Positions 1-64,000 of a stretch of 64,000 bases of DNA are shown here, one piece after another; within the stretch, counting starts at the first letter, position 1, and every line of letters starts with the position of its first letter. A program made the position numbers and the translations under genes. This DNA is from Diphasiastrum complanatum (Eukaryota > Streptophyta > Lycopodiopsida > Lycopodiales > Lycopodiaceae): NCBI GenBank assembly GCA_029204225.1, contig CM055105.1:51301680-51365679 (forward strand), written 5' to 3'. The notes beneath the pieces are model-generated. The model was not told the origin of the DNA, made no database searches, and saw only the letters and a list, made by a program, of their open reading frames with translations.

Positions 1-488
1 ACCCTAATTATGTTATGCCTTAATACATGCTCTAAAAAGGAATATAAATAGCATCGTTGTAGTTACTACAACTTTCTTGTATGTGATGAACAAAAAAAAT
101 ACTATGTTAAATTGGCTACCCAAGCCAAAAATGTCATACTTACAATGTAGGAGAATTTTTAGATTTTCTATCCACATCATATATCCTAATTGTGTTATGC
201 CTTACTACATGTTGTAGATAGGTACATAGAAGTACTAATCGAGTGGACTACCCCAGCACCAAGTTCAATTGCAAAATATAGCATGACATGGGTAGGTCGA
301 CCCTGTTTGAAAAATATATCTAGCATCTCAAAGAGAATAATCAACAACAATGTTTAATAAAAACAAAAAGTTGATCCAATAATTAGTAGGAAATTTAAGC
401 TCACTAATAGTAAATTTGTGTTGTGGATATTTTACATCCTCAAATATCATTCACATAGAAAATTTGGCTTATAAATCTTGCAATGCCT

Positions 489-1168
489 TGTGAAGAATTG
501 CCAAAAATTGGCAAATCTAGCTTGATCAAAAACCATGTAGAATAGTGTAAATTGTGTACACAAGTGGGTCCCACACATGTGAGGCCATGATGCCACATGG
601 GAAACCCATCCTAATGTAGGTTAGGTCAAGTCAAGAGAGTTGGTCATGTCTATTTGGTGGTCATCCCTACTTTATAGGACCTACACCTAAGTTTAAGGTG
701 AAAATTTGACCAACTAGCTACCTACCAAGCATAACTCTAGGAAATAGACTAGGGTTTCATTTTAGGTCAAGGAGAGTGAGTTAACTTCCTTATTACATGC
801 TGGAAATCCACCTAACTTCAAGAAGGAAGTCGAATTTGCTATGTATTCCCTCTCTCCATAGTGAGAAGATAGAAAATTTTGGAGCTCATTGGCAATCTCA
901 AGCTAGTTCACTATGTACATTGAGTTTTTGTGATCCAAATGAAACCAAATCAATTTCTACTTGTTTCTCAGATTGAAGGCCGTACTATAGCCTGTAGTAC
1001 ACACGTGTGGGCTCGGATTTCAATGTTTATCAATGCTTTTGATTGTTAATGCTTGTTGTTTGTCAAATTGCCAATCTAGATCAACTTTTTTGTGTCTAGT
1101 TTTTTGATAGATTGTTAAGCGAGCATCCAATCACTCTTGTGGATCTTTTGTAGATCCATTTATGGTCC
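489..1168 (+). repeat. E1 5' LTR (3' end deleted)
   Basis: It matches the 3' LTR at 2939-3621 almost base for base up to TTTATGGTCC, then diverges. The last ~20 bp, ending in TACTTTCACA, are absent. A TTTATAGG box lies near 670 and the palindrome CACACGTGTG near 1002, both plausible promoter parts. Confidence 0.88.
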
Positions 1169-1313
1169 AGAATTCAAAGGGACTTCATTACAAAACTCAG
1201 CAAATGAAGTACAAAATGTACCTCTCTTTCCAACTTTCCTTTCCTTGTCCACAAAAATGAGCATTGATAGCTCCATCTTTGCTCTTGTGGCTCTCCTTTG
1301 TAGAATATAGCAA

Positions 1314-1951
1314 AAATGCTTCTTTTGTGGAAAGAAGGGGCATTATGCATCTGAATGTTACATGAGGCTAAGAGCACAAGTGGAGGAGGACAAACAAGGA
1401 AATCTTGCAAAGGAGGAGGAGGATGAAGTAGATGTATTCTTGATGGCATCTACATCACAAGCAATAGCAATTCAAGAGACAATTGGTGGATCGATAGTGG
1501 GGCTAGCTCCCACATGTCTTGTGAAAAGGACTTTTTCTCAACCTTACACTCATTCAATGATGCTAAAAAGTTTGTTTTTACTGCAAATGATGAAGAGTGT
1601 AGGATAGATGGTGTTGGCACCATCTCTTTGTATCTAGAATCCTCAAAATGCATGGATCTAGAAAATGTCCTTTATGTACCATCAATCACCAAGAATATGC
1701 TTAGTGTTGGTCTACTCTTAGAGAGTGGTTTGGATGTCCACTTTATGCGTGGTGTTTGCTTCATCTTGAAGAATGATGTTTTCATTGCAAAGGGATTTAA
1801 ACATGGAAGATTGTTTAAGTTGGAAGCTAGTGTTGCTTTTGAAAGAATGAGCTTGGCGAAGGAGGAGATCACTCAAGAGGAGATCTTGGAAAAGTGTGAT
1901 CTTTCTTGCATTGAGGAGGAGCATCAAAAGGAGGAAGATCTTGAGGATTAG
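1314..1951 (+). pseudogene. E1 gag zinc knuckle and aspartic protease remnant
   Basis: From 1314 the translation gives a canonical CCHC zinc knuckle (C-F-F-C-x4-H-x4-C), the RNA-binding end of Copia Gag. An acidic stretch follows. A one-base frameshift between about 1440 and 1490 moves reading into the protease frame, where WWIDSGASSH contains the catalytic D-S-G. Downstream are the usual Copia protease landmarks (a VLYVPSITKNMLSVG-like block), ending in an acidic tail before the stop at 1951. The upstream gag and the integrase zinc-binding domain are missing. It cannot make a full polyprotein. Confidence 0.85.
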
Positions 1952-1960
1952 CCTCAAAGC

Positions 1961-2880
1961 ATGAGAGTTCCAAGGGAGTCCTCAATGACAATGGCCGAGT
2001 CATCAAATTGCATGCAAATTGTCCATTCAAGTGTGCATCTTGTAAGAATGGTGAGCATTGGAGAGTCTACTATCTTTGAATACTTTTTGGAAAGTATTAG
2101 TAGAAATGAGGTGACTTGTTTCTTACCTTTAAGATCCATGGTGTTTATTACTTTGTATGACAAGACAATGAAATGGGATGCTTTGAAATCTACATTTGTT
2201 GTTGATAAAGCAATTTCATTGGATAACTATTTTTGTAATAGTTTGAATAGAGTCATACAAGATGAAACATCATTTGCTTTGGAAATCTTTGTGTCCACAT
2301 GCTTTGTGCATGATCATTCCAATGTAAGGACCAAAGATTATCCTATTTCAATGATAGGAATAATGGTAGTGTTTTGCTCTTCAAGTAGAGATTGTAGAAT
2401 CTACTTGTTTTCAACCAAAGAATTTGTCAATGGTGGAAATGTGATCTTTCAAGAGTGGAAGATTTGTAAACTTGAAGAAGCACCTTTGGATCAACACATT
2501 ATTCAATTCATTGATGTTTTGGAGTCAAGTCAAGTGGAGGATCAAGCTCAAGACCCGAGGACTCCAAGGAGAACCTTGAGTATCAAGATGGAGCCATCTA
2601 GGCTCAATCAAATGGATCAAGCAAGACAAGTTGTCTTTGGCAACATTATTTATGCACTTAATATTTTAATTGATGTATCTTCAAGTGCACAATATGCCTT
2701 GGAATCCATGGCTTGGCATGATATTTAGTTTTGAAGTGTGCTACATGTATATAGACACATTTATGGAACATCTTGTAAGGGATTCTCTAAGAGGTGGTGA
2801 AAGATCCTTCATGGACATCATTCTCTATTGGAGTCTCAAAAGTTCCTTGTTTGTAGCTGGATTTTTTAGACACTTCTAAA
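1961..2880 (+). pseudogene. E1 pol remnant: integrase C-terminal piece plus replacement sequence
   Basis: The 255-residue frame starting at 1961 contains a recognisable end of a Copia integrase: 'KDYPIS...GIMV', then 'YLFSTKEFV' and 'VIFQE', matching the block that ends in 'RDVIFDE' in intact elements. Before it is sequence I cannot assign. After it are the basic 'PRRTLSIKMEPSRL' linker and a piece resembling the RT/RNase H border ('RSFMDIILYWSL', compare 'RSFMDITLFRKL' in C1). The RT core with YVDD is absent. Several breaks and no plausible single product. Confidence 0.7.
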
Positions 2881-2938
2881 AGCTTTCATTCATCTATCAA
2901 GAGAGTTGTAAATAGATCAAGCTAAATTTGAGGAGGAG

Positions 2939-3621
2939 TGTGAAGAATTGCCAAAAATTGGCAAATCTAGCTTGATCAAAAACCATGTAGAATAGTGTAA
3001 ATTGTGTACACAAGTGGGTCCCACACATGTGAGGCCATGATGCCACATGGGAAACCCATCCTAATGTAGGTTAGGTCAAGTCAAGAGAGTTGGTCATGTC
3101 TATTTGGTGGTCATCCCTACTTTATAGGACCTACACCTAAGTTTAAGGTGAAAATTTGACTAACTAGCTACCTACCAAGCATAACTTTAGAAAATAGACT
3201 AGGGTTTCATTTTAGGTCAAGGAGAGTGAGTTAACTTCCTTATTACATGCTGGAAATCCACCTAACTTCAAGAAGGAAGTCGAATTTCCATAGTGAGAAG
3301 ATAGAAAAATTTTGTAGCTCATTGGCAATCTCAAGCTAGTTCACTATGTACATTGAGTTTTTGTGATCCAAATGAAACCAAATCAATTTCTACTTGTTTC
3401 TCAGGTTGAAGGCCGTACTATAGCCTGTAGTACACACGTGTGGGCTCGGATTTCAATGTTTATCAATGCTTTTGATTGTTAATGCTTGTTGTTTGTCAAA
3501 TTGCCAATCTAGATCAACTTTTTTGTGTCTAACTTTTTGATAGATTGTTAAGCAAGCATCCAATCACTCTTGTGGATCTTTTGTAGATCCATTTATGGTC
3601 CTAAAGTACAGTACTTTCACA
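2939..3621 (+). repeat. E1 3' LTR
   Basis: Full 683-bp LTR, TGTGAAG...TTTCACA, preceded by a GAGGAGGAG polypurine tract and followed directly by the target duplication TGCCT. Very few differences from the 5' copy indicate a fairly recent insertion. Confidence 0.9.
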
Positions 3622-3760
3622 TGCCTCACTACATGATGTGCACTGGAAAGGATTTAATTATTGGTGAAAGATGTTTCATTAGAAACTATTCTTGGTCACA
3701 AATAGGATATCAAAAGAAAAAGTAGAATCTCCAAACATCAAAACATGCTCCTTCTTTGAG

Positions 3761-6199
3761 ATGGTTTTTCAACATATGTACGCTGATTATGTTATGCCAT
3801 ATTACATGCTCTACAAAGGAATAGAAGTATTATTGTTGCAGTTACTACCGCTTCCTTGTATGTGAATATTGGTTTAAATTGGCTATCCGAACCAAAAACG
3901 TTCTACGTATCATGTACGTGAGTGTCAGCCAAGAAATAGATTAAATTTAGTCGACGCACTAGAATGTTAATGTAGCAAACAAGCTTCAGTTGCTCATGCT
4001 CTTTGCAATACAATTTTTAAACTTGGTACTTGAGGTAGCCTCTTGATTCTTTGTCTTGCAATTCACAAAGCAACCAAAACATCTTTCGTCTTTAGGTGAA
4101 TCTTATAACAAACATTAGAAAATATGATCAAATTGGAATATATTCAATTCTTTTCCAAATAACGATGTTTTCTATTTACCTATTAGAATGTTAATGTTAG
4201 CTTGCTAATAATGTAAGTCACGAAATCGAGTAGACTATCTCAGCACCAAGTTCAATTGTAGAATATAGCATGACATGGATAGGTCAAACTTTTTTGAGAA
4301 ATATATCTAGTATTCAAAAGATAATAATCAATAGAGATTTACTAAAAAATAAGTAGATCCAATAGTTAGTAGAGAACGTTTACTCACTAACATTATAATT
4401 TTATTGTGGATCTTTTTCCATCCTCGAACATTGGTCACAAAGAAAATTTTACTTATAAATCTTCCATAACAATTTAGGTTACAATGCGTCACTAAATGAT
4501 GTGCATTGCAAAGAATTTCAAAATTGTTAAAAGATTTTTTTGTTAGAAACTATTCTTGCTCATAAATATGATATATAAAAAAAACGTATACGCTCAAAAA
4601 TCAATTGCATCTTTTAGATTTTCTATCCACATCATACACCCTAATTGTGCTATGTCGTACTACATGTTGTACATAGGTATATAGAAGTATTATTGTTGTA
4701 GTCACTACAACTTCCTTGTATGTGATGAATACACAAAATAATGTCTTAAGCTTGCTACCCAACCAAAAATGTCATACCACAATGTAGGACAAAGTCGGCC
4801 AAAATTACATTCAATTCACACGAGTTGCCCGAATGTTTCTCTAACAAACAAGCTTACTTGCTCATGTTCATAGCCACAAAATTTTCAAACTTGGTACTTG
4901 AAGTAGCCTCTTGATTCTTTGTGTGGAAAATAGCCTAACTTGGCAAATCTAGCCATGTAGAACTTTGTAAATATTGTGTATAATAAGATGGTTTTTCAAC
5001 ATATGTACGCTGATTATGTTATGCCATATTACATGCTCTACAAAGGAATAGAAGTATTATCGTTGCAGTTACTACCGCTTCCTTGTATGTGAATATTGGT
5101 TTAAATTGGCTATCCGAACCAAAAACGTTCTACGTATCATGTGAGTGTCAGCCGAGAAATAGATTAAATTTAGTCGACGCACTAGAATGTTAATGTAGCA
5201 AACAAGCTTCACTTGCACTACAATTTTCAAACTTGGTACTTGAGGTAGCCTCTTGATTCTTTGTCTTGCAATTCACAAAGCAACCAAAACATCTTTCCTC
5301 TTTCGGTGAATCTTATAACAAACATTAGAAAATATGATGAAATTGGAATATATTCAATCCTTTCCCAAATGACAATGTTTTCTATTTATTTACCTATTAC
5401 AATGTTAATGTTAGCTTGTTGATAATGTAAGTCATGGAATCGAGTAGACTATCCCAGCACCAAGTTCAATTGTAGAATATAGCATGACATGGATAGGTCA
5501 AACATGTTTGAGAAATATATCTAGTATTCAGAAGATAATAATCAATAGAGATTTACTAAAAAATAAGTAGATCCAATAGTTAGTAAAGAACTTACTCACT
5601 AGCATTATAATTTTATTGTGGATCTTTTTCCAACCTCGAACATTGGTCACAAAGAAAATTTTACTTATAAGTCTTCCATAACAATTTAGGTTACAATGCG
5701 TCACTAAATGATGTGCATTGCAAAGAATTTCAAAATTGTTAAAAGATTTTTTTGTTAGAAACTATTCTTGCTCACAAATATGATATCTAAAAAAAACGTA
5801 TAAGCTCAAAAATCAATTGCATCTTTTAGATTTTCTATCCACATCATACACCCTAATTGTGTTATGCCTTACTACATGTTGTACATAGGTATATAGAAGT
5901 ATTATTGTTGTAGTCACTACAACTTCCTTGTACGTGATGAATACACAAAATAATGTCTTAAGCTTGCTACCCAACCAAAAATGTCATACTACAATGTAGG
6001 ACAAAGTCGGCCAAAATTACATTCAATTCACACGAGTTGCCCGAATGGTTCTCTAACAAACAAGCTTACTTGCTCATGTACTTAGCCACAGAATTTTCAA
6101 ACTTGGTACTTGAAGTAGCCTCTTGATTCTTTGTGTGGAAAATAGCCTAACTTGGCAAATCTAGCCATGTAGAACTTTGTAAATATTGTGTATAATTGG
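3761..6199. repeat. 1227-bp tandem duplication of satellite that captured an LTR tip
   Basis: 3761-4987 and 4988-6199 are highly similar copies (offset 1227 bp). The first copy ends with about 65 bp (TGTGGAAAATAGCC onward, near 4920) identical to the first bases of E2's 5' LTR, but the rest of E2 is absent there. The duplication breakpoint therefore lies inside the LTR, so E2 was inserted before this segment was duplicated. Confidence 0.85.
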
Positions 6200-6449
6200 G
6201 TTCCTAACATGGAAGACCAAGATTCCACATGGCAACCCACTCCTAATGTAGGTTAGGTCAAGTCAAGAGAGTTGGTCATGTCTATTTGTTTGTCATCCCT
6301 ATTTTATAGGACCTACACCTAAGTTTAACGTGAAAATTTCTACTCTCATGTACATTTGTTTTTGGTGATCCATATGAAGCCAACACTTTAATAACTCTAG
6401 TGGATCTTTTAAGATACATTTTTGGTCCCCAATGTACTGTACTTTCACA
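6134..6449 (+). repeat. E2 5' LTR, internally deleted
   Basis: Only 316 bp against 688 bp for the 3' LTR. A long block (the part with the ACATGTG palindrome) and smaller segments are deleted, but both termini (TGTGG... and ...TTTCACA) remain. No tRNA-complementary primer-binding site follows it. Confidence 0.85.
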
Positions 6450-6482
6450 CTTTGTACTGCTCAAAGAACAAGTCAAAGCAAA

Positions 6483-7534
6483 AATGTTTCTTTTGTGGAA
6501 AGAAGGGGGATTATGCATCCGAATGCTACAAGAGGCTAAGAGAAAAACAGGAGGAGGACAAACAAGGGAACCTTGCATATTAAGAGGATGGAGATGAGGA
6601 TATCTCATCTTTGATGGCATCTACATCCACTCGAACAAGCAAAAGCAACTCAAAGGACACTTGGTGGATTGATAGTGGGTCTAGCTCCCACATGACTTTT
6701 CAAAAGGACACATTCTCAACAATACACTCTTTCAATGGTGCTAATAATTTTTTTTCTTTAGAAAATGATCAAGAATGTAAGATAGATGGTATTGGTACCA
6801 TCTCATTAAGTCTAGGATCTAGCAAAAGGATGGATCTAGACAATGTCCTTTTTGTACCATTAATTACCAAGAGCTTGCTTAGTGTTGGACAACTAATGGA
6901 TGATGGTTTAGATGTCCACTTCAAGCATGGAGTTTGTTCCATCATGAAGAATGGTATTTGCATAGCAAATGGTGTTAAACAAGGTAGTTTGTTTAGGTTG
7001 GATGATAAAATTGCTATGACAAAAGAGGAAATCATTCATTTAAATGTACACTCTTTTTCTCATGTACCAAGTAGTGATGATAAGATGCATGAAACATTCT
7101 TAGATGTTTATACAAGAGATGCTTGGATCCATCTAGTATCTTGTGTGAATGAAAGTGAGATCAACAACCTTGGTGTCAATGATCTTGCAAGGATTGAGGA
7201 GGAGGAGCAACAAAGTGATGAAGATCTTGAGGATAACCATAAGCAAGTACGTAGCCTCATGAAATTCAAGATCACTTTTAATTACAAGATTAGGAAAATC
7301 ATGCTTACTTTTGATGGTTTGTGGACTAGTCATGTTAGCATGATAAATCTTGGTAATAGTAGCAAGTACATCAAAAGACACCGAGACATCAGATTTCCTT
7401 CAAAGAGAAGCATCAAGATCAAGGAGGAGCAAGTTTCAAGTTCATGCATCTTCACTCAACATAGAAGAAATCAAGTGCAAAGGTGCAAGAAAGAATCAAG
7501 ACTCTTCAATTCATGTTGGAGGAGATCAAGATAA
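6483..7534 (+). pseudogene. E2 gag knuckle, protease and shared non-Copia module
   Basis: The zinc knuckle near 6483 has lost its histidine (C-x2-C-x4-D-x4-C), and a stop follows it. From 6611 a 307-residue frame opens with the protease: WWIDSGSSSHM holds the catalytic D-S-G, followed by the VLFVPLITKSLLSVGQ block. From about residue 140 the sequence is no longer Copia-like. It has an acidic patch (EEEEQQSDEDLED) and then 'HKQVRSLM', matching a module in the E3 ORF ('HKQVVSLI') also at DNA level (CATAAGCAAGTA). The normal pre-integrase and integrase domains are absent. Function of the replaced part is unknown. Confidence 0.72.
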
Positions 7535-7694
7535 AAGAAGCTCTATCGTGTATATGGTGATAGATCATGTCATCATCTTTAGAGGCTCATTAGTCATCTT
7601 CTAAACCAGAAAATGATTCATTTCTGATGTTAAGATCAGGTCTTAGAATTGTATGGATACATTTATTGTTTCCAAGGCTAGATTTGAGGAGGAG

Positions 7695-8382
7695 TGTGAA
7701 AAGTAGCCTATTTTGGCAAATCTAGCCATGTAGAACTTTATAAATATTGTGTATAATTGGGTTCCACACATGGAAGACCAAGATGCCACGTGGCAACCCA
7801 CTCCTAATGTAGGTTAGGTCAAGTCAAGAGAGCTGGTCATGTCTATTTTGTGGTCATCCCTATTTTATAGGACCTACACCTAAGTTTAAGGTGAAAAATT
7901 GACCAACTAGCTATCTACCAAGCTTAACTATAGGATCTAGACTAGGGTTTCATTTTAGGGCAAGGAGAGTGAGTTAACTTCCTTATTACATGCTGGAAAT
8001 CCACCTAACTTCAAGTAGGAAGTCGAATTTTCTATATATTTCCTCTCTCCATAGTGAGAAGATAGAATAATTTTGTGAGACATTGGTGACTTGAGTTTCT
8101 ACTCTCATGTACATTGGTTTTTTATGATCAATATGAAGCCAACACTTTGAACACTTCAAACTCAGCATGTAGGCCGTACTACAGCCTGTGGTACACATGT
8201 GCCAACTCGGATTTGTGTCAATGATTTGTATTTTCATTATCAATGCTTGTTGTTTGTAAACCTGCCAATCTAGATCAAGTTTTTGGTAACTAGTTTTTTG
8301 ATAGATTGGTAAGCAGACACATAATAACACTTGTGGATCTTTTAAGATCCATTTTTGGTCCCCAAAGTACTGTACTTTCACA
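7695..8382 (+). repeat. E2 3' LTR
   Basis: 688 bp, TGTGAAAAGTAGCC...TACTTTCACA, preceded by the purine tract GAGGAGGAG and followed by target duplication CTTTG. It contains a TTTATAGG box and GTACACATGTGC, the same promoter-like palindrome position as in E1. Confidence 0.9.
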
Positions 8383-9568
8383 CTTTGTCATTCAATTCAC
8401 GAAGCAACGGACACATCATTTGTGCTTATGTATATGTATGTTATAAAAAAGGTCCTTTTTTTATTTATTACAATGTGTAAACTTGATGATAATGTAATAA
8501 GGCATGGAATCGAGTAGACTACCCCAGTACCAAGTTCAATTGCAAATACCGTATGACATGGATAGGTCTTGCTTGTTTGAGAATATATCTAGTATTCAAA
8601 AGAGAATAATAAATAACAATTTTTTCAAAAGTAAGTAGATCCAGTAGTTAATAGAGAATTTTTACTCACTAGCATTTAAAATTGTATTCTGGATTGTTTT
8701 TCATCCTCAAACATAGTTTACAAAGACAATTTTACATATAAATCTTGCATGACAATTTAGATTACAATGCCTCTCTAAATGATGTGCATTGCAAAGGATT
8801 TAGATATTGTTAATAAATTTTTTGTTAGAAAGTATTGTTGCTCACAGAAATGATATCAAATGAAAAATTAGAACATTAGAATATAAAAGCATGTTCCATG
8901 TTTTAGATTGTTTTTCAACATGGTATACCCTAATTATGTTATGCCTTACTACATGCTCTAAAAAGGAATATAAATAGCATAATTGTAGTTACTACAACTT
9001 TCCTGTATGTGATGAACACAAAAAATACTATGTTAAATTGGCTACCCACACCAGAAATGTCATACTTACAATGTAGGAGAATTTAAGCCAAGATGTAGAT
9101 TAAATTCACTCGACTTGCTAGAATGTTTGTTCTAACAAAGAAGCCTCACTTGCTCATGTACTTAGCTATACATTTTTCAAACTTGGTACTTGAGGTGGCC
9201 TCTTGATTCTTTGTCTTGCAATTCACAAAGCAACAAGAGCATCATTCTTGTTTAGATAAATTTATAAGAAAGATTGAAAAAATAGATTCAAATTGGAGTT
9301 TATTCAATCCTTTGAAAAATGTTACGATTTTTTATTTTTTAATTTAAATGTGTTAACTTGATGATAACGTAAGACATGGAATCGAGTGCACTACCCCAGC
9401 ACCAAGTTGAATTGCAAAATATAGCATGACATGGGTAGGTCGACCTTGTTTGAAAAATATATCTAGCATCTCAAAGACAATAATGAACAACAATGTTTAA
9501 TAAAAACAAAAAGTTGATCCATTAGTTAGTAGGAAATTTAAACTCACTAATAGTAAATTTGTGTTGTG

Positions 9569-10021
9569 GTTTTGTCCAAGTGTCAGTTTTGCATGATGAA
9601 TCATCATATGACAAAGCACCTTCACACATGTGGGACCAGAGGGATTATCAGTACCACGAGCTCCCACTTATTGTATATATAGAGCCACATTTGGCCATAC
9701 TCATTGTGAGACACCAAACTTGGTTTTGGAAGCAATTTTGAGTGATTCTCTCCATTTGTCTACATTTGTTTTGATTGTTTTGAGGTTCTATCAATGTGTA
9801 CTTGATTTTCAGGTTGGAGTCCGTAATCAGACAGTGTTTCACACATGTGAAACCATAAAGTACACTTACCTTCAATTAATGATTGTTCTTGTTAGGATTT
9901 TGTGTCTAGAATTGATCTAGATTAATCTTAATCTGAAGTAGATTGATAGTAATCTGACAACCAATCCCTCTTGAGGATCAGATTAGGATCCACTCTTGGT
10001 CCTTTTTGTACTTTTTCCACA
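9569..10021 (+). repeat. E3 5' LTR, 5'-truncated
   Basis: Matches 14020-14477 of the 3' LTR nearly base for base and ends TTTTTCCACA. It keeps a TATATATAG box at 9674-9682 and two CACATGTG palindromes, so the core promoter is probably present. The first ~380 bp are missing. Confidence 0.88.
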
Positions 10022-10033
10022 TGGTATCAGAGC
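10022..10033 (+). promoter_or_regulatory. E3 primer-binding site (tRNA-iMet)
   Basis: TGGTATCAGAGC is complementary to the 3' end of plant initiator methionine tRNA. It directly follows the LTR end CCACA, as expected for a Copia minus-strand primer site. Confidence 0.95.
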
Positions 10034-11650
10034 CTAGTACAAGAGGTTTTGTTGAAATTGATAGGGTTAATCCAAATCAAAGCCAAAACTACCAGTTTTT
10101 TGGAAACTAGTCAAATTTTGTGTAGCGAGTTGGATTTGATAGATATCCTTAAAATTTTTGGTCCAGATCTTGTTGTGGGCTGTAGGAACCCTTTTCACAT
10201 GTGTGAGGCCATACAGCTCCGATTTTGGCTGAGAAAATTCAAAAATTTGTACAATTTGACTCACATACCCAATTTGAGTGATTTTTGGTGCAAAATCAAG
10301 CATTTTTTATAGTGAATATAATACCTTGATTAGCTCTTGGATTAGATCAGCCAAAAAACTAAATAGGTGCATTAATTGATCTTCTCTGATTTTTTGAGTG
10401 TATGTTGAAGTTAAGAGAGATTTTGCTAAAAATCATAGATTAAGGAGTGATATGCAAGGTGAGAGGTTGAAATCCCTTGTACCATCACTCTAGATTTGTT
10501 CAAGAGTGATAGGTTCAAGTTTAGAAGCATCATTTTGCAAGAAAACGTCTTTGGATCTGTCCTCCAAGTGAAACCTTTGAGAGTTTCTAGTGCATATAGA
10601 GCATATGCAAATCTTTTGTAGAATTTGAGATAGATTGGCTTCAATTGAGAGTTCTAGAAAAGAGATTGAGATCCAAGTAATATTGATCAACCCTACTCAA
10701 TTTGTTTGAGTAAGTGTAAGATTTTAAAAGAGTCATTAAGGTGTCTATGACAAATGTGTAGAGAGATATCCAATTTTCTAAGAGTTCCTTCCTTTGTAGA
10801 GGGCAAGATCTAGAAGCTCATTATGTGTTGTCATTGGTGAAGAATTTGTCTTCTCCTATGTGATCAAATCTTTCTAAGTGGCATTAGCTCTTTGAAGCAC
10901 AATATCTTAGTGAGGAAAATCACAACTTTTGATTTTGAATTTCATTCCAAGTCTTAAAAGGTAGAATAATTGGTGGAATCCAATAAGAGTGATTGAATTC
11001 AATTTGTTGAGCTAAAATTGACATAGTATGTATGAAACTCAAATTAGTTCTATTCAACTTTCTTTGTGAGAGTGTGAGGGTCAATTTCTGATCCCATTGG
11101 ATGTCTAGAATGAGGAGGAGTCCATATTTGAGTATTCATTCATGGTTGAGATCTTTGTGAATCTCTAGTTGTCTAATTTTTAAGCTATGTGAAAAATTGG
11201 TTGTATAGTTTGTTTTCAAATCAAATCAAATTCATTCTAAATCTCAAGAGTGAGATTATTTGGATCAAGAGTGAGTCCAAAAGAAGTGATTAAGTTTGAT
11301 TTTCATGTATTTGAAACAAAACCCATCTTTTGTTCAAGAATCTCAAGTGTTGAGAGAACTAGTCAAGTAAAAAGGAAAATCTAGGTGTCAAATCTTTTTC
11401 ATATCCATTTCAACTTTCAAAAGGAAGAGTCGTTGGTATTTGATGAGTCCAATAGGAGATTGGATCTAATTTCTTTAGTGATTTGATTCAAAAATTGTGT
11501 GCTTTTGTCTTACTGATCAAAGCAAAGTTTCCAAGTGACTAGTCATTACTATGAAGATTGATTCTTAGGTTTGTGAGCTAGATCTTTTGTAGATCCTTCT
11601 AGATTGTTGAAGATGTTCAAATCTAGTCTCTTGAAAGTCACAATTTACAT
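10034..11650 (+). other. E3 leader, noncoding
   Basis: 1.6 kb between primer site and coding frame with no long ORF. The part at 10325-10500 recurs at 51325-51540, before a gag start, so this is a family leader and not host sequence. It may hold packaging signals; none can be recognised by eye. Confidence 0.6.
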
Positions 11651-13522
11651 TTGTGGAATTGTATCACAGGTTTTTATTCACATGACATCAATAGGTGGCA
11701 ACCTATTGAAGGAAAAAGGATCCTAAGTGCAACCTTTGTGGCAAGGGAGGATATATTTTCTCCATCCAATGAGAACCAAGGCAAGGGGGCCGAGGTGAAG
11801 GATGGAGCTTCAAGTTCGAAATGCAAATACAAGAAGGACAAGTCCAAGGAAAGGTGTTTCCTTTGTGGAAAGGTGAATGAGGCTTGGAGTCTCATAAGGA
11901 CTTGCAAGATTTGTCTTCAAGAGTCCATCACAACACATGTCAAATCTTTTGAAATTTTTCATTTGGAAGTGCATTGTTTGGTTCAAGATGCAAAGATAGA
12001 TGTCACTTTCATGAAAGTAACTTGGATTTACTTTATGTCCTTGGAAAGTATTTTGCTTGGAACTTTAGATAAGTTCAAACTTATTGTTATGATCCAAGAG
12101 AAATCAATCAAGAATAAGGAGCATCAGTCACAAAATAAAAATAGTTTCATTTATGCTCTCATGTCAACTTATGAAGATCTATTTTGCTTTGAAGGGATTT
12201 TTGTATCTCAAAGGTGGCTTAAGGCAATACTAGCTGAGTGTGATGCCTTCAAGTATAACAAAGCATGTTTTCCTTGTAAGCTTACATTAGTTATGAAGTC
12301 AAGGAAATGGAAATGTCTTCATAATGTAAATTCTTTTAGTTTCAATAAGATCATGAATGATGTGTTCATTCATAAAGATGAAAATTGTAAGTTTTCAATC
12401 TTAAAGGCAAGTTGTAAACCTCTTATGAGAATAAGTGAAGCATCCAAAGTGGACACTGATGTCCATAAGCAAGTAGTTAGCCTTATTGAGATGGAAATAC
12501 CTTTTGATTTCAATACTGAAAAAATCATGCCAAGTTGTGGTGATTTTTGGACTTATGGTTCTAGCATAAGTAATCTTGATAATCATAGGAAGTGCATATT
12601 GAATAATCATACTTGTTGTGATCATTATGAGACATGGAAGTCTCGGATTTCCATCAAAAAGGAGGACCATGAAGAGGATCTTAAGGAGTCATCTCAAGGT
12701 TCAAAAGTGCCAAGGATTGAGGAGGAGAATCCTTCTCAAGGTTCAAGTGTGCCAAGGATTGAGGAGGAGAGACCTTCTCAAATTGTGATTCCAAAAATAA
12801 ACTCAAGAAATATGGTTGAATCCATGTGGCTCACATTTCAAGGGAAAGAGGAGCATATCTCATGTGGTATACATCTCATACTTACTTCTCTTATGTCATT
12901 TGATAAATCAATTTGCTTTAGTGAGATCGTTGCATCTCAAAATTGGAGTAAAGCCATAGTAGTTGAGTATGAAGTCTCCCTTGAGAACGTAGATGATGTT
13001 CTTAAAAGGTTAAAATTGATTTTAAATCAATTAGAAAGCAAATGGCTATTTCATCAAATGTATGCTCTTGAGTCATGTAAGAGCAAAAGTGATTTGTTCA
13101 CTCATAGTTTGAAAATTTGTATTGAGGCAAATTGTAAACTCTTTATGAAAGTAAGTGAATCATCTTCTAAAGACACTTATCTCCATAATGAAGTATTTAG
13201 CCTCATTGGATTTGAGCTTAGCATGGTAAACAAGCATGAAGATGTAATGCAAACACTTTGTTATTATAGCATGCATAGTCTTGCCAATTTGGATGAGCTA
13301 GATCGTGGTAGCATGATGTTAGATCTTTGTGATCCTAATAAATTAAGAAGAAGACTTTATTTTCTCATGGAGGTGCATGCACATGAAGAAGGAGCAAGCC
13401 TCAATGTCAAGCATCTACGTGAAATTTCGAAGGGATCAATTTTGGAGGTGCTCAGATGGTGCAAAGCTCTCAAGCTCATCAAAGATATCAACATCAAAGA
13501 AGCACTATCATGGATATGGTGA
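11651..13522 (+). CDS. E3 623-codon frame: half zinc knuckle plus duplicated unknown module
   Basis: The frame has no intact Copia enzyme. The listed start is a TTG, so the true start is unknown; a spliced or internal ATG is possible. Residues ~58-85 are rich in K and D and contain the first half of a Gag zinc knuckle (CFLCGK) with the His/Cys half lost. Two copies of a module follow, near residues 255-320 ('RISEASKVDTDVHKQVVSLI') and 490-550 ('KVSESSSKDTYLHNEVFSLI'). Between them are two short direct repeats of 'VPRIEEE'. The same module, at DNA level too, occurs in E2 and in C2. A frame this long with no stop suggests recent coding function, but no known domain is recognisable. Confidence 0.55.
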   Translation: MWNCITGFYSHDINRWQPIEGKRILSATFVAREDIFSPSNENQGKGAEVKDGASSSKCKYKKDKSKERCFLCGKVNEAWSLIRTCKICLQESITTHVKSFEIFHLEVHCLVQDAKIDVTFMKVTWIYFMSLESILLGTLDKFKLIVMIQEKSIKNKEHQSQNKNSFIYALMSTYEDLFCFEGIFVSQRWLKAILAECDAFKYNKACFPCKLTLVMKSRKWKCLHNVNSFSFNKIMNDVFIHKDENCKFSILKASCKPLMRISEASKVDTDVHKQVVSLIEMEIPFDFNTEKIMPSCGDFWTYGSSISNLDNHRKCILNNHTCCDHYETWKSRISIKKEDHEEDLKESSQGSKVPRIEEENPSQGSSVPRIEEERPSQIVIPKINSRNMVESMWLTFQGKEEHISCGIHLILTSLMSFDKSICFSEIVASQNWSKAIVVEYEVSLENVDDVLKRLKLILNQLESKWLFHQMYALESCKSKSDLFTHSLKICIEANCKLFMKVSESSSKDTYLHNEVFSLIGFELSMVNKHEDVMQTLCYYSMHSLANLDELDRGSMMLDLCDPNKLRRRLYFLMEVHAHEEGASLNVKHLREISKGSILEVLRWCKALKLIKDINIKEALSWIW

Positions 13523-13645
13523 TTTCAGATCATCATCAAGCTCATTGGCTGATCTTCACACCTTTTGAACCAGCAAAGACCAATTCAGCCCATGGAGTCA
13601 AGTTCAAGATCATCATGTTTTCCATCAAGCTAGATTTTTGAGGAG

Positions 13646-14477
13646 TGTGAAAAATACAAAAATAAGTTTGGTAGAGGCCAAAAAACTTGTATATAGATAA
13701 ACACACATGTGTGGAGCCAATTCCCACGTGTGAAAATAGTGTACTTTTCATGTACCATAATCATATAGGTTGTACATATGATTTAATTCAAGTTCTAGTG
13801 GCTAAAAAGGCCAAAAACTAGTTTTCTAGACATATGACACATGGCATCAATCTATTGATTGCATGAGCCACATCCTTTGGTTAGGTGTCATATCACATGT
13901 ATAGAGGACGACTCACACGTGTGGAATAAGCTGAAGTAGGAAAATTTTGACTTCTAGAAGATTTCCAAGTAGATCTCCATATAGAAGAAAAATGGACCAA
14001 AAGTGCTCAAAATAGAAGGTTTTGTCCAAATGTCAGTTTTGCATGATGAATCATCATATGACAAAGCACCTTCACACATGTGGGATCAGAGGGATGATCA
14101 GTACCACGAGCTCTCACTTATTGTATATATAGAACCACATTTGGCCATAATCATTGTGAGACACCAATCTTGGTTTTGGAAGCAATTTTGAGTGATTATC
14201 TCCATTTGTCTACATTTGTTTTGATTGTTTTGAGGTTCTATCAATGTGTACTTGATTTTCAGGTTGGAGTCCATATTCAGACAGTGTTTCACACGTGTGA
14301 AACCAGAAAGTACACTTACCTTCAATTAATGATTGTTCTTGTTAGGATTTTGTGTCTAGAATTGATCTAGATTGATCTTAATTTGAAGTAGATTGATAGA
14401 TCAAGTAATCTGACAACCAATTTCTCTTGAGGATCAGATTAGGATCCACTCTTGGTCCTTTCTGTACTTTTTCCACA
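13646..14477 (+). repeat. E3 3' LTR
   Basis: 832 bp, TGTGAAAAATAC...TTTTTCCACA, preceded by TTTTTGAGGAG. It contains four CACA(C/T)GTGTG-type palindromes (near 13708, 13724, 13915 and 14292) and a TATATATAG box at 14124, giving a strong promoter-like layout. Confidence 0.9.
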
Positions 14478-16015
14478 CATGAGTGTCAGCCAAAAATTAG
14501 ATTGAATTTAGTGGACGCACTAGAATGTTTCTGTAGCAAACAAGCTTCACTTGCTCATGCACTTTGCAATACAATTATCAAACTTGGTACTTGAGTTAGC
14601 CTCTTGATTCTTTGTCTTGCAATTCACGAAGCAACCAAAACATCTTTCATCTTTAGGTGAATGTTATAACAAACATTAGAAAATATGATCAAATTGGAAT
14701 TTATTAAGATCATTTCCAAATGATGATGTTTTGTATTTACCTATTAGAATGTTAATGTTAGCTTGCTGATAATGTAAGTCATGGAATCGAGTAGACTATC
14801 CCAGTACCAAGTTCAATTGTAGAATATAGCATGACATGGATAGGTCTAACTTGTTTGAGAAATACATCTAGTATTCAAAAGATAATAATCAATAGAGATT
14901 TACTAAAAAATAAGTAGATCCAATAGTTAGTAGAGGACGTTTACTCACTAACATTATAATTTTATTGTAGATCTTTTTCCATCCTCAAACATCGGTCACA
15001 AAGAAAATTTTACTTATAAATCTTCCATAACAATTTAGGTTACAATGTGTCACTAAATGATGTGCATTGCAAAGAATTTCAAAATTGTTAAAAGATTTTT
15101 TGGTTAGAAACTATTCTTGCTCACAAATATGATATCTAAAAGAAACGTATAATCTCAAAATATAAAATCCAATTGCATCTTTTAGATTTTCTATCCACAT
15201 CATATACCCTAATTGTGTTATGCCTTACTACATTATGTACATAGATATATAGAAGTATTATTGTTGTAGTCACTACCACTTCCTTGTATGTGATGAATGC
15301 ACAAAATAATGTCTTAAACATGCTACCCAACCAAAAATGTCATACTCAATGTAGGACAAAGTAGCCAGAATTACATTCAATTCACACGAGTTGCCAGAAT
15401 GTTTTTCTAACAAACAAGCTTACTTGCTCATGTACTTAGCTATAGAATTTTCAAACTTGGTACTTGAGGAAGCCTCTTGATTCTTTGTCTTTCAATTCAC
15501 AAAGCAACGGACACATCATTTTTGCTTATGTATATGTATGTTATAAGAAAAGTTATTTTTTTATTTATTACAATGTGTTAACTTGATGATAATGTAATAA
15601 GGCATGGAATCGAGTAGACTACCCCAATACCAAGTACAATTGCAAATATAGTATGACATGGATAGGTCTTGCTTGTTTGAGAACTATATGAATATTGCAT
15701 GACATACATAGGTCGAGCTTGTTTGAGAAATATATTCACCATCTCGTAGAGAATAATCAAGAACAATGTTAAAAAAAGTAGTTCCAATACTTAGTAGAAA
15801 ATTTATGCTCACTAACATCAAAATTGTAGTGTGGATTTTTTGTCCATCCTCAAATTTCATTCGCAAAAAAAATTTGACTTATTAATCTTGCATGGCAATT
15901 TATGTCATAATTCCTTACTACGATGTGCATTGCAAAGGATCTAAATATTGGTGAAAGATGTTTTGTTAGAAACTATTCTTAGTCACGAATATGATATTGA
16001 AAGAGAAAGTAGAAT

Positions 16016-17090
16016 GTCATATGCATCGGCATTATTTTTTCCACAACGATAATGAAGATCATAATGAAATGTTTACTAAAACTACATCCAACAAACTATC
16101 AATCCCTAAGTGTCTTCTGAAAATGCAATTATTGAAGAGACCGTTGATTAAGATGAAGGTCGAAAGAGACATGTCTAAAGCAATGGTGCCATTTTTTCAA
16201 AGCATAGACAAGAGCAAGCAATTTTGTTTCATGCATAGAATAGCATGTTTCATAAAAACATAAATGATACCCCAACAGGGTGACAAAGAATAGCACCAAC
16301 ACCAACAACACTAGTGTCAATCTCAACAAATTACTTATGATCAAAATTTGATAGAGCTAACACAGCACATTATTGAATGACTCTTGATAAATAATTGTTC
16401 AATGAAAAATAGATTTCTTTTATAACAACACATGTCAAGAATAGACTTATGTAAATGTGTAGCAAGATTGAGAAACATTTGAACCTCATGGACGTGGTGG
16501 CAGCAAATTTGGAACGTTTCACACATATAAATCGAGCAAAAACCAAAAAACCAAAAAATTGATAAGCAATTCCTAGATCTAAAAGACATTTGTTTTTAGA
16601 AACAAAAAGAAGACTTGGATTGTTTGGCATAAAGCAAGTGTGATCATAAGAGTTCAAAAACCAAGGATAAATGAAGAATATGAGACTAACAGTTGTGACT
16701 AAAAACTAGAATTTATCAAAATAAAGTAGCATGCAAACATCAATGAGAAATCAAAAGATTTTACTCATGATGTTTTGGAAAGTAGCATGCCCAATAAAAA
16801 TGTCAAAAGCTAAAACACAAAATTCTTATAACCAAAAATGTACAAAAATCAATTTTCTACATGTCACCTAGGTGAATACAAATCTAATGATAACCTCTAC
16901 AAAGATCAACTTTAGAAAGATAGAAGCTGTATCCAGGTGGTCAAATAGGTCATAAATGTCGGGAATAGGACATTTATTTCAAATAGTAAGACGACTAAGA
17001 GCACCATAATCATTACAAAGACGATTTGTACTGTCTTTTTTATCCACAAGCAAAACAAGAGTGTGATATAGACTTTGACTAGGCTGGGCA
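16016..17090 (-). pseudogene. Ty3/Gypsy pol remnant (RT and RNase H scraps)
   Basis: On the minus strand, 17060-16860 reads like the start of a Gypsy RT: 'LLVDKKDSTNRLCNDYGALSRLT' followed by 'NKCPIPDIYDLFDHLD', the usual VRKKDGSWRMCVDYRALN / PIPRIDDLLDQL region. At 16250-16130 is an RNase H piece, 'ETKLLALVYALKKW'. The catalytic RT core (YxDD) between them is deleted, with about 600 bp of unassignable sequence in its place. Many stops and frameshifts make it an old relic. Confidence 0.7.
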
Positions 17091-17288
17091 AGGCCTCGAG
17101 CTAAAAGATAAAAAATGCCACTGATTGATTAATTAATTAAATGCTATGGTCCTCCCCAAAGAAATAAATAAACTCCCTATTTAATTCTAGTTTTTTTGGC
17201 TTATTTTGGTCTTTTTTTGGCATTTTTTTAGGTTGTTTTGGTGTGTGGGAACTTTTAAAAATAAATAATTAATTAATTAACGATTGTA

Positions 17289-17380
17289 AGGTTCACCACG
17301 GTTCACCCTTAAAATGTCTGAGAACCGTACGGTTCACTGTACGGTTCTGAGAACCATGGTGAACCGCTCAAGGTTCTCAA
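17289..17380. repeat. Imperfect inverted repeat (GGTTCACC / GAACCGTACGGTTC)
   Basis: GGTTCACCACGGTTC on the left is mirrored by GAACCATGGTGAACC on the right, and inside lie CTGAGAACCGTACGG and CCGTACAGTGAACCG-type arms around GTACGGTTCACTGTACGG. The structure could fold into a hairpin, but nothing ties it to a transposon end. Confidence 0.55.
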
Positions 17381-17384
17381 TTCT

Positions 17385-17575
17385 ATGTTAAGCATATAGA
17401 ATATTTTGTTATTGAAACAAAATCTAACATTTTCCTTTATTGACTGTACTATTTACTGCAGACTATAAATCTATAATAATATGTTAAGCATATAGAATAT
17501 TTTGTTATTGAAACAAAATCTAACATTTTCCTTTATTGACTGTACTATTTACTACAGACTATGAATCTGTAAATG
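17385..17575. repeat. Two tandem copies of a 96-bp unit, then a (TA)n run
   Basis: ATGTTAAGCATATAGAATAT begins at 17385 and again at 17481, and the copies are almost identical through GACTGTACTATTTACT. A (TA)n microsatellite follows at about 17668-17690. No coding content. Confidence 0.85.
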
Positions 17576-20164
17576 ATTACAGACTATAAAATAATAAGTT
17601 TTACTGCAGACCATAAAGCATATAGTCATATTTTTACTGTGTTAAACAGTCATGATAAATAAATGTTATATATATATATATATATATATTACTCTATTCA
17701 TAGCCATTTCAATAATACACATAATAACATTTACTCATTTTCTATATCTATCATGAAGTGAATTAAGACATTTAGTAAAAACAGAGATAAACAATGAAAA
17801 TTACCTCAGTGCTTTTGCTCTGACTTAAGTTTCAAGGGACTGTCCACAGGTTAAGGGTCTCTTTTCAGCAGGTAACCGGTTCTTTAATATCTTCACTTTT
17901 CCTTCAGCTTTTACTTTTTCAGAACGTTGTTAATCTGTCAGCAAAGTTTGGACACACAAATCTGCATTACCAATCACTTCAGTCGCTGGCTGAGCGCACC
18001 TTGGATGATTAGAACCAAGAGGACTTTGGAATAAAATGCATTCACCAGTAGCAAGGCAGCGCTGGAGACCCTTCAGAGTCAGATTTCTCACGCAGAGAGA
18101 GAGAGAGTAGTAACTTCATGGGACAGTAGGTATGCTTCACGCAGGCAGCAATGATGGCCGTGCTTCAGAACAGGAAGGCTGTTTCTCCCCATCGGTGTCC
18201 TGTATGGATTTGGGGAATGTGCTTTCTTCAAATCTTCCAGATCAGCAAAATCACCAAGATTTATTCACATAACAGGTTCTTTCTTGCATTCATCGGCTCA
18301 GCACACTGTCGTCATGAATAGCTTCTTCAAATTTTCAGCATAGTACTTTCGGCACAACGATCATCTTAACTATAAAAGAAGAATATAATCTCCCCACTCG
18401 GCTGATACTGAACTTCCGAGTATCGGCGATGGAGGAAACCTCATCACTCTCCTCTCTCCAAAAACAGGAATGCCTTCACTCTTGCCTGCCTTATTCTCTC
18501 CAAACATGAAGGCCGTGCACGAACCACCCGCTTCATAACAACCTTTCAACGATTGCCAACAACTTCAAGAACCTTTCATAATGACAAAAGCCTGTATAAG
18601 CTCTTCAGTTTTCCATAGTCTTAATCCACTTCAGTTCATCTTAAACCTTGTCATTCAAACCTCTAACAACAATAGTCATTGGGAAATCGGCCGTAATTCC
18701 AACCAAGGCAAATTGCTTGATTACTAGGTTTCCAAATTCGGTAAAAACTTTCATCGTCATCACATTGATTCCAATTCGAAAATCGGCATAGTACTTCAAA
18801 TTGGCAATTTTGAACTGACAATTTTGCTCCTTTTCCTTAGTAACACATTTTAACTTGTGAACTACTCGTCATTGAAACGTGTTTTCGTTTTCATGACCCA
18901 TAACCTTAGGACACTCCCTTGAACTTTAAGACAGAACCTTAAGAGTACCTGGGTTTTTTTTTATTAATCATGATATAAATAAGATACATTTCATCATACC
19001 ATATGGCATAAAATTGCCATTTTAATAAAACTACTTAGCAACTGTCCATATTATTGTCCATTAGAGTCACTTATGGGCACTACTATAAATAGCATATTGC
19101 TATTTAACAAAATTACTAAAAATAGTAAAGAATTAAAAATAGCTTTAAATCTTTCGATATAACTATCATTTGAGAACCAATTGTGACGTTTGAACTTGCC
19201 ATAGAAATTTATAGCTAACTTTTAACATAGCCACATTCGTATATCAGCAAAAAGTGGCATAATAGTAGATTTTGTGCATATGCCATACATATAGCATATT
19301 TTCTTCTAGGAAATCAGCATGAATGATTATATATATTGTGAGATGACAATGACTTTTCAGTTTAGAGGTAGAGGGGCTGGTTGCATGTGAAGGCCTATGA
19401 AGTCAAATTCTAATCGTCGAATAAAATTCTATCAGGTTCTTTTGTGATTTGTGAGAGAAGGGACATGTAATGAGTGTTGTGGGAGGCCACCAAAGAGTTA
19501 TGGACACTCTTGTATTCGTGTACAAAATCCCTGTGTAGTATTGTTTAATAAAGGTAAGAGTTTCGACTGTATCAAAGCAAACAAAAATCACAAGGTTTTG
19601 AGGATTGGACTGTAAAGCTTGGGGTGCGCCACAAGATTAATAAACATGTAAATAATCTCCTCTGTGTGTTGTTCACGTACGTACTTGTTGAAATTGTATT
19701 GATTTGTTGAAGTATTTTTTTTCTGTGCGTGATTGATAACGTGTCAATGGATTGTTCAAGTTATCCTTATGAAGGCTTGTCTGGGCTAGTAATGGAATAA
19801 TGTGGTGCAGACGGCAACTGTATATAACATGCATCCAATCAAGATGATTTAGTGTGCAGTAAGTGAGATACTTTTCTTTGTTGTTAATATTATTACAGTT
19901 CAAACGGAAAGATGAACATGCCACAATAAGTGAAATAGTGGTGCTATTGATGCCGAGAGCTTTATCCTCCTATGACATCCATAGTTTTAGTGTAGAAAAA
20001 TTACTCTGTCCATCAATTTATCATTAGACAATTTTACATTTAGTGTATATAAATCTAAAAATCAGTTGACAAACGATACAAGACCAATCGATTCAATCAC
20101 CACAACACACCATCAAGTGCTTCAAGACAAGACACAACAAAATTGCTCTTCAACAATTATATGT

Positions 20165-21340
20165 ACATTAACTCACAAGTACAAAGAGAAAAAATAGGGT
20201 GTATTTGCTTCATACCAATCTCACTCAACAATCTACGTAGCCAAACAGCTTCTTGAGTAGCAGAACTTAACGCTTTATACCTAGCTTCTGTCAGTGAAAG
20301 AGAATGGTGTCCTACTTCTTACTAGACCATGAAAAACAGCCATTTTCAAAGTTGAAAGCATTTCCTGTAATTGACTTTCTATCATCTATATTGCATGCCC
20401 AATCAATGTCAACATAACCTTGCAATCGAGGTAAAATGTCATGCTTTCTATAAACCAAGCCAAGGTTGGGTGTGCTCTTCACGTAGAAGATCTTTTTCGC
20501 TGCTTTCCAATGGTCCAATGTAGGTGATGACATGAATTGACTAATCAAGCTCACAACATAGCCACTACCATCAACATGAGACAACTTCTTACTAACTTCG
20601 GATGGAGTGATGGAAGGTTTGCACTCTGTCATGTGGAATCTCTCTAGAATCTCACGAACATACTTGCGTTGACAAAGCTTGATGTCATTGCCATTCTGCC
20701 ATATTTTAACTCCCAAACAATAATGCATAAGATCTAAATCTATCATCTCAAATTCCTTGCACAAGTTGGCTTTGATGGAGTAAATGAGATTCTCATCATT
20801 GCCCATGATAATTATATCATCAACATAAAGCACCACCAAGGCAATGTTATCATTGTTTATAAGAACATAAAGATTTGGATCTGAACTTCTTCTCATAAAC
20901 TCATGAGAGATAAAGTAATGATCAATACATCCATACCATGCACGTGGCGCTTGCTTGAGACCATAGAGTGCTTTGGGTAGCTTGCATACCTTATGTTCCT
21001 GTCCCTTTGCAACAAAGCCTTGTGGCTGGAGCATGTATACTTTTCTGGCCTTTATGTCTGCTTTCTTCTTATAACATGCGTGTGCCCAATGACCATGTTT
21101 GTGGCACTTGTTCTTCTTCTTCTTTTTGTACTTTGATGATGACTCTCGCTCATCCTCATCATCCTTGCCCTTCTTTGGAATCCTCTTCCAACCTTTTTGC
21201 TTGTTCTTGGCTAGCAATGCCTGATCATCCTATGTCCGCAACGATATTCCATTTGAACTTCCAAATGTTGTAGTTGGAATCCCCATTAAGTTTACTTGCG
21301 TCCCCAAAATTGCCTCATTGATGTCGACCATTTTTAAGTT
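20165..21340 (-). pseudogene. D: deleted Copia gag-pol, zinc knuckle fused to RT
   Basis: Read on the minus strand, a gag start near 21335 is followed by 'KLNGDSNYNIWKFK', the N-terminal Gag signature of this family (compare F). Within ~120 bp it jumps to a lysine-rich zinc knuckle (CHKHGHWAHAC, first Cys changed) and then straight to 'QPQGFVAKG', the middle of the RT. The RT part is good: '[14 protein letters not shown]', then 'LYVDDIIIMG' with the catalytic YVDD, then the 'MHYCLGVKIW' block. RNase H continues past a stop at 20312 to about 20250 ('ARYKALSSATQEAVWL'). Protease, integrase and the RT N-terminus were removed by one or more deletions. Confidence 0.85.
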
Positions 21341-21840
21341 ATGTAAAAATGCACTTGTAGGCTATAAAGAGTATGCCGAGGCCAATAGTGATGTCAAAAG
21401 TGAAAAATAATGACCTACAATTTTTAGCTTGCCAGGACACCGCTGCTTTGCCGCCAAATTGGAAGCCAAATCGGTTTCACCTTCCTATATGCTCCTTCCC
21501 ATGAACTTGCAACTTCGTGCCCTATAGAGTGGTGAAATCGCTTTTGATGCACTCCAAACACTTTATTTGTAGCAATCACTATGTTTTGTTGTACCGTACT
21601 TGCAGGTACAGTGAAGGTGCCTTTTGTTTGGAGGCTATAGTCCTTCGTTTGGCCAAAATAGGCTAAAGGACATGCAAATAGGGGCACTTTCAATTTTTTT
21701 GAACTATTTTTTCTCTTTGAAAAAACTCTTCCCTTCAAGGCAAAATTCACCACTCGGGCCCTTTTAGGGAGAGAAGGAATAAATCCAACAATAGAGATGT
21801 GGCTAAAAGCATGGTTTGGTGGTACAAAAAAAGAACCCAT
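21341..21840 (-). other. D leader/LTR-like upstream region
   Basis: It matches the region upstream of F (60541-60960), including GTATGCCGAGGCCAA and AATAATGACCT, so it is the shared 5' noncoding part of this Copia family. No primer-binding site or LTR terminus could be found in either copy, so leader and LTR cannot be separated. Confidence 0.6.
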
Positions 21841-22064
21841 TTTTCATTGTACCTTTTAGTAGTACGTGTCACTTTTTGGGGATTTTATTACTCATAATTT
21901 ATATTGCTAATACATTACTTATGGTAGTACATTTCTCACTTTTTGGAGCTTGATAGGTGCTACACACGAGTTAATGCAATGAAGGCTTCCTAGTAATGAT
22001 GGGACTACTTTATCTAATTTGAATTTGGATAATAAATGCTTTACCCTCCAAATGATAAGGGGCT

Positions 22065-22200
22065 TTCTGCTATCAGTTCATTGCTATCGTTGCTTTTTGT
22101 TATATCGGTTCATTATCATTGCCTTATGCTATCAGTTCATTGCTATTGTTGCTTTCTACTAGATCAGTTCATTGTTATCGTTGCTCTATGCTATCAGTTG
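22065..22200. repeat. Degenerate minisatellite (CTATCAGTTCATTGCTAT units)
   Basis: GCTATCAGTTCATTGCTAT and variants with ATCGGTTCATTATCAT or AGATCAGTTCATTGTTAT recur about five times in 135 bp, alternating with TTGCTTT spacers. It abuts the truncated 3' side of element A. The surrounding 21841-22064 holds nothing recognisable. Confidence 0.6.
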
Positions 22201-23596
22201 AGCATACTTAGATTGACATAAAAAGTCCTTTATCATAAAAGTCAATCTCTAGACCTAGTATGTAGTGGATTTCTCTTAGATCTTGCATCTTGAACTCACT
22301 TCCAAGTGCAACGTTAGTTTCTCTAACTAAATTGACTTCCACTTAGAATAATATCAAAAACATAAATTAGAAGAATGACAATATCACTAGCATAAAACTT
22401 TAGATACATGGAAGGATCATAGTCACATAGGATAAATCCTAGTGAGACAAGGAAATAATACCTCAAAGCTTTGACTTTGTAAGAAAATTGTTTTTCAACA
22501 AAAGCTTTGAAAATAAGGAAATAATCATACACCATAGCTTTAGAAGAAATAAGATATAGCCATGTGTATCTTGTGAAATCATCAATAAAAGTAAGCCAAT
22601 GGATTTTGCATCTTTGACCATAGAAAGCATGGATTTGAAATTGGAATGTCCCAATCTCCTATGCCATAACTCCTCCTTGGAAATATTAGTCATATAAGCA
22701 ACATCACAAGAATTTTCACTTTCATGTGGATTTAAGTTGAAAATGCCTTCATATCTAGATCCACGTGCAAGGGTCTTATCACCTTTCTTAATAGTACAAG
22801 TATTGATGTTGAATTTCACATCAAGGCCATTATCAAGCAAGTGACCAAGCTATTGACCAACAATTATAAGGTTCTTTGTGAGTTTAGGAATAAAAAACAT
22901 TGGAAAGAGATAAAACTTTAAAAGATGCAAGCTTTAAGAGAATACTCCCAATTCCTTCCATTCATGATCATTTGCTGTGTATATTGATTTCTTAAATCCT
23001 TCATAAGGTACAATAGATTCAAAAGAATTCTTGGAGCAACACGTGTGTGATGAAGCATCACTATCAATATACCATGATCCATCCTTCTTGAAGAGTGTAG
23101 AGGAGAAACTTGATACCATAAGGGATCCTTCTCCTTCACTTGCAATGGAATCTTGTTCTTTCCCATTGATGATGTTGGCTTGCTTGAGTTGATTAATTGA
23201 CTCAAATACAATGGATTTGTATGAAACAATGTGACAAACAACTCAAAACAATGTCTAGATCTCGAGTTTGTGTGATTGGTATGCATAGATATGGGATTTT
23301 GGATCAAACAAGCTATTTTTGATCGAATCAAAAAGTGTCCACATAGTTCTAGGCGCCCTACCTACCCTTAATCAAAAGCTTATAAATTTTGATTGGCTCA
23401 TTTTGCAATGGAAACTAAACATTTCTAGCTTTCCAACAAGCTATCTAGTCAATATCTTTTTGAAAACCTATTTTGGTCTCTTTGATTCACAAACTTCTCA
23501 AGAAATAATAGAAAATTGTGAAGAACTGCTTTCTAGCTTGAATAGAATTCAAAATTTCTGATACATGAAATGATTATAGCATGGTAAGCTTGTTTG
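22200..23596 (-). pseudogene. A: decayed Copia gag-pol remnant
   Basis: The minus-strand order is a leader next to the primer site (23596 to ~23190), then a protease at 23119-22930. In 'WYIDSDASSH' the catalytic Asp is kept but DSG has become DSD. The pre-integrase zinc domain follows at 22840-22610 ('GLDVKFN', 'ELWHRRLGHSNFKSM'). A fragment of integrase core at 22530-22480 fuses directly to RT pieces at 22440-22210 ('YDPSMYLKF', 'VFDIIL', a decayed YVDD block). Most of integrase, half of RT and all of RNase H are gone, and no 3' LTR is seen on the left. Confidence 0.75.
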
Positions 23597-23608
23597 GCTC
23601 TGATACCA
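23597..23608 (-). promoter_or_regulatory. A primer-binding site (tRNA-iMet)
   Basis: GCTCTGATACCA is the reverse complement of TGGTATCAGAGC and sits exactly against the LTR end at 23609 (TGTGAAATTTCC on the plus strand). Confidence 0.92.
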
Positions 23609-24098
23609 TGTGAAATTTCCAAAAGCTCACACGTGTGGGATGTACTTTCAATGTGTGAATGATCTCCCTAAGCTTTGTGTTTGCACATAGATCAATTCTA
23701 GCTTGAAAATCAAAATCTATCTCTAGATTCTATGGCTAAATCACAATCTAGCATGCTAACAATCAATAATTGATTGTTGTCACATGTGTGGGGAAATTAC
23801 AAAGAAAAATAATGTATGAGCAAAGCCTTCTCCTCAAGTGGAGAGAGAATGGACAATTCAAGCTTACAAGTAAAAATGACGAGAATAGCTTCAATGCTTG
23901 ATTCATCCTTAAATTAGTGAGAAACTCCCTCAGATATACAATGAATAGTACTAGCTCGAGGTAGATCAGCCCTTGAACTTCATTGGTCCACTTCTAAGGG
24001 TAGTTTCTATCAAAAATTTCACACCTACCACTTTGCATGTTGAGAAATGCAGCTTTAACTACATTTTTCCTACATGTGTCACTTTCTAGAATACATAT
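23609..24098 (-). repeat. A 5' LTR, part adjoining the primer site
   Basis: It begins at the primer site with TGTGAAATTTCC and contains CACACGTGTG and CACATGTGTG palindromes. At 24098 it is interrupted by element B (target duplication CATAT) and resumes at 28573. Confidence 0.75.
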
Positions 24099-24940
24099 TG
24101 ACAAAATTTCCAGATTTCACACATGTGGGGAATGTCCACAAGTATGATGGATCTAATTAAGCTTTATGATTAGCACAGTAACCTGATTCTAGATTGATTA
24201 GCAAGATCTAGTTCAGAAGAAATGGCTTAACCACGATCTAGCATGCTAAGCAACTGAATATGATAACAATGAATCAATAATGAGCAAAAGTACAAGATAT
24301 CAATGTATAAGCATTAGCTTCAACACGAGTTAGAGAGAGAAAAGTAGACAGATAACAAACAAAATAGTTTAGATCCAAAATGGCATGAGATAGCTACAAA
24401 ACTTTGGTTCTTCATCATTGATTGTGAGGAGAGGGTTTGAGGTAGCTTGAGGTAGAACCACATCCATCCATTACAAAATGACATCTAAAGTGACATCTAG
24501 AGTCTATGTGACATTTGTCACTTTCCATGCATGAAATTCTACCAACTTTTTACAAGTGTGCTAGTTCTAACTAACAAAGTACAAATCATCACATGCATGA
24601 AATTCTACCAACTTTCTACAAGTGTGCTAGGGCTAACTAACAAAGTACAAATCATCATGCATGTGTCCATTACACTTTGTGCATGCCTTGCATGTCACTA
24701 TGGATCATTTACAATTAATGCATGTGAATTGCCACGAGTTTCTACAAGCATGACTTTGCTAATTCTATGTCTACAAACTATATGCAAGTTGTATTCATCA
24801 ATCTAGATATTACATAACCATGTAGTTCAAGTTCTATCTAGGCCAAACTTGGCATTTTGCATTAATGAGCTACATACTTGCATGGTACAACATTTGTAGC
24901 AAGCCAAGAAATCAATATGGATTGTTTTTCAGTTTTAACA
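24099..24940 (-). repeat. B 3' LTR
   Basis: 842 bp, plus-strand TGACAAAATTTCC...CAGTTTTAACA. The adjoining CTCCTCCTAAAAA at 24941 is the purine tract read on the minus strand. It contains CACACATGTG near the edge and a local duplication of CATGCATGAAATTCTACCAA (near 24526 and 24592) absent from the 5' LTR. Confidence 0.9.
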
Positions 24941-24957
24941 CTCCTCCTAAAAATAAT

Positions 24958-26150
24958 CTATATTGATTTGAGCATGGATCTTGGTATCACTCCAAGATTG
25001 GCTCTATGCTTGATGAAGGAACTTTTGCTCAAAGGTTTGGTGAGCATATCAGCAATACAAGCTGATGTGTCGATGTGCTCCAATTTGATTTCACCTCCAA
25101 TGAGCTTCTCTCTCACGAAGTGATGTGCAACTTCGATATGTTTGCTCCTTGTATGGAATATTGGGTGGTTGGCAAGGGCTTGGGCTGAAATGTTGTCACA
25201 CATGATCATAAGTAGATCCTCTTCCATGATTATCTTTAGCTCCACCAGTAATCTCTTCATCCAAAGCACTTCCTTTGTTGTTGTAGTGAGTGCCTTGTAC
25301 TCAGCTTCACATGATGAGAGTGATACATTATCTTGCTTTTTGGAAAGCCAAGATATCAAGTTAAGATATATGACATAAGCACTTGTAGATTTTTGATCTG
25401 CTCTATCACTTGCAAAATCCAAGTCAGAATAACCAATAATAGAAAGATATTCACTTTTATACAATAAACCAAAATCAAAAGTTGAAGATATATATCTAAG
25501 CACTCTCTTGGCCATTTTCCAATGATAAATAGTAGGATTTTGCATAGCCTGGCTCAACTTATGAACACTAAAGCTTATGTCAGGTCTAGTTAGTGTGAGC
25601 CAAATTAAGGAGCCTATAAGACTTCTAAAAAGTGTGATGTCCACGAAGAATATTTCATCACCTTTGTTAGAGTCCTTTACATTTTGCTCCATAGGTGTTT
25701 CTGTACTCTTACAATTCAGCATATTGAACTTCTTTAACATTGATAGAGCATACTTGGATTGACATACAAAAGCTTTATTTTTAAGAAAGTCAATCTCTAA
25801 TCCTAGAATATAGTGAATTTTTCCAAGGTCTTGCATCTTGAACTCTTTTCCAAGTGCAATCTTGGTTTCCTCAACTACTTGATACAACTTCCTATCAGAA
25901 TGATATCATCAACATAAATAAGAAGAATGACAATATATATATCAAAAAACTTGACATATAAGGAAGGATCATAGTTTCTAAGATTAAATCCTAGTGACTC
26001 AAGAAAGGTGTTAAGTCAAGAATACCATGACCTTGGAGCTTGCTTCAATCCATATAAACTTTTGAAGAGCAAGAACACTTTTTCTTTGTCGTGGATGAAC
26101 CCAATAGGCTGATCCATATAAATCTCTTTTTCTAGATACCCATTTAGAAA
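24958..26150 (-). pseudogene. B RT C-terminal half and RNase H
   Basis: A 309-residue minus-strand frame (25887-24958) starts just after the YVDD region. It covers the RT connection ('KEFKMQDLGKIHYILGLEI'), the 'SLIGSLIWLTLTRPDISFSV' block and Copia RNase H with 'AEYKALTTTTKEVLWMKRLL', 'CDNISAQAL' and the final 'LTKPLSK' motif, ending normally near the purine tract. Between 25888 and 26150 the RT palm is present but broken by stops and frameshifts, including a YVDD-like piece near 25900. Confidence 0.85.
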
Positions 26151-26154
26151 TGCA

Positions 26155-27330
26155 TTAGAGACATCTAGTTGAAGAAGCAAGAGAAATTATGATTCTAATT
26201 GATACCATCTTTGCAACTGGAGCAAAGGTCTCCTCATAATCAAATCCATAAACTTGAGCAAAACCTTTAGCACAAAGCCTAGCCTTATACTTGTTGATTG
26301 TGCCATCTTGATTATACTTGATTTGAAAAATCCACTTGCAACCAATGGTGTGCTTGTTATATGGAAGATCCACAAGCTCCCATGTCTTGTTGGCTATCAA
26401 AGCATCATATTTCTCCTTCATGGCAAGGTACCATTCCTTCGAGTTGAGAGCATCATATACATCCTCCGGCTCTTCATGAGAAATAAAATAAGCACAATTA
26501 GTGGAGTTGATTTCCACTTGCTTGCCTCTATCTTCATAGGTAAGCCCTCTAGGCTCGAATCTTTCTCTTTGAGATCTCCTTCGTGAAAAGATTCGAGGTG
26601 ACTCCTCAATTCTCGGCCCCATCTCTCTATGATAGTCTTCAAGAGTGATGATTGGAATATCTTTGTGAGAATCTTTGAACTCGACATCCACAAGAATGTA
26701 TTTTTGATCTGCATGGAATATAACATCTCTACTCTCAATTATAGTTGAGGTAGAGGGAAAATAGATTTTGTAAGCTTTCTTCTTGGATGCATATCCAACC
26801 ATGATCCCTTTAATAGAATTAGGATAATCTCTTCTCCTTGTTTCCAAGGGCACATTAACAAAGCAAGCACAACCAAAAACTCTAAGGTGATCTACCTTAG
26901 GTTTCTTCTTAAACAAGACTTCAAAAGGTGATTTTCCAGCAAGTGGATTGTGAGGTAATCTATTGCACAAATAGTTTTCACAATTTATAGCTTCACCCCA
27001 ATATTCAATAGAAAAAGAAGCTACTACTCGAATTGCTTTAGCACATTCACATAAAGATCTATTTTTCCTCTCAGCTACTCCATTATGAGATGGAGAATAA
27101 GCACAAGAAAACTCTCTCTTTATTCCTTCACCTTCACAATGACCATGAAAGTTGTTGGAGATGTATTCACCTCCTCCATCACATCTTCAAGCTTTAACTT
27201 TGAAAGAAAACTATTTCTCAACATAAGCTTTGAAGATTAGGAAGTGAACAAAAACCATAGCCTTCAAAGAAAGTAGATACAACCAAGAATATCTAGTAAA
27301 GTCATTAATAAGGGTGACAAAACATGTTGC
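26155..27330 (-). pseudogene. B integrase C-terminal half and RT N-terminus
   Basis: From 27190 leftwards the integrase core reads 'GGGEYISNNF', then 'SHNGVAERKNRSLCE' with the catalytic Glu (D,D-35-E), and 'YWGEAINCENYLCNRLPHNPLAGKSPFEVLF'. The C-terminal block ends at 'IIESRDVIFHADQ'. A basic linker follows, then the RT N-terminus 'NKTWELVDLPYNK', 'GCKWIFQIKYNQDGTINKYKARLCAKGFAQ' in part, and 'YEETFAPVAKMVSIR', breaking off at 26155. The integrase HHCC domain and everything upstream are deleted. Confidence 0.85.
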
Positions 27331-27763
27331 ACCACCTCTTCAGTTTCTTGTGTAGGATGCTCAAAACAATGGATTCAGAACAAAGCAAGATTGAATCAAA
27401 TCAAAGTGCTATCACTCGGATTTTGGACCTATCCCAATCCTCTTTAAGAGCTTATAAGTCTTGCTAGGCACATCAGATTGATTTGGTTTCAATTTCTATG
27501 AAAAGTACAGATCATAAGCTTTTGATCAAGCTATAACACTGTTATCTTTGGATCTATAAGCAAGGATAACAAAGGGACTGAAAATCTCTGATTTTCACAT
27601 GTGCGAAATTTCAAGATTCCATACTACCACATTTCAGGTCTGAAAATTCAGTTCCAATCCGATTTGATCCAAATACACTTCAGAGAAAGGTGAGAAAAAG
27701 TGCAAAACTGCTTTTCTCAATTTCTTGTACAATCAGAGACGTTAGCATGCAAAGCTTAATTTG

Positions 27764-27775
27764 GCTCTGATACCA
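27764..27775 (-). promoter_or_regulatory. B primer-binding site (tRNA-iMet)
   Basis: GCTCTGATACCA, reverse complement of the tRNA-iMet site, immediately left of the 5' LTR at 27776. The 27350-27763 stretch to its left is the noncoding leader. Confidence 0.93.
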
Positions 27776-28567
27776 TGACAAAATTTCCAAATTTCACATG
27801 TGTGGGGAATGTCCACAAGTATGATGAATCTAATTAAGCTTTGTGATTAGCACAATAACCTGATTCTAGATTGATTAGCAAGATCTAGTTCATAAGAAAT
27901 GGCTTAACCACAATCTAGCATGCTAAGCAACTAAATATGATAGCAACGAATCAATAATGAGCAAAAGTACAAGATATCAGTGTATAAGCATTAGCTTCAA
28001 CACGAGTTAGAGAGAGAAAAGTTGAGAGATAACAAGAAAATTAGTTTAGATCCAAAATGGCATGAGATAGCTACAAAACTTTGGTTCTTCATCATTGATT
28101 GTGAGGAGAGCTACACATATTTATGGAGTTTGAGGTAGCTCGAGGTAGAACCACATCCATCCATTACAAAATGACATCTAAAGTGACATCTAGAGTCTAT
28201 GTGACATTTGTCACTTTCCATGCATGAAATTCTACCAACTTTTTACAAGTGTGCTAGCTCTAACTAGCAAAGAACAAATCATTATGCATGTGTCCATTAC
28301 ACTTTGTGCATGCCTTGCATGTCACTATGGATCACTTACAATTAATGCATGTGAATTGCCACGAGTTTCTACAAGCATGACTTTGCTAATTCTATGTCTA
28401 AAAACTATATGCAAGTTGTATTCTTCAATCTAGATATTACATAACCATGTAGTTCGAGTTCTATCTAGGCCAAACTTGGCATTTTGCATTAATGAGCTAC
28501 ATACTTGCATGGTACAACATTTGTAGCAAGCCAAGAAATCAATATGTATTGTTTTTCAATTTGAACG
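27776..28567 (-). repeat. B 5' LTR
   Basis: 792 bp and closely similar to 24099-24940. It keeps TACACATATTTATGG near 28112, a TATA-like region deleted from the 3' copy. Its right end is followed by target duplication CATAT. Confidence 0.88.
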
Positions 28568-28572
28568 CATAT

Positions 28573-28735
28573 GCACAAATGTTCATGCATGTGCCAATAC
28601 AAGTCTTAGTTTGCTTTGCATGCCACTTTTGACATACTTGACTTAATGCATGTGAAGTGGGTCGAGTTCCTACCAAGCCAAATTTGGCCTTTTCATGTTC
28701 TACATCTCCATGCATGATGGAAAACTTCATCAACC
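28573..28735 (-). repeat. A 5' LTR, distal part
   Basis: This is the continuation of A's LTR beyond the B insertion, judged from the CATAT duplication. The outer edge is uncertain; a TTCATCA near 28735 is a possible terminus. No repeat partner is present in the window. Confidence 0.4.
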
Positions 28736-29006
28736 CCAAAAGTAAAGATAGATGGATTTTTAATTTTCTGTAGCTTGTTTATTTTCTATCCTATCCTCAA
28801 CCCAAGATCCAAGCAATCAAGCATCAAGGAGATGAAGTTAGTTCTCACACACAGGTTTGATCCCATGAGAGCGATAGCATATCTCAAAATTCAGCATGTA
28901 TGAAAGATCCACATCTAGCTCTAACATCCATTAACCCTAAGCACTAACACTACACAAACATCACTACATCCATTAACCCTACGATCTACAATGAGATAGA
29001 TACTTG

Positions 29007-29106
<100 letters not shown>

Positions 29107-29109
29107 CCC

Positions 29110-29890
29110 CTTTCTCTCTCACAAAAAGCATAAGAACATACAATCCCAATAATATTCAGATCCAACAATTAGCAAGATACAGCAAAAGCATGAGAGATGG
29201 AGGAAAAAGGATAGAGAGCAAGGACATTCACAAGTCTATTTCATAAGAGAGCCAATATGCTTATATTGAGATGAAGATTTGAACATGAGGAGCAACTCGA
29301 GTTTGCCCCTATTTATAGTGGAGAGGAGGGCCTTGGCCTCAAAATTCTATTGGCCCATTTCTAACTCCCTAACTATTCAAACTTAAAAAAGATTGGGAAC
29401 CCATTCAATAATTGGAGGGAACCAATTTGAATTTGAGTTTGAACCAATTTTGGTGGGAGTCGCAACTTTATTCACTAACTTGACATTTAGGTCGGCGACA
29501 TCAAAAGTCCCGCAAAAAGGCCTAAAGTCCTTTTATTAACTTTCTAGTTATCAAATAACAATGTGATCATCGGGTTGGACTTACACATGCAGGGTGCCAA
29601 ATCCCTCTCACTTATTAACTAGGTTTAGGATTGCATTGGGATCCGCAAACCCCCCAACAGTATCCCCCACCAAAACTGGTGGCAATCCCATAACACCTCA
29701 CGAGATTTATCCACTTAAGGCTCTAATTGGCCTCGCGTTGTACTTTGATAATAAGATGATACTACACCTTTTCCATGAATTCAAGGCGCTCCGTATTAAA
29801 ATTGTGTTTGTCTAGAAAAAAACACTTATTTGCTCCGACAATCCAATTAGAAAGTGGTCCAGGCTAAAAATCATGATTCCCAAGAACCAA
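29110..29890. other. Gene-free stretch right of the microsatellite
   Basis: Nothing recognisable. CCCCTATTTATAG near 29310 looks like a minus-strand TATA box, so a promoter or LTR edge is possible but cannot be shown. Confidence 0.4.
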
Positions 29891-29893
29891 CCA

Positions 29894-30155
29894 TCATTGC
29901 AACACGATAATATAATCTGGCAATTGGCACCTGGTCGTGGATTTTATCGGATACATGGCAACATTTGGATTGAATGCCAAAGAAGGTAGGCAATCATCCC
30001 ATCTGGTAGCAACAGATTCTAACTTGGACAAATCATTGGCGAATATTGTCGATTGTCGCACAGTTGGATTTGGCAATTTTCGGTACTCAACACCATAAAA
30101 TTGAAGTGCTCTGTTTAAATCAATGAAAATGTCCCAATTGAATGCTTGATAAATG
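29894..30155 (-). pseudogene. Unknown coding remnant, minus strand
   Basis: An open minus-strand frame of about 85 codons, ending at a stop at 29894, looks like real protein: 'NWDIFIDLNRALQFYGVEYR', then 'SKLESVATRWDDCLPSLAF'. I do not recognise the family. It has the same strand and a similar, less AT-rich composition to the U remnant further right, so it could be a later part of the same broken element. 30160-31540 contains no further convincing coding. Confidence 0.35.
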
Positions 30156-31544
30156 ATTGGCTAGTTTGGGGAGTGAATGTTTCCCTACCCTTGCTTGGAA
30201 CCTCAATGCACTTGAGGCGTTGTTTTGCTGTCCTGAAGGCCCGATTCTATCCACGCTCAGGTGTTGCTTGTTGTGCGTGAGTAGAAGGCTATGACAAAAG
30301 ATAGGTTGCAGACCAAATCGTGTTCTGAGCATCATGGAAGCCTGTGCCCACTCCATATGCGAACTCCTTCCTAAAGGTTTGATTTACCAATGCTTCTGCA
30401 ATGACAGATTTCTGTGAACTGGATCTAAGATTGAAGTTAGTGTGAAGGAGGACGATGGTGCATTGAGAATGTAAAATCTGCAATGAAGGCCGTTGGAAAG
30501 GTCTTCTGATCACGTCGTGGCCCTGGCATCTCATTCCTTGCCTGCGGTTTCTTTCCTTATCTTTTCTAACGTACGAATTCATCTCCTTACCTGATCTGCG
30601 GCCATCACCCTTCTCCCCTGCCTGCATGGTAGAAAGAACCTATTTTTGGCCAAATTTTGTACCTGTTGTGGCCCGCTCCGTTATAAGGGGCCTCCTATCT
30701 ACCTCAACCATGCCTGTGGGCCGTGCCATCCCTCACCTGTATCTATGGCCTTTTCCATTTGCGCTCCAGCCCTACTTGTGGATTTATTAATCCTTCACCT
30801 GTACATTCTGCTACATTCTTTGACATGCCTGTGTGAAAGAAAAAAATAAACCTATCTACGCTATACACCCCCACGACATCGTTGTAGATTTGAGTTTGAA
30901 GCGATTGATTGGCTTTGATCTCGACATGGTGTAATCCCTAATGCACCTATATTGTTGCCCGAATTGTGGCTTATTGAAGTTTGGCCCTACGATGCTTGAT
31001 AGAGGTTGCAGCTCTTAACTTTGGAAATTTCCATGACTTTGAACTTGTGAAGCTTTACACTGTCCTCATGGTCTAATTGCGGACCATATTACCATCAGTA
31101 ATAAATATTTCCGAAGCATATGCAAATGGTTCAAATGAAGATTAGGCGTTTATTCAAAACCTAACCCTATTTTATCTCACTCATTAAGTGAATCTCAGCT
31201 TATATACGAGTTATGCTTATACATCTTATCGGTATCTCAAAAGCCAGAACTTATACGTGCAACTCTAGTGACGCTTCATGCGTTTCTATCTTGAATTCTT
31301 CTTGGTTACATTTTCGAGTCTCTCTTGTTAGAGACTTTTTTGAAAGTCTTTCCAAGTGTGGCATTGTCTATTCAACTGTGTGCAAGTTGGTTGTTTGTGC
31401 CATTTGCCCCAAATTGGATTCATATGAGGTGGTGCTACATGCCTTATTTTTGACTCTATACCCAATGGAGCTTGAGCTGTAATTGTGGTATAGACCGACT
31501 TCCGTTAGCATCTCCTTAGATTGGCAGTCTATTTGGGGGTCATT

Positions 31545-32936
31545 TTATAATCCTTCAAACTTGATAACCCATCCACCCCTCGAGGACTCATGTGGATGTT
31601 GATGCAAAAAGCTTTGGATCTGGTCCTCGATGGTGATCAGTTTTTGAAACAAAGGCCTGGGCCTTGATGTGGATGGACCTTTTTCTATGGCATGGATGTC
31701 TGGTATATCTTGAATTTTTGGCCCATCCAAACCTGTATCCATGTCTCTCTGATCTTGATGCTGAGGCGAGAACTGTGGCATCACATGACTGGAATCTGAG
31801 GGCCGACTTCAATACTTGAGAGACTATCGTTTTGTAATCTTTGATGATTGCTTTTGCCTTTGCCAACTCAATGGTTGCCATACGTTTGAGTTTATCAAAT
31901 TTTTCTATAAACCCTACCAATGAAGTGTGGTAGGTTTAACTTTCCTGAACATGTATCTTATTTTGTGCTCGGCCAAATCCAAATGACCAGCCAACAGTAA
32001 CACATGTTGTTTGGAATCTTGAAAATCTTTGTCCACTTGATCTTGTGCAGTTGTCAATGCATCCTAAAGAGTTCCCACATAGCCTTCAAGAGCATCAGCT
32101 GTTTGTTGGGCTTTCTTCAGTTCAGCTTCAGATTTTGCCTCATGTTGCTTGGCAATCTTAAGCTCGCGATTCAACTGAATAACCTTCCGGCTTATCAATG
32201 TGTTTCGGTACCCAGCTCTGATATATGCTTACTCATGTCTATCTTTTCATCGATCATGGTTTGGATCACCTGTGCAAGGTTTGAGACTAAAACTAATGTG
32301 TCACCAAAATTCACTTTGGTTGTAGCAGCAACGATAGAAGCAACACGTGGGGATTGTGCTAGTTTGGCTCTGGTGTCTGGCCAGTTTTTCTTTTTCAGAA
32401 ACATCTTCTCCTTCAAATCCTTCAGGCAGATGGAACATCGTGTGCGACCCTGATGGTGTCTGGTGCTACGTCAATTTGATCTAGCTGATTGATCTGAAAT
32501 GAGTCATAAAAAATAGTAGAATTGTCATGGAACTATTCGAATCCTTTTTCAAAGGATTGGGGATCAAAGGGTCCTAGACTCTTGGGCATCTCAAAAACTT
32601 CATCTGGGCCCAACGGGTTGGAATCATCGAACATATCCATAGATGTTTGGGTATTTGGTAAAATGACTCGGATTTGTAGGGGTGAGGCGGCTTGGGCAGC
32701 TGTGATTGGAATGGTAGATCCAATGGTCACAGACTAACTCTATGAGGAAGAGGAGGCAAGGGATGCATCAGTGGGTTGGGGGATGGGTAGTTCACTGTGA
32801 ATTGTAGCAGGGTATGGAAGCACAGCTGAAGATGTCTGCCTAGTGCAGTATCAGAATGCGGAAGGCGAGTCAGGAATGACGACCTTGCTGCACACATGAT
32901 GATGACTATGAGAATTGGATGCCTGGTGTGAGGACT
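31545..32936 (-). pseudogene. U, C-terminal part: coiled-coil protein remnant of unknown family
   Basis: The minus strand holds successive coding-like segments separated by frameshifts and stops. 32730-32533 is proline/acid-rich. 32416-32198 is basic then helical. 32200-31930 is a heptad-like coiled coil ('LNRELKIAKQHEAKSEAELK'), and 31920-31590 is another helical stretch ('IEKFDKLKRMATIELAKAKA'). Its right edge at 32936 is the insertion point of C1, and the reading continues at 49105. N-terminal globular plus coiled-coil layout resembles a retroelement ORF1/Gag-like protein only in general; no family is recognised. Confidence 0.5.
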
Positions 32937-33531
32937 TGTTAAAAATTCACAATTCTAGCTTGACTAGTTTTAGTCATATGACTTGTAAATAGTTAGATGG
33001 TCATGATGTGGCTTGTCACACGTGCCAAATAGCATAGGATTCCATTCATAAGGATGTTCTCAAGTAGACCTAAGTGTTAGAACCTTTGGAATGAGTCCAA
33101 ATTATGCTTAGATACAAGGGAGAAAAAATAGGAGCTATTTTTGGTAATTTTTGCATTGTTGAGGGATCTCCAAGATTCCAACCCTAACTTGGTAGGGATG
33201 AAAGATCCACCAAAATTAGCATTAGGGATAGGTTTAGGGCTACTCATACCTGCCCAAAATCGTGATGGATCATGTATATATAGGTGATGATATCTCACCA
33301 AAATCAATCAAGCAATTTTATGATTTTTCTCTCATAATGGTGCAATTGCTCTCTATGTTCATAATTGTTTGAGTACTTGTGATTACTAATGATTATAGGA
33401 TTGAATGTAGGTCTGGTGTACAGTACTCAGACTGTGGGAGGCCGTACTTTCACACGTGTGAAGCCTTCTTCAAGGATTTGGGCCATTTAGTGAGGTTCAA
33501 GCATAGATTTTTGATGGATTTTGATGGTTCA
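32937..33531 (+). repeat. C1 5' LTR
   Basis: 595 bp. It contains a TATATATAGG box near 33275 and CACACGTGTG near 33457, after GGCCGTACTTT, an arrangement also seen in the E1 and E2 LTRs. It carries a short extra TTTTGATGG copy near its end relative to the 3' LTR. Confidence 0.88.
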
Positions 33532-33773
33532 ACTTTTCATTCAATTTGATCACAATTTTTTATCTAAATCTTGTGTAGATTGGATCTTAGCATCTAGTAT
33601 TGATTCTAGAACTCAAAGTGAGTCAAATACATTGGAGATTGGTGTTGTGTGACCTCATTTGCAGGTGTTTAGGTGTCTAAAACCAGAGGCAAAGTTGAAT
33701 TCAATTCACATTACCAAGATAGCAAGTTTTGCTTGCTCCAAGCATTGATTTCTAAGCGAGTTTTGGAGGTGAT

Positions 33774-34397
33774 TGTGAAAGATTCAACTAGTTTCATCAC
33801 ATTTTGCAATATTTCCATATTTGGCATATTGAGGCCAAAACTTGTTTTAGACTTAGAGGTTGACTTTTCAAAGTTCATTAGTCTAAATTTCATTTGAATA
33901 AACACTTTTTGAAAGTGTGGGAAAGATAGAATGCGAGTTTGAGTAGATTCAATTTGAATAAGTTGAGTACATTGAATCTAGACCCAAAATTGGTAGGGTT
34001 AGCATTTTGGTGGGAAAGCCAAGTGGCCAAATAAGGTTTGGACCTGCTATAAAAGGATGTAACTCATGGAGAGAGTCATATTCTCTCTTCTCTATCTCAT
34101 TTCATGCTTATACATGGTTCTCTTGGGTTCTACTATCCATTGGTGCACTATCTTGGTGATTGCTTGCAATTCAATTCTATGTGTAGAATGATCTATATTT
34201 GCTATTTTTGGATCCACACGTGTGAAATACAGTACATAATCATTTCATTCAAGTTTGATCAAGTTCTATTAGTGTTTGCATCTCAAATTGTGTGTAGATG
34301 CTGATTTTTCTACATTGGTGAAATTGGTAGTGTATTTCTCTTTCTAACCAAAGATCATTCAAGTAGATTGGATCTTAAGGATCTGAAATCTTTCACA
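33774..34397 (+). repeat. C2 5' LTR with promoter signals
   Basis: 624 bp. TATAAAA at 34048-34054 is followed ~160 bp later by CACACGTGTGAAAT. Only scattered differences and one 29-bp indel (near 43809) separate it from the 3' LTR, so the insertion is recent. Confidence 0.9.
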
Positions 34398-34409
34398 TGG
34401 TATCAGAGC
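34398..34409 (+). promoter_or_regulatory. C2 primer-binding site (tRNA-iMet)
   Basis: TGGTATCAGAGC directly after the LTR end TTTCACA. The noncoding leader continues from 34410 to about 34720 and again from about 38400 to 38699, split by the foreign block. Confidence 0.95.
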
Positions 34410-34729
34410 TTGTGTTTCAGGTTATGAAGGAGGATATCAGATCTATCAATGATTTGGTGAAGATATCAAGTCTAGAGCATGCTAGAGAGGATTCTACACC
34501 AAAATTGGATTTTTTGCTTTTGTAGATTGGATCTTTTGTAGATCAAAACACTAAATAGGTCAATATACTTGTTCAATTCCATTTTTTGAATTCACATGCT
34601 GGATTTGGCCGATTTTTGGATCATTGGTTCAGCCTAAGTGGTGGCTTACAGATTGCATATCAAATTTTCAGCATTTGCATGTAGATTTGGAATAGTCAAT
34701 TTTTTGACAAATGCAAGGAGAAGGATGCA

Positions 34730-36520
34730 CCGTGGGATACATTTTCACCAGGAAGCCGATCACCTAACAGGAAGCTCCCTAAGTGGTTTGAGAGATTGTT
34801 GGAGTGCCGCGACATAGATGACTTTCCAGGATCATCTAGCCATGGAGAGCTATGAAGATCAACAGGAGAGAAGACACTACCTAAAAGGTATGAAGCAAAT
34901 TATACTCTCTTATCTAGCATTATTCAACGCAAAGAACCTTCAACTTATGGTGAAGTGAAGGATGATGACATTTGGGTCAAGGCCATGGGAGAGGAGATGG
35001 AGTCAATTGCTAAACATAGCACATGGGACTTAGTAGAGCCACCAGTTGGCAAGAAATCCATTGGTTGCAAATGGGTATACAGGACTAAGTACCATGCAGA
35101 TGGAAGTATAACAAAGCACAAGGCAAGATTGGTGATCAAAGGGTACGCACAAAATAAAGGCATCGACTATGAGAAGACCTTTGCGCCGGTTTGTAAGTGG
35201 AATACTCTACGTCTACTTGTTGCTTTAGCTTCACATTTTGGTTGGCCTTTGCATCAGATGGATGTGAAATCCGCTTTTCTAAATGGTGAGTTAGAAGAAG
35301 AAGTGTTCATGGATCAACCTGAAGGCTTTGTAGCGAAGGGACATGAAAATAAAGTATGTCGCTTGAAGAAAGCACTTTATGGTCTTAAACAAGCACCATG
35401 TGCGTGGTATAGCAGGATTGATGCCTACTTTCGTTCAAAGGGGATGGTGAGAACACATTCTGATCCAAATCTATATGTCTTATGCTTTGATGGTATGGTT
35501 GCTTTGATTGCTCTTTATGTTGATGACTTGATTATTACGGGAAATAATCAAGAGATGATAGACATGATCAAGAAAGACCTCATGGAACAATTCGAGATGA
35601 CAAATCTCAGCCTGATGCATTATTGCCTTGGAGTAGAAGTGTGGCAAAAAGGACATGAATTGGGTTTAACACAGGTGAAGTATGTCAAAGAGTTGCTGCA
35701 GAGGTTTAGGTTGCAGGATTGCAAACCAGTAAACACTCCTATTGAACCAGGTAAAAAGCTTTCTAAGCTTGATGAGTCATAGTCATTTTATGCTACGCTG
35801 TATAGACAGTTAGTAGGGAGCTTGATTTACCTTACCACGACTAGACTAGATATATGCTATGTTGTTGGCATTGTAAGTTAGTTTATGGCAGCACCTACGC
35901 AAATGCATTGGAAGGTAGCTAAACACATTTTGCGTTATGTGAAAGACACTTCAGAGTATGGCTTGATTTACAGGAAACATGATGGTTTACCTGAGTTGTG
36001 TGGCTATGTGGATGCAGATTGGGGAGGTGACTATGATGATCGTAGATCCACCACAGGGTATGTATTCTAGTTTTGTGGTAGTTGCTTTTCTTGGTCTAGT
36101 AAGAAGCAAAGTACAACTGCTCTTTCCACCACAGAAGCAGAGTATAAGGCAATGTGTAGTGCAGCACAAGAAGCTATATGGTTGAGACAAATCTTGGAAG
36201 AAATTGGCATGAAGTAGAAAACTCCCACGACTTTACATAGCGACAATCAGAGTGGCATTCAGCTAGCAAAAAATCCAGTGTTCCATGCGGGAACTAAACA
36301 CATCGAGATTCAGTATCACTTTATACGTGAGAGGTTGCTGAGTCGTGAAATTCATGTTGTTTATTGTAGCACAAAGGAACAACTAGCTGATATTTTCACT
36401 AAGCCACTTACTGGAGAAAAGTTTGATAAGTTTAGATCAAAGCTTTCTGTACTTAAAGTTTGTTGACTTTAAAGCTATGTATATGACTGTATAAAAATTA
36501 GACTCTACTTTAAGGGAGAG
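34730..36520 (+). pseudogene. H: Copia pol 3' half (linker, RT, RNase H) with stops
   Basis: After a linker with stops, a 275-residue frame from 34955 gives a good Copia RT: 'GCKWVYRTKYHADGS', 'YEKTFAPV', 'HQMDVKSAFLNGELEEEV', '[17 protein letters not shown]', and 'LYVDDLIITGN' with the YVDD catalytic pair. TAG stops at 35780 and 35879, and two more at ~36070 and 36216, interrupt RNase H. RNase H still shows 'ALSTTEAEYKAM', 'SDNQSGIQLAKNP' and 'DIFTKPL', ending at 36466. TTTAAGGGAGAG near 36510 is its purine tract, but no 3' LTR follows. Closely related to D and F. Gag, protease and integrase are absent. Confidence 0.9.
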
Positions 36521-36573
36521 AAAATTTGTATATGAAAAAAACAAAAACACAAGTAAAAGTAATTAATCGAAGA

Positions 36574-38379
36574 TTACCTCTTCCAAAGTCCATCTTGTAA
36601 TGCAAGCCAATTAAAAAAGTGTTTGGCATTGCATACGGTATACCAGCCACAGTGGACGAAATCAACCTGTTGGGAGGACTGAAGAATCCAAATTTTAATA
36701 TTATGAGATATCGGATCAACGCGCAGGATATAAGAATAAAATCTACAACACAAACAAGCGTCCATCGAATCGATATCAAAAAATTATTGATTGAATATCG
36801 GATCCACGCACACACTAAGAATATAAACCAATTAGTAACTACAAGGGCGCGTCGAACTGATGTTGAAAAATTTATACCTCTGCATCAACCATTTTCAGCT
36901 TCGAATATGCTTTTGCATTTGGTACTAGAAAGAGTTCCAGTATTTTCTGGATATGGGTCCTGGCAATTTTGTGTGTGTATGTAATAGAGTTCATCTTTAA
37001 ACAAACTGAATTACACACACCCTCATCATTGATGTACAAGGACAACACATGTAAGTTTCGATGATCACTAAAATCAGAAAACAATAAATTTATGAGAATC
37101 GATGTTGAATCAAAATTCATATGAAAAATTCAATATAATAAAATTTGAAAAGAAGACACTTACTTTCTTATGTATGGCAGCACGAGAATTGGAGTCCCCA
37201 GTCTGACGTATTGGAGCATATCATCATGCAGACTTTTGAAATCAGAGAAATCAAATGCAGCCATGAATTGAAGGGAAAACAATGCAACATCTATAAACAA
37301 TGGGGTTTGGAAATACTCCATCCAGTACTGAATTGCCCCACCTCCTACTTTGTCCCCTAGCATTTTATCTCTACTTTCTAATTCACTTGCATCTAATCTA
37401 GAAAGGGGGAGACCAGCATTGGTCTTCGGCATCCTAAAACTATATCGAGGACCTAAACCATTAGGATACATGTTTAACAATTGATCATATAGTACATATT
37501 GAGGAGTATTTACAAAGGCAAGTGCAGGGGGTGACAAAAGTAATACTGATAAACCACATAAAGAATTGTCATTAAAATTTTTATACTAACAAAATCATCT
37601 AAATTGTTTCCAAGAACAGGAGGAGGGGAACTAATATTTACGGGTTTAGGAGGAGGAGGAGATCTAGGAGGTGGAGATTTATTAGGAGAGGAAGATTTAG
37701 TAGGAGAAGCTAAAGATGGAGTGGTTGGAGAAGAAGGAGACTTAGGAGGAGAATTAGAAGGAGAATGCCTAGAAGAAAGAATAGTATTCAGAGGAGATGG
37801 CTTGGAAAAATCCCTCGCTTTAGATGGATGGTCAAGAGACCTCTTCTTCTTTGAAACACTCTCGTTCTGTATATGAATAACAAGCCGGGTTGGTTGAGGT
37901 TGCTTTTATTTTTTTCTCTTTGAATCTTGTTTTAGAGGAGAGAAGGGAGCAGGTCTAAAGTATTCAGCAAACTTGTCATATGTGTCTCGAAGCCTGAAAA
38001 CAATGTTGAAATCCTTGGGCATGATGGCCACCCTCTTGGCATGGACAACTGCAACAACAATATCTGAAAAAAATTTCACCTAGAAATCCTCATATGCTAT
38101 GTGCAACGCCTCAATTGCCGTTACAGTCCATCTCACATCTACTAATAGACTTCTTGTAATGTGTCTGATGGACCTCTTAATATGAGATTTCGAAATCAGA
38201 AGATTATTTGTCTTCTGAAGCGTCCCAATATCCTTGAGCCAGGGTGGGTCTCTTCTTCTACCCCTTGGCCTAGGAGGAGGTGGTGGTGGACGAGGTGGTG
38301 GTTGTGAATTTTTCTTACTTGCACCTAAAATTGGTATTCCACATGAATGACTCTGTGTTGTCTGCTTGGTCTGTGCCAT
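36574..38379 (-). pseudogene. Histone H3-fold / proline-rich / Ulp1-like peptidase gene, split by introns
   Basis: An ATG at 38379 opens MAQTKQT, matching the H3 start MARTKQT. Next come a proline/arginine tail and an H3 core: 'LKDIGTLQKTNNLLIS' (H3 EIRKYQKSTELLI), 'VRWTVTAIEALHIAYEDF', an in-frame TAG, then 'VHAKRVAIMPKDFNIVFRLR' (H3 [20 protein letters not shown]). A proline/serine-rich segment follows to ~37600. The exon 37537-37160 resembles the start of a Ulp1/C48 domain ('LGDKVGGGAIQYWMEYFQ') and ends at a GTAAGT donor. The next exon (37070-36870) has an LHVLSLYIND block. After an intron, 'QQVDFVHCGWYTVCNAKHFF' has the Gln and Cys of the Ulp1 active site (HCG for DCG). H3 is clear; Ulp1 is likely. 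The stop makes the present copy a probable pseudogene. Some splice junctions are unresolved. Confidence 0.72.
36707..36864. repeat. Cluster of four GATATCGGATCANNGCGC motifs inside an intron
   Basis: GATATCGGATCAACGCGC at 36707-36724; an inverted variant at 36758-36777; AATATCGGATCCACGCAC at 36794-36811; an inverted variant at 36846-36864. They fall in the last intron of the H3/Ulp1 gene. The same motif is clustered at 56925-58361. Short repeats in both orientations near gene ends are typical of transposase binding sites in subterminal regions of CACTA- or hAT-like DNA transposons; that role is inferred. Confidence 0.7.
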
Positions 38380-38699
38380 TAATGTGTAGTAGCAGATCAG
38401 CGTGCGATAATGTTGATCAAAACCCTAATTTTGATTGGATCTCTAGATAGTGAGGTTGCTGGACTTCATTTGAGTGTGTTTCAATTTTAGGAAGTGGCAA
38501 AAGTCATTAGATTGAGGATAGATCATAGGTTGATCAAGATTCCATGATTCTATGTGTTGATTTGCTTGGATAAGTGCTAGAAGAGAATTTGTGAGATAGT
38601 TTCAAATCTTGGTGATTTCTTTTGAAAGCATTTGTTGTTGTTCAAAGGAGTGCTTTGTGCATTGAAACAGGTTGAAAGAGAAGATCAGGTCATTGCTAC

Positions 38700-40298
38700 A
38701 TGGCAACCTCAATTGGAGTCATGTTGGAAGCCAATGATAGGCTTACCTCAAGTAACTATTCATTATGGAAAGTGAGGATGGAGTCACTTCTTGAGATGAA
38801 TGATGTTTTGGATATTGTTGTAGGTTTGGAGGAGAGACCAGCAACACAACAAGATCAATTGAGGTATGACAAGAGGGCCAAGAAGGCTCTACACATAATA
38901 AAGATGAATGTTACCAATGAACTTCTCAAGGAAGTTGGTAAGTGCACATCATCTTTGGAAGCTTGTAATTCATTGAAGAAGCTTTATGAATCCGAGTCTA
39001 CTTCTAGAGTGTTGACTCTAAGAAGGCAAATCTTTTCTTGTTTGCAAAAGAATGAAGAAAGTCCAAGTAGTTTTGTTTTGAGAATGAAAGCATTGAATGA
39101 TGAGTTAGCTTGCATAGATGAAAGCATTAAGGAAGGAGAGCTTATTCAAGTGATTCTTAATGGCTTGTTGGATGCTCGTGCTAACATTGTTCAAAGTATT
39201 GCTATTCAAAAGACTTTGCCAAGTTTGATGGATCTTCAAGAGATCTTGATCAATGAGGAATATAGGCTTCAAGCAAGAGGTGGATCTACATCGACACTTC
39301 AAGAGGATGCTATGTTCACAAAGGGCAAATTCAAGGGCAAAACCAAAAGCAAGTGGTCTAAAGGGCAAGATCAAGTGGATGCTTCTTCAAGTGGCAAAAA
39401 GAAGGATAGATCAAAGCTCAAGTGCTTCTATTGTAGCATCAAAGGACACTTTGCAAGTGAGTGCTACAAGAAGAAGAGAGATCAAGGAGACAAGCAAGGT
39501 AATCTTACTCTTGATGAGGATGGTTTGGATGTGCAAGATGAAAATGATGATGCTTTTGTGATGTCTTCATGTATGCTTGCTAATGATGGAGATCTAGATC
39601 CTTGGTGGATTGATAGTGGAGCAAGTTCACAGATGACCTTTCACAAAGAGTACTTCACTTCTTTGTTGGCATATCGAGATGACAAGAGGGTGATCTACAC
39701 GACCAATGATGGTGAGTGTGCAATCAAAGGGATTGGCACAATTCCTATTTCTCTCTCTACAAATAGGAATGTTCATCTGGAGGATGTCTTGTTTATTCCA
39801 TCTATTACCAAGAATTTGCTTAGTGTGAGTCAAATGCTAAGTAAGGGCCTCAAGGTGGAGTTTGATGGAGATGCTTGTTTGATCAAAAGGAAGGATGTCT
39901 TGATTGGAAAGGGTAAAAGACAAGGGAAGTTGTTCAAACTTGATGCTTGCGTTATTGCTAACCAAGTTGGATGTGTTGCAAGGGAGCAAATTTCCATTCA
40001 AGAGGTTTGGCACAAAAGGATGGGACACCTCAACTTCAAGTCATTGGAGGTAATGGCAAAGAAGAAGGTTGTGATTGGTCTTCCAAGTTCCTTAAGTAAT
40101 GACAAGCATGTTTGTGAGTCTTGTGCTTTGTCTAAGTCATATAGACTACCTTATACTAGATCTATGTCTAGATCTACAAAGCCTTTTCAACTTGTACATT
40201 CGGATATTCATGGATTTACTACAATTAGCAATAGTGGAGCTAAGATGTATGTAACATTCATTGATGATTTTAGTAGATTTTGTTGGTCTATCTACTAA
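38700..40298 (+). CDS. C2 gag, protease and integrase N-terminus
   Basis: 532 codons from an ATG. Gag N-terminus ('RLTSSNYSLWKVRMESLLE') at residues ~14-35, a UBN2-type Gag core to ~200, and a perfect CCHC knuckle (C-F-Y-C-x4-H-x4-C) near 242. Protease WWIDSGASSQ near 303 keeps the catalytic D-S-G. Pre-integrase HHCC ('VWHKRMGHLNFKSL', then C-E-S-C) is near 430-470. The integrase core starts with 'LVHSDIHG' (first catalytic Asp). A frameshift at about 40285 moves the rest into the next frame. Apart from this the coding looks fresh. Confidence 0.9.
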   Translation: MATSIGVMLEANDRLTSSNYSLWKVRMESLLEMNDVLDIVVGLEERPATQQDQLRYDKRAKKALHIIKMNVTNELLKEVGKCTSSLEACNSLKKLYESESTSRVLTLRRQIFSCLQKNEESPSSFVLRMKALNDELACIDESIKEGELIQVILNGLLDARANIVQSIAIQKTLPSLMDLQEILINEEYRLQARGGSTSTLQEDAMFTKGKFKGKTKSKWSKGQDQVDASSSGKKKDRSKLKCFYCSIKGHFASECYKKKRDQGDKQGNLTLDEDGLDVQDENDDAFVMSSCMLANDGDLDPWWIDSGASSQMTFHKEYFTSLLAYRDDKRVIYTTNDGECAIKGIGTIPISLSTNRNVHLEDVLFIPSITKNLLSVSQMLSKGLKVEFDGDACLIKRKDVLIGKGKRQGKLFKLDACVIANQVGCVAREQISIQEVWHKRMGHLNFKSLEVMAKKKVVIGLPSSLSNDKHVCESCALSKSYRLPYTRSMSRSTKPFQLVHSDIHGFTTISNSGAKMYVTFIDDFSRFCWSIY

Positions 40299-41926
40299 AG
40301 ATAAAGGATGAAGTGTATGATGTCTTTGTCAAGTTCAAGAATGCAAGGGAGAACCAATTCTCCACAAAGATCAAGTGCTTGAGAGGTGACAATGGTGGTG
40401 AGTACATATCTAACAAGTTCAAGGCTTTTTGTGATGAGCATGGAATCAAGAGGGAGTATACAACATCAAGGACCCCACAACAAAATGGAGTGGTTGAAAG
40501 GAAGAATAGAACTTTATGTGAAAGTGCTAACGCTATGAGGTTAAGTGCTAATCTTGACAAACCATTTTGGGATCAAGCTTTGTTGTGTGCCAATTTCTTG
40601 TGTAATAGGTGGTCGAGTGCTATTTTGGATGGAAGGACACCTTTTGAGATGCTATTCAAGAGGAGGCCGAGTGTCAACTTTCTAAGAACCTTTGGATGCA
40701 CATGCTATGTCAACATCACTCTTGATGATAGGACCAAGGAGGATCCATCTTCAAGAAGAGGTATTTTTGTTGGATATAGTGAGGTGAGTAAAGCCTACAA
40801 GGTTTACATTCCTTCTACTAACAAAGTGATTGTTGGTAGAGATGTCATTTTTGATGAGGGAAACATTCCAAAGGTGTCTTCAAGCATGATTGATGGTAAA
40901 GTAGATGGTTCTAACATTCTTGATGTTGATGAGAAGGATCCTACTTTGGATGGTGGTGATGATGGACCTTCATCAAGTCAAAAGCCAAGGAGAACATCAA
41001 GAGAAAGACAAGTACCTTCAAGGCTCACATATGATCAAAAGGGTAAGCAAGTACTTTCTGGAAATTATGTTGCTTTCCTAACCTTTTTGGATGAGCCTAC
41101 AAGTGTAGATCAAGCAAGGAAAGAAGAGGAGTGGATCCAAGCAATGGATCTTGAGTATCGATCTCTTATGAAGAATGGAACATCTTTTGGAGGATCTTCT
41201 TGTGTACATGGAGCTATGCAAGTGGATGGATGTTATCTTGCTGTAAAATCAAGTAATGGATCGGGAAAACAAAGTTTGTTCAATGACTTTGATGGTCAAG
41301 TTGAAGATCAAGAGGTTGATCTCAAAGCGCTTCAACTAGTCAAAAGGGAAGTTGGCAATTTGGAGCTAGTCAAGAGCATCAAAGGAGAGGTAATTGGCAA
41401 GGGTGTTATGGATCTGTTTTTGCAGCATATTGAAGACTCAAGTAAGGTCAAAGGAGCAGCAAGGAAGTGCTGTTCAAGTTTACTTTACTTGTTCTATCTC
41501 ATGTTTGAGCAATTTCATGTGAATGTGTGCAAATTGCCAAGATATGGTAAAAGTAGCTACATTGGTGAGCATTGTTTTGATGTTGGATTTGTACAAGCAT
41601 TCTTGGCTGATTTTGCTGATGGAAATGAAGCTATTGGAGGTTCATTATGTCACTCATCCATGGCTAAGTTCTCAAGTGTTGAGCTACTTGGTGCTGCATC
41701 ATTTATGTACTCACCTACTCATGGATTTCCAAGGTTTGATGGTTTCTTGTGGCAAGATGAAGATGGAGGCTCATTCATGGAGTATCATGGTGGATACAAG
41801 GCAACAAAGGACAAAGGAGGAGGAGACATGCAAGCAAAAGTTGATCACTCACATTTATTGTTTGTTTGCTGTATTTTTCCAGAGAGTTCAGAGCTGGAAG
41901 CATGTTGGAAGTATTTTTTTTTTTAA
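40280..41926 (+). CDS. C2 integrase core and C-terminus fused to non-RT sequence
   Basis: The first ~290 codons complete the integrase: 'LRGDNGGEYISNKF' (second Asp), 'PQQNGVVERKNRTLCE' (Glu), the 'TFGCTCYVNITL' block and 'VIVGRDVIFDEG', then the proline/serine linker and 'EWIQAMDLEYRSLM', where RT should begin. Instead the same open frame runs 250 more codons into sequence unlike any RT. This includes 'LKALQLVKREVGNLELVKSI', a Cys-rich patch and 'SPTHGFPRFDGFLWQDEDGG', the first copy of a threefold repeat. The element therefore needs RT from elsewhere. The inserted part could come from a host transcript or another element; I do not recognise it. Confidence 0.8.
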   Translation: MLVYLLKIKDEVYDVFVKFKNARENQFSTKIKCLRGDNGGEYISNKFKAFCDEHGIKREYTTSRTPQQNGVVERKNRTLCESANAMRLSANLDKPFWDQALLCANFLCNRWSSAILDGRTPFEMLFKRRPSVNFLRTFGCTCYVNITLDDRTKEDPSSRRGIFVGYSEVSKAYKVYIPSTNKVIVGRDVIFDEGNIPKVSSSMIDGKVDGSNILDVDEKDPTLDGGDDGPSSSQKPRRTSRERQVPSRLTYDQKGKQVLSGNYVAFLTFLDEPTSVDQARKEEEWIQAMDLEYRSLMKNGTSFGGSSCVHGAMQVDGCYLAVKSSNGSGKQSLFNDFDGQVEDQEVDLKALQLVKREVGNLELVKSIKGEVIGKGVMDLFLQHIEDSSKVKGAARKCCSSLLYLFYLMFEQFHVNVCKLPRYGKSSYIGEHCFDVGFVQAFLADFADGNEAIGGSLCHSSMAKFSSVELLGAASFMYSPTHGFPRFDGFLWQDEDGGSFMEYHGGYKATKDKGGGDMQAKVDHSHLLFVCCIFPESSELEACWKYFFF

Positions 41927-42535
41927 TTCATGGTCATTTTCTTGTGTCAAGTAGATCTTGAAGATGGACTAGTGCAAACTACTTGGTTTATGGAGTCAAG
42001 TGGTGCTGGATTTGCATCATTTATATACTCACCTACTCATGGATTTCCAAGGTTTGATGGTTTCTTGTGGCAAGATGAAGATGGAGGCTCATTCATGGAG
42101 TATCATGGTGGATACAAGGCAACAAAGGACAAAGGAGGAGGAGACATGCAAGCAAAAAGTTGATCACTCACATTTATTGTTTGTTTGCTGTATTTTTCCA
42201 GAGAGTTCAGAGCTGGAAGCATGTTGGAAGTATTTTTTTTTTTAATTCATGGTCATTTTCTTGTGTCAAGTAGACCTTGAAGATGGACTAGTGCAAACTA
42301 CTTGGTTTATGGAGTCATGTGGTGTTGGATTTGCATCATTTATGTACTCACCTACTCATGGATTTCCAAGGTTTGATGGTTTCTTGTGGCAAGATGAAGA
42401 TGGAGGCTCATTCATGGAGTATCATGGTGGATACAAGGCAACAAAGGACAAAGGAGGAGGAGACATGCAAGCAAAAGTTGATCACTCACATTTATTGTTT
42501 GTTTGCTGTATTTTTCCAGAGAGTTCAGAGTTGAA
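41690..42535 (+). repeat. Three tandem copies of a ~318-bp unit replacing C2's RT
   Basis: Copies lie at ~41690-41925 (partial), 41926-42243 and 42244-42535; ATTCATGGTCATTTTC starts copies 2 and 3 (offset 318). All carry the coding stretch 'SPTHGFPRFDGFLWQDEDGG' and an oligo-T run. The first copies are nearly identical, so the expansion is recent. Each copy ends in a stop or changes frame, so the product ends in copy 1. Confidence 0.92.
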
Positions 42536-42539
42536 AGCA

Positions 42540-42785
42540 TGGTGGAATCATTTCAATTACATTCTATTTGATTCTTCATGTTCTAGTCACATTTTTACAT
42601 GTAAAATTGATGTAAGAAATAGTGAAGCATCCCAAGTGGACACTATTCTCTATATCAATTATGGTTGTTTCTATTTTGAGCATTACATGATCATTGAAAG
42701 GCAATCTATTCTTAGGAAGAAGATCATTCTTATGATGGATCAAAGTTCTATGGGCAAAAACTATGCTAGGAGCATTGGAAGCTAG
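42540..42785 (+). pseudogene. C2: copy of the E2/E3 unknown module
   Basis: Near 42610-42660, AGTGAAGCATCC and AAGTGGACACT, translating 'SEASQVDT', are nearly identical to part of the E3 frame at 12435-12465 ('SEASKVDT'). The flanking residues also resemble E3's second module ('SLKICIEANCKL' against 'IFTCKIDVRN'). So the block that replaced RT shares sequence with the non-autonomous elements in the satellite. Confidence 0.55.
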
Positions 42786-42796
42786 GAAAGCGAGTT

Positions 42797-43357
42797 TTGA
42801 GGTACATCATTGGAACTCGAGATTTTGGCATATTGTATGAGGGATCATCACCTAATCTTTTTGGATTTTCAGATTCGGACTATGCTGGAGATGTAATGGA
42901 TAGGAAATCCATTAGTGCTTATTGTATTTTCATAGGTGATGGAGCTATATCATGGATGTCAAAGAAACAAGCCACTATCTCACAATCATCTAGTGAGGCC
43001 GAGTACAAAGCTCTTACATATTGCACAAAGGAGATGGTATGGATCAAAAGGATGATCAAGGATCTTCACTTGCTGGATTTTTCAGAGAGCCCAATCATCT
43101 TTTGTGACAATCAATCAGCCCAAAGAATGGCATCCAGTCCTATCTTTCATGCTAGGAACAAGCATATTGAGATACAATATCATTTTGTGAGGGAGCGAGT
43201 CATTGCAAAGGAGGTGGAGCTTCAACATGTGTCTTCAAGGGAATGTGTAGCTGATATCTTCACCAAAGCATTGGGAAAAGACTTGTTCATGAAGCATAGA
43301 ACTTCACTTGGAGTGTTATCAAAGTCTATGCTAAAACTAGCTGAAGAGGGAGTGTGA
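42797..43357 (+). CDS. C2 RNase H
   Basis: The frame of 186 codons covers the Copia RNase H: 'RYIIGTRDFGILYEGSSPNL', 'FSDSDYAGDVMDRKS', 'SSSEAEYKALTYCTKEMVWI', 'CDNQSAQRMASSPIFHARNK' and 'VADIFTKALGK'. The key Asp/Glu residues look intact. It overlaps the purine tract and ends just inside the 3' LTR, as usual. There is no RT in front of it, so it would be made only as part of a broken polyprotein. Confidence 0.88.
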   Translation: MRYIIGTRDFGILYEGSSPNLFGFSDSDYAGDVMDRKSISAYCIFIGDGAISWMSKKQATISQSSSEAEYKALTYCTKEMVWIKRMIKDLHLLDFSESPIIFCDNQSAQRMASSPIFHARNKHIEIQYHFVRERVIAKEVELQHVSSRECVADIFTKALGKDLFMKHRTSLGVLSKSMLKLAEEGV

Positions 43358-44002
43358 AAGATTCAACTAGTTTCATCACATTTTGCAATATTTCCATATT
43401 TGGCATATTGAGGCCAAAACTTGTTTTAGACTTAGAGATTGACTTTTCAAAGTTCATTAGTCTAAATTTCATTTGAATAAACACTTTTTGAAAGTGTGAG
43501 AAAGATAGAATGCGAGTTTGAGTAGATTCAACTTGAATAAGTTGGGTACATTGAATCTAGACCCAAAATTGGTAGGGTTAGCATTTTGGTGGGAAAGCCA
43601 AGTGGCCAAATAGGGTTTGGACCTGTTATAAAAAGATGTAACTCGTGGAGAGAGTCATCTTCTCTCTTCTCTATCTCATTTCATGCTTATACATGGTTCT
43701 CTTGGGTTCTACTATCCATTGGTGCACTATCTTGATGATTGCTTGCAATTCTATGTGTAGAATGATCTATATTTGCTATTTTTGAATCCACACGTGTGAA
43801 ATACAGTAGCTTGCTAGTTTTGTATGGACAACAACAGTACATGATTATTTCATTCAAGTTTGATCAAGTTCTATTAGTGTTTGCATCTCAAATTGTGTGT
43901 AGATGCTGATTTTTCTACATTGGTGAAATTGGTAGTGTATTTCTCTTTCTAACCAAAGATCATTCAAGTAGATTGGATCTTAAGGATCTGAAATCTTTCA
44001 TA
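43353..44002 (+). repeat. C2 3' LTR
   Basis: 650 bp, preceded by GAAGAGGGAG and followed by the GTGAT duplication. Includes TATAAAAAG near 43628 and CACACGTGTG near 43790; ends TTTCATA instead of TTTCACA. Confidence 0.9.
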
Positions 44003-44537
44003 GTGATTTCATAGAGGAGGCTTTCTAGCATTCAAGGAGAGGGAAGATCAGAGTTTTGGGAACTCTTCAAGGCTATTCAAAGGTGTAGTAGGCACCTCCT
44101 AAAGTGATTTAGGTTCAGTCCAACCATTGCTTGACTTATGCACCAAATTAGATCAATTTTTCATCAATTTTGATCATTTTTTGCTTGTGATTGGACAGTA
44201 GATTGTGTTCCATCCTCATTAACTTGCATTTAGATCTTTTACAAGTGATTTTGGAAGTATATTAGGTTGCTGAAACTCACTCTTGATCAGATCATTTGGA
44301 AGCTTCAATGTTCTTTATAGAAAGAGGGGCAATTCTACTAGTATTGTCTACTTCAATCAAGCAAGTGCATTGTTTCTAGTATTCTATGATTTGATTTTGT
44401 TAGAAATCATTCTTACATCTTTATAGGAAGTCTATTGTTGATCTTTTCAGGTCCCTAAGAAGTGGGATAAGGTAGACCTTCAATCAAATCAATAGAAGTA
44501 ACCTTCATTTGTGTCAAGTCCTTCATTAGGAGACTAG

Positions 44538-45290
44538 ATGGCATCTATAAATGCATATCTTTTGGATACTAATGAAAGGCTCAACAAAACTAACTATTCC
44601 ATATGGAAAGTTAGAATGGAATCGATCATGATCATGCAAGATCTGATGGAAATTGTAAATGGTAAGGAGGGTGAACCTATTCATCCTCAAGAAAAAGCCA
44701 AATATATCAAGAGGTGCAATGTTGCACTACATTGCATAAAAATGAATGTTGCAAATGAACTCTTAAGAGAAGTAGGGATTGCACTTCAGCTCAAGATGCT
44801 TGGGAGACTTTGCAAAAGGTCTATGAATCCAAGAACCAAACTAGAATGTTAGCTTTGAAGAATCAAATCTATAAAAGCTATCAAAAGAAAGGAGAGAGTG
44901 GACATACTTTTGTCCTAAGAGTAAAGGAATTGAACAAAGAGCTAGCCTTTATAGGTGATCCTATCAAGGATGAAGAGCTTGTTCAACTCATATTGAATGG
45001 ACTAAGCTTTGAATTTGACAATTTGGTTCAGGGATATGCAATTATGGGTAAGCTACCCATACTTGAAGAACTCCAAGGCACACTCATGGCCGAGGAATCA
45101 AGAAGGAGCCAAATGCAAGAGAGGATGGATAGGCTTTCCATCCAAGGTGGAGATGACCAAGCTCTCTTCACCAAAGGCAAAGGCAAGTCCAAAGGCAAAG
45201 GATAAACATTCAAGAAGTCTACAAAGCTTGAGGATCAAGAATGACCCTCAAAGGCATCTCCATCAACCACCAAAGTCAAGAAGGACAAAT
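44538..45290 (+). pseudogene. C1 gag, frameshifted
   Basis: The ATG at 44538 opens 'MASINAYLLDTNERLNKTNY', the Gag N-terminus. Around 44790 one base is lost or gained and reading continues in the frame 44810-45205 ('LALKNQIYKSYQKKGESGHT', 'LVQLILNGLS'), which ends in a lysine/glycine-rich tail with a stop at 45205. Another shift and stop lie before the knuckle at 45296. The C1 leader from 44008 to 44537 is noncoding. Confidence 0.85.
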
Positions 45291-45295
45291 CAAAG

Positions 45296-47938
45296 GTGAA
45301 GTGCTACTATTGTAGCAAGATGGGACATTATGCCTCGGAATACTTCAAGAGGAAGCAAGATCAAAGCCAAGCCAACAAGAGCAAAGAGGAGGAGGAGGAG
45401 AGTTCACATGAGGACTCTCTCATGATGTCCATATTTTCTTCAACAAGCTTCAAAGGAGAAGATCCTTGGTGGATTGACTCGAGTGCTAGTTCACACATGA
45501 CTAGTAAAAGGGAGTTTTTCTCTTCTCTCTTATCTTATGATGGACCTATAAAGTCTATCTATACGGCAAATGATAAAGCTTGTAAGATTGAAGGAGTTGG
45601 TAGCATTCCCCTTTGCTTAGGATCTTCCAAAAAGATCAACATAAAAGGTGTTTTGTACATTCCTACAATAACAAACAATCTACTAAGTGTTGGCCAAATG
45701 GTAGACAATGGTTTCAATGTTGACTTTGCTTCAAATGAATGTTTCATCAAGAAGAAGGGTAAGATAGTGGCTAAGGGCACTAGACTTGGCAAACTTTATA
45801 AGTTGGATGCATTTGTGGATACTAATGTTGTCATGTTGGCCGAGAAGAGCAAGATATCTACCTTTACTTTATGGCACAAAAGACTTGGACATGTCAACTC
45901 GGGTTCCATGGAGGCTATGATCAAGGAGGAGTATGCTTTAGGCCTACCAAGGTCTATTGGGAAGGAAGACAAGGTTTGTGAAGCTTGTGCCTTATCCAAG
46001 GCACATAAGAAGGTGTTTCCTAACTACATCACAAAGTCATCTCATCCTCTTGAACTCATACACTCGGATGTGCACATTGCTAGCACCAAATCTAATGGAG
46101 GTTCATCCATGTTTTTAACCTTCATTGATGACTACTCAAGATATTGTTGGGTGTTCTTACTTTCCTTCAAGTCTCAAGTATTTGATACTTTTGTAAAGTT
46201 CAAGTTGTTTGTGGAAAAGCATCATAATCATAGCATCAAGATTCTTAGAAGTGACAATGGTGGAGAATTCATCTCCAATGAGTTCAAGGCCTTTTGTGAG
46301 GAGGAAGGGATCAAGAAAGAGACTTCTTGTCCTTACACTCCTCAACAAAATGGAGTTGCTGAAAGAAAGAATAGAACATTATGTGAATGTTCTAAGGCTT
46401 TAAGATTAGATGCTTGTTTGCCCAAATCCTTTTGGGGTGAGTCTCTTGTGTGTGCAAACTACTTGATGAATAGGGTGTCTTGCAAAGCAATTGAAGGCAA
46501 AACTCCTTATGAGATGTTGTATGGAAATAAACCCAATCTTAATCACTTGAAAGTTTTTGGGTGTATATGTTATGTGAATGTGCCATTGGAAACAAGAACC
46601 AAGGAGGATCCATCTTCCACAAGAGGGATCATGCTTGGATATGCAAGCTCAAGCAAGGGCTACAAAGTCTATCTCCCATCCTTGAACAAATTTGTTGTTT
46701 CAAGGGATGTCATCTTTGATGAACATCATATGCATATGCTTGAAGAAGGCTCAAGTGCTCCAACAATCAAGAAGAAGATGGCCGAGGAGCAAGATCTTGG
46801 TTTTGAGGAGGAGCTCATGGAGGAGCAAGCACCAAACCCACCTATCACACCAAGGAGATCTTCAAGGGCAAAAGTGGAGCCATCAAGGCTCACATATCAA
46901 GGCAAAGGACAGCAAGTTGAGGGTATCTCATCCACTTCTTATGCTTTATCTAGTTTTGAAGAACCATCTAATGTTGAAGATGCATTGAACTCCAAAGAAT
47001 GGTATAAAGCTATGTTGGATGAGTATGATGCCTTGACTGAGAATGAAATTTGGTTGCTTGTTGAGAGACCTCAAAGGAATGTAATAGGATGCAAGTGGGT
47101 CTTCAAGCTTAAGTTGAATGCAAATGGGAGTGTTAACAAACATAAAGCAAGATTAGTTGCAAAAGGTTATGCTCAAGAGAGAGGGATAGACTATGAGGAA
47201 ACTTTTGCACCCGTGGCCAAGATGGTCACAATAAGGCTAATCATTGCATTTGCATCACATTTTGGATGGATTCTATGTCAAATGGATGTCTCTAATGCTT
47301 TCTTTAATGGTTTTTTGGAAGAGGATATCTATATGGAGCAGCCACAAGGGTTCATCAAGCATGGAATGGAGAACAAAGTATGCCATCTCCAAAGAAGCAT
47401 CTATGGCTTGAAGCAAGCCTCGAGATCTTGGAATTCAAGACTACATTGCTATCTTATTTCACTTTCTTTTGTTCAAAGTGAATATGATCCCACTCTTTAC
47501 ATTAAGTTTGATGATGTTGGTATTGTACTTTTACTCATTTATGTAGATGACATCATCATTAGTGAAAATAGTGTTGATGGTATTGAAAAAATCAAGATAG
47601 ATCTATCCTTAGAGTTCAAGATGGTAGATCTAGGGTGTCTTCACTTCATCTTAGGCATAGAAGTACTTAGAGGGTCTGATTTTATCTTTATAAGTCAAGT
47701 AAACTATGCTCAAAGTCTTTTGAAGAAGTTTAAGATGGAAGTATGCAAAAGTGTTGACACACCAATGGAGCAAGATGTAAAAGTGCCAAATGAAGATGAT
47801 GAAAGATCCTTCATGGACATCACTTTGTTTAGGAAACTTATAGGTTCCTTAATGTGGATCACTATAACTAGACCAGATATTAGCTTTAGTGTATGTAGGT
47901 TGAGCCAATCCATGCAAAAGCCATTGAATATCCATTAG
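45296..47938 (+). CDS. C1 pol: knuckle, protease, integrase, RT
   Basis: 880 codons. The zinc knuckle at residues 3-16 has its last Cys changed to Tyr. The protease near 57 reads WWIDSSASSH, so DSG is DSS and activity is doubtful. The integrase has HHCC ('LWHKRLGHVN', 'CEACALSK', ~195-240), core 'LIHSDVH', 'LRSDNGGEF' and 'QQNGVAERKN' (D, D, E; ~258-360), and the end at 'VVSRDVIFDEHH' (~475). After the linker, RT begins near 575: 'GCKWVFKLKLNANGS', 'YEETFAPVAKM', 'CQMDVSNAFFNG', 'IYGLKQASRSWNSRL' and YVDD in 'LIYVDDIIISEN' (~750). A TAG at 47938 cuts it off before RNase H. It is the most complete RT in the window. Confidence 0.93.
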   Translation: MKCYYCSKMGHYASEYFKRKQDQSQANKSKEEEEESSHEDSLMMSIFSSTSFKGEDPWWIDSSASSHMTSKREFFSSLLSYDGPIKSIYTANDKACKIEGVGSIPLCLGSSKKINIKGVLYIPTITNNLLSVGQMVDNGFNVDFASNECFIKKKGKIVAKGTRLGKLYKLDAFVDTNVVMLAEKSKISTFTLWHKRLGHVNSGSMEAMIKEEYALGLPRSIGKEDKVCEACALSKAHKKVFPNYITKSSHPLELIHSDVHIASTKSNGGSSMFLTFIDDYSRYCWVFLLSFKSQVFDTFVKFKLFVEKHHNHSIKILRSDNGGEFISNEFKAFCEEEGIKKETSCPYTPQQNGVAERKNRTLCECSKALRLDACLPKSFWGESLVCANYLMNRVSCKAIEGKTPYEMLYGNKPNLNHLKVFGCICYVNVPLETRTKEDPSSTRGIMLGYASSSKGYKVYLPSLNKFVVSRDVIFDEHHMHMLEEGSSAPTIKKKMAEEQDLGFEEELMEEQAPNPPITPRRSSRAKVEPSRLTYQGKGQQVEGISSTSYALSSFEEPSNVEDALNSKEWYKAMLDEYDALTENEIWLLVERPQRNVIGCKWVFKLKLNANGSVNKHKARLVAKGYAQERGIDYEETFAPVAKMVTIRLIIAFASHFGWILCQMDVSNAFFNGFLEEDIYMEQPQGFIKHGMENKVCHLQRSIYGLKQASRSWNSRLHCYLISLSFVQSEYDPTLYIKFDDVGIVLLLIYVDDIIISENSVDGIEKIKIDLSLEFKMVDLGCLHFILGIEVLRGSDFIFISQVNYAQSLLKKFKMEVCKSVDTPMEQDVKVPNEDDERSFMDITLFRKLIGSLMWITITRPDISFSVCRLSQSMQKPLNIH

Positions 47939-48505
47939 AAAAAGGCTAAGAGGATTCTAAGATACATCTCGGGTACATTGGATTTTGGGATTCTATATAG
48001 AGGAGATGTGATTAACCTTCATGCATTTAGTGATTCAGATTTTGCATGGGACAAGAGGGATAGGAAATCAACAAGTGCCTATTCAACTTTCATAGGAGAA
48101 GGTGTGGTTTCATGGCTTTCAAAAAAGCAAGAAACTATATCTCTATCTTCAACCGAGGCCGAGTACAAAGCTTTGACAACCACTACAAAGGATGTACTTT
48201 GGATCAAGAGATTATTGGTGGAGCTAAAGATCATGGATTAAAAAGAGGCACCAATCATCTACAATGACAATATATCAGCCCAACACCTTGCATCTAACCC
48301 AATCTTCCATGCAAGATCTCAGCACATTGAGATATGCCATCACTTTGTGAGAGAAATCGTGCAAGCCAAGGAGATTGCTTTGGAGCATGTTCCAAGCAAT
48401 GAATGTGTAGCTGATCTACTTACTAAACCACTTGAAAAGACACCTTTTATGAAGTTCAGATCATCACTTGGAGTGATTAGTAAAGCAATGATTGAACCAA
48501 GCTAG
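47939..48505 (+). pseudogene. C1 RNase H, two stops
   Basis: It continues the pol frame after the TAG: 'KRILRYISGTLDFGILYRG', 'FSDSDFAWDKRDRKSTSAY', 'SLSSTEAEYKALTTTTKDVL', a TAA at 48239, then 'YNDNISAQHLASNPIFHARS' and 'VADLLTKPLEK', ending in TAG at 48505 just before the GAGGAGGAG purine tract. Readthrough of two stops would be needed for a full polyprotein. Confidence 0.88.
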
Positions 48506-48519
48506 ATAGTGAGGAGGAG

Positions 48520-49104
48520 TGTTAAAAATTCACAATTCTAGCTTGACTAGTTTTGGTCATATGACTTGTAAATAGTTAGATGGTCATGATGTGGCTTGTC
48601 ACACGTGCCAAATAGCATAGGATTCCATTCATAAGGATGTTCTCAAGTAGACCTAAGTGTTAGAACCTTTGGAATGAGTCCAAATTATGCTTAGATACAA
48701 GGGAGAAAAAATAGGAGCTATTTTTGGTAATTTTTGCATTGTTGAGGGATTTCCAAGATTCCAACCCTAACTTGGTAGGGATGAAAGATCCACCAAAATT
48801 AGCATTAGGGATAGGTTTAGGGATACTCATACCTGCCCAAAAAAGTGATGGATCATGTATATATAGGTGATGATATCTCACCAAAATCAATCAAGCAATT
48901 TCATGATTTTTATCTCATAATGGTGCAATTGCTCTCTATGTTCATAATTGTTTGAGTACTTGTGATTACTAATGATTATAGGATTGAATGTAGGTCTGGT
49001 GTACAGTACTCAGACTGTGGGAGGCTGTACTTTCACACGTGTGAAGCCTTCTTCAAGGATTTGGGCCATTTAGTGAGGTTCAAGCATAGATTTTTGATGG
49101 TTCA
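48520..49104 (+). repeat. C1 3' LTR
   Basis: 585 bp, TGTTAAAAATTC...GGTTCA, with TATATATAGG near 48858 and CACACGTGTG near 49038. ACTTG follows at 49105-49109. Confidence 0.9.
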
Positions 49105-49932
49105 ACTTGTGCTAATCTTATGAAATCATAATCTATTGTTTCCCTCATCATTTCAAGTGTTTTAGGATCCTTATTTGCTGTAATTTTTATAGGACTTAGC
49201 AGGTGTGTCTTCATACACAGATAGCACAACATCAGCAACAAACCCATGGATTTGATTATCAAGGTAGGGGACAGAAAGGAGGGACAAATATGGGTCGGCC
49301 GCAAACTGTTGCTTGGTATTGCTTTTAATGGCCCGCTTGAGCTCACCAAAAACTATCTTGAACCAATTATAGGGTTCTAGTGGCTGGCTATCAAGCTTAT
49401 AATTGGATTCTACTATGCGATGTAGAATTTGAGAAGAGATGCGCTCGTTCTTGAGGTTGCCAACCATCAGAAAGTTATCTAGTAGTTGTGTAGTGGCATG
49501 GATAACAGGATCGCGGATGCATTCTAGGAAGTAGCCATCATTTGTCTAGTACAGTTCGTCAGAGGTGTCCATAAAGGGTTTTATGACACTCTTGGCATGC
49601 GTATGATTAGGCAAGGACTGTTTGCCAGGACATATGCCTATGGCTGCAAGGGCGGCCTTGGTCACACACACCTTGTGTGTAGCGGTCTGGTAGGTGATAT
49701 AGAATTTGGCTTTGGCCTCTGTCCAGGTGCTAAAGTCCATGGTTATGAATCCCATATTGATTTTTCTGCTAAAGGCACACTCGTGGATCCCCATTGCGGT
49801 GAGCAAAGGCTCAACAAGGTTCATCCATTGAGCCACCATGCTTGTGCTAGGGAGTATCATGATGTCCGTCTTGGTTGGAACATCACGATAAATGACGTAT
49901 CACGGAGACTAACTAGTATCAGTGGAAGACAT
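49105..49932 (-). pseudogene. U, N-terminal part: unknown globular protein remnant
   Basis: An ATG at 49932 starts 'MSSTDTS', then two stops. From 49860 a long frame reads like a folded protein ('VAQWMNLVEPLLTAMGIHEC', 'MDFSTWTEAKAKFYITYQTA'). A TAG at 49548 in a W/Y-rich context is followed in the same frame by 'TNDGYFLECIRDPVIHATTQ' and 'YNWFKIVFGELKRAIKSN'. It shifts frame near 49170 and reaches the C1 insertion point at 49105; reading then resumes at 32936. I do not recognise the family. The decay suggests an old mobile or pseudogene copy. Confidence 0.5.
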
Positions 49933-50019
49933 GGTGAAGAAAAGTCAAAAACTGAAGGTAATTGGCGCGAGTGTATATTAGAAAGCAGTATAGAAAGGTT
50001 GGAAAGTTTTGGTCGCTAG

Positions 50020-50660
50020 AAAATTTGGCAAGATCTCCACTAGCACAAGTGAGAAATGAAATCTTGAAAAAAGCTTTAGCTTCTGCACCAATACTATGAG
50101 CTCCAATCTGGACAATTGAGTTCCACATTCACCCTGATGCATCGAAATATGCCATTGGATCAGTTTTGACGTAGCTAGGTGAATACAAGAAGGATTATCC
50201 TATAGCTTTGCAAACAAACAACTTACAGATCCTCTAAAGAATTATTCAGCAATTGAACGCGAAACGTTGGCCATGATTTTTTCTGTTAGAAACTTTTGAC
50301 ATTATCTATTGGCAACACATTTTGCATTTTATACTGATCATCAGCTGTTACTTTATCTAGTGAACAAGACATGCAACACAAGGTGTATTGCGAGATGGAT
50401 ACTACTATTGACCGAATTTGATTCCGCGCTGTGGTTCGAAAGGGTAAACAACATTAACTAGACGACTATGTTTCAAGCATTGAATCAGTGCCTTTTAATT
50501 GAAGTGGATGATGAACTCCTAGATGTTGCATTATTTTATGTAGAGTCTACAACAGATATTGTTGAATATCTTATGCTTGGCCAACCCAATAACTCCTTGA
50601 CAAAAGTACAGAAGAGACAATTAATCCACAAGGCACAACCTTATGTTGCATCAACCATAG
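50020..50660 (+). pseudogene. Ty3/Gypsy RNase H remnant
   Basis: Shifting plus-strand frames give the Gypsy RT/RNase H segment: 'EFHIHPDASKYAIGSVL', then 'NYSAIERETLAMIFSVRNF', 'YLLATHFAFYTDHQLLLYLV' and 'RWILLLTEFD'. From 50468 a frame reads 'VDDELLDVALFYVEST' and 'LTKVQKRQLIHKAQPY', the usual stretch between RNase H and integrase. Frequent stops and shifts; not functional. Confidence 0.75.
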
Positions 50661-50960
50661 CGCTTTGTATCATAGCGTATTCAGTATGCCGTTTTAGCTT
50701 GCATCTATCTCGTTTGGGTAGACCTGATAAAAACCACATAATCAAAGCATCTTCATTGATCAGATCGGGATCACACTCAAATCTGAAGTGTTTAACCCAT
50801 TCAATATAATCTCTTACTGCCTCTCTCTTTCCCATTTTAATTTTACTTTAAAGGAGGAAGGGATCTTCCATAAATTTTGTGGGCTTAAATCTCATAAAAG
50901 AGCGGCTTTAATCACTTCTCAATCTTGTCGTTTTGCTTCCTCTTGGTTATAAAGCCAAAA
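50645..50960 (-). pseudogene. Gypsy-type gag fragment
   Basis: The minus-strand frame from 50835 reads 'REAVRDYIEWVKHFRFECDP' and 'MWFLSGLPKRDRCKLKRH', the retrotransposon Gag signature (YxxxFxxLxxxCP...FLxGLPxxIR). It abuts the opposite-strand RNase H piece, so two Gypsy scraps are joined head to head. No further domains. Confidence 0.65.
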
Positions 50961-50978
50961 TCTTGAGCATCTCCAATT

Positions 50979-51320
50979 TGACAAAATTTCCAGATTTCAC
51001 ACATGTGGGGAATGTCCACAAGTATGATGGATCTAATTAAGCTTTGTGATTAGCACAGTAACCTGATTCTAGATTGATTAGCAAGATCTAGTTCAAAAGA
51101 AATGGCTTAACCACAATCTAGCATGCTAAGCAACCGAATATGATAGTAATGAATCAATAATTAGCAAAGGTACAAGATATCAGTGTATAAGCATTAGCTT
51201 CAACACGAGTTAGAGAGAGAAAGATAGAGAGATAACAAGCAAAATAGTTTAGATCCAAAATGGCATGATGTAGCTACAAAACTTTGGTTCTTCATCATTG
51301 ATTGTGAGGAGAGCTACACA
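50979..51320 (-). repeat. Partial LTR of the B family
   Basis: TGACAAAATTTCCAGATTTC through GAGAGCTACACATG matches the first ~340 bp (plus-strand order) of both B LTRs. It breaks off where another element's leader starts. No primer site lies to its left. Confidence 0.88.
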
Positions 51321-51324
51321 TGTT

Positions 51325-51766
51325 GAGAGTCTAATCCCTTGATTAGTTCTTGGATTAGATTAGCCAAAAAATTAAAAATTGAAGCTTGAATGAGGTGCAT
51401 TAATTGATCTACTCTGATTATTTTATTGTATGTTGAAGTTGAAGAGAGAAATTGCTAAAAATCATAGATTAAGGAGTGATTTTAAAAGGTTGAGACTAGA
51501 ATCTAAATTTCCATCATTTTAGATTGGTTCATGAGTGATAGGATTGAGTCTATAAGCTTTCTAAATTGCTAGAAGACTTTAGGTTCAGATCTCTTAGAGA
51601 AACCATAAGAGTTTCTAGTGCTTTTTCACATTCAAAAATGGCATTAATGGGTGGTTTTTTGCTTGAAGCTAGTGAAAGACTTACATCCACTAATTATGCT
51701 ACTTGGATAGTTCGAATGGAGTCTTTGCTTGTACTTCATGATCTTTATGACATAGTACTTGAGGTG
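51325..51766 (+). pseudogene. Leader and gag N-terminus of an E3-related element
   Basis: 51325-51540 matches the E3 leader at 10325-10500. An ATG at 51638 opens 'MALMGGFLLEASERLTSTNY' and 'ATWIVRMESLLVLHDLYDIV', the Copia Gag N-terminus, which is cut off at ~51766 where the LTR of G begins. It shows that an E3-type leader once preceded a normal gag. Confidence 0.75.
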
Positions 51767-52479
51767 GACGTGTGGACTGTCCACTACATGTACTTGTTCT
51801 CTCGTAAGGTGTGTAGATGCACCAAGATCAAGACTAGATTGAGATTCAAAATCTATCTTTGAATCTATGGCAAAAACACACTACTACATGCATTCAATCA
51901 CTTACAACTCTCACTCACACGTGTGGGAAGTATTCAAAAAATAACCTAAGTAAAAACAAGCTGCTCTCCTCGGGTAGAGAGAGAAAAGTATCATGAGCTC
52001 TCGGGTAGAGAGAGAAAGCTAGAAATCCAATAACTCACAAAAACCATGAAATCACCAAATCAATTAGATCCAGAATGAGGAGTACAATGATACTAGTAGA
52101 TCCACAAGCTACCACTATGCTTAACTATGATTGGACCATATTTTGTCACCTCTTGATCCTGATCCATGCACCTCTTAATTCTATTGGAGTATATTCAAGC
52201 ACACCTCAATTTCCTATTGGACCTCACACGGTTCCACCTCTAAATCCTATTGGACCTCTTGGAATTCATCAAACAAAAGCTTTACACTTGTCTACACTCT
52301 AATTGGCACATGTTTAGCCTCTTACTCTATTTTTGCTCAATAGTGGCATTACAAGTGGAAATGCATAATTTGCCATCTATGCCAAATTTATTCCTATCAA
52401 CATCCTACACCTAGATGCTTGATGTGAAAAACATAAGACCCCTATATCTAACATAGATAATCTTTTTCAATTCTTCACA
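51767..52479 (-). repeat. G 3' LTR
   Basis: Its right end, TTCTTCACA, gives TGTGAAGAATTG on the minus strand, the same terminus as the E1 LTR, so G and E1 are related. CACACGTGTG lies near 51917. The left end lacks about 20 bp. Confidence 0.8.
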
Positions 52480-53371
52480 CTCCTCCTAAAAAATTATCTA
52501 TGAAGATTGGAGCATTGATCTTGATATAACTCCAAGATTAGATCTTTCAAATTGACTAGTTTGAAGTGGTCAATCTTTCACTTGGTTCCAACAAGGATAA
52601 ACCCATTGAAGACATTTGAAGTGAAGAAAACTCAAATGATGAACAATGAATGCTGCTACACACTCTCAATAGGATCCAATAGTTGAGTACTATCTCCTCT
52701 TATGAAAGATCTTGCAACTATTTGTGAATTGATTCTTACTAGCTACACAAATCTCTCTAACACAGGATCTATTTCACATCAAATGATGGAGTATAGGCAA
52801 ATTTAGGATCAAACACTCTTAGCACGTGTGAAGTACTCTAAGAAACCAAATTTGACTCAAATACAATGATATTGCATGAAACAAAATGGCTAAGATCTCA
52901 AAATAGTGCCTAGATCAATATAGATGAGATTGGCAAGCATACAACTGTGATTTTGGATCAACCAAGCAATCTCTTGACCAAACCAAATGTGTCCACCCAG
53001 GTCTAGGTGCCCTACCTAACCCTCTTCAAAAGCTTATAACTTTTGATTGGCTCAACCAAATGGAATGAAACTGATTGCATCAGAAACTAGACAAAAATAG
53101 CTTCAAAACAAGCTATCAAACAAGATAAATGGATCAAACATGAGAGAGAACGTCCAAACTGAAATTGGATGTTCCTCACACGTGTTTGAGCACCTGACTT
53201 TGTACAGTACCAGGTCAGACCCAATCAATGTCCTTTTGATCTCTTTTGATCCAAGATTGAACAAGATAGCTAGGAAAATGGGCCTTGACAACTTCTAGCT
53301 CAAAATTGATGAAATTTTTTTCACTTAGATGAATCAAAATGCATGGTAACCTTAGGTAGGCTCTGATACCA

Positions 53372-53672
53372 TGTTGAATTTCACACATGTAGACTGTCCA
53401 CTACATGTACTTGTGATCTCCTAAGGTGTGTAGATGCACCAAGCTCAAGACTAGATTGAGATTCAAAATCTATCTTTGAATCTATGGCAAAAACACACTA
53501 CTACATGCATTCAATCACTTCCAACTCTCACTCACACGTGTGGGAAGTATTCTAAAAATAATCTAAGTAAAAACAAGCTGCTCTCCTTGGGTAGAGAGAG
53601 AAAAAACATCATGAGCTCTCGGGTAGAGAGAGAAAGCTAGAAATCCAATAACTCACAAAATCCATGAAATCA
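53372..53672 (-). repeat. G 5' LTR, truncated
   Basis: Starts TGTTGAATTTCAC beside the primer site, matches the 3' LTR, and stops abruptly at ~53672 in transposase-like coding sequence. CACACGTGTG near 53534. Confidence 0.82.
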
Positions 53673-55290
53673 CAATTAATCTTCCGCATCCATATCGGGT
53701 AAGATTAGCTAGAAATTTTTATAATGACGGAATGTTCAAAGTAGTTGGCCAACCACTTCATATAACTGGCTTATACAAATCTAAATATGGTGAGCTCAAT
53801 TACAACGATTGCAATAGTATTTTCCTTGATATTGAAAATGTTCCAAAATATATTATTCGATTCTATAAACTAAATGAACATCAAGTAAATGGAAAGATTA
53901 TTATTGTAATAAAATTGGATGAATCTGAAATCATCAAGGGTCAGAAGTTGGAACGTGTGAGTGTCACTTTGATGAACAAAATTTCAAATACAGATGATCA
54001 AACGTTTGGTGTTCAATCAAAAAATGACATATGGTGGTTGGCGGCATTCCAGTTATACATTTCAAATTTCATTTAGAATATCTATATTAACAATTCATAC
54101 CTTGCCAGTTTTTATTGACATGTCATGCATTACTTGTTTTTATTGACATGTCATGCATTACTTTTTCTCTACAGGTCTTGAAAGAGGACCATAAAATACT
54201 ATCATGGATATTTTCAAGAACAAATTATGGCAAGATTATAAAGAGACATTTGGAAGGTGCAAAATTTACAGTCGAAAACCATGGAAGTTTTCAAATTCAA
54301 TGGCACCTTGCAAGGGATTTGAGAGCATTAAAATGTGTGTATAATGTCTCTCATGGGACAACATCAAAACATCCATGTCTTTATTGCATGAAGGATTGCT
54401 ACAATATGAATTTGGGACGATCAACAAACACTGGCCCAACACGAGAAACTGAAGATCCAAATATGAAAAGTGTTCTACCAATTCCATTAAAATATGTTCA
54501 CATATGCACGTTCCATGCTGAGGTTCGTATTATTGAAAAACTAGTTTACCTGCATATTCTACTAGCATGGAATCATAAACCGGAGTCAGTGGCTAAAGCA
54601 GCAATTAGGAGGTTGGAAATAATTCTGTCAAATGCAGGACTACATAAAATGAATGTCACGATTGAAAAGACAGACTTTCCGGTTAAAAGGAAACGTTCCT
54701 AATAAGCAATCAATTGGAGGTGCTAAAGCAAGAAGATTCTTATCCAATCACACATGCAAAGAATCAAGTGTTAGATACAAAATATGGAGAGAAATTGTTC
54801 AAGACACACGAATACTAGAAGGAAGTAATCGAGTGGAAAAGAGACAAGTCTGGACCAATTTAGACAAACTCATAGGTGTTATCAAAAACGAAAATCTATC
54901 ATCATTGCAAAATCATTGCACCACATTTGTAAAATCTGTACATGATTGTTGGAGAAAAGACAACGTTACTCATTATATCATTATTTGATAATTTTCTCAT
55001 TCAGGCTTATATTTTTTTCTACTGATGTAGCTAATCAAAACTTTTGTTTGCAGCACATCCTTCTTCAACATGCAAATTATTTTTCAAAGGAATATGGGAG
55101 CTTAAGTATCTGGTCATCACAAGGCATGGAAAAATCTCATTGGCAATCAAGGGGAGTATTTCATAGAGCAACAAATCATGGAGGACACAATTCAAAAAAT
55201 AAATATTTAGCTCAACTTTTTCAGTGGTTTTACAGAAGAGCACAATTTAGATATCAAGCTAAAAACTTGCCAAGTATTACAATATTTTGA
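53673..55290 (+). pseudogene. DDE-transposase-like gene of a DNA transposon, 5'-truncated, with introns
   Basis: Exon 1 (53675 to ~54060) begins mid-protein ('LPHPYRVRLARNFYNDGMFK') and ends 'DIWWLAAFQ'. Exon 2 (from 54179, after ...CTACAG) continues 'VLKEDHKILSWIFSRTNYGK', 'WHLARDLRALKCVYNVSHGT' with a likely catalytic Asp, a zinc pair in 'KHPCLYCMKD', then 'CTFHAEVRIIEKLVYLHILL'. A frameshift near 54680 leads to 'RFLSNHTCKESSVRYKIW'. Exon 3 (from 55052, after TTTGCAG) reads 'YGSLSIWSSQGMEKSHWQSR' with a likely catalytic Glu. The layout (Asp, CxxC, His, then E in a xEKSH block) resembles plant/animal DDE transposases. I cannot assign the superfamily. Donor sites are imperfect and the start is missing. 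Confidence 0.6.
54102..54160 (+). repeat. ~30-bp tandem duplication in the transposase intron
   Basis: TTTTTATTGACATGTCATGC followed by ATTACT occurs twice back to back shortly before the acceptor CTACAG. A local slippage event without coding effect. Confidence 0.85.
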
Positions 55291-55359
55291 AAGGCATTCA
55301 AATTCATTAAAAAAGAGAGATCCTTGTAAGATATCAAAAATTTATTACAGAAAATTATT

Positions 55360-56930
55360 TAATTATCATCATCATCCTCTTCAAGATTCACACGGATGGT
55401 ATTGTCATGAAGGAATAATCTCCTTTCATATGGATCTAAAAACTCTAAATTTTTCCTCTTGCTCATATCAATGTAACCCGAATAAAGGGCCATTGCAGAT
55501 GATCTTTTCGTAGTCTCATTGGGAGTATAACCCAATATCTTAATAGACAAATCTCTCTTCACAAAAATTTTATATGTTCCTCTTGCTTACTTATGACCTC
55601 CTAAACAAATTGATAATGATTTGATGGCCATAATGACAATGGTTGCATATGGATTATAAGATGAATGATATATACAAATCTCATTATTTTAAAAGTTTTT
55701 CAAATAATGAGATAGAGAAACATCTTTTCTCCTGGCTGATACACCTCGGATGCCTTCATGTCTCATACCAAAGGCATCTATTTCAATATCATCTTGTAAA
55801 CGAGAAAAAAAGATAAATTTAGAATGATACATAACACTGCAAACTCAATAAGAAAACTGAACAATATCAATACCAATAAGAAATAAGAAAACTGAACAAT
55901 ATCAACACCAATATGTTATCTACTTACCAGATCATAATCATCGGAATCAACGACGTTTGCTCTGCTAATGTCATGTCCTCCAATGGCCTCTACATTTTCG
56001 GAGGGGATATATCTAGCCCTAGGAGGATATTTTTTTTGGAATTCCAAAAATTCCTCCTTTGTAGGCAAATTTTTTTCATAAGCTTTAGATTTTTCAATCA
56101 TGGCCTCCAAGGCCTCATTGCCAGATTTCCAATTGCCATCGTTATCATAATCTATTTCACTTTCAAGATCATCATATGAGTAATCAACAATGTCAAAAAA
56201 TTATGATAAATTGTGAGCAAAAATTGAGAGGATTTCATCCTCTCTCAAATTCAAAACATCTTCTATACCATTAAATGAAATATAACGTTCATTATTTATA
56301 AAATATAAAAGAACATTGAATAAGGTTAATGATTAACAAGAGATGCAGATGGAAGAGAATCAGAGAGGATTATAGAACGAGGGAGAGTTTTTTGATAATC
56401 TGAAGTCATAGATGCTTCAGTTTCAACCCCTATATCAGTATCTGTATCATTTACATCGACTGGAGCAAGTGCAGATGCTTCGATCAATGGAACAGTTGAA
56501 GATTCAGTAGACTCATCATCTAGAATTTCAATTGATATGTAGAAGACAAAAGCCATTCCTTTTATTAGAAGACGACATATTCTTTTGTGGATATCACAGT
56601 ATATATTTCTTTTGAAATGGTCATACAAGTCAGAGTACTTTCTATTGTGTTTATTTTAGAAGATGGTTGGGAATGTACAAGGTCTTGAAAATGAACGAAA
56701 CAAAAATTATCTATATCCAAAACAGGAGTGCTAATAATCTGAGAAAAATTATTAAAATAGGAAATTAAATTATAACGATTCTCATAAACTAGCTTATCGA
56801 TATCGAAGGGAACAAAAAAAATACTAGCAAAATACATTATTTGTCAAATGGAATGTCATTGGCATTCAAAAAATCCATAAGTTTGTCATTTGAGGCCATG
56901 GAGGAACTAGCCATATTGAACTCGATATCG
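55360..56930 (-). pseudogene. Second gene of the DNA-transposon locus, convergent, unknown function
   Basis: An ATG near 56914 opens 'MASSSMASNDKLMDFLNAND', then a stop or unrecognised intron. Further minus-strand coding blocks follow: 56760-56640 ('LISYFNNFSQIISTPVLDID'), 56560-56330 (acidic, 'ILDDESTESSTVPL') and 56180-55927 ('EEFLEFQKKYPPRARYIPSE'). The last ends at a GTAAGT donor near 55927. The next exon starts after TTTACAAG near 55799 ('DDIEIDAFGMRHEGIRGVSA'). A final block, 55570-55362, has 'RDLSIKILGYTPNETTKRSS' and an acidic end (EEDDDDN). It converges on the transposase-like gene, with 70 bp between the two ends. No family recognised; two-gene convergent layouts are common in large DNA transposons. 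Confidence 0.5.
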
Positions 56931-58361
56931 ACAGATAGATATCGGAAGAGGAATAAAGCAAAGTGCGCGCGCTGATCCGATATGGTAAGGCCGAGAATGA
57001 AATTTACCGAAAAACACTCGTCGAAAATAGCTAATATTGATTCAGTGCATCTGAATGAATACAAGCATGCACAATAAGCGATGGCGCGCGTTGATTCGAT
57101 ATTGCGAGAAGAAAAAAAAACAAGAAGACTAGAGAGTTCAGAATAAAAGACCATGGAATTGAAATATGAAAAGTGGTGCCCATATTTATAGCCAATTTTT
57201 GTTGATCACAACCATACATTTGTCAAATAACGAATTGAGAAATACAGCCTATATTTATCCACCGATCAGAGTGAGACAAATTTGTACCTACTCCGGAATA
57301 CATTACCTAGTCTATCACTAGATTCAATGAATCATCATTAGCCTTGAGCCTAGAATCTGTACATGCACTGCAATACATTAAATAGACAATCACTAGCCAC
57401 CTAGAATAATCATTAAACCAATTATAAACAAATGATTAATGGATATGTTTGAAAAACGTGTACGAGGAGAATTATTACAATCTCTCGTCCTATTTAAGCA
57501 CCGTAAAGACGAAAATTTTCCTTTTGAGATAATGTTCATTCAAAACATTTCATAAGTCTTTCATTATGGGTTCTAGTATGATTTTTCTACGTATGGGATA
57601 TCGGATCAGTGCGCCTGGCAAACGCTGGTTATGCTGCATTTGGATTGTGCGCGTAGAATTGCTATTCCAAGAACAAAAATATTATCGAAATTTTTGAAAC
57701 TATTGGACCCTATTTGCATGCTCAAAGCTTGATTCGGAAGACTCTTCATACTGGCCAAAGTTATGGAGAATCTACTGAATCAAGCTCTGATAATGCATAT
57801 TTCATCCAATATCAGATGAGCGCACGAGAATACAAACTCTGGTTTTCAAATGCTTTATGTGCACGTCGATTAGATATCGGGTGAAAATCTAGCCTTTGGA
57901 ATTTTCTAGAATTATAATTATTGGATATAAAAAAGGTCTGATATCTAAAGCTTAACGTTGTCAATTTCAGCATTAAATGGTAGAAGTGTCATAGCATAAT
58001 TTTGTAGCATTAATTGTAGATGTGACCATACTTTATTTGAAATTACTTCTGGTTAATTCGATATGGACTAATCATTTTGATGACTGATGGATATCTAGTT
58101 TGATTTGATTGACAAGCCTCGGAGTAATCATCATCGTAATTCGAACCTCAGACATCCAAACCACCATGTTTGCAATCATTTTTTATTTTCTCTATATATA
58201 CTGATCGACGATGCTGAATTTTTTTTGCTTATAGTTATTTGCATCCATGCAATATCAATTCAGTGCGTTCAAAATTTATTTCTTCAATCTGTTACTACTT
58301 GCGTGCGCCCATCCGCTATCAGCTAACGGATTTGTTGAGCTCAGGTATCGCTTCAATGCGT
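56925..58361. repeat. Subterminal-like cluster of GATATCGGATCANNGCGC motifs
   Basis: Recognisable copies, mixed orientation: inverted at 56965-56983 and 57084-57103; direct at 57597-57614 (GATATCGGATCAGTGCGC) and 57808-57825; inverted at 57860-57879; direct and more degenerate at 58251-58268; inverted at 58303-58320; direct at 58345-58361. They lie in the upstream region and beyond of the minus-strand gene, and end exactly where Copia F begins. The 57240-58250 stretch has no other coding. No terminal inverted repeat could be identified. Confidence 0.68.
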
Positions 58362-58362
58362 C

Positions 58363-59255
58363 CGACCTGTGGATTCATCAAAGATAACATCACGACTTAT
58401 ATGGATTTTGTTTTCTATTGGATCAAAACATCTATAGCCCTTCACACGATCATCATATCCTAGGAATATGCACTTGATAGCTTTTACATCAAGTTTACGT
58501 CTCTCTTCCTTAGGAATGTGTACAAAGGCCTTACATCCAAAGATTGGCAAGTGGTTCACCTTTGGCTTCTTCTTCGTGAATGCTTCCTCAGGTGTTATCT
58601 TTGGTATGACAATGGTAGGACTTCTATTTTGAAGATAGACTATAGTGCTACATGTTTCTGACCAAAAATCTTTTGGTAGTTTCATCTCAGCTAGCATAGA
58701 TCTGGCACTTTCCACAATTGTACGATTCTTGCACTCAGCTACACCATTGAGAGAAAGAGTATGAGCTTGCGTAAATTGTCTTTTAATCCCACATTGATCA
58801 CAAAGATCATTGATGTCATTAGACTTGTACTCACTTCCACTATCTGATCTTAGAGCTTTGACCTTCCTACTTGTCTGATTTTCGACCAATGCTTTGAAGC
58901 TCTTGAAGTTATCAAATGCATCTGATTTCTTCTTCAAGAAGCAGATCCACGTCTTACATGACATATCATCAATAAAGGTCATGAAATAGAAGGCTTTACC
59001 TAAGGACATGGTCCTGATAGGGCTACATAAGTCTATGTGGATTAAGTCCAGGATGTTCTTTGCTCTTGCAACACCTCCTTTATTGAACTTCTCTCGATGC
59101 TACTTCCCATATACACAGGATTCACACATCGATTTCAAGTGATCTTCTATGGTAGGCAATCTTGTTACCATCTCCAATTTTCTCATCAAACTAAGGTTCC
59201 TAAGTTCAAGTGACCAAGCCTCTTATGCCACAACTCAGTTTGCGATGGAATGGAC
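58363..59255 (-). pseudogene. F integrase, truncated at the C-terminus
   Basis: From 59240 leftwards the HHCC zinc domain reads 'LWHKRLGHLN' and 'MCESCVYGK', followed by a TAG and a short shift, then 'LDLIHIDLCSP' (first Asp). The long frame 59009-58353 gives 'FYFMTFIDD', 'ALRSDSGSEYKSNDI' (Asp kept; SGSE for NGGE), 'SLNGVAECKNRTIVE' (Glu kept, R changed to C) and 'DFWSETCSTIVYLQNRSP'. It ends at 'HISRDVIFDESTG', where the Copia sequence stops at 58363 against the motif cluster. RT and RNase H are missing; fragment H (34730-36520) is the corresponding half of a close relative. Confidence 0.85.
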
Positions 59256-59668
59256 TATATAGGTCCGTGTTGCCCCTTAATTGTAGCATTCAACTTGTAC
59301 AATTTTGTATTGGGCTCTCTTACTCCATCTGCAATAACTTTGAACTTTTGGTTCACATCCTTCACAAAGCAACGATCATGGGCGAATTCTACTTTCAACT
59401 TTTGATCAGTAATGACTCCAACAAAAAGTAGATTTTTCTTCAAACTTGGTACATAAAGTACCTCCCTGATCATCCTGCTTTTGCCATCATGTAGTTTGAT
59501 TGAAACGGTGCCTATCCCCTTGATCTTGCACACCTCACCATTTGGTTGTGAAAGAGATGTTCTATTATCCAACACCTTCAAACTACTGAACCAATTCTTG
59601 TTACCTGTCATGTGTCTTGTGGCTCCCGAGTCAATATACCATGCTTGATCATCTTGATTAGATGACAA
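59256..59668 (-). pseudogene. F protease and pre-integrase region
   Basis: The frame 59668-59255 begins 'SSNQDDQAWYIDSGATRHMT', with the catalytic D-S-G of Copia protease, then 'VLYVPSLKKNLLFVG', a typical protease C-terminal block, and 'FAHDRCFVKD'. It overlaps the end of the gag frame by a frameshift near 59640. The protease motif itself is undamaged. Confidence 0.87.
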
Positions 59669-60538
59669 TGTAAGCTAGAGCCTTCAATTTCACCCTCATT
59701 GACAAGGTTACCTACTTGTTTTGGTTTTTCCTTGCCTTGTTCCACCAAGAATTTGCGACATTCACTCTTCCAATGGCCCTTTTTACCACAATGGAAGCAC
59801 TTGCCTTTCTTCTTAGTTTTACTGGAAGATCCCTCGTCCTCCTGAGACTTGGCAAATTGCTGCTTAGACTTCTTCTTGCCCTTGCCCTTGCCTTGTTTTT
59901 GGCATGTCGCAAGTGCCTGATTGTCAGTATTTTGACGTCTAGCTTTCACCATTTCTCGCCATTGTTCTTCTTGCATCAAGATTCCTGCGAGCTCGTCAAA
60001 GGTTGGCAATCTTTCTCTTGATGCTATTCCGCTCACAAACATCTCCGCACAATGCATTGTGCACCAACTCTACATCATGTATGTGCTCACCAATAGAATG
60101 CAGTTCATCTCTGATTGTCTTGATTCTGGTCATGTACGTCTGAATGTGCTCTCCTTGCTCCATGCAGGCACTATTCAACTTTGACTTCAGAAACATGATT
60201 CTTGACGGATTTGACATCTCGAACTGTTCTTTTAGCACATCCCATGCATGTCTGGGTGTAACAACATCACAAATGTGGGTAATGATGTGATCCTTCACTG
60301 ACAAGTTAATGAAGGTCAAAGCTTTCCTCATCTTTTTGTCGAACACTTTGATATCTGCTTCATTTGGTGGCTTTCTCTCATCACCTGTGACGACTTCCCA
60401 CATGTCTTTCTCCATCAGTATGTTTTTCATTTTGAATTTCCACACTGCATAGTTAGAAATTCCGTCCAATTTGCTACTTTCACTCAAAATGGACTCTCCC
60501 ATATTTGCCATCGCAAAACTGCTTGAAACTTCTGCCAT
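59608..60538 (-). pseudogene. F gag with zinc knuckle, one frameshift
   Basis: An ATG at 60538 opens Gag ('MAEVSSSFAMANMGESILSE', then 'LDGISNYAVWKFKMKNIL'), running to 59996 with UBN2-type features ('AWDVLKEQFEM', 'LKSKLNSACMEQGEHIQTYM'). One base shift near 60040 passes reading to the frame 60057-59608, which has a lysine-rich region and a perfect CCHC knuckle (C-F-H-C-x4-H-x4-C). Function: RNA-binding capsid protein. Only the frameshift prevents expression. Confidence 0.88.
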
Positions 60539-60540
60539 AG

Positions 60541-61060
60541 GCTAAAAACAGTATGCCGAGGCCAACAGTGATGTCATAAGTTGAAAATAATGACCTGCAC
60601 TTTTTCTCTTACTAGGCCACTCGCCACTTTTCCACCAATTTGAAAACCAAATCGGCGTCGCCTTCCGAAATGCACTCAGTCGTCAACTCCCAACAACGTG
60701 CCCAATGGAATGGTGAAATCACTTTTGGCATACTCCGAACACTTTTTTGAGAGGCAACCTGCCACCGCAGTTCCTATAAACCAAGATGGTTCTGGACCGA
60801 GCAGAGCAGACAAGGGCAAAGGCATAGCTGCATCACTCTATATTGTTGTACCATACTTGCAGCTACAGTCCGTGTGCCCTTCGTTTGAAGGTTATAGCCT
60901 TTCGTTTGGGTCAAAACGGGCAAAGGACCCAAAAATAGGGACTTTTCGAGTTTTTGAACTGTTTCTTCACCTTGAAGAAACTTCACTCTTCACTTGTGAA
61001 GGGACCCAACTCCAATTTCAGTATGAAATTTTTTAATGAAGTTGAAGGCTAAAATGCACT
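60541..61060 (-). other. F leader/LTR-like upstream region
   Basis: Matches D's upstream region (21341-21840) to about 60960. It contains a CACTCTTCACTTGTGAAG inverted motif near 60990. No primer site or LTR end is visible. Confidence 0.55.
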
Positions 61061-61764
61061 TCACTTCTTCAGGGCCCTCTTCAACAACCCTTCAGACTCC
61101 ATCCAATGGTTGAATCTGATCCAACTATGGATATCCCTTCTGGGTAGCACAATCTGAGCCGTCGATCTTGTAACTCCTCTATCCAACGGCTCTGAGCACT
61201 TCTGTGCACCAATGGAGAGTCTTGTAGACACTGTCAGCCTGCGACCTCTCTGTCTGCGGCCGCGCCTCCCAACACTCAAATTTTCTTGATCTAACTCGCC
61301 TGTGGATCGATTTGAGCATGATCTGAGGCCTGGAGCAAGGTCGCCCTACTGATTCCAAGTTTGTAGAGTGTTCACTCAAGAAGTTCCGTGAGAAAACGGT
61401 GATTTTAGCTCAACTTGTCAAAGTGGCTTTTTTCACCTTTTTACCGCAAATCTGCTAGGTTAATTGTCTGGAGACAAATCTCTGACATAAACCTCAGAAT
61501 CTCTCCATGGCTGGTTGACAATGTGATTAGCTTCCTTCTTGTCCTTACGGCATCCAAAACGGTGCACAAACAGCGAAGAAATCACCAGTTATGTATAAAA
61601 ATTGTAACCCCAAACCCGGTTTCAATTTTCAGTTGGCTTCAAAATTGTCAAATTTTCACCAAATTCATGACCTAGATGGAAGCCATAGACTAGGGAGAGA
61701 CCTTTGCTCTCATCCATTCACCCAAACCATTTCTCTGGTCTTGTGATAATCCATTCAGATCAAC
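61061..61764. other. Gene-free stretch between F and the Gypsy element
   Basis: No supported coding. The right half probably is leader of the following Gypsy element; TTTACCGCAAATCTG and other segments gave no LTR ends by eye. Confidence 0.4.
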
Positions 61765-62623
61765 ATGGCAGGACCATCCAATCCACCGCCCAAGTTGGAG
61801 AAAAGACTTCCAAGGATTGATGCACTGAAGTACGATGGAGAATCAAATCCAACACGATTTTTCCAAGAATTCAACAATGCTTGTAAATTTTATGGGAATG
61901 AATCTGACACCGAAAAGGTACGTTTATTTCCCATGATTTTACAAGGCGATGCAAAAGAGTGATTTTTAGACCTTGAAGGCCCAAACAACACGTCTTGTGA
62001 GACCATCACCGCAGCACTGATCAAATGGTTCAAACTCTCCAAACTAACGTAGAGTCCCTTCATCCAATAGACGCATATCAAAATGTGAAGTATCAGTGCG
62101 CACCTACATCGAGCGTTTCAAGCGTCTTGAAGTAGAGTGTGTCGATGATCACGTAACTGAAAAAGTGGCCATCAAAGTATTTTTAGTTGGTTTACCAAAG
62201 GCCATTAGGAGAGAATTGAAACCCGCAAACTCGTACGAGCAATTGAAAGACGCGATGGATGACGCCATCCGTGAAGAATATGAACGGTCTGACAAGGACT
62301 ATGACTTTCACAACAAGAGGCGAAAGGGGCTAGTTAAGCAGGAGACTTCCCATGTGGAAGGATCATCCTCATCTAGTGAGGTTGATATTCTTCAACACCT
62401 TGAGGGTTGGCAAAAAGCACAACAAGCTCAGATGGAGAAGCTGACCTCAGAATTCCAAAAGGTACTGAAGGATGTCGCTGAAAAAACTTTTCTAGTCCGT
62501 GAGAATGTGTGGTGTTCTATTTGCTCTCAAAACCACACCGCCAATGAGTGCCCACACGTAAGAACATATTTTTCACAAGTGGCACGACCTATGTATCACC
62601 CTTATAGGCCATCTGGACCTTAG
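61765..62623 (+). pseudogene. Ty3/Gypsy gag with zinc knuckle
   Basis: The ATG at 61765 opens 'MAGPSNPPPKLEKRLPRIDA' and 'LKYDGESNPTRFFQEFNNAC', a Gypsy Gag start, with a TGA at 61960 and stops near 62050. A second frame, 62096-62623, continues with the Gag core 'YIERFKRLEVECVDDHVTEK' and 'VFLVGLPKAIRRELKP', a charged helical stretch, and a knuckle-like C-S-I-C-x3-H-x4-C near residue 140. It is the first gene of a plus-strand element running off the window. Confidence 0.85.
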
Positions 62624-64000
62624 TAGTATGCACCAAATTACAATCCAAATCCATCCGCGTCAAGGTCAGGACAATACCAACCCAAGCCAACAGGCCCAGT
62701 TCATTATCAACCCAGACAACCATTTGTAGTCAATCAGCCCGCGACATCTCCAATATCATATGGTTGATACTACTTATGTCGATCATGCTACCTATTATGT
62801 CGAGGATCCCAATGCCAATGTCTATCAAGCAGAGATGAGTTACTCTTATGAAATAGCACAGCCTGGATACGACCCCAATCAACCTCAGTATCGTACACAA
62901 CCTATAGCATATGCTGCACAACCGATGCCAATTTTACATGGTTGTTTTGTGTGTGCGAGATGACATCCTAGCATTCGTTGTCCTGATAAACTACAATATC
63001 TATCTCTTTGTGAAAATTTTGGCATAGAGCACCATATCAAAGACTGTCCAAAAGAACCCAGTCCTATAGCTCCTGTTGATTCTATCCAAGTAGAGACAAT
63101 TCCAATTAGAGTCATGACTCAAGCTCAACACCAGCAGGCTAGCGAAGCTGCAACAAGACAAACCAATAAGCTCCCGCCCGCTCCGTCCAGTGACAGAATC
63201 ACACCAATTGTCTATCCTAACCCAACGAGGAGATCCATTTGAGAGACAAATATCAAAAGCTCATCCACGAAGCTGATAATAAGGATGAGACTATAGTCAC
63301 ACCTAGAGATCAAACCCCAGATAACCCAACCGTAGAAGGAGCCGAGATATGGGGACATTTGCTTCAAGCAAATGACACCCTCCCATTTGGAGTACTCTAG
63401 AAGTACACCAAAAAATGGCGGAAAGAGTTGTCCTCAATTGAAGATAACATCCCATCACTAGACCTCCCTGAGGTGCCCCTGCATCTGACTAACCCTGCAA
63501 GCGACAAGGGAAATATACGCATTCCTACAACTTACAGACATTCCCATGTTATCTTAGCAGTATTAGAGGGCAGATTGAGAGTTAACATAATATCCACATC
63601 CCTGATGAAAGAGTGGGGTCTCCAAGCTTTCATGAAATGGCCGAACTGTCAAGTTCGAATGGTAGATCAAAGTGTGATAAAACCATTAGGCCTAATACCA
63701 GACATAAGGCTAATTCTCAGAGGTTTGAGCTTCATGCTAGATTTGTTAGTGCTAGATATCCCTAGCAATGCCTATTCCTATGAATTACTCCTAGGTAGGC
63801 CATGGCTCTCTAATGCATGCATAATGCATAATTGGAATAGTGAGCGCGTTACATTTGGCAATCAAGAAACATCAGTCACCATCGACTCTACTGGTAAGAA
63901 CAAACCCGCATGCATCACCGAATACAGATTCTCTACCACAGAGTATATTCTTGAAAATTACCGTGACATCAAAAAGAAGGGCCACTATACCAAGGCTACG
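62624..64000 (+). pseudogene. Gypsy linker, second Cys motif and degenerate protease region
   Basis: After a TAG at 62622 comes a Pro/Tyr/Gln-rich linker with a frame change (62760-62963) and a second Cys-rich motif ('GCFVCAR', a stop, then 'IRCPD', then 'CENFGIEHHIKDCP'). From ~63240 the frame resembles a retropepsin-like domain: 'RHSHVILAVLEGRLRVNIIS' where DSGA would be expected but is absent, and 'YSYELLLGRPWLSNA', the typical LGRPWL end. RT, RNase H and integrase, if present, lie beyond the window. Confidence 0.7.

Follow-up and report, generated by a model that had tools for sequence, protein, structure and literature searches.

A 64,000-nt stretch of Diphasiastrum complanatum DNA (the window) contains a minus-strand reading frame that resembles histone H3 at its start and, further downstream in the same direction, a Ulp1-type peptidase. 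This raises the question of whether the two parts were once joined in a single protein and what such a protein would be doing in a transposon. Our evidence base is one dead copy of the gene. The analysis indicates that an H3-like domain was probably fused to a Ulp1-like region and that the copy, now dead, lies antisense within a copia retrotransposon. The positions of the features are given in Table 1.

Table 1. Features of the broken gene and of the retrotransposons around it, with positions in the window
Feature	Position	Strand	Basis or detail
H3-like domain, MAQTKQT amino terminus, diverged Pro/Arg-rich tail	37987..38379	minus	Pfam PF00125 and PDB histone H3
In-frame TAG within the histone core	38080..38082	minus	sequence and translation
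In-frame TAA behind the KRKK stretch (lesion, or true end of the histone gene)	37906..37908	minus	
Pro/Ser/Lys-rich linker in the H3 frame, 109 codons, no stop, no Met	37579..37905	minus	
Change of open frame (frame shift, or possibly a short intron)	37510..37585	minus	
Ulp1-like region, first part, to donor AA/GTAAGTG	37164..37585	minus	open frame
Predicted exon 2; presumed catalytic His at 37049-37051	36878..37067	minus	openness and splice signals
Predicted exon 3 with SSQQVDFVHCGWY; presumed Cys at 36649-36651	36578..36678	minus	block score
Fragment C: copia reverse transcriptase and RNaseH-like end, another lineage	34856..36466	plus	RVT_2 E=6.5e-78
Copia element B, LTRs 33774-34397 and 43353-44002, TSD GTGAT, gene antisense inside	33774..44002	plus	
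Element B gag, protease region, integrase, first bit of RT	38676..41176	plus	Pfam; tblastx to element A
Element B RNaseH-like frame	42770-43354		
Element A LTR pieces	32930-33517 and 48514-49100		9 mismatches in 587 aligned positions

The histone H3-like domain

The minus-strand frame starts at an ATG at position 38379, reads MAQTKQT first and a Pro/Arg-rich tail next, and then holds a complete H3 core that extends to 37987 and has HAKRVAIMPKDFNIVFRLR as its terminus. With this part as the query, the Pfam search returned PF00125 (Histone) at 52.4 bits against a cut-off of 26.4 (E=7.7e-14), and the PDB search returned histone H3 (E=4.4e-15) in an alignment that starts at the first Met. These values bear out the preliminary description of the locus, which had reported a minus-strand ATG frame with MAQTKQT and an H3 core. 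The core aligned gap-free with H3.2, with 34 of 84 residues identical, and its local score against H3 was 157, compared to 41 for the best of 200 shuffles. By sequence, the homology of the N-terminal part to histone H3 is firm and far above chance. In the PDB alignment, the tip MAQTKQT retains Lys4 and the remainder of the tail is unlike H3; a conserved tail with modifiable lysines is not found. Therefore, the domain is named H3-like and not canonical H3. A single-sequence structure model of the histone part was uninformative (pLDDT 46.9).

An origin of the core from CENH3 was also considered. Arabidopsis CENH3 has the residues RWT, ED, FSD, KDF, and RL in common with the core (by eye) and is identical to it at 36 of 85 positions. 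Unlike in CENH3, loop 1 of the H3-like domain has the length found in canonical H3, and MAQTKQT and IMPKD are canonical-like. The scores showed no preference between the two (154 against CENH3, compared to 157 against H3).

The divergence of the core was compared with neutral drift by a simulation in which an ordinary H3 core drifts to the observed identity. Indels are outside this model, and the core has none against H3.2. The stop counts alone were unremarkable (P=0.12 and 0.25; 300 runs each), and the number of conservative changes alone was not unusual (P 0.21 to 0.33). The similarity score alone gave P values of 0.0075 to 0.015, and the score together with at most one stop was reached by 0.5 to 0.75% of 400 neutral runs under each of five mutation models. 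Because this combination of score and few stops is rare in the neutral runs, the sequence suggests that most of the divergence arose while the protein was still being made. In addition, 17 of 31 DNA-contact and H3-H3′ positions were kept, compared to 17 of 53 at other sites. The one-sided P value for both lists of positions together was 0.035; taken singly, the lists gave P values of 0.17 and 0.15.

The Ulp1-like region and its probable link to the histone part

The first part of the Ulp1-like region, up to a strong donor site, has no stop in 140 codons, compared to 9.4 expected from shuffles, and predicted exon 2 has none compared to 4.2 expected (P=0.006). For exon 3, which is short, openness is not significant and gives no verdict (P=0.19), and a second frame is likewise open. 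Two introns of 96 and 199 nt, positioned by eye, join exons 1 to 3 with canonical GT..AG signals, and these are found where splice sites had been proposed earlier, near 37160 and 36870.

Several features of this region are suggestive of a peptidase. First, in SSQQVDFVHCGWY of exon 3, Gln occupies Cys-6 and Gly occupies Cys+1, a QQ-x5-CG block whose score was equalled by only 2 of 2,000 shuffles. Second, the presumed His-Cys distance is 67, compared to 66 in Ulp1 and 70 in SENP1. Third, a three-block score was equalled by 1 of 1,000 shuffles, although its best placement on the sequence bypasses the His presumed to be catalytic. Asn is found at the presumed His+20, and the references have the catalytic Asp at His+17. 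At E≤10, the region matched neither a Pfam family nor a PDB chain. In an hmmsearch with a two-sequence Ulp1/SENP1 profile, the query ranked 5th of 501 sequences (itself and 500 shuffles), and hhalign against the same profile gave a probability of 0.23%. Since no family profile was matched significantly, the region is termed Ulp1-like and is not filed as C48. For the Ulp1/C48 region proposed earlier, the Q-x5-C-G block and the His-Cys spacing are suggestive, and the Pfam, PDB, and profile searches were negative.

These negative searches, and the rank and hhalign probability obtained with the profile, would fit an alternative in which the C-terminal region is some other, unrecognized domain and not Ulp1/C48, so that the gene encoded an H3-like protein with an unknown extension. 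However, the block scores and the spacing argue against this, and weak profile scores are to be expected because the ULPs of transposons are reported to be only distantly related to those of hosts (PMC6117577). We consider an unrecognized domain unlikely, and from the motif and spacing the C-terminal region is likely to be a C48 peptidase.

The H3-like part is followed by the Pro/Ser/Lys-rich linker. The linker contains no stop compared to 5.4 expected (P=0.003; 1,000 dinucleotide shuffles), and the H3-like part and linker together contain 2 compared to 13.4 expected, with none of 1,000 shuffles as low. Immediately behind the KRKK stretch there is a TAA that could be the genuine end of the histone gene, and the frame changes ahead of the Ulp1-like region. 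Both features would be accounted for by two adjacent genes or captured fragments, an H3-like gene with a KRKK tail that stops at this TAA and a separate Ulp1-like gene; fungal hAT elements are reported to hold a separate H3-like gene beside other ORFs (PMC3538342). However, a separate downstream gene does not explain why the linker is open for 109 codons in the H3 frame, and the linker has no Met with which a second gene could start. Therefore, one fused gene in which the TAA is a lesion is favored, and two genes seem rather improbable. The joining of the H3-like part to the downstream region is, as far as the sequence goes, moderately supported. We read the frame change at 37510-37585 as a further lesion. 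In-frame joins across a short intron at this place are possible by eye, yet the stretch is open and coding-like. The preliminary description, which gave a continuation in the same direction through a proline-rich linker, mentioned neither the TAA nor the frame change nor the truncation behind exon 3.

The copy is dead. An in-frame TAG is present in the H3 core at 38080-38082, as had been described, and the earlier verdict of "probably dead" was right but understated, as there are also the TAA, the frame change, and the loss of the 3′ end; the gene ends after exon 3, where copia sequence interrupts it. Our favored explanation, held tentatively as a whole, is a dead, 3′-truncated gene for a single protein with an H3-like fold, a Pro/Ser/Lys linker, and a Ulp1/C48-like C-terminal region, which had probably served a mobile element as an accessory gene.

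The copia retrotransposon around the gene

The gene now lies antisense within a chimeric Ty1/copia retrotransposon, element B, that is missing most of its own RT. Element B is nested within element A and has GTGAT on both flanks, and its LTRs differ by 14 mismatches in 619 aligned positions. Transitions make up 13 of these 14 mismatches, compared to 4 of the 9 between the element A LTR pieces; the bias in element B is as decay of methylated cytosines would give. The sequence TGGTATCAGAGC at 34398 in element B is what we take to be the usual copia primer-binding site. It is followed in order by fragment C, the antisense gene with its truncation behind exon 3, and gag. Fragment C, the RNaseH end of which was recognized by its tblastx similarity to the corresponding ends in A and B, lies directly downstream of the broken gene, and a PPT-like purine tract at 36512-36520 is found between the two. 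The gene is antisense to both copia pieces, upstream of the gag of element B and beyond the PPT-like tract of fragment C. The place of the missing RT in element B is occupied by 319-bp tandem repeats. No Pfam match was found in the segment 41183-42770, and the repeats, at 41688-42553, have outer copies that are at least 97% alike. Element B thus contains a second foreign segment, in the place of most of its RT, and could not replicate unaided.

Short-word blastn of the flanking pieces revealed no boundary of the inserted block. The gene and fragment C are jointly flanked by an 18-nt direct pair (34537-34554 and 38411-38428, 89% alike), which could be a chance occurrence or a trace of the entry of the block into element B.

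The preliminary description had pointed to Ulp1-type domains in Mutator-like and CACTA transposons of plants. Across 17 scanned frames (including 13 of the 26 listed frames of at least 140 codons), Pfam detected no family of transposases, neither Mutator transposase nor VANC among them, and the gene is not bracketed by any of the nine short inverted pairs found in 34396-38680. Within this scope, membership in either class is not supported. The host is a Ty1/copia retrotransposon with the gene antisense in it, and "transposon-like" is correct only in the sense that the gene sits inside a retrotransposon.

An element of this kind might also have picked up, by chance, an ordinary host gene fragment or H3 pseudogene that had no role in transposition. 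Capture of host genes by plant LTR elements is reported (PMC7264820), and the broken gene is present as a single copy in the window, has retained its introns, and is in antisense orientation. However, the H3 core differs widely from ordinary H3, with the 34 of 84 identities noted above, yet it is more conservative than neutral drift would leave it. We also know of no host H3-Ulp1 gene, and we give chance capture little credence. It is still more doubtful that the gene was a resident antisense accessory ORF of the fragment C lineage, behind its pol as in Retand-type elements. In favor of this, the gene lies directly behind the RNaseH end of fragment C and antisense to it, and antisense ORFs are reported from the interval between pol and the 3′ LTR, some of them encoding chromatin or kinetochore domains (PMC7264820, PMC11963269). 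Against it, the PPT-like tract would place the gene outside the internal region of fragment C, no LTR of fragment C was seen, and Retand is Ty3/gypsy (PMC11963269) and not copia. Under the favored explanation, a mobile element probably had the gene as an accessory before it came to its present place.

Rfam and tRNA scans of the window gave no matches. Other parts of the window contain further repeats and frames. Related repeat copies are densely clustered at positions 1-16019, where numerous direct repeats overlap (lengths of 80-1230 bases, identities of 73-96%). At 53627-54699, the plus strand has two long frames, of 149 and 203 codons, without a Pfam match above the cut-off. A frame at 62048-62620 matches Retrotrans_gag (E=1.5e-05) and, more weakly, a Ty3 capsid, and looks like a Ty3/gypsy-like piece amid the copia elements.

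Precedents and a possible role against silencing

Mobile elements with Ulp1-like proteases in plants and with H3-like histones in fungi are already known (PMC13317346, PMC3538342). In plants, Ulp1 domains are reported to recur as cargo both of MULEs, where they occur in either orientation, and of CACTAs (PMC2528002), and in some MULEs Ulp1 is reported to be joined to the anti-silencing gene VANC (PMC13317346). The KAONASHI and KIU genes have in common with the present gene a Ulp1-like domain in a plant mobile element, in either orientation to the element's own genes, and, for some of them, its joining to a second domain with a presumed action on chromatin (PMC13317346, PMC2528002, PMC6117577). 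Unlike in these, the partner here is an H3-like histone and the element is Ty1/copia; the 17 scanned frames gave no transposase of MULE or CACTA type. In fungi, hAT elements are reported to carry H3-like genes, with 784 copies in one species (PMC6710886), and the H3L of Pyrenophora fully matches neither H3 nor CenH3 (PMC3538342). The likeness is that of a diverged H3-like gene in a mobile element with a full match to neither; the fungal genes differ in their host and in residing in a DNA transposon, and the available portions of the two reports mention no Ulp1 partner (PMC3538342, PMC6710886). Together, VANC-Ulp1 of Mutator-like elements and the H3-like genes of fungal hAT elements provide a precedent for the favored explanation.

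Plant LTR retrotransposons are reported to contain antisense ORFs relatively often, with no function assigned to them (PMC7264820, PMC11963269). Those of Grande, RIRE2, Retand, and PvRetro13 resemble the present gene in being antisense to gag-pol, behind a pol fragment, and in having a predicted nuclear domain. No histone or Ulp1 is mentioned for them in the available portions of these sources (PMC7264820, PMC11963269), with zero occurrences of either word in PMC11963269, and unlike those ORFs the gene here is one copy in a copia element. An H3-Ulp1 fusion was not among the matches listed from the open-licence literature (most subscription journals lie outside it), and as far as these searches show the combination is unreported within the literature covered. 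Searches of viral contigs with the H3-like and Ulp1-like parts, of prokaryote genomes and phages with the H3-like part, and of plasmids with the Ulp1-like part returned no relative; these collections are without plants, and the results say little.

The sequence shows the histone homology, the continuous frame of H3 and linker, the splice signals, the lesions, and the antisense position in a copia element, and we infer the protease identity, one fused product, and an activity and purpose for the gene. As possible roles of the H3 part, the preliminary description had put forward targeting to particular chromatin, mimicry of a nucleosome, and action on SUMO-marked chromatin proteins, all of them conjectures. 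In the working that we find most likely, the histone domain would pair with H4 and enter or dock on nucleosomes, where the tethered protease would free silencing factors of SUMO or of a similar modifier. The resulting desilencing would let the mobile element escape silencing, a role like that of an anti-silencing factor. The more general proposal, that plant mobile elements evolved a fusion of an H3 variant with a Ulp1-type protease that is embedded in nucleosomes and strips SUMO from the silencing machinery at the element, is speculative and on present evidence improbable. If it were true, the nucleosome-embedded fusion would be a self-encoded, chromatin-resident anti-silencing enzyme. The joining of both parts in one protein, if true, suggests a use in which an enzyme that cleaves a modifier is brought into nucleosomes. 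The histone would then be the targeting module of a genomic parasite, which makes for a concrete and testable anti-silencing hypothesis, and the existence of intact relatives would mean that a mobile element had at one time encoded a chromatin-targeted enzyme of its own. Finally, in the more general proposal, the retained ARTK-like tip could also act as bait for H3K4 readers, including the SUMO ligase SIZ1, the PHD finger of which is reported to bind H3K4me3 (PMC6954211).
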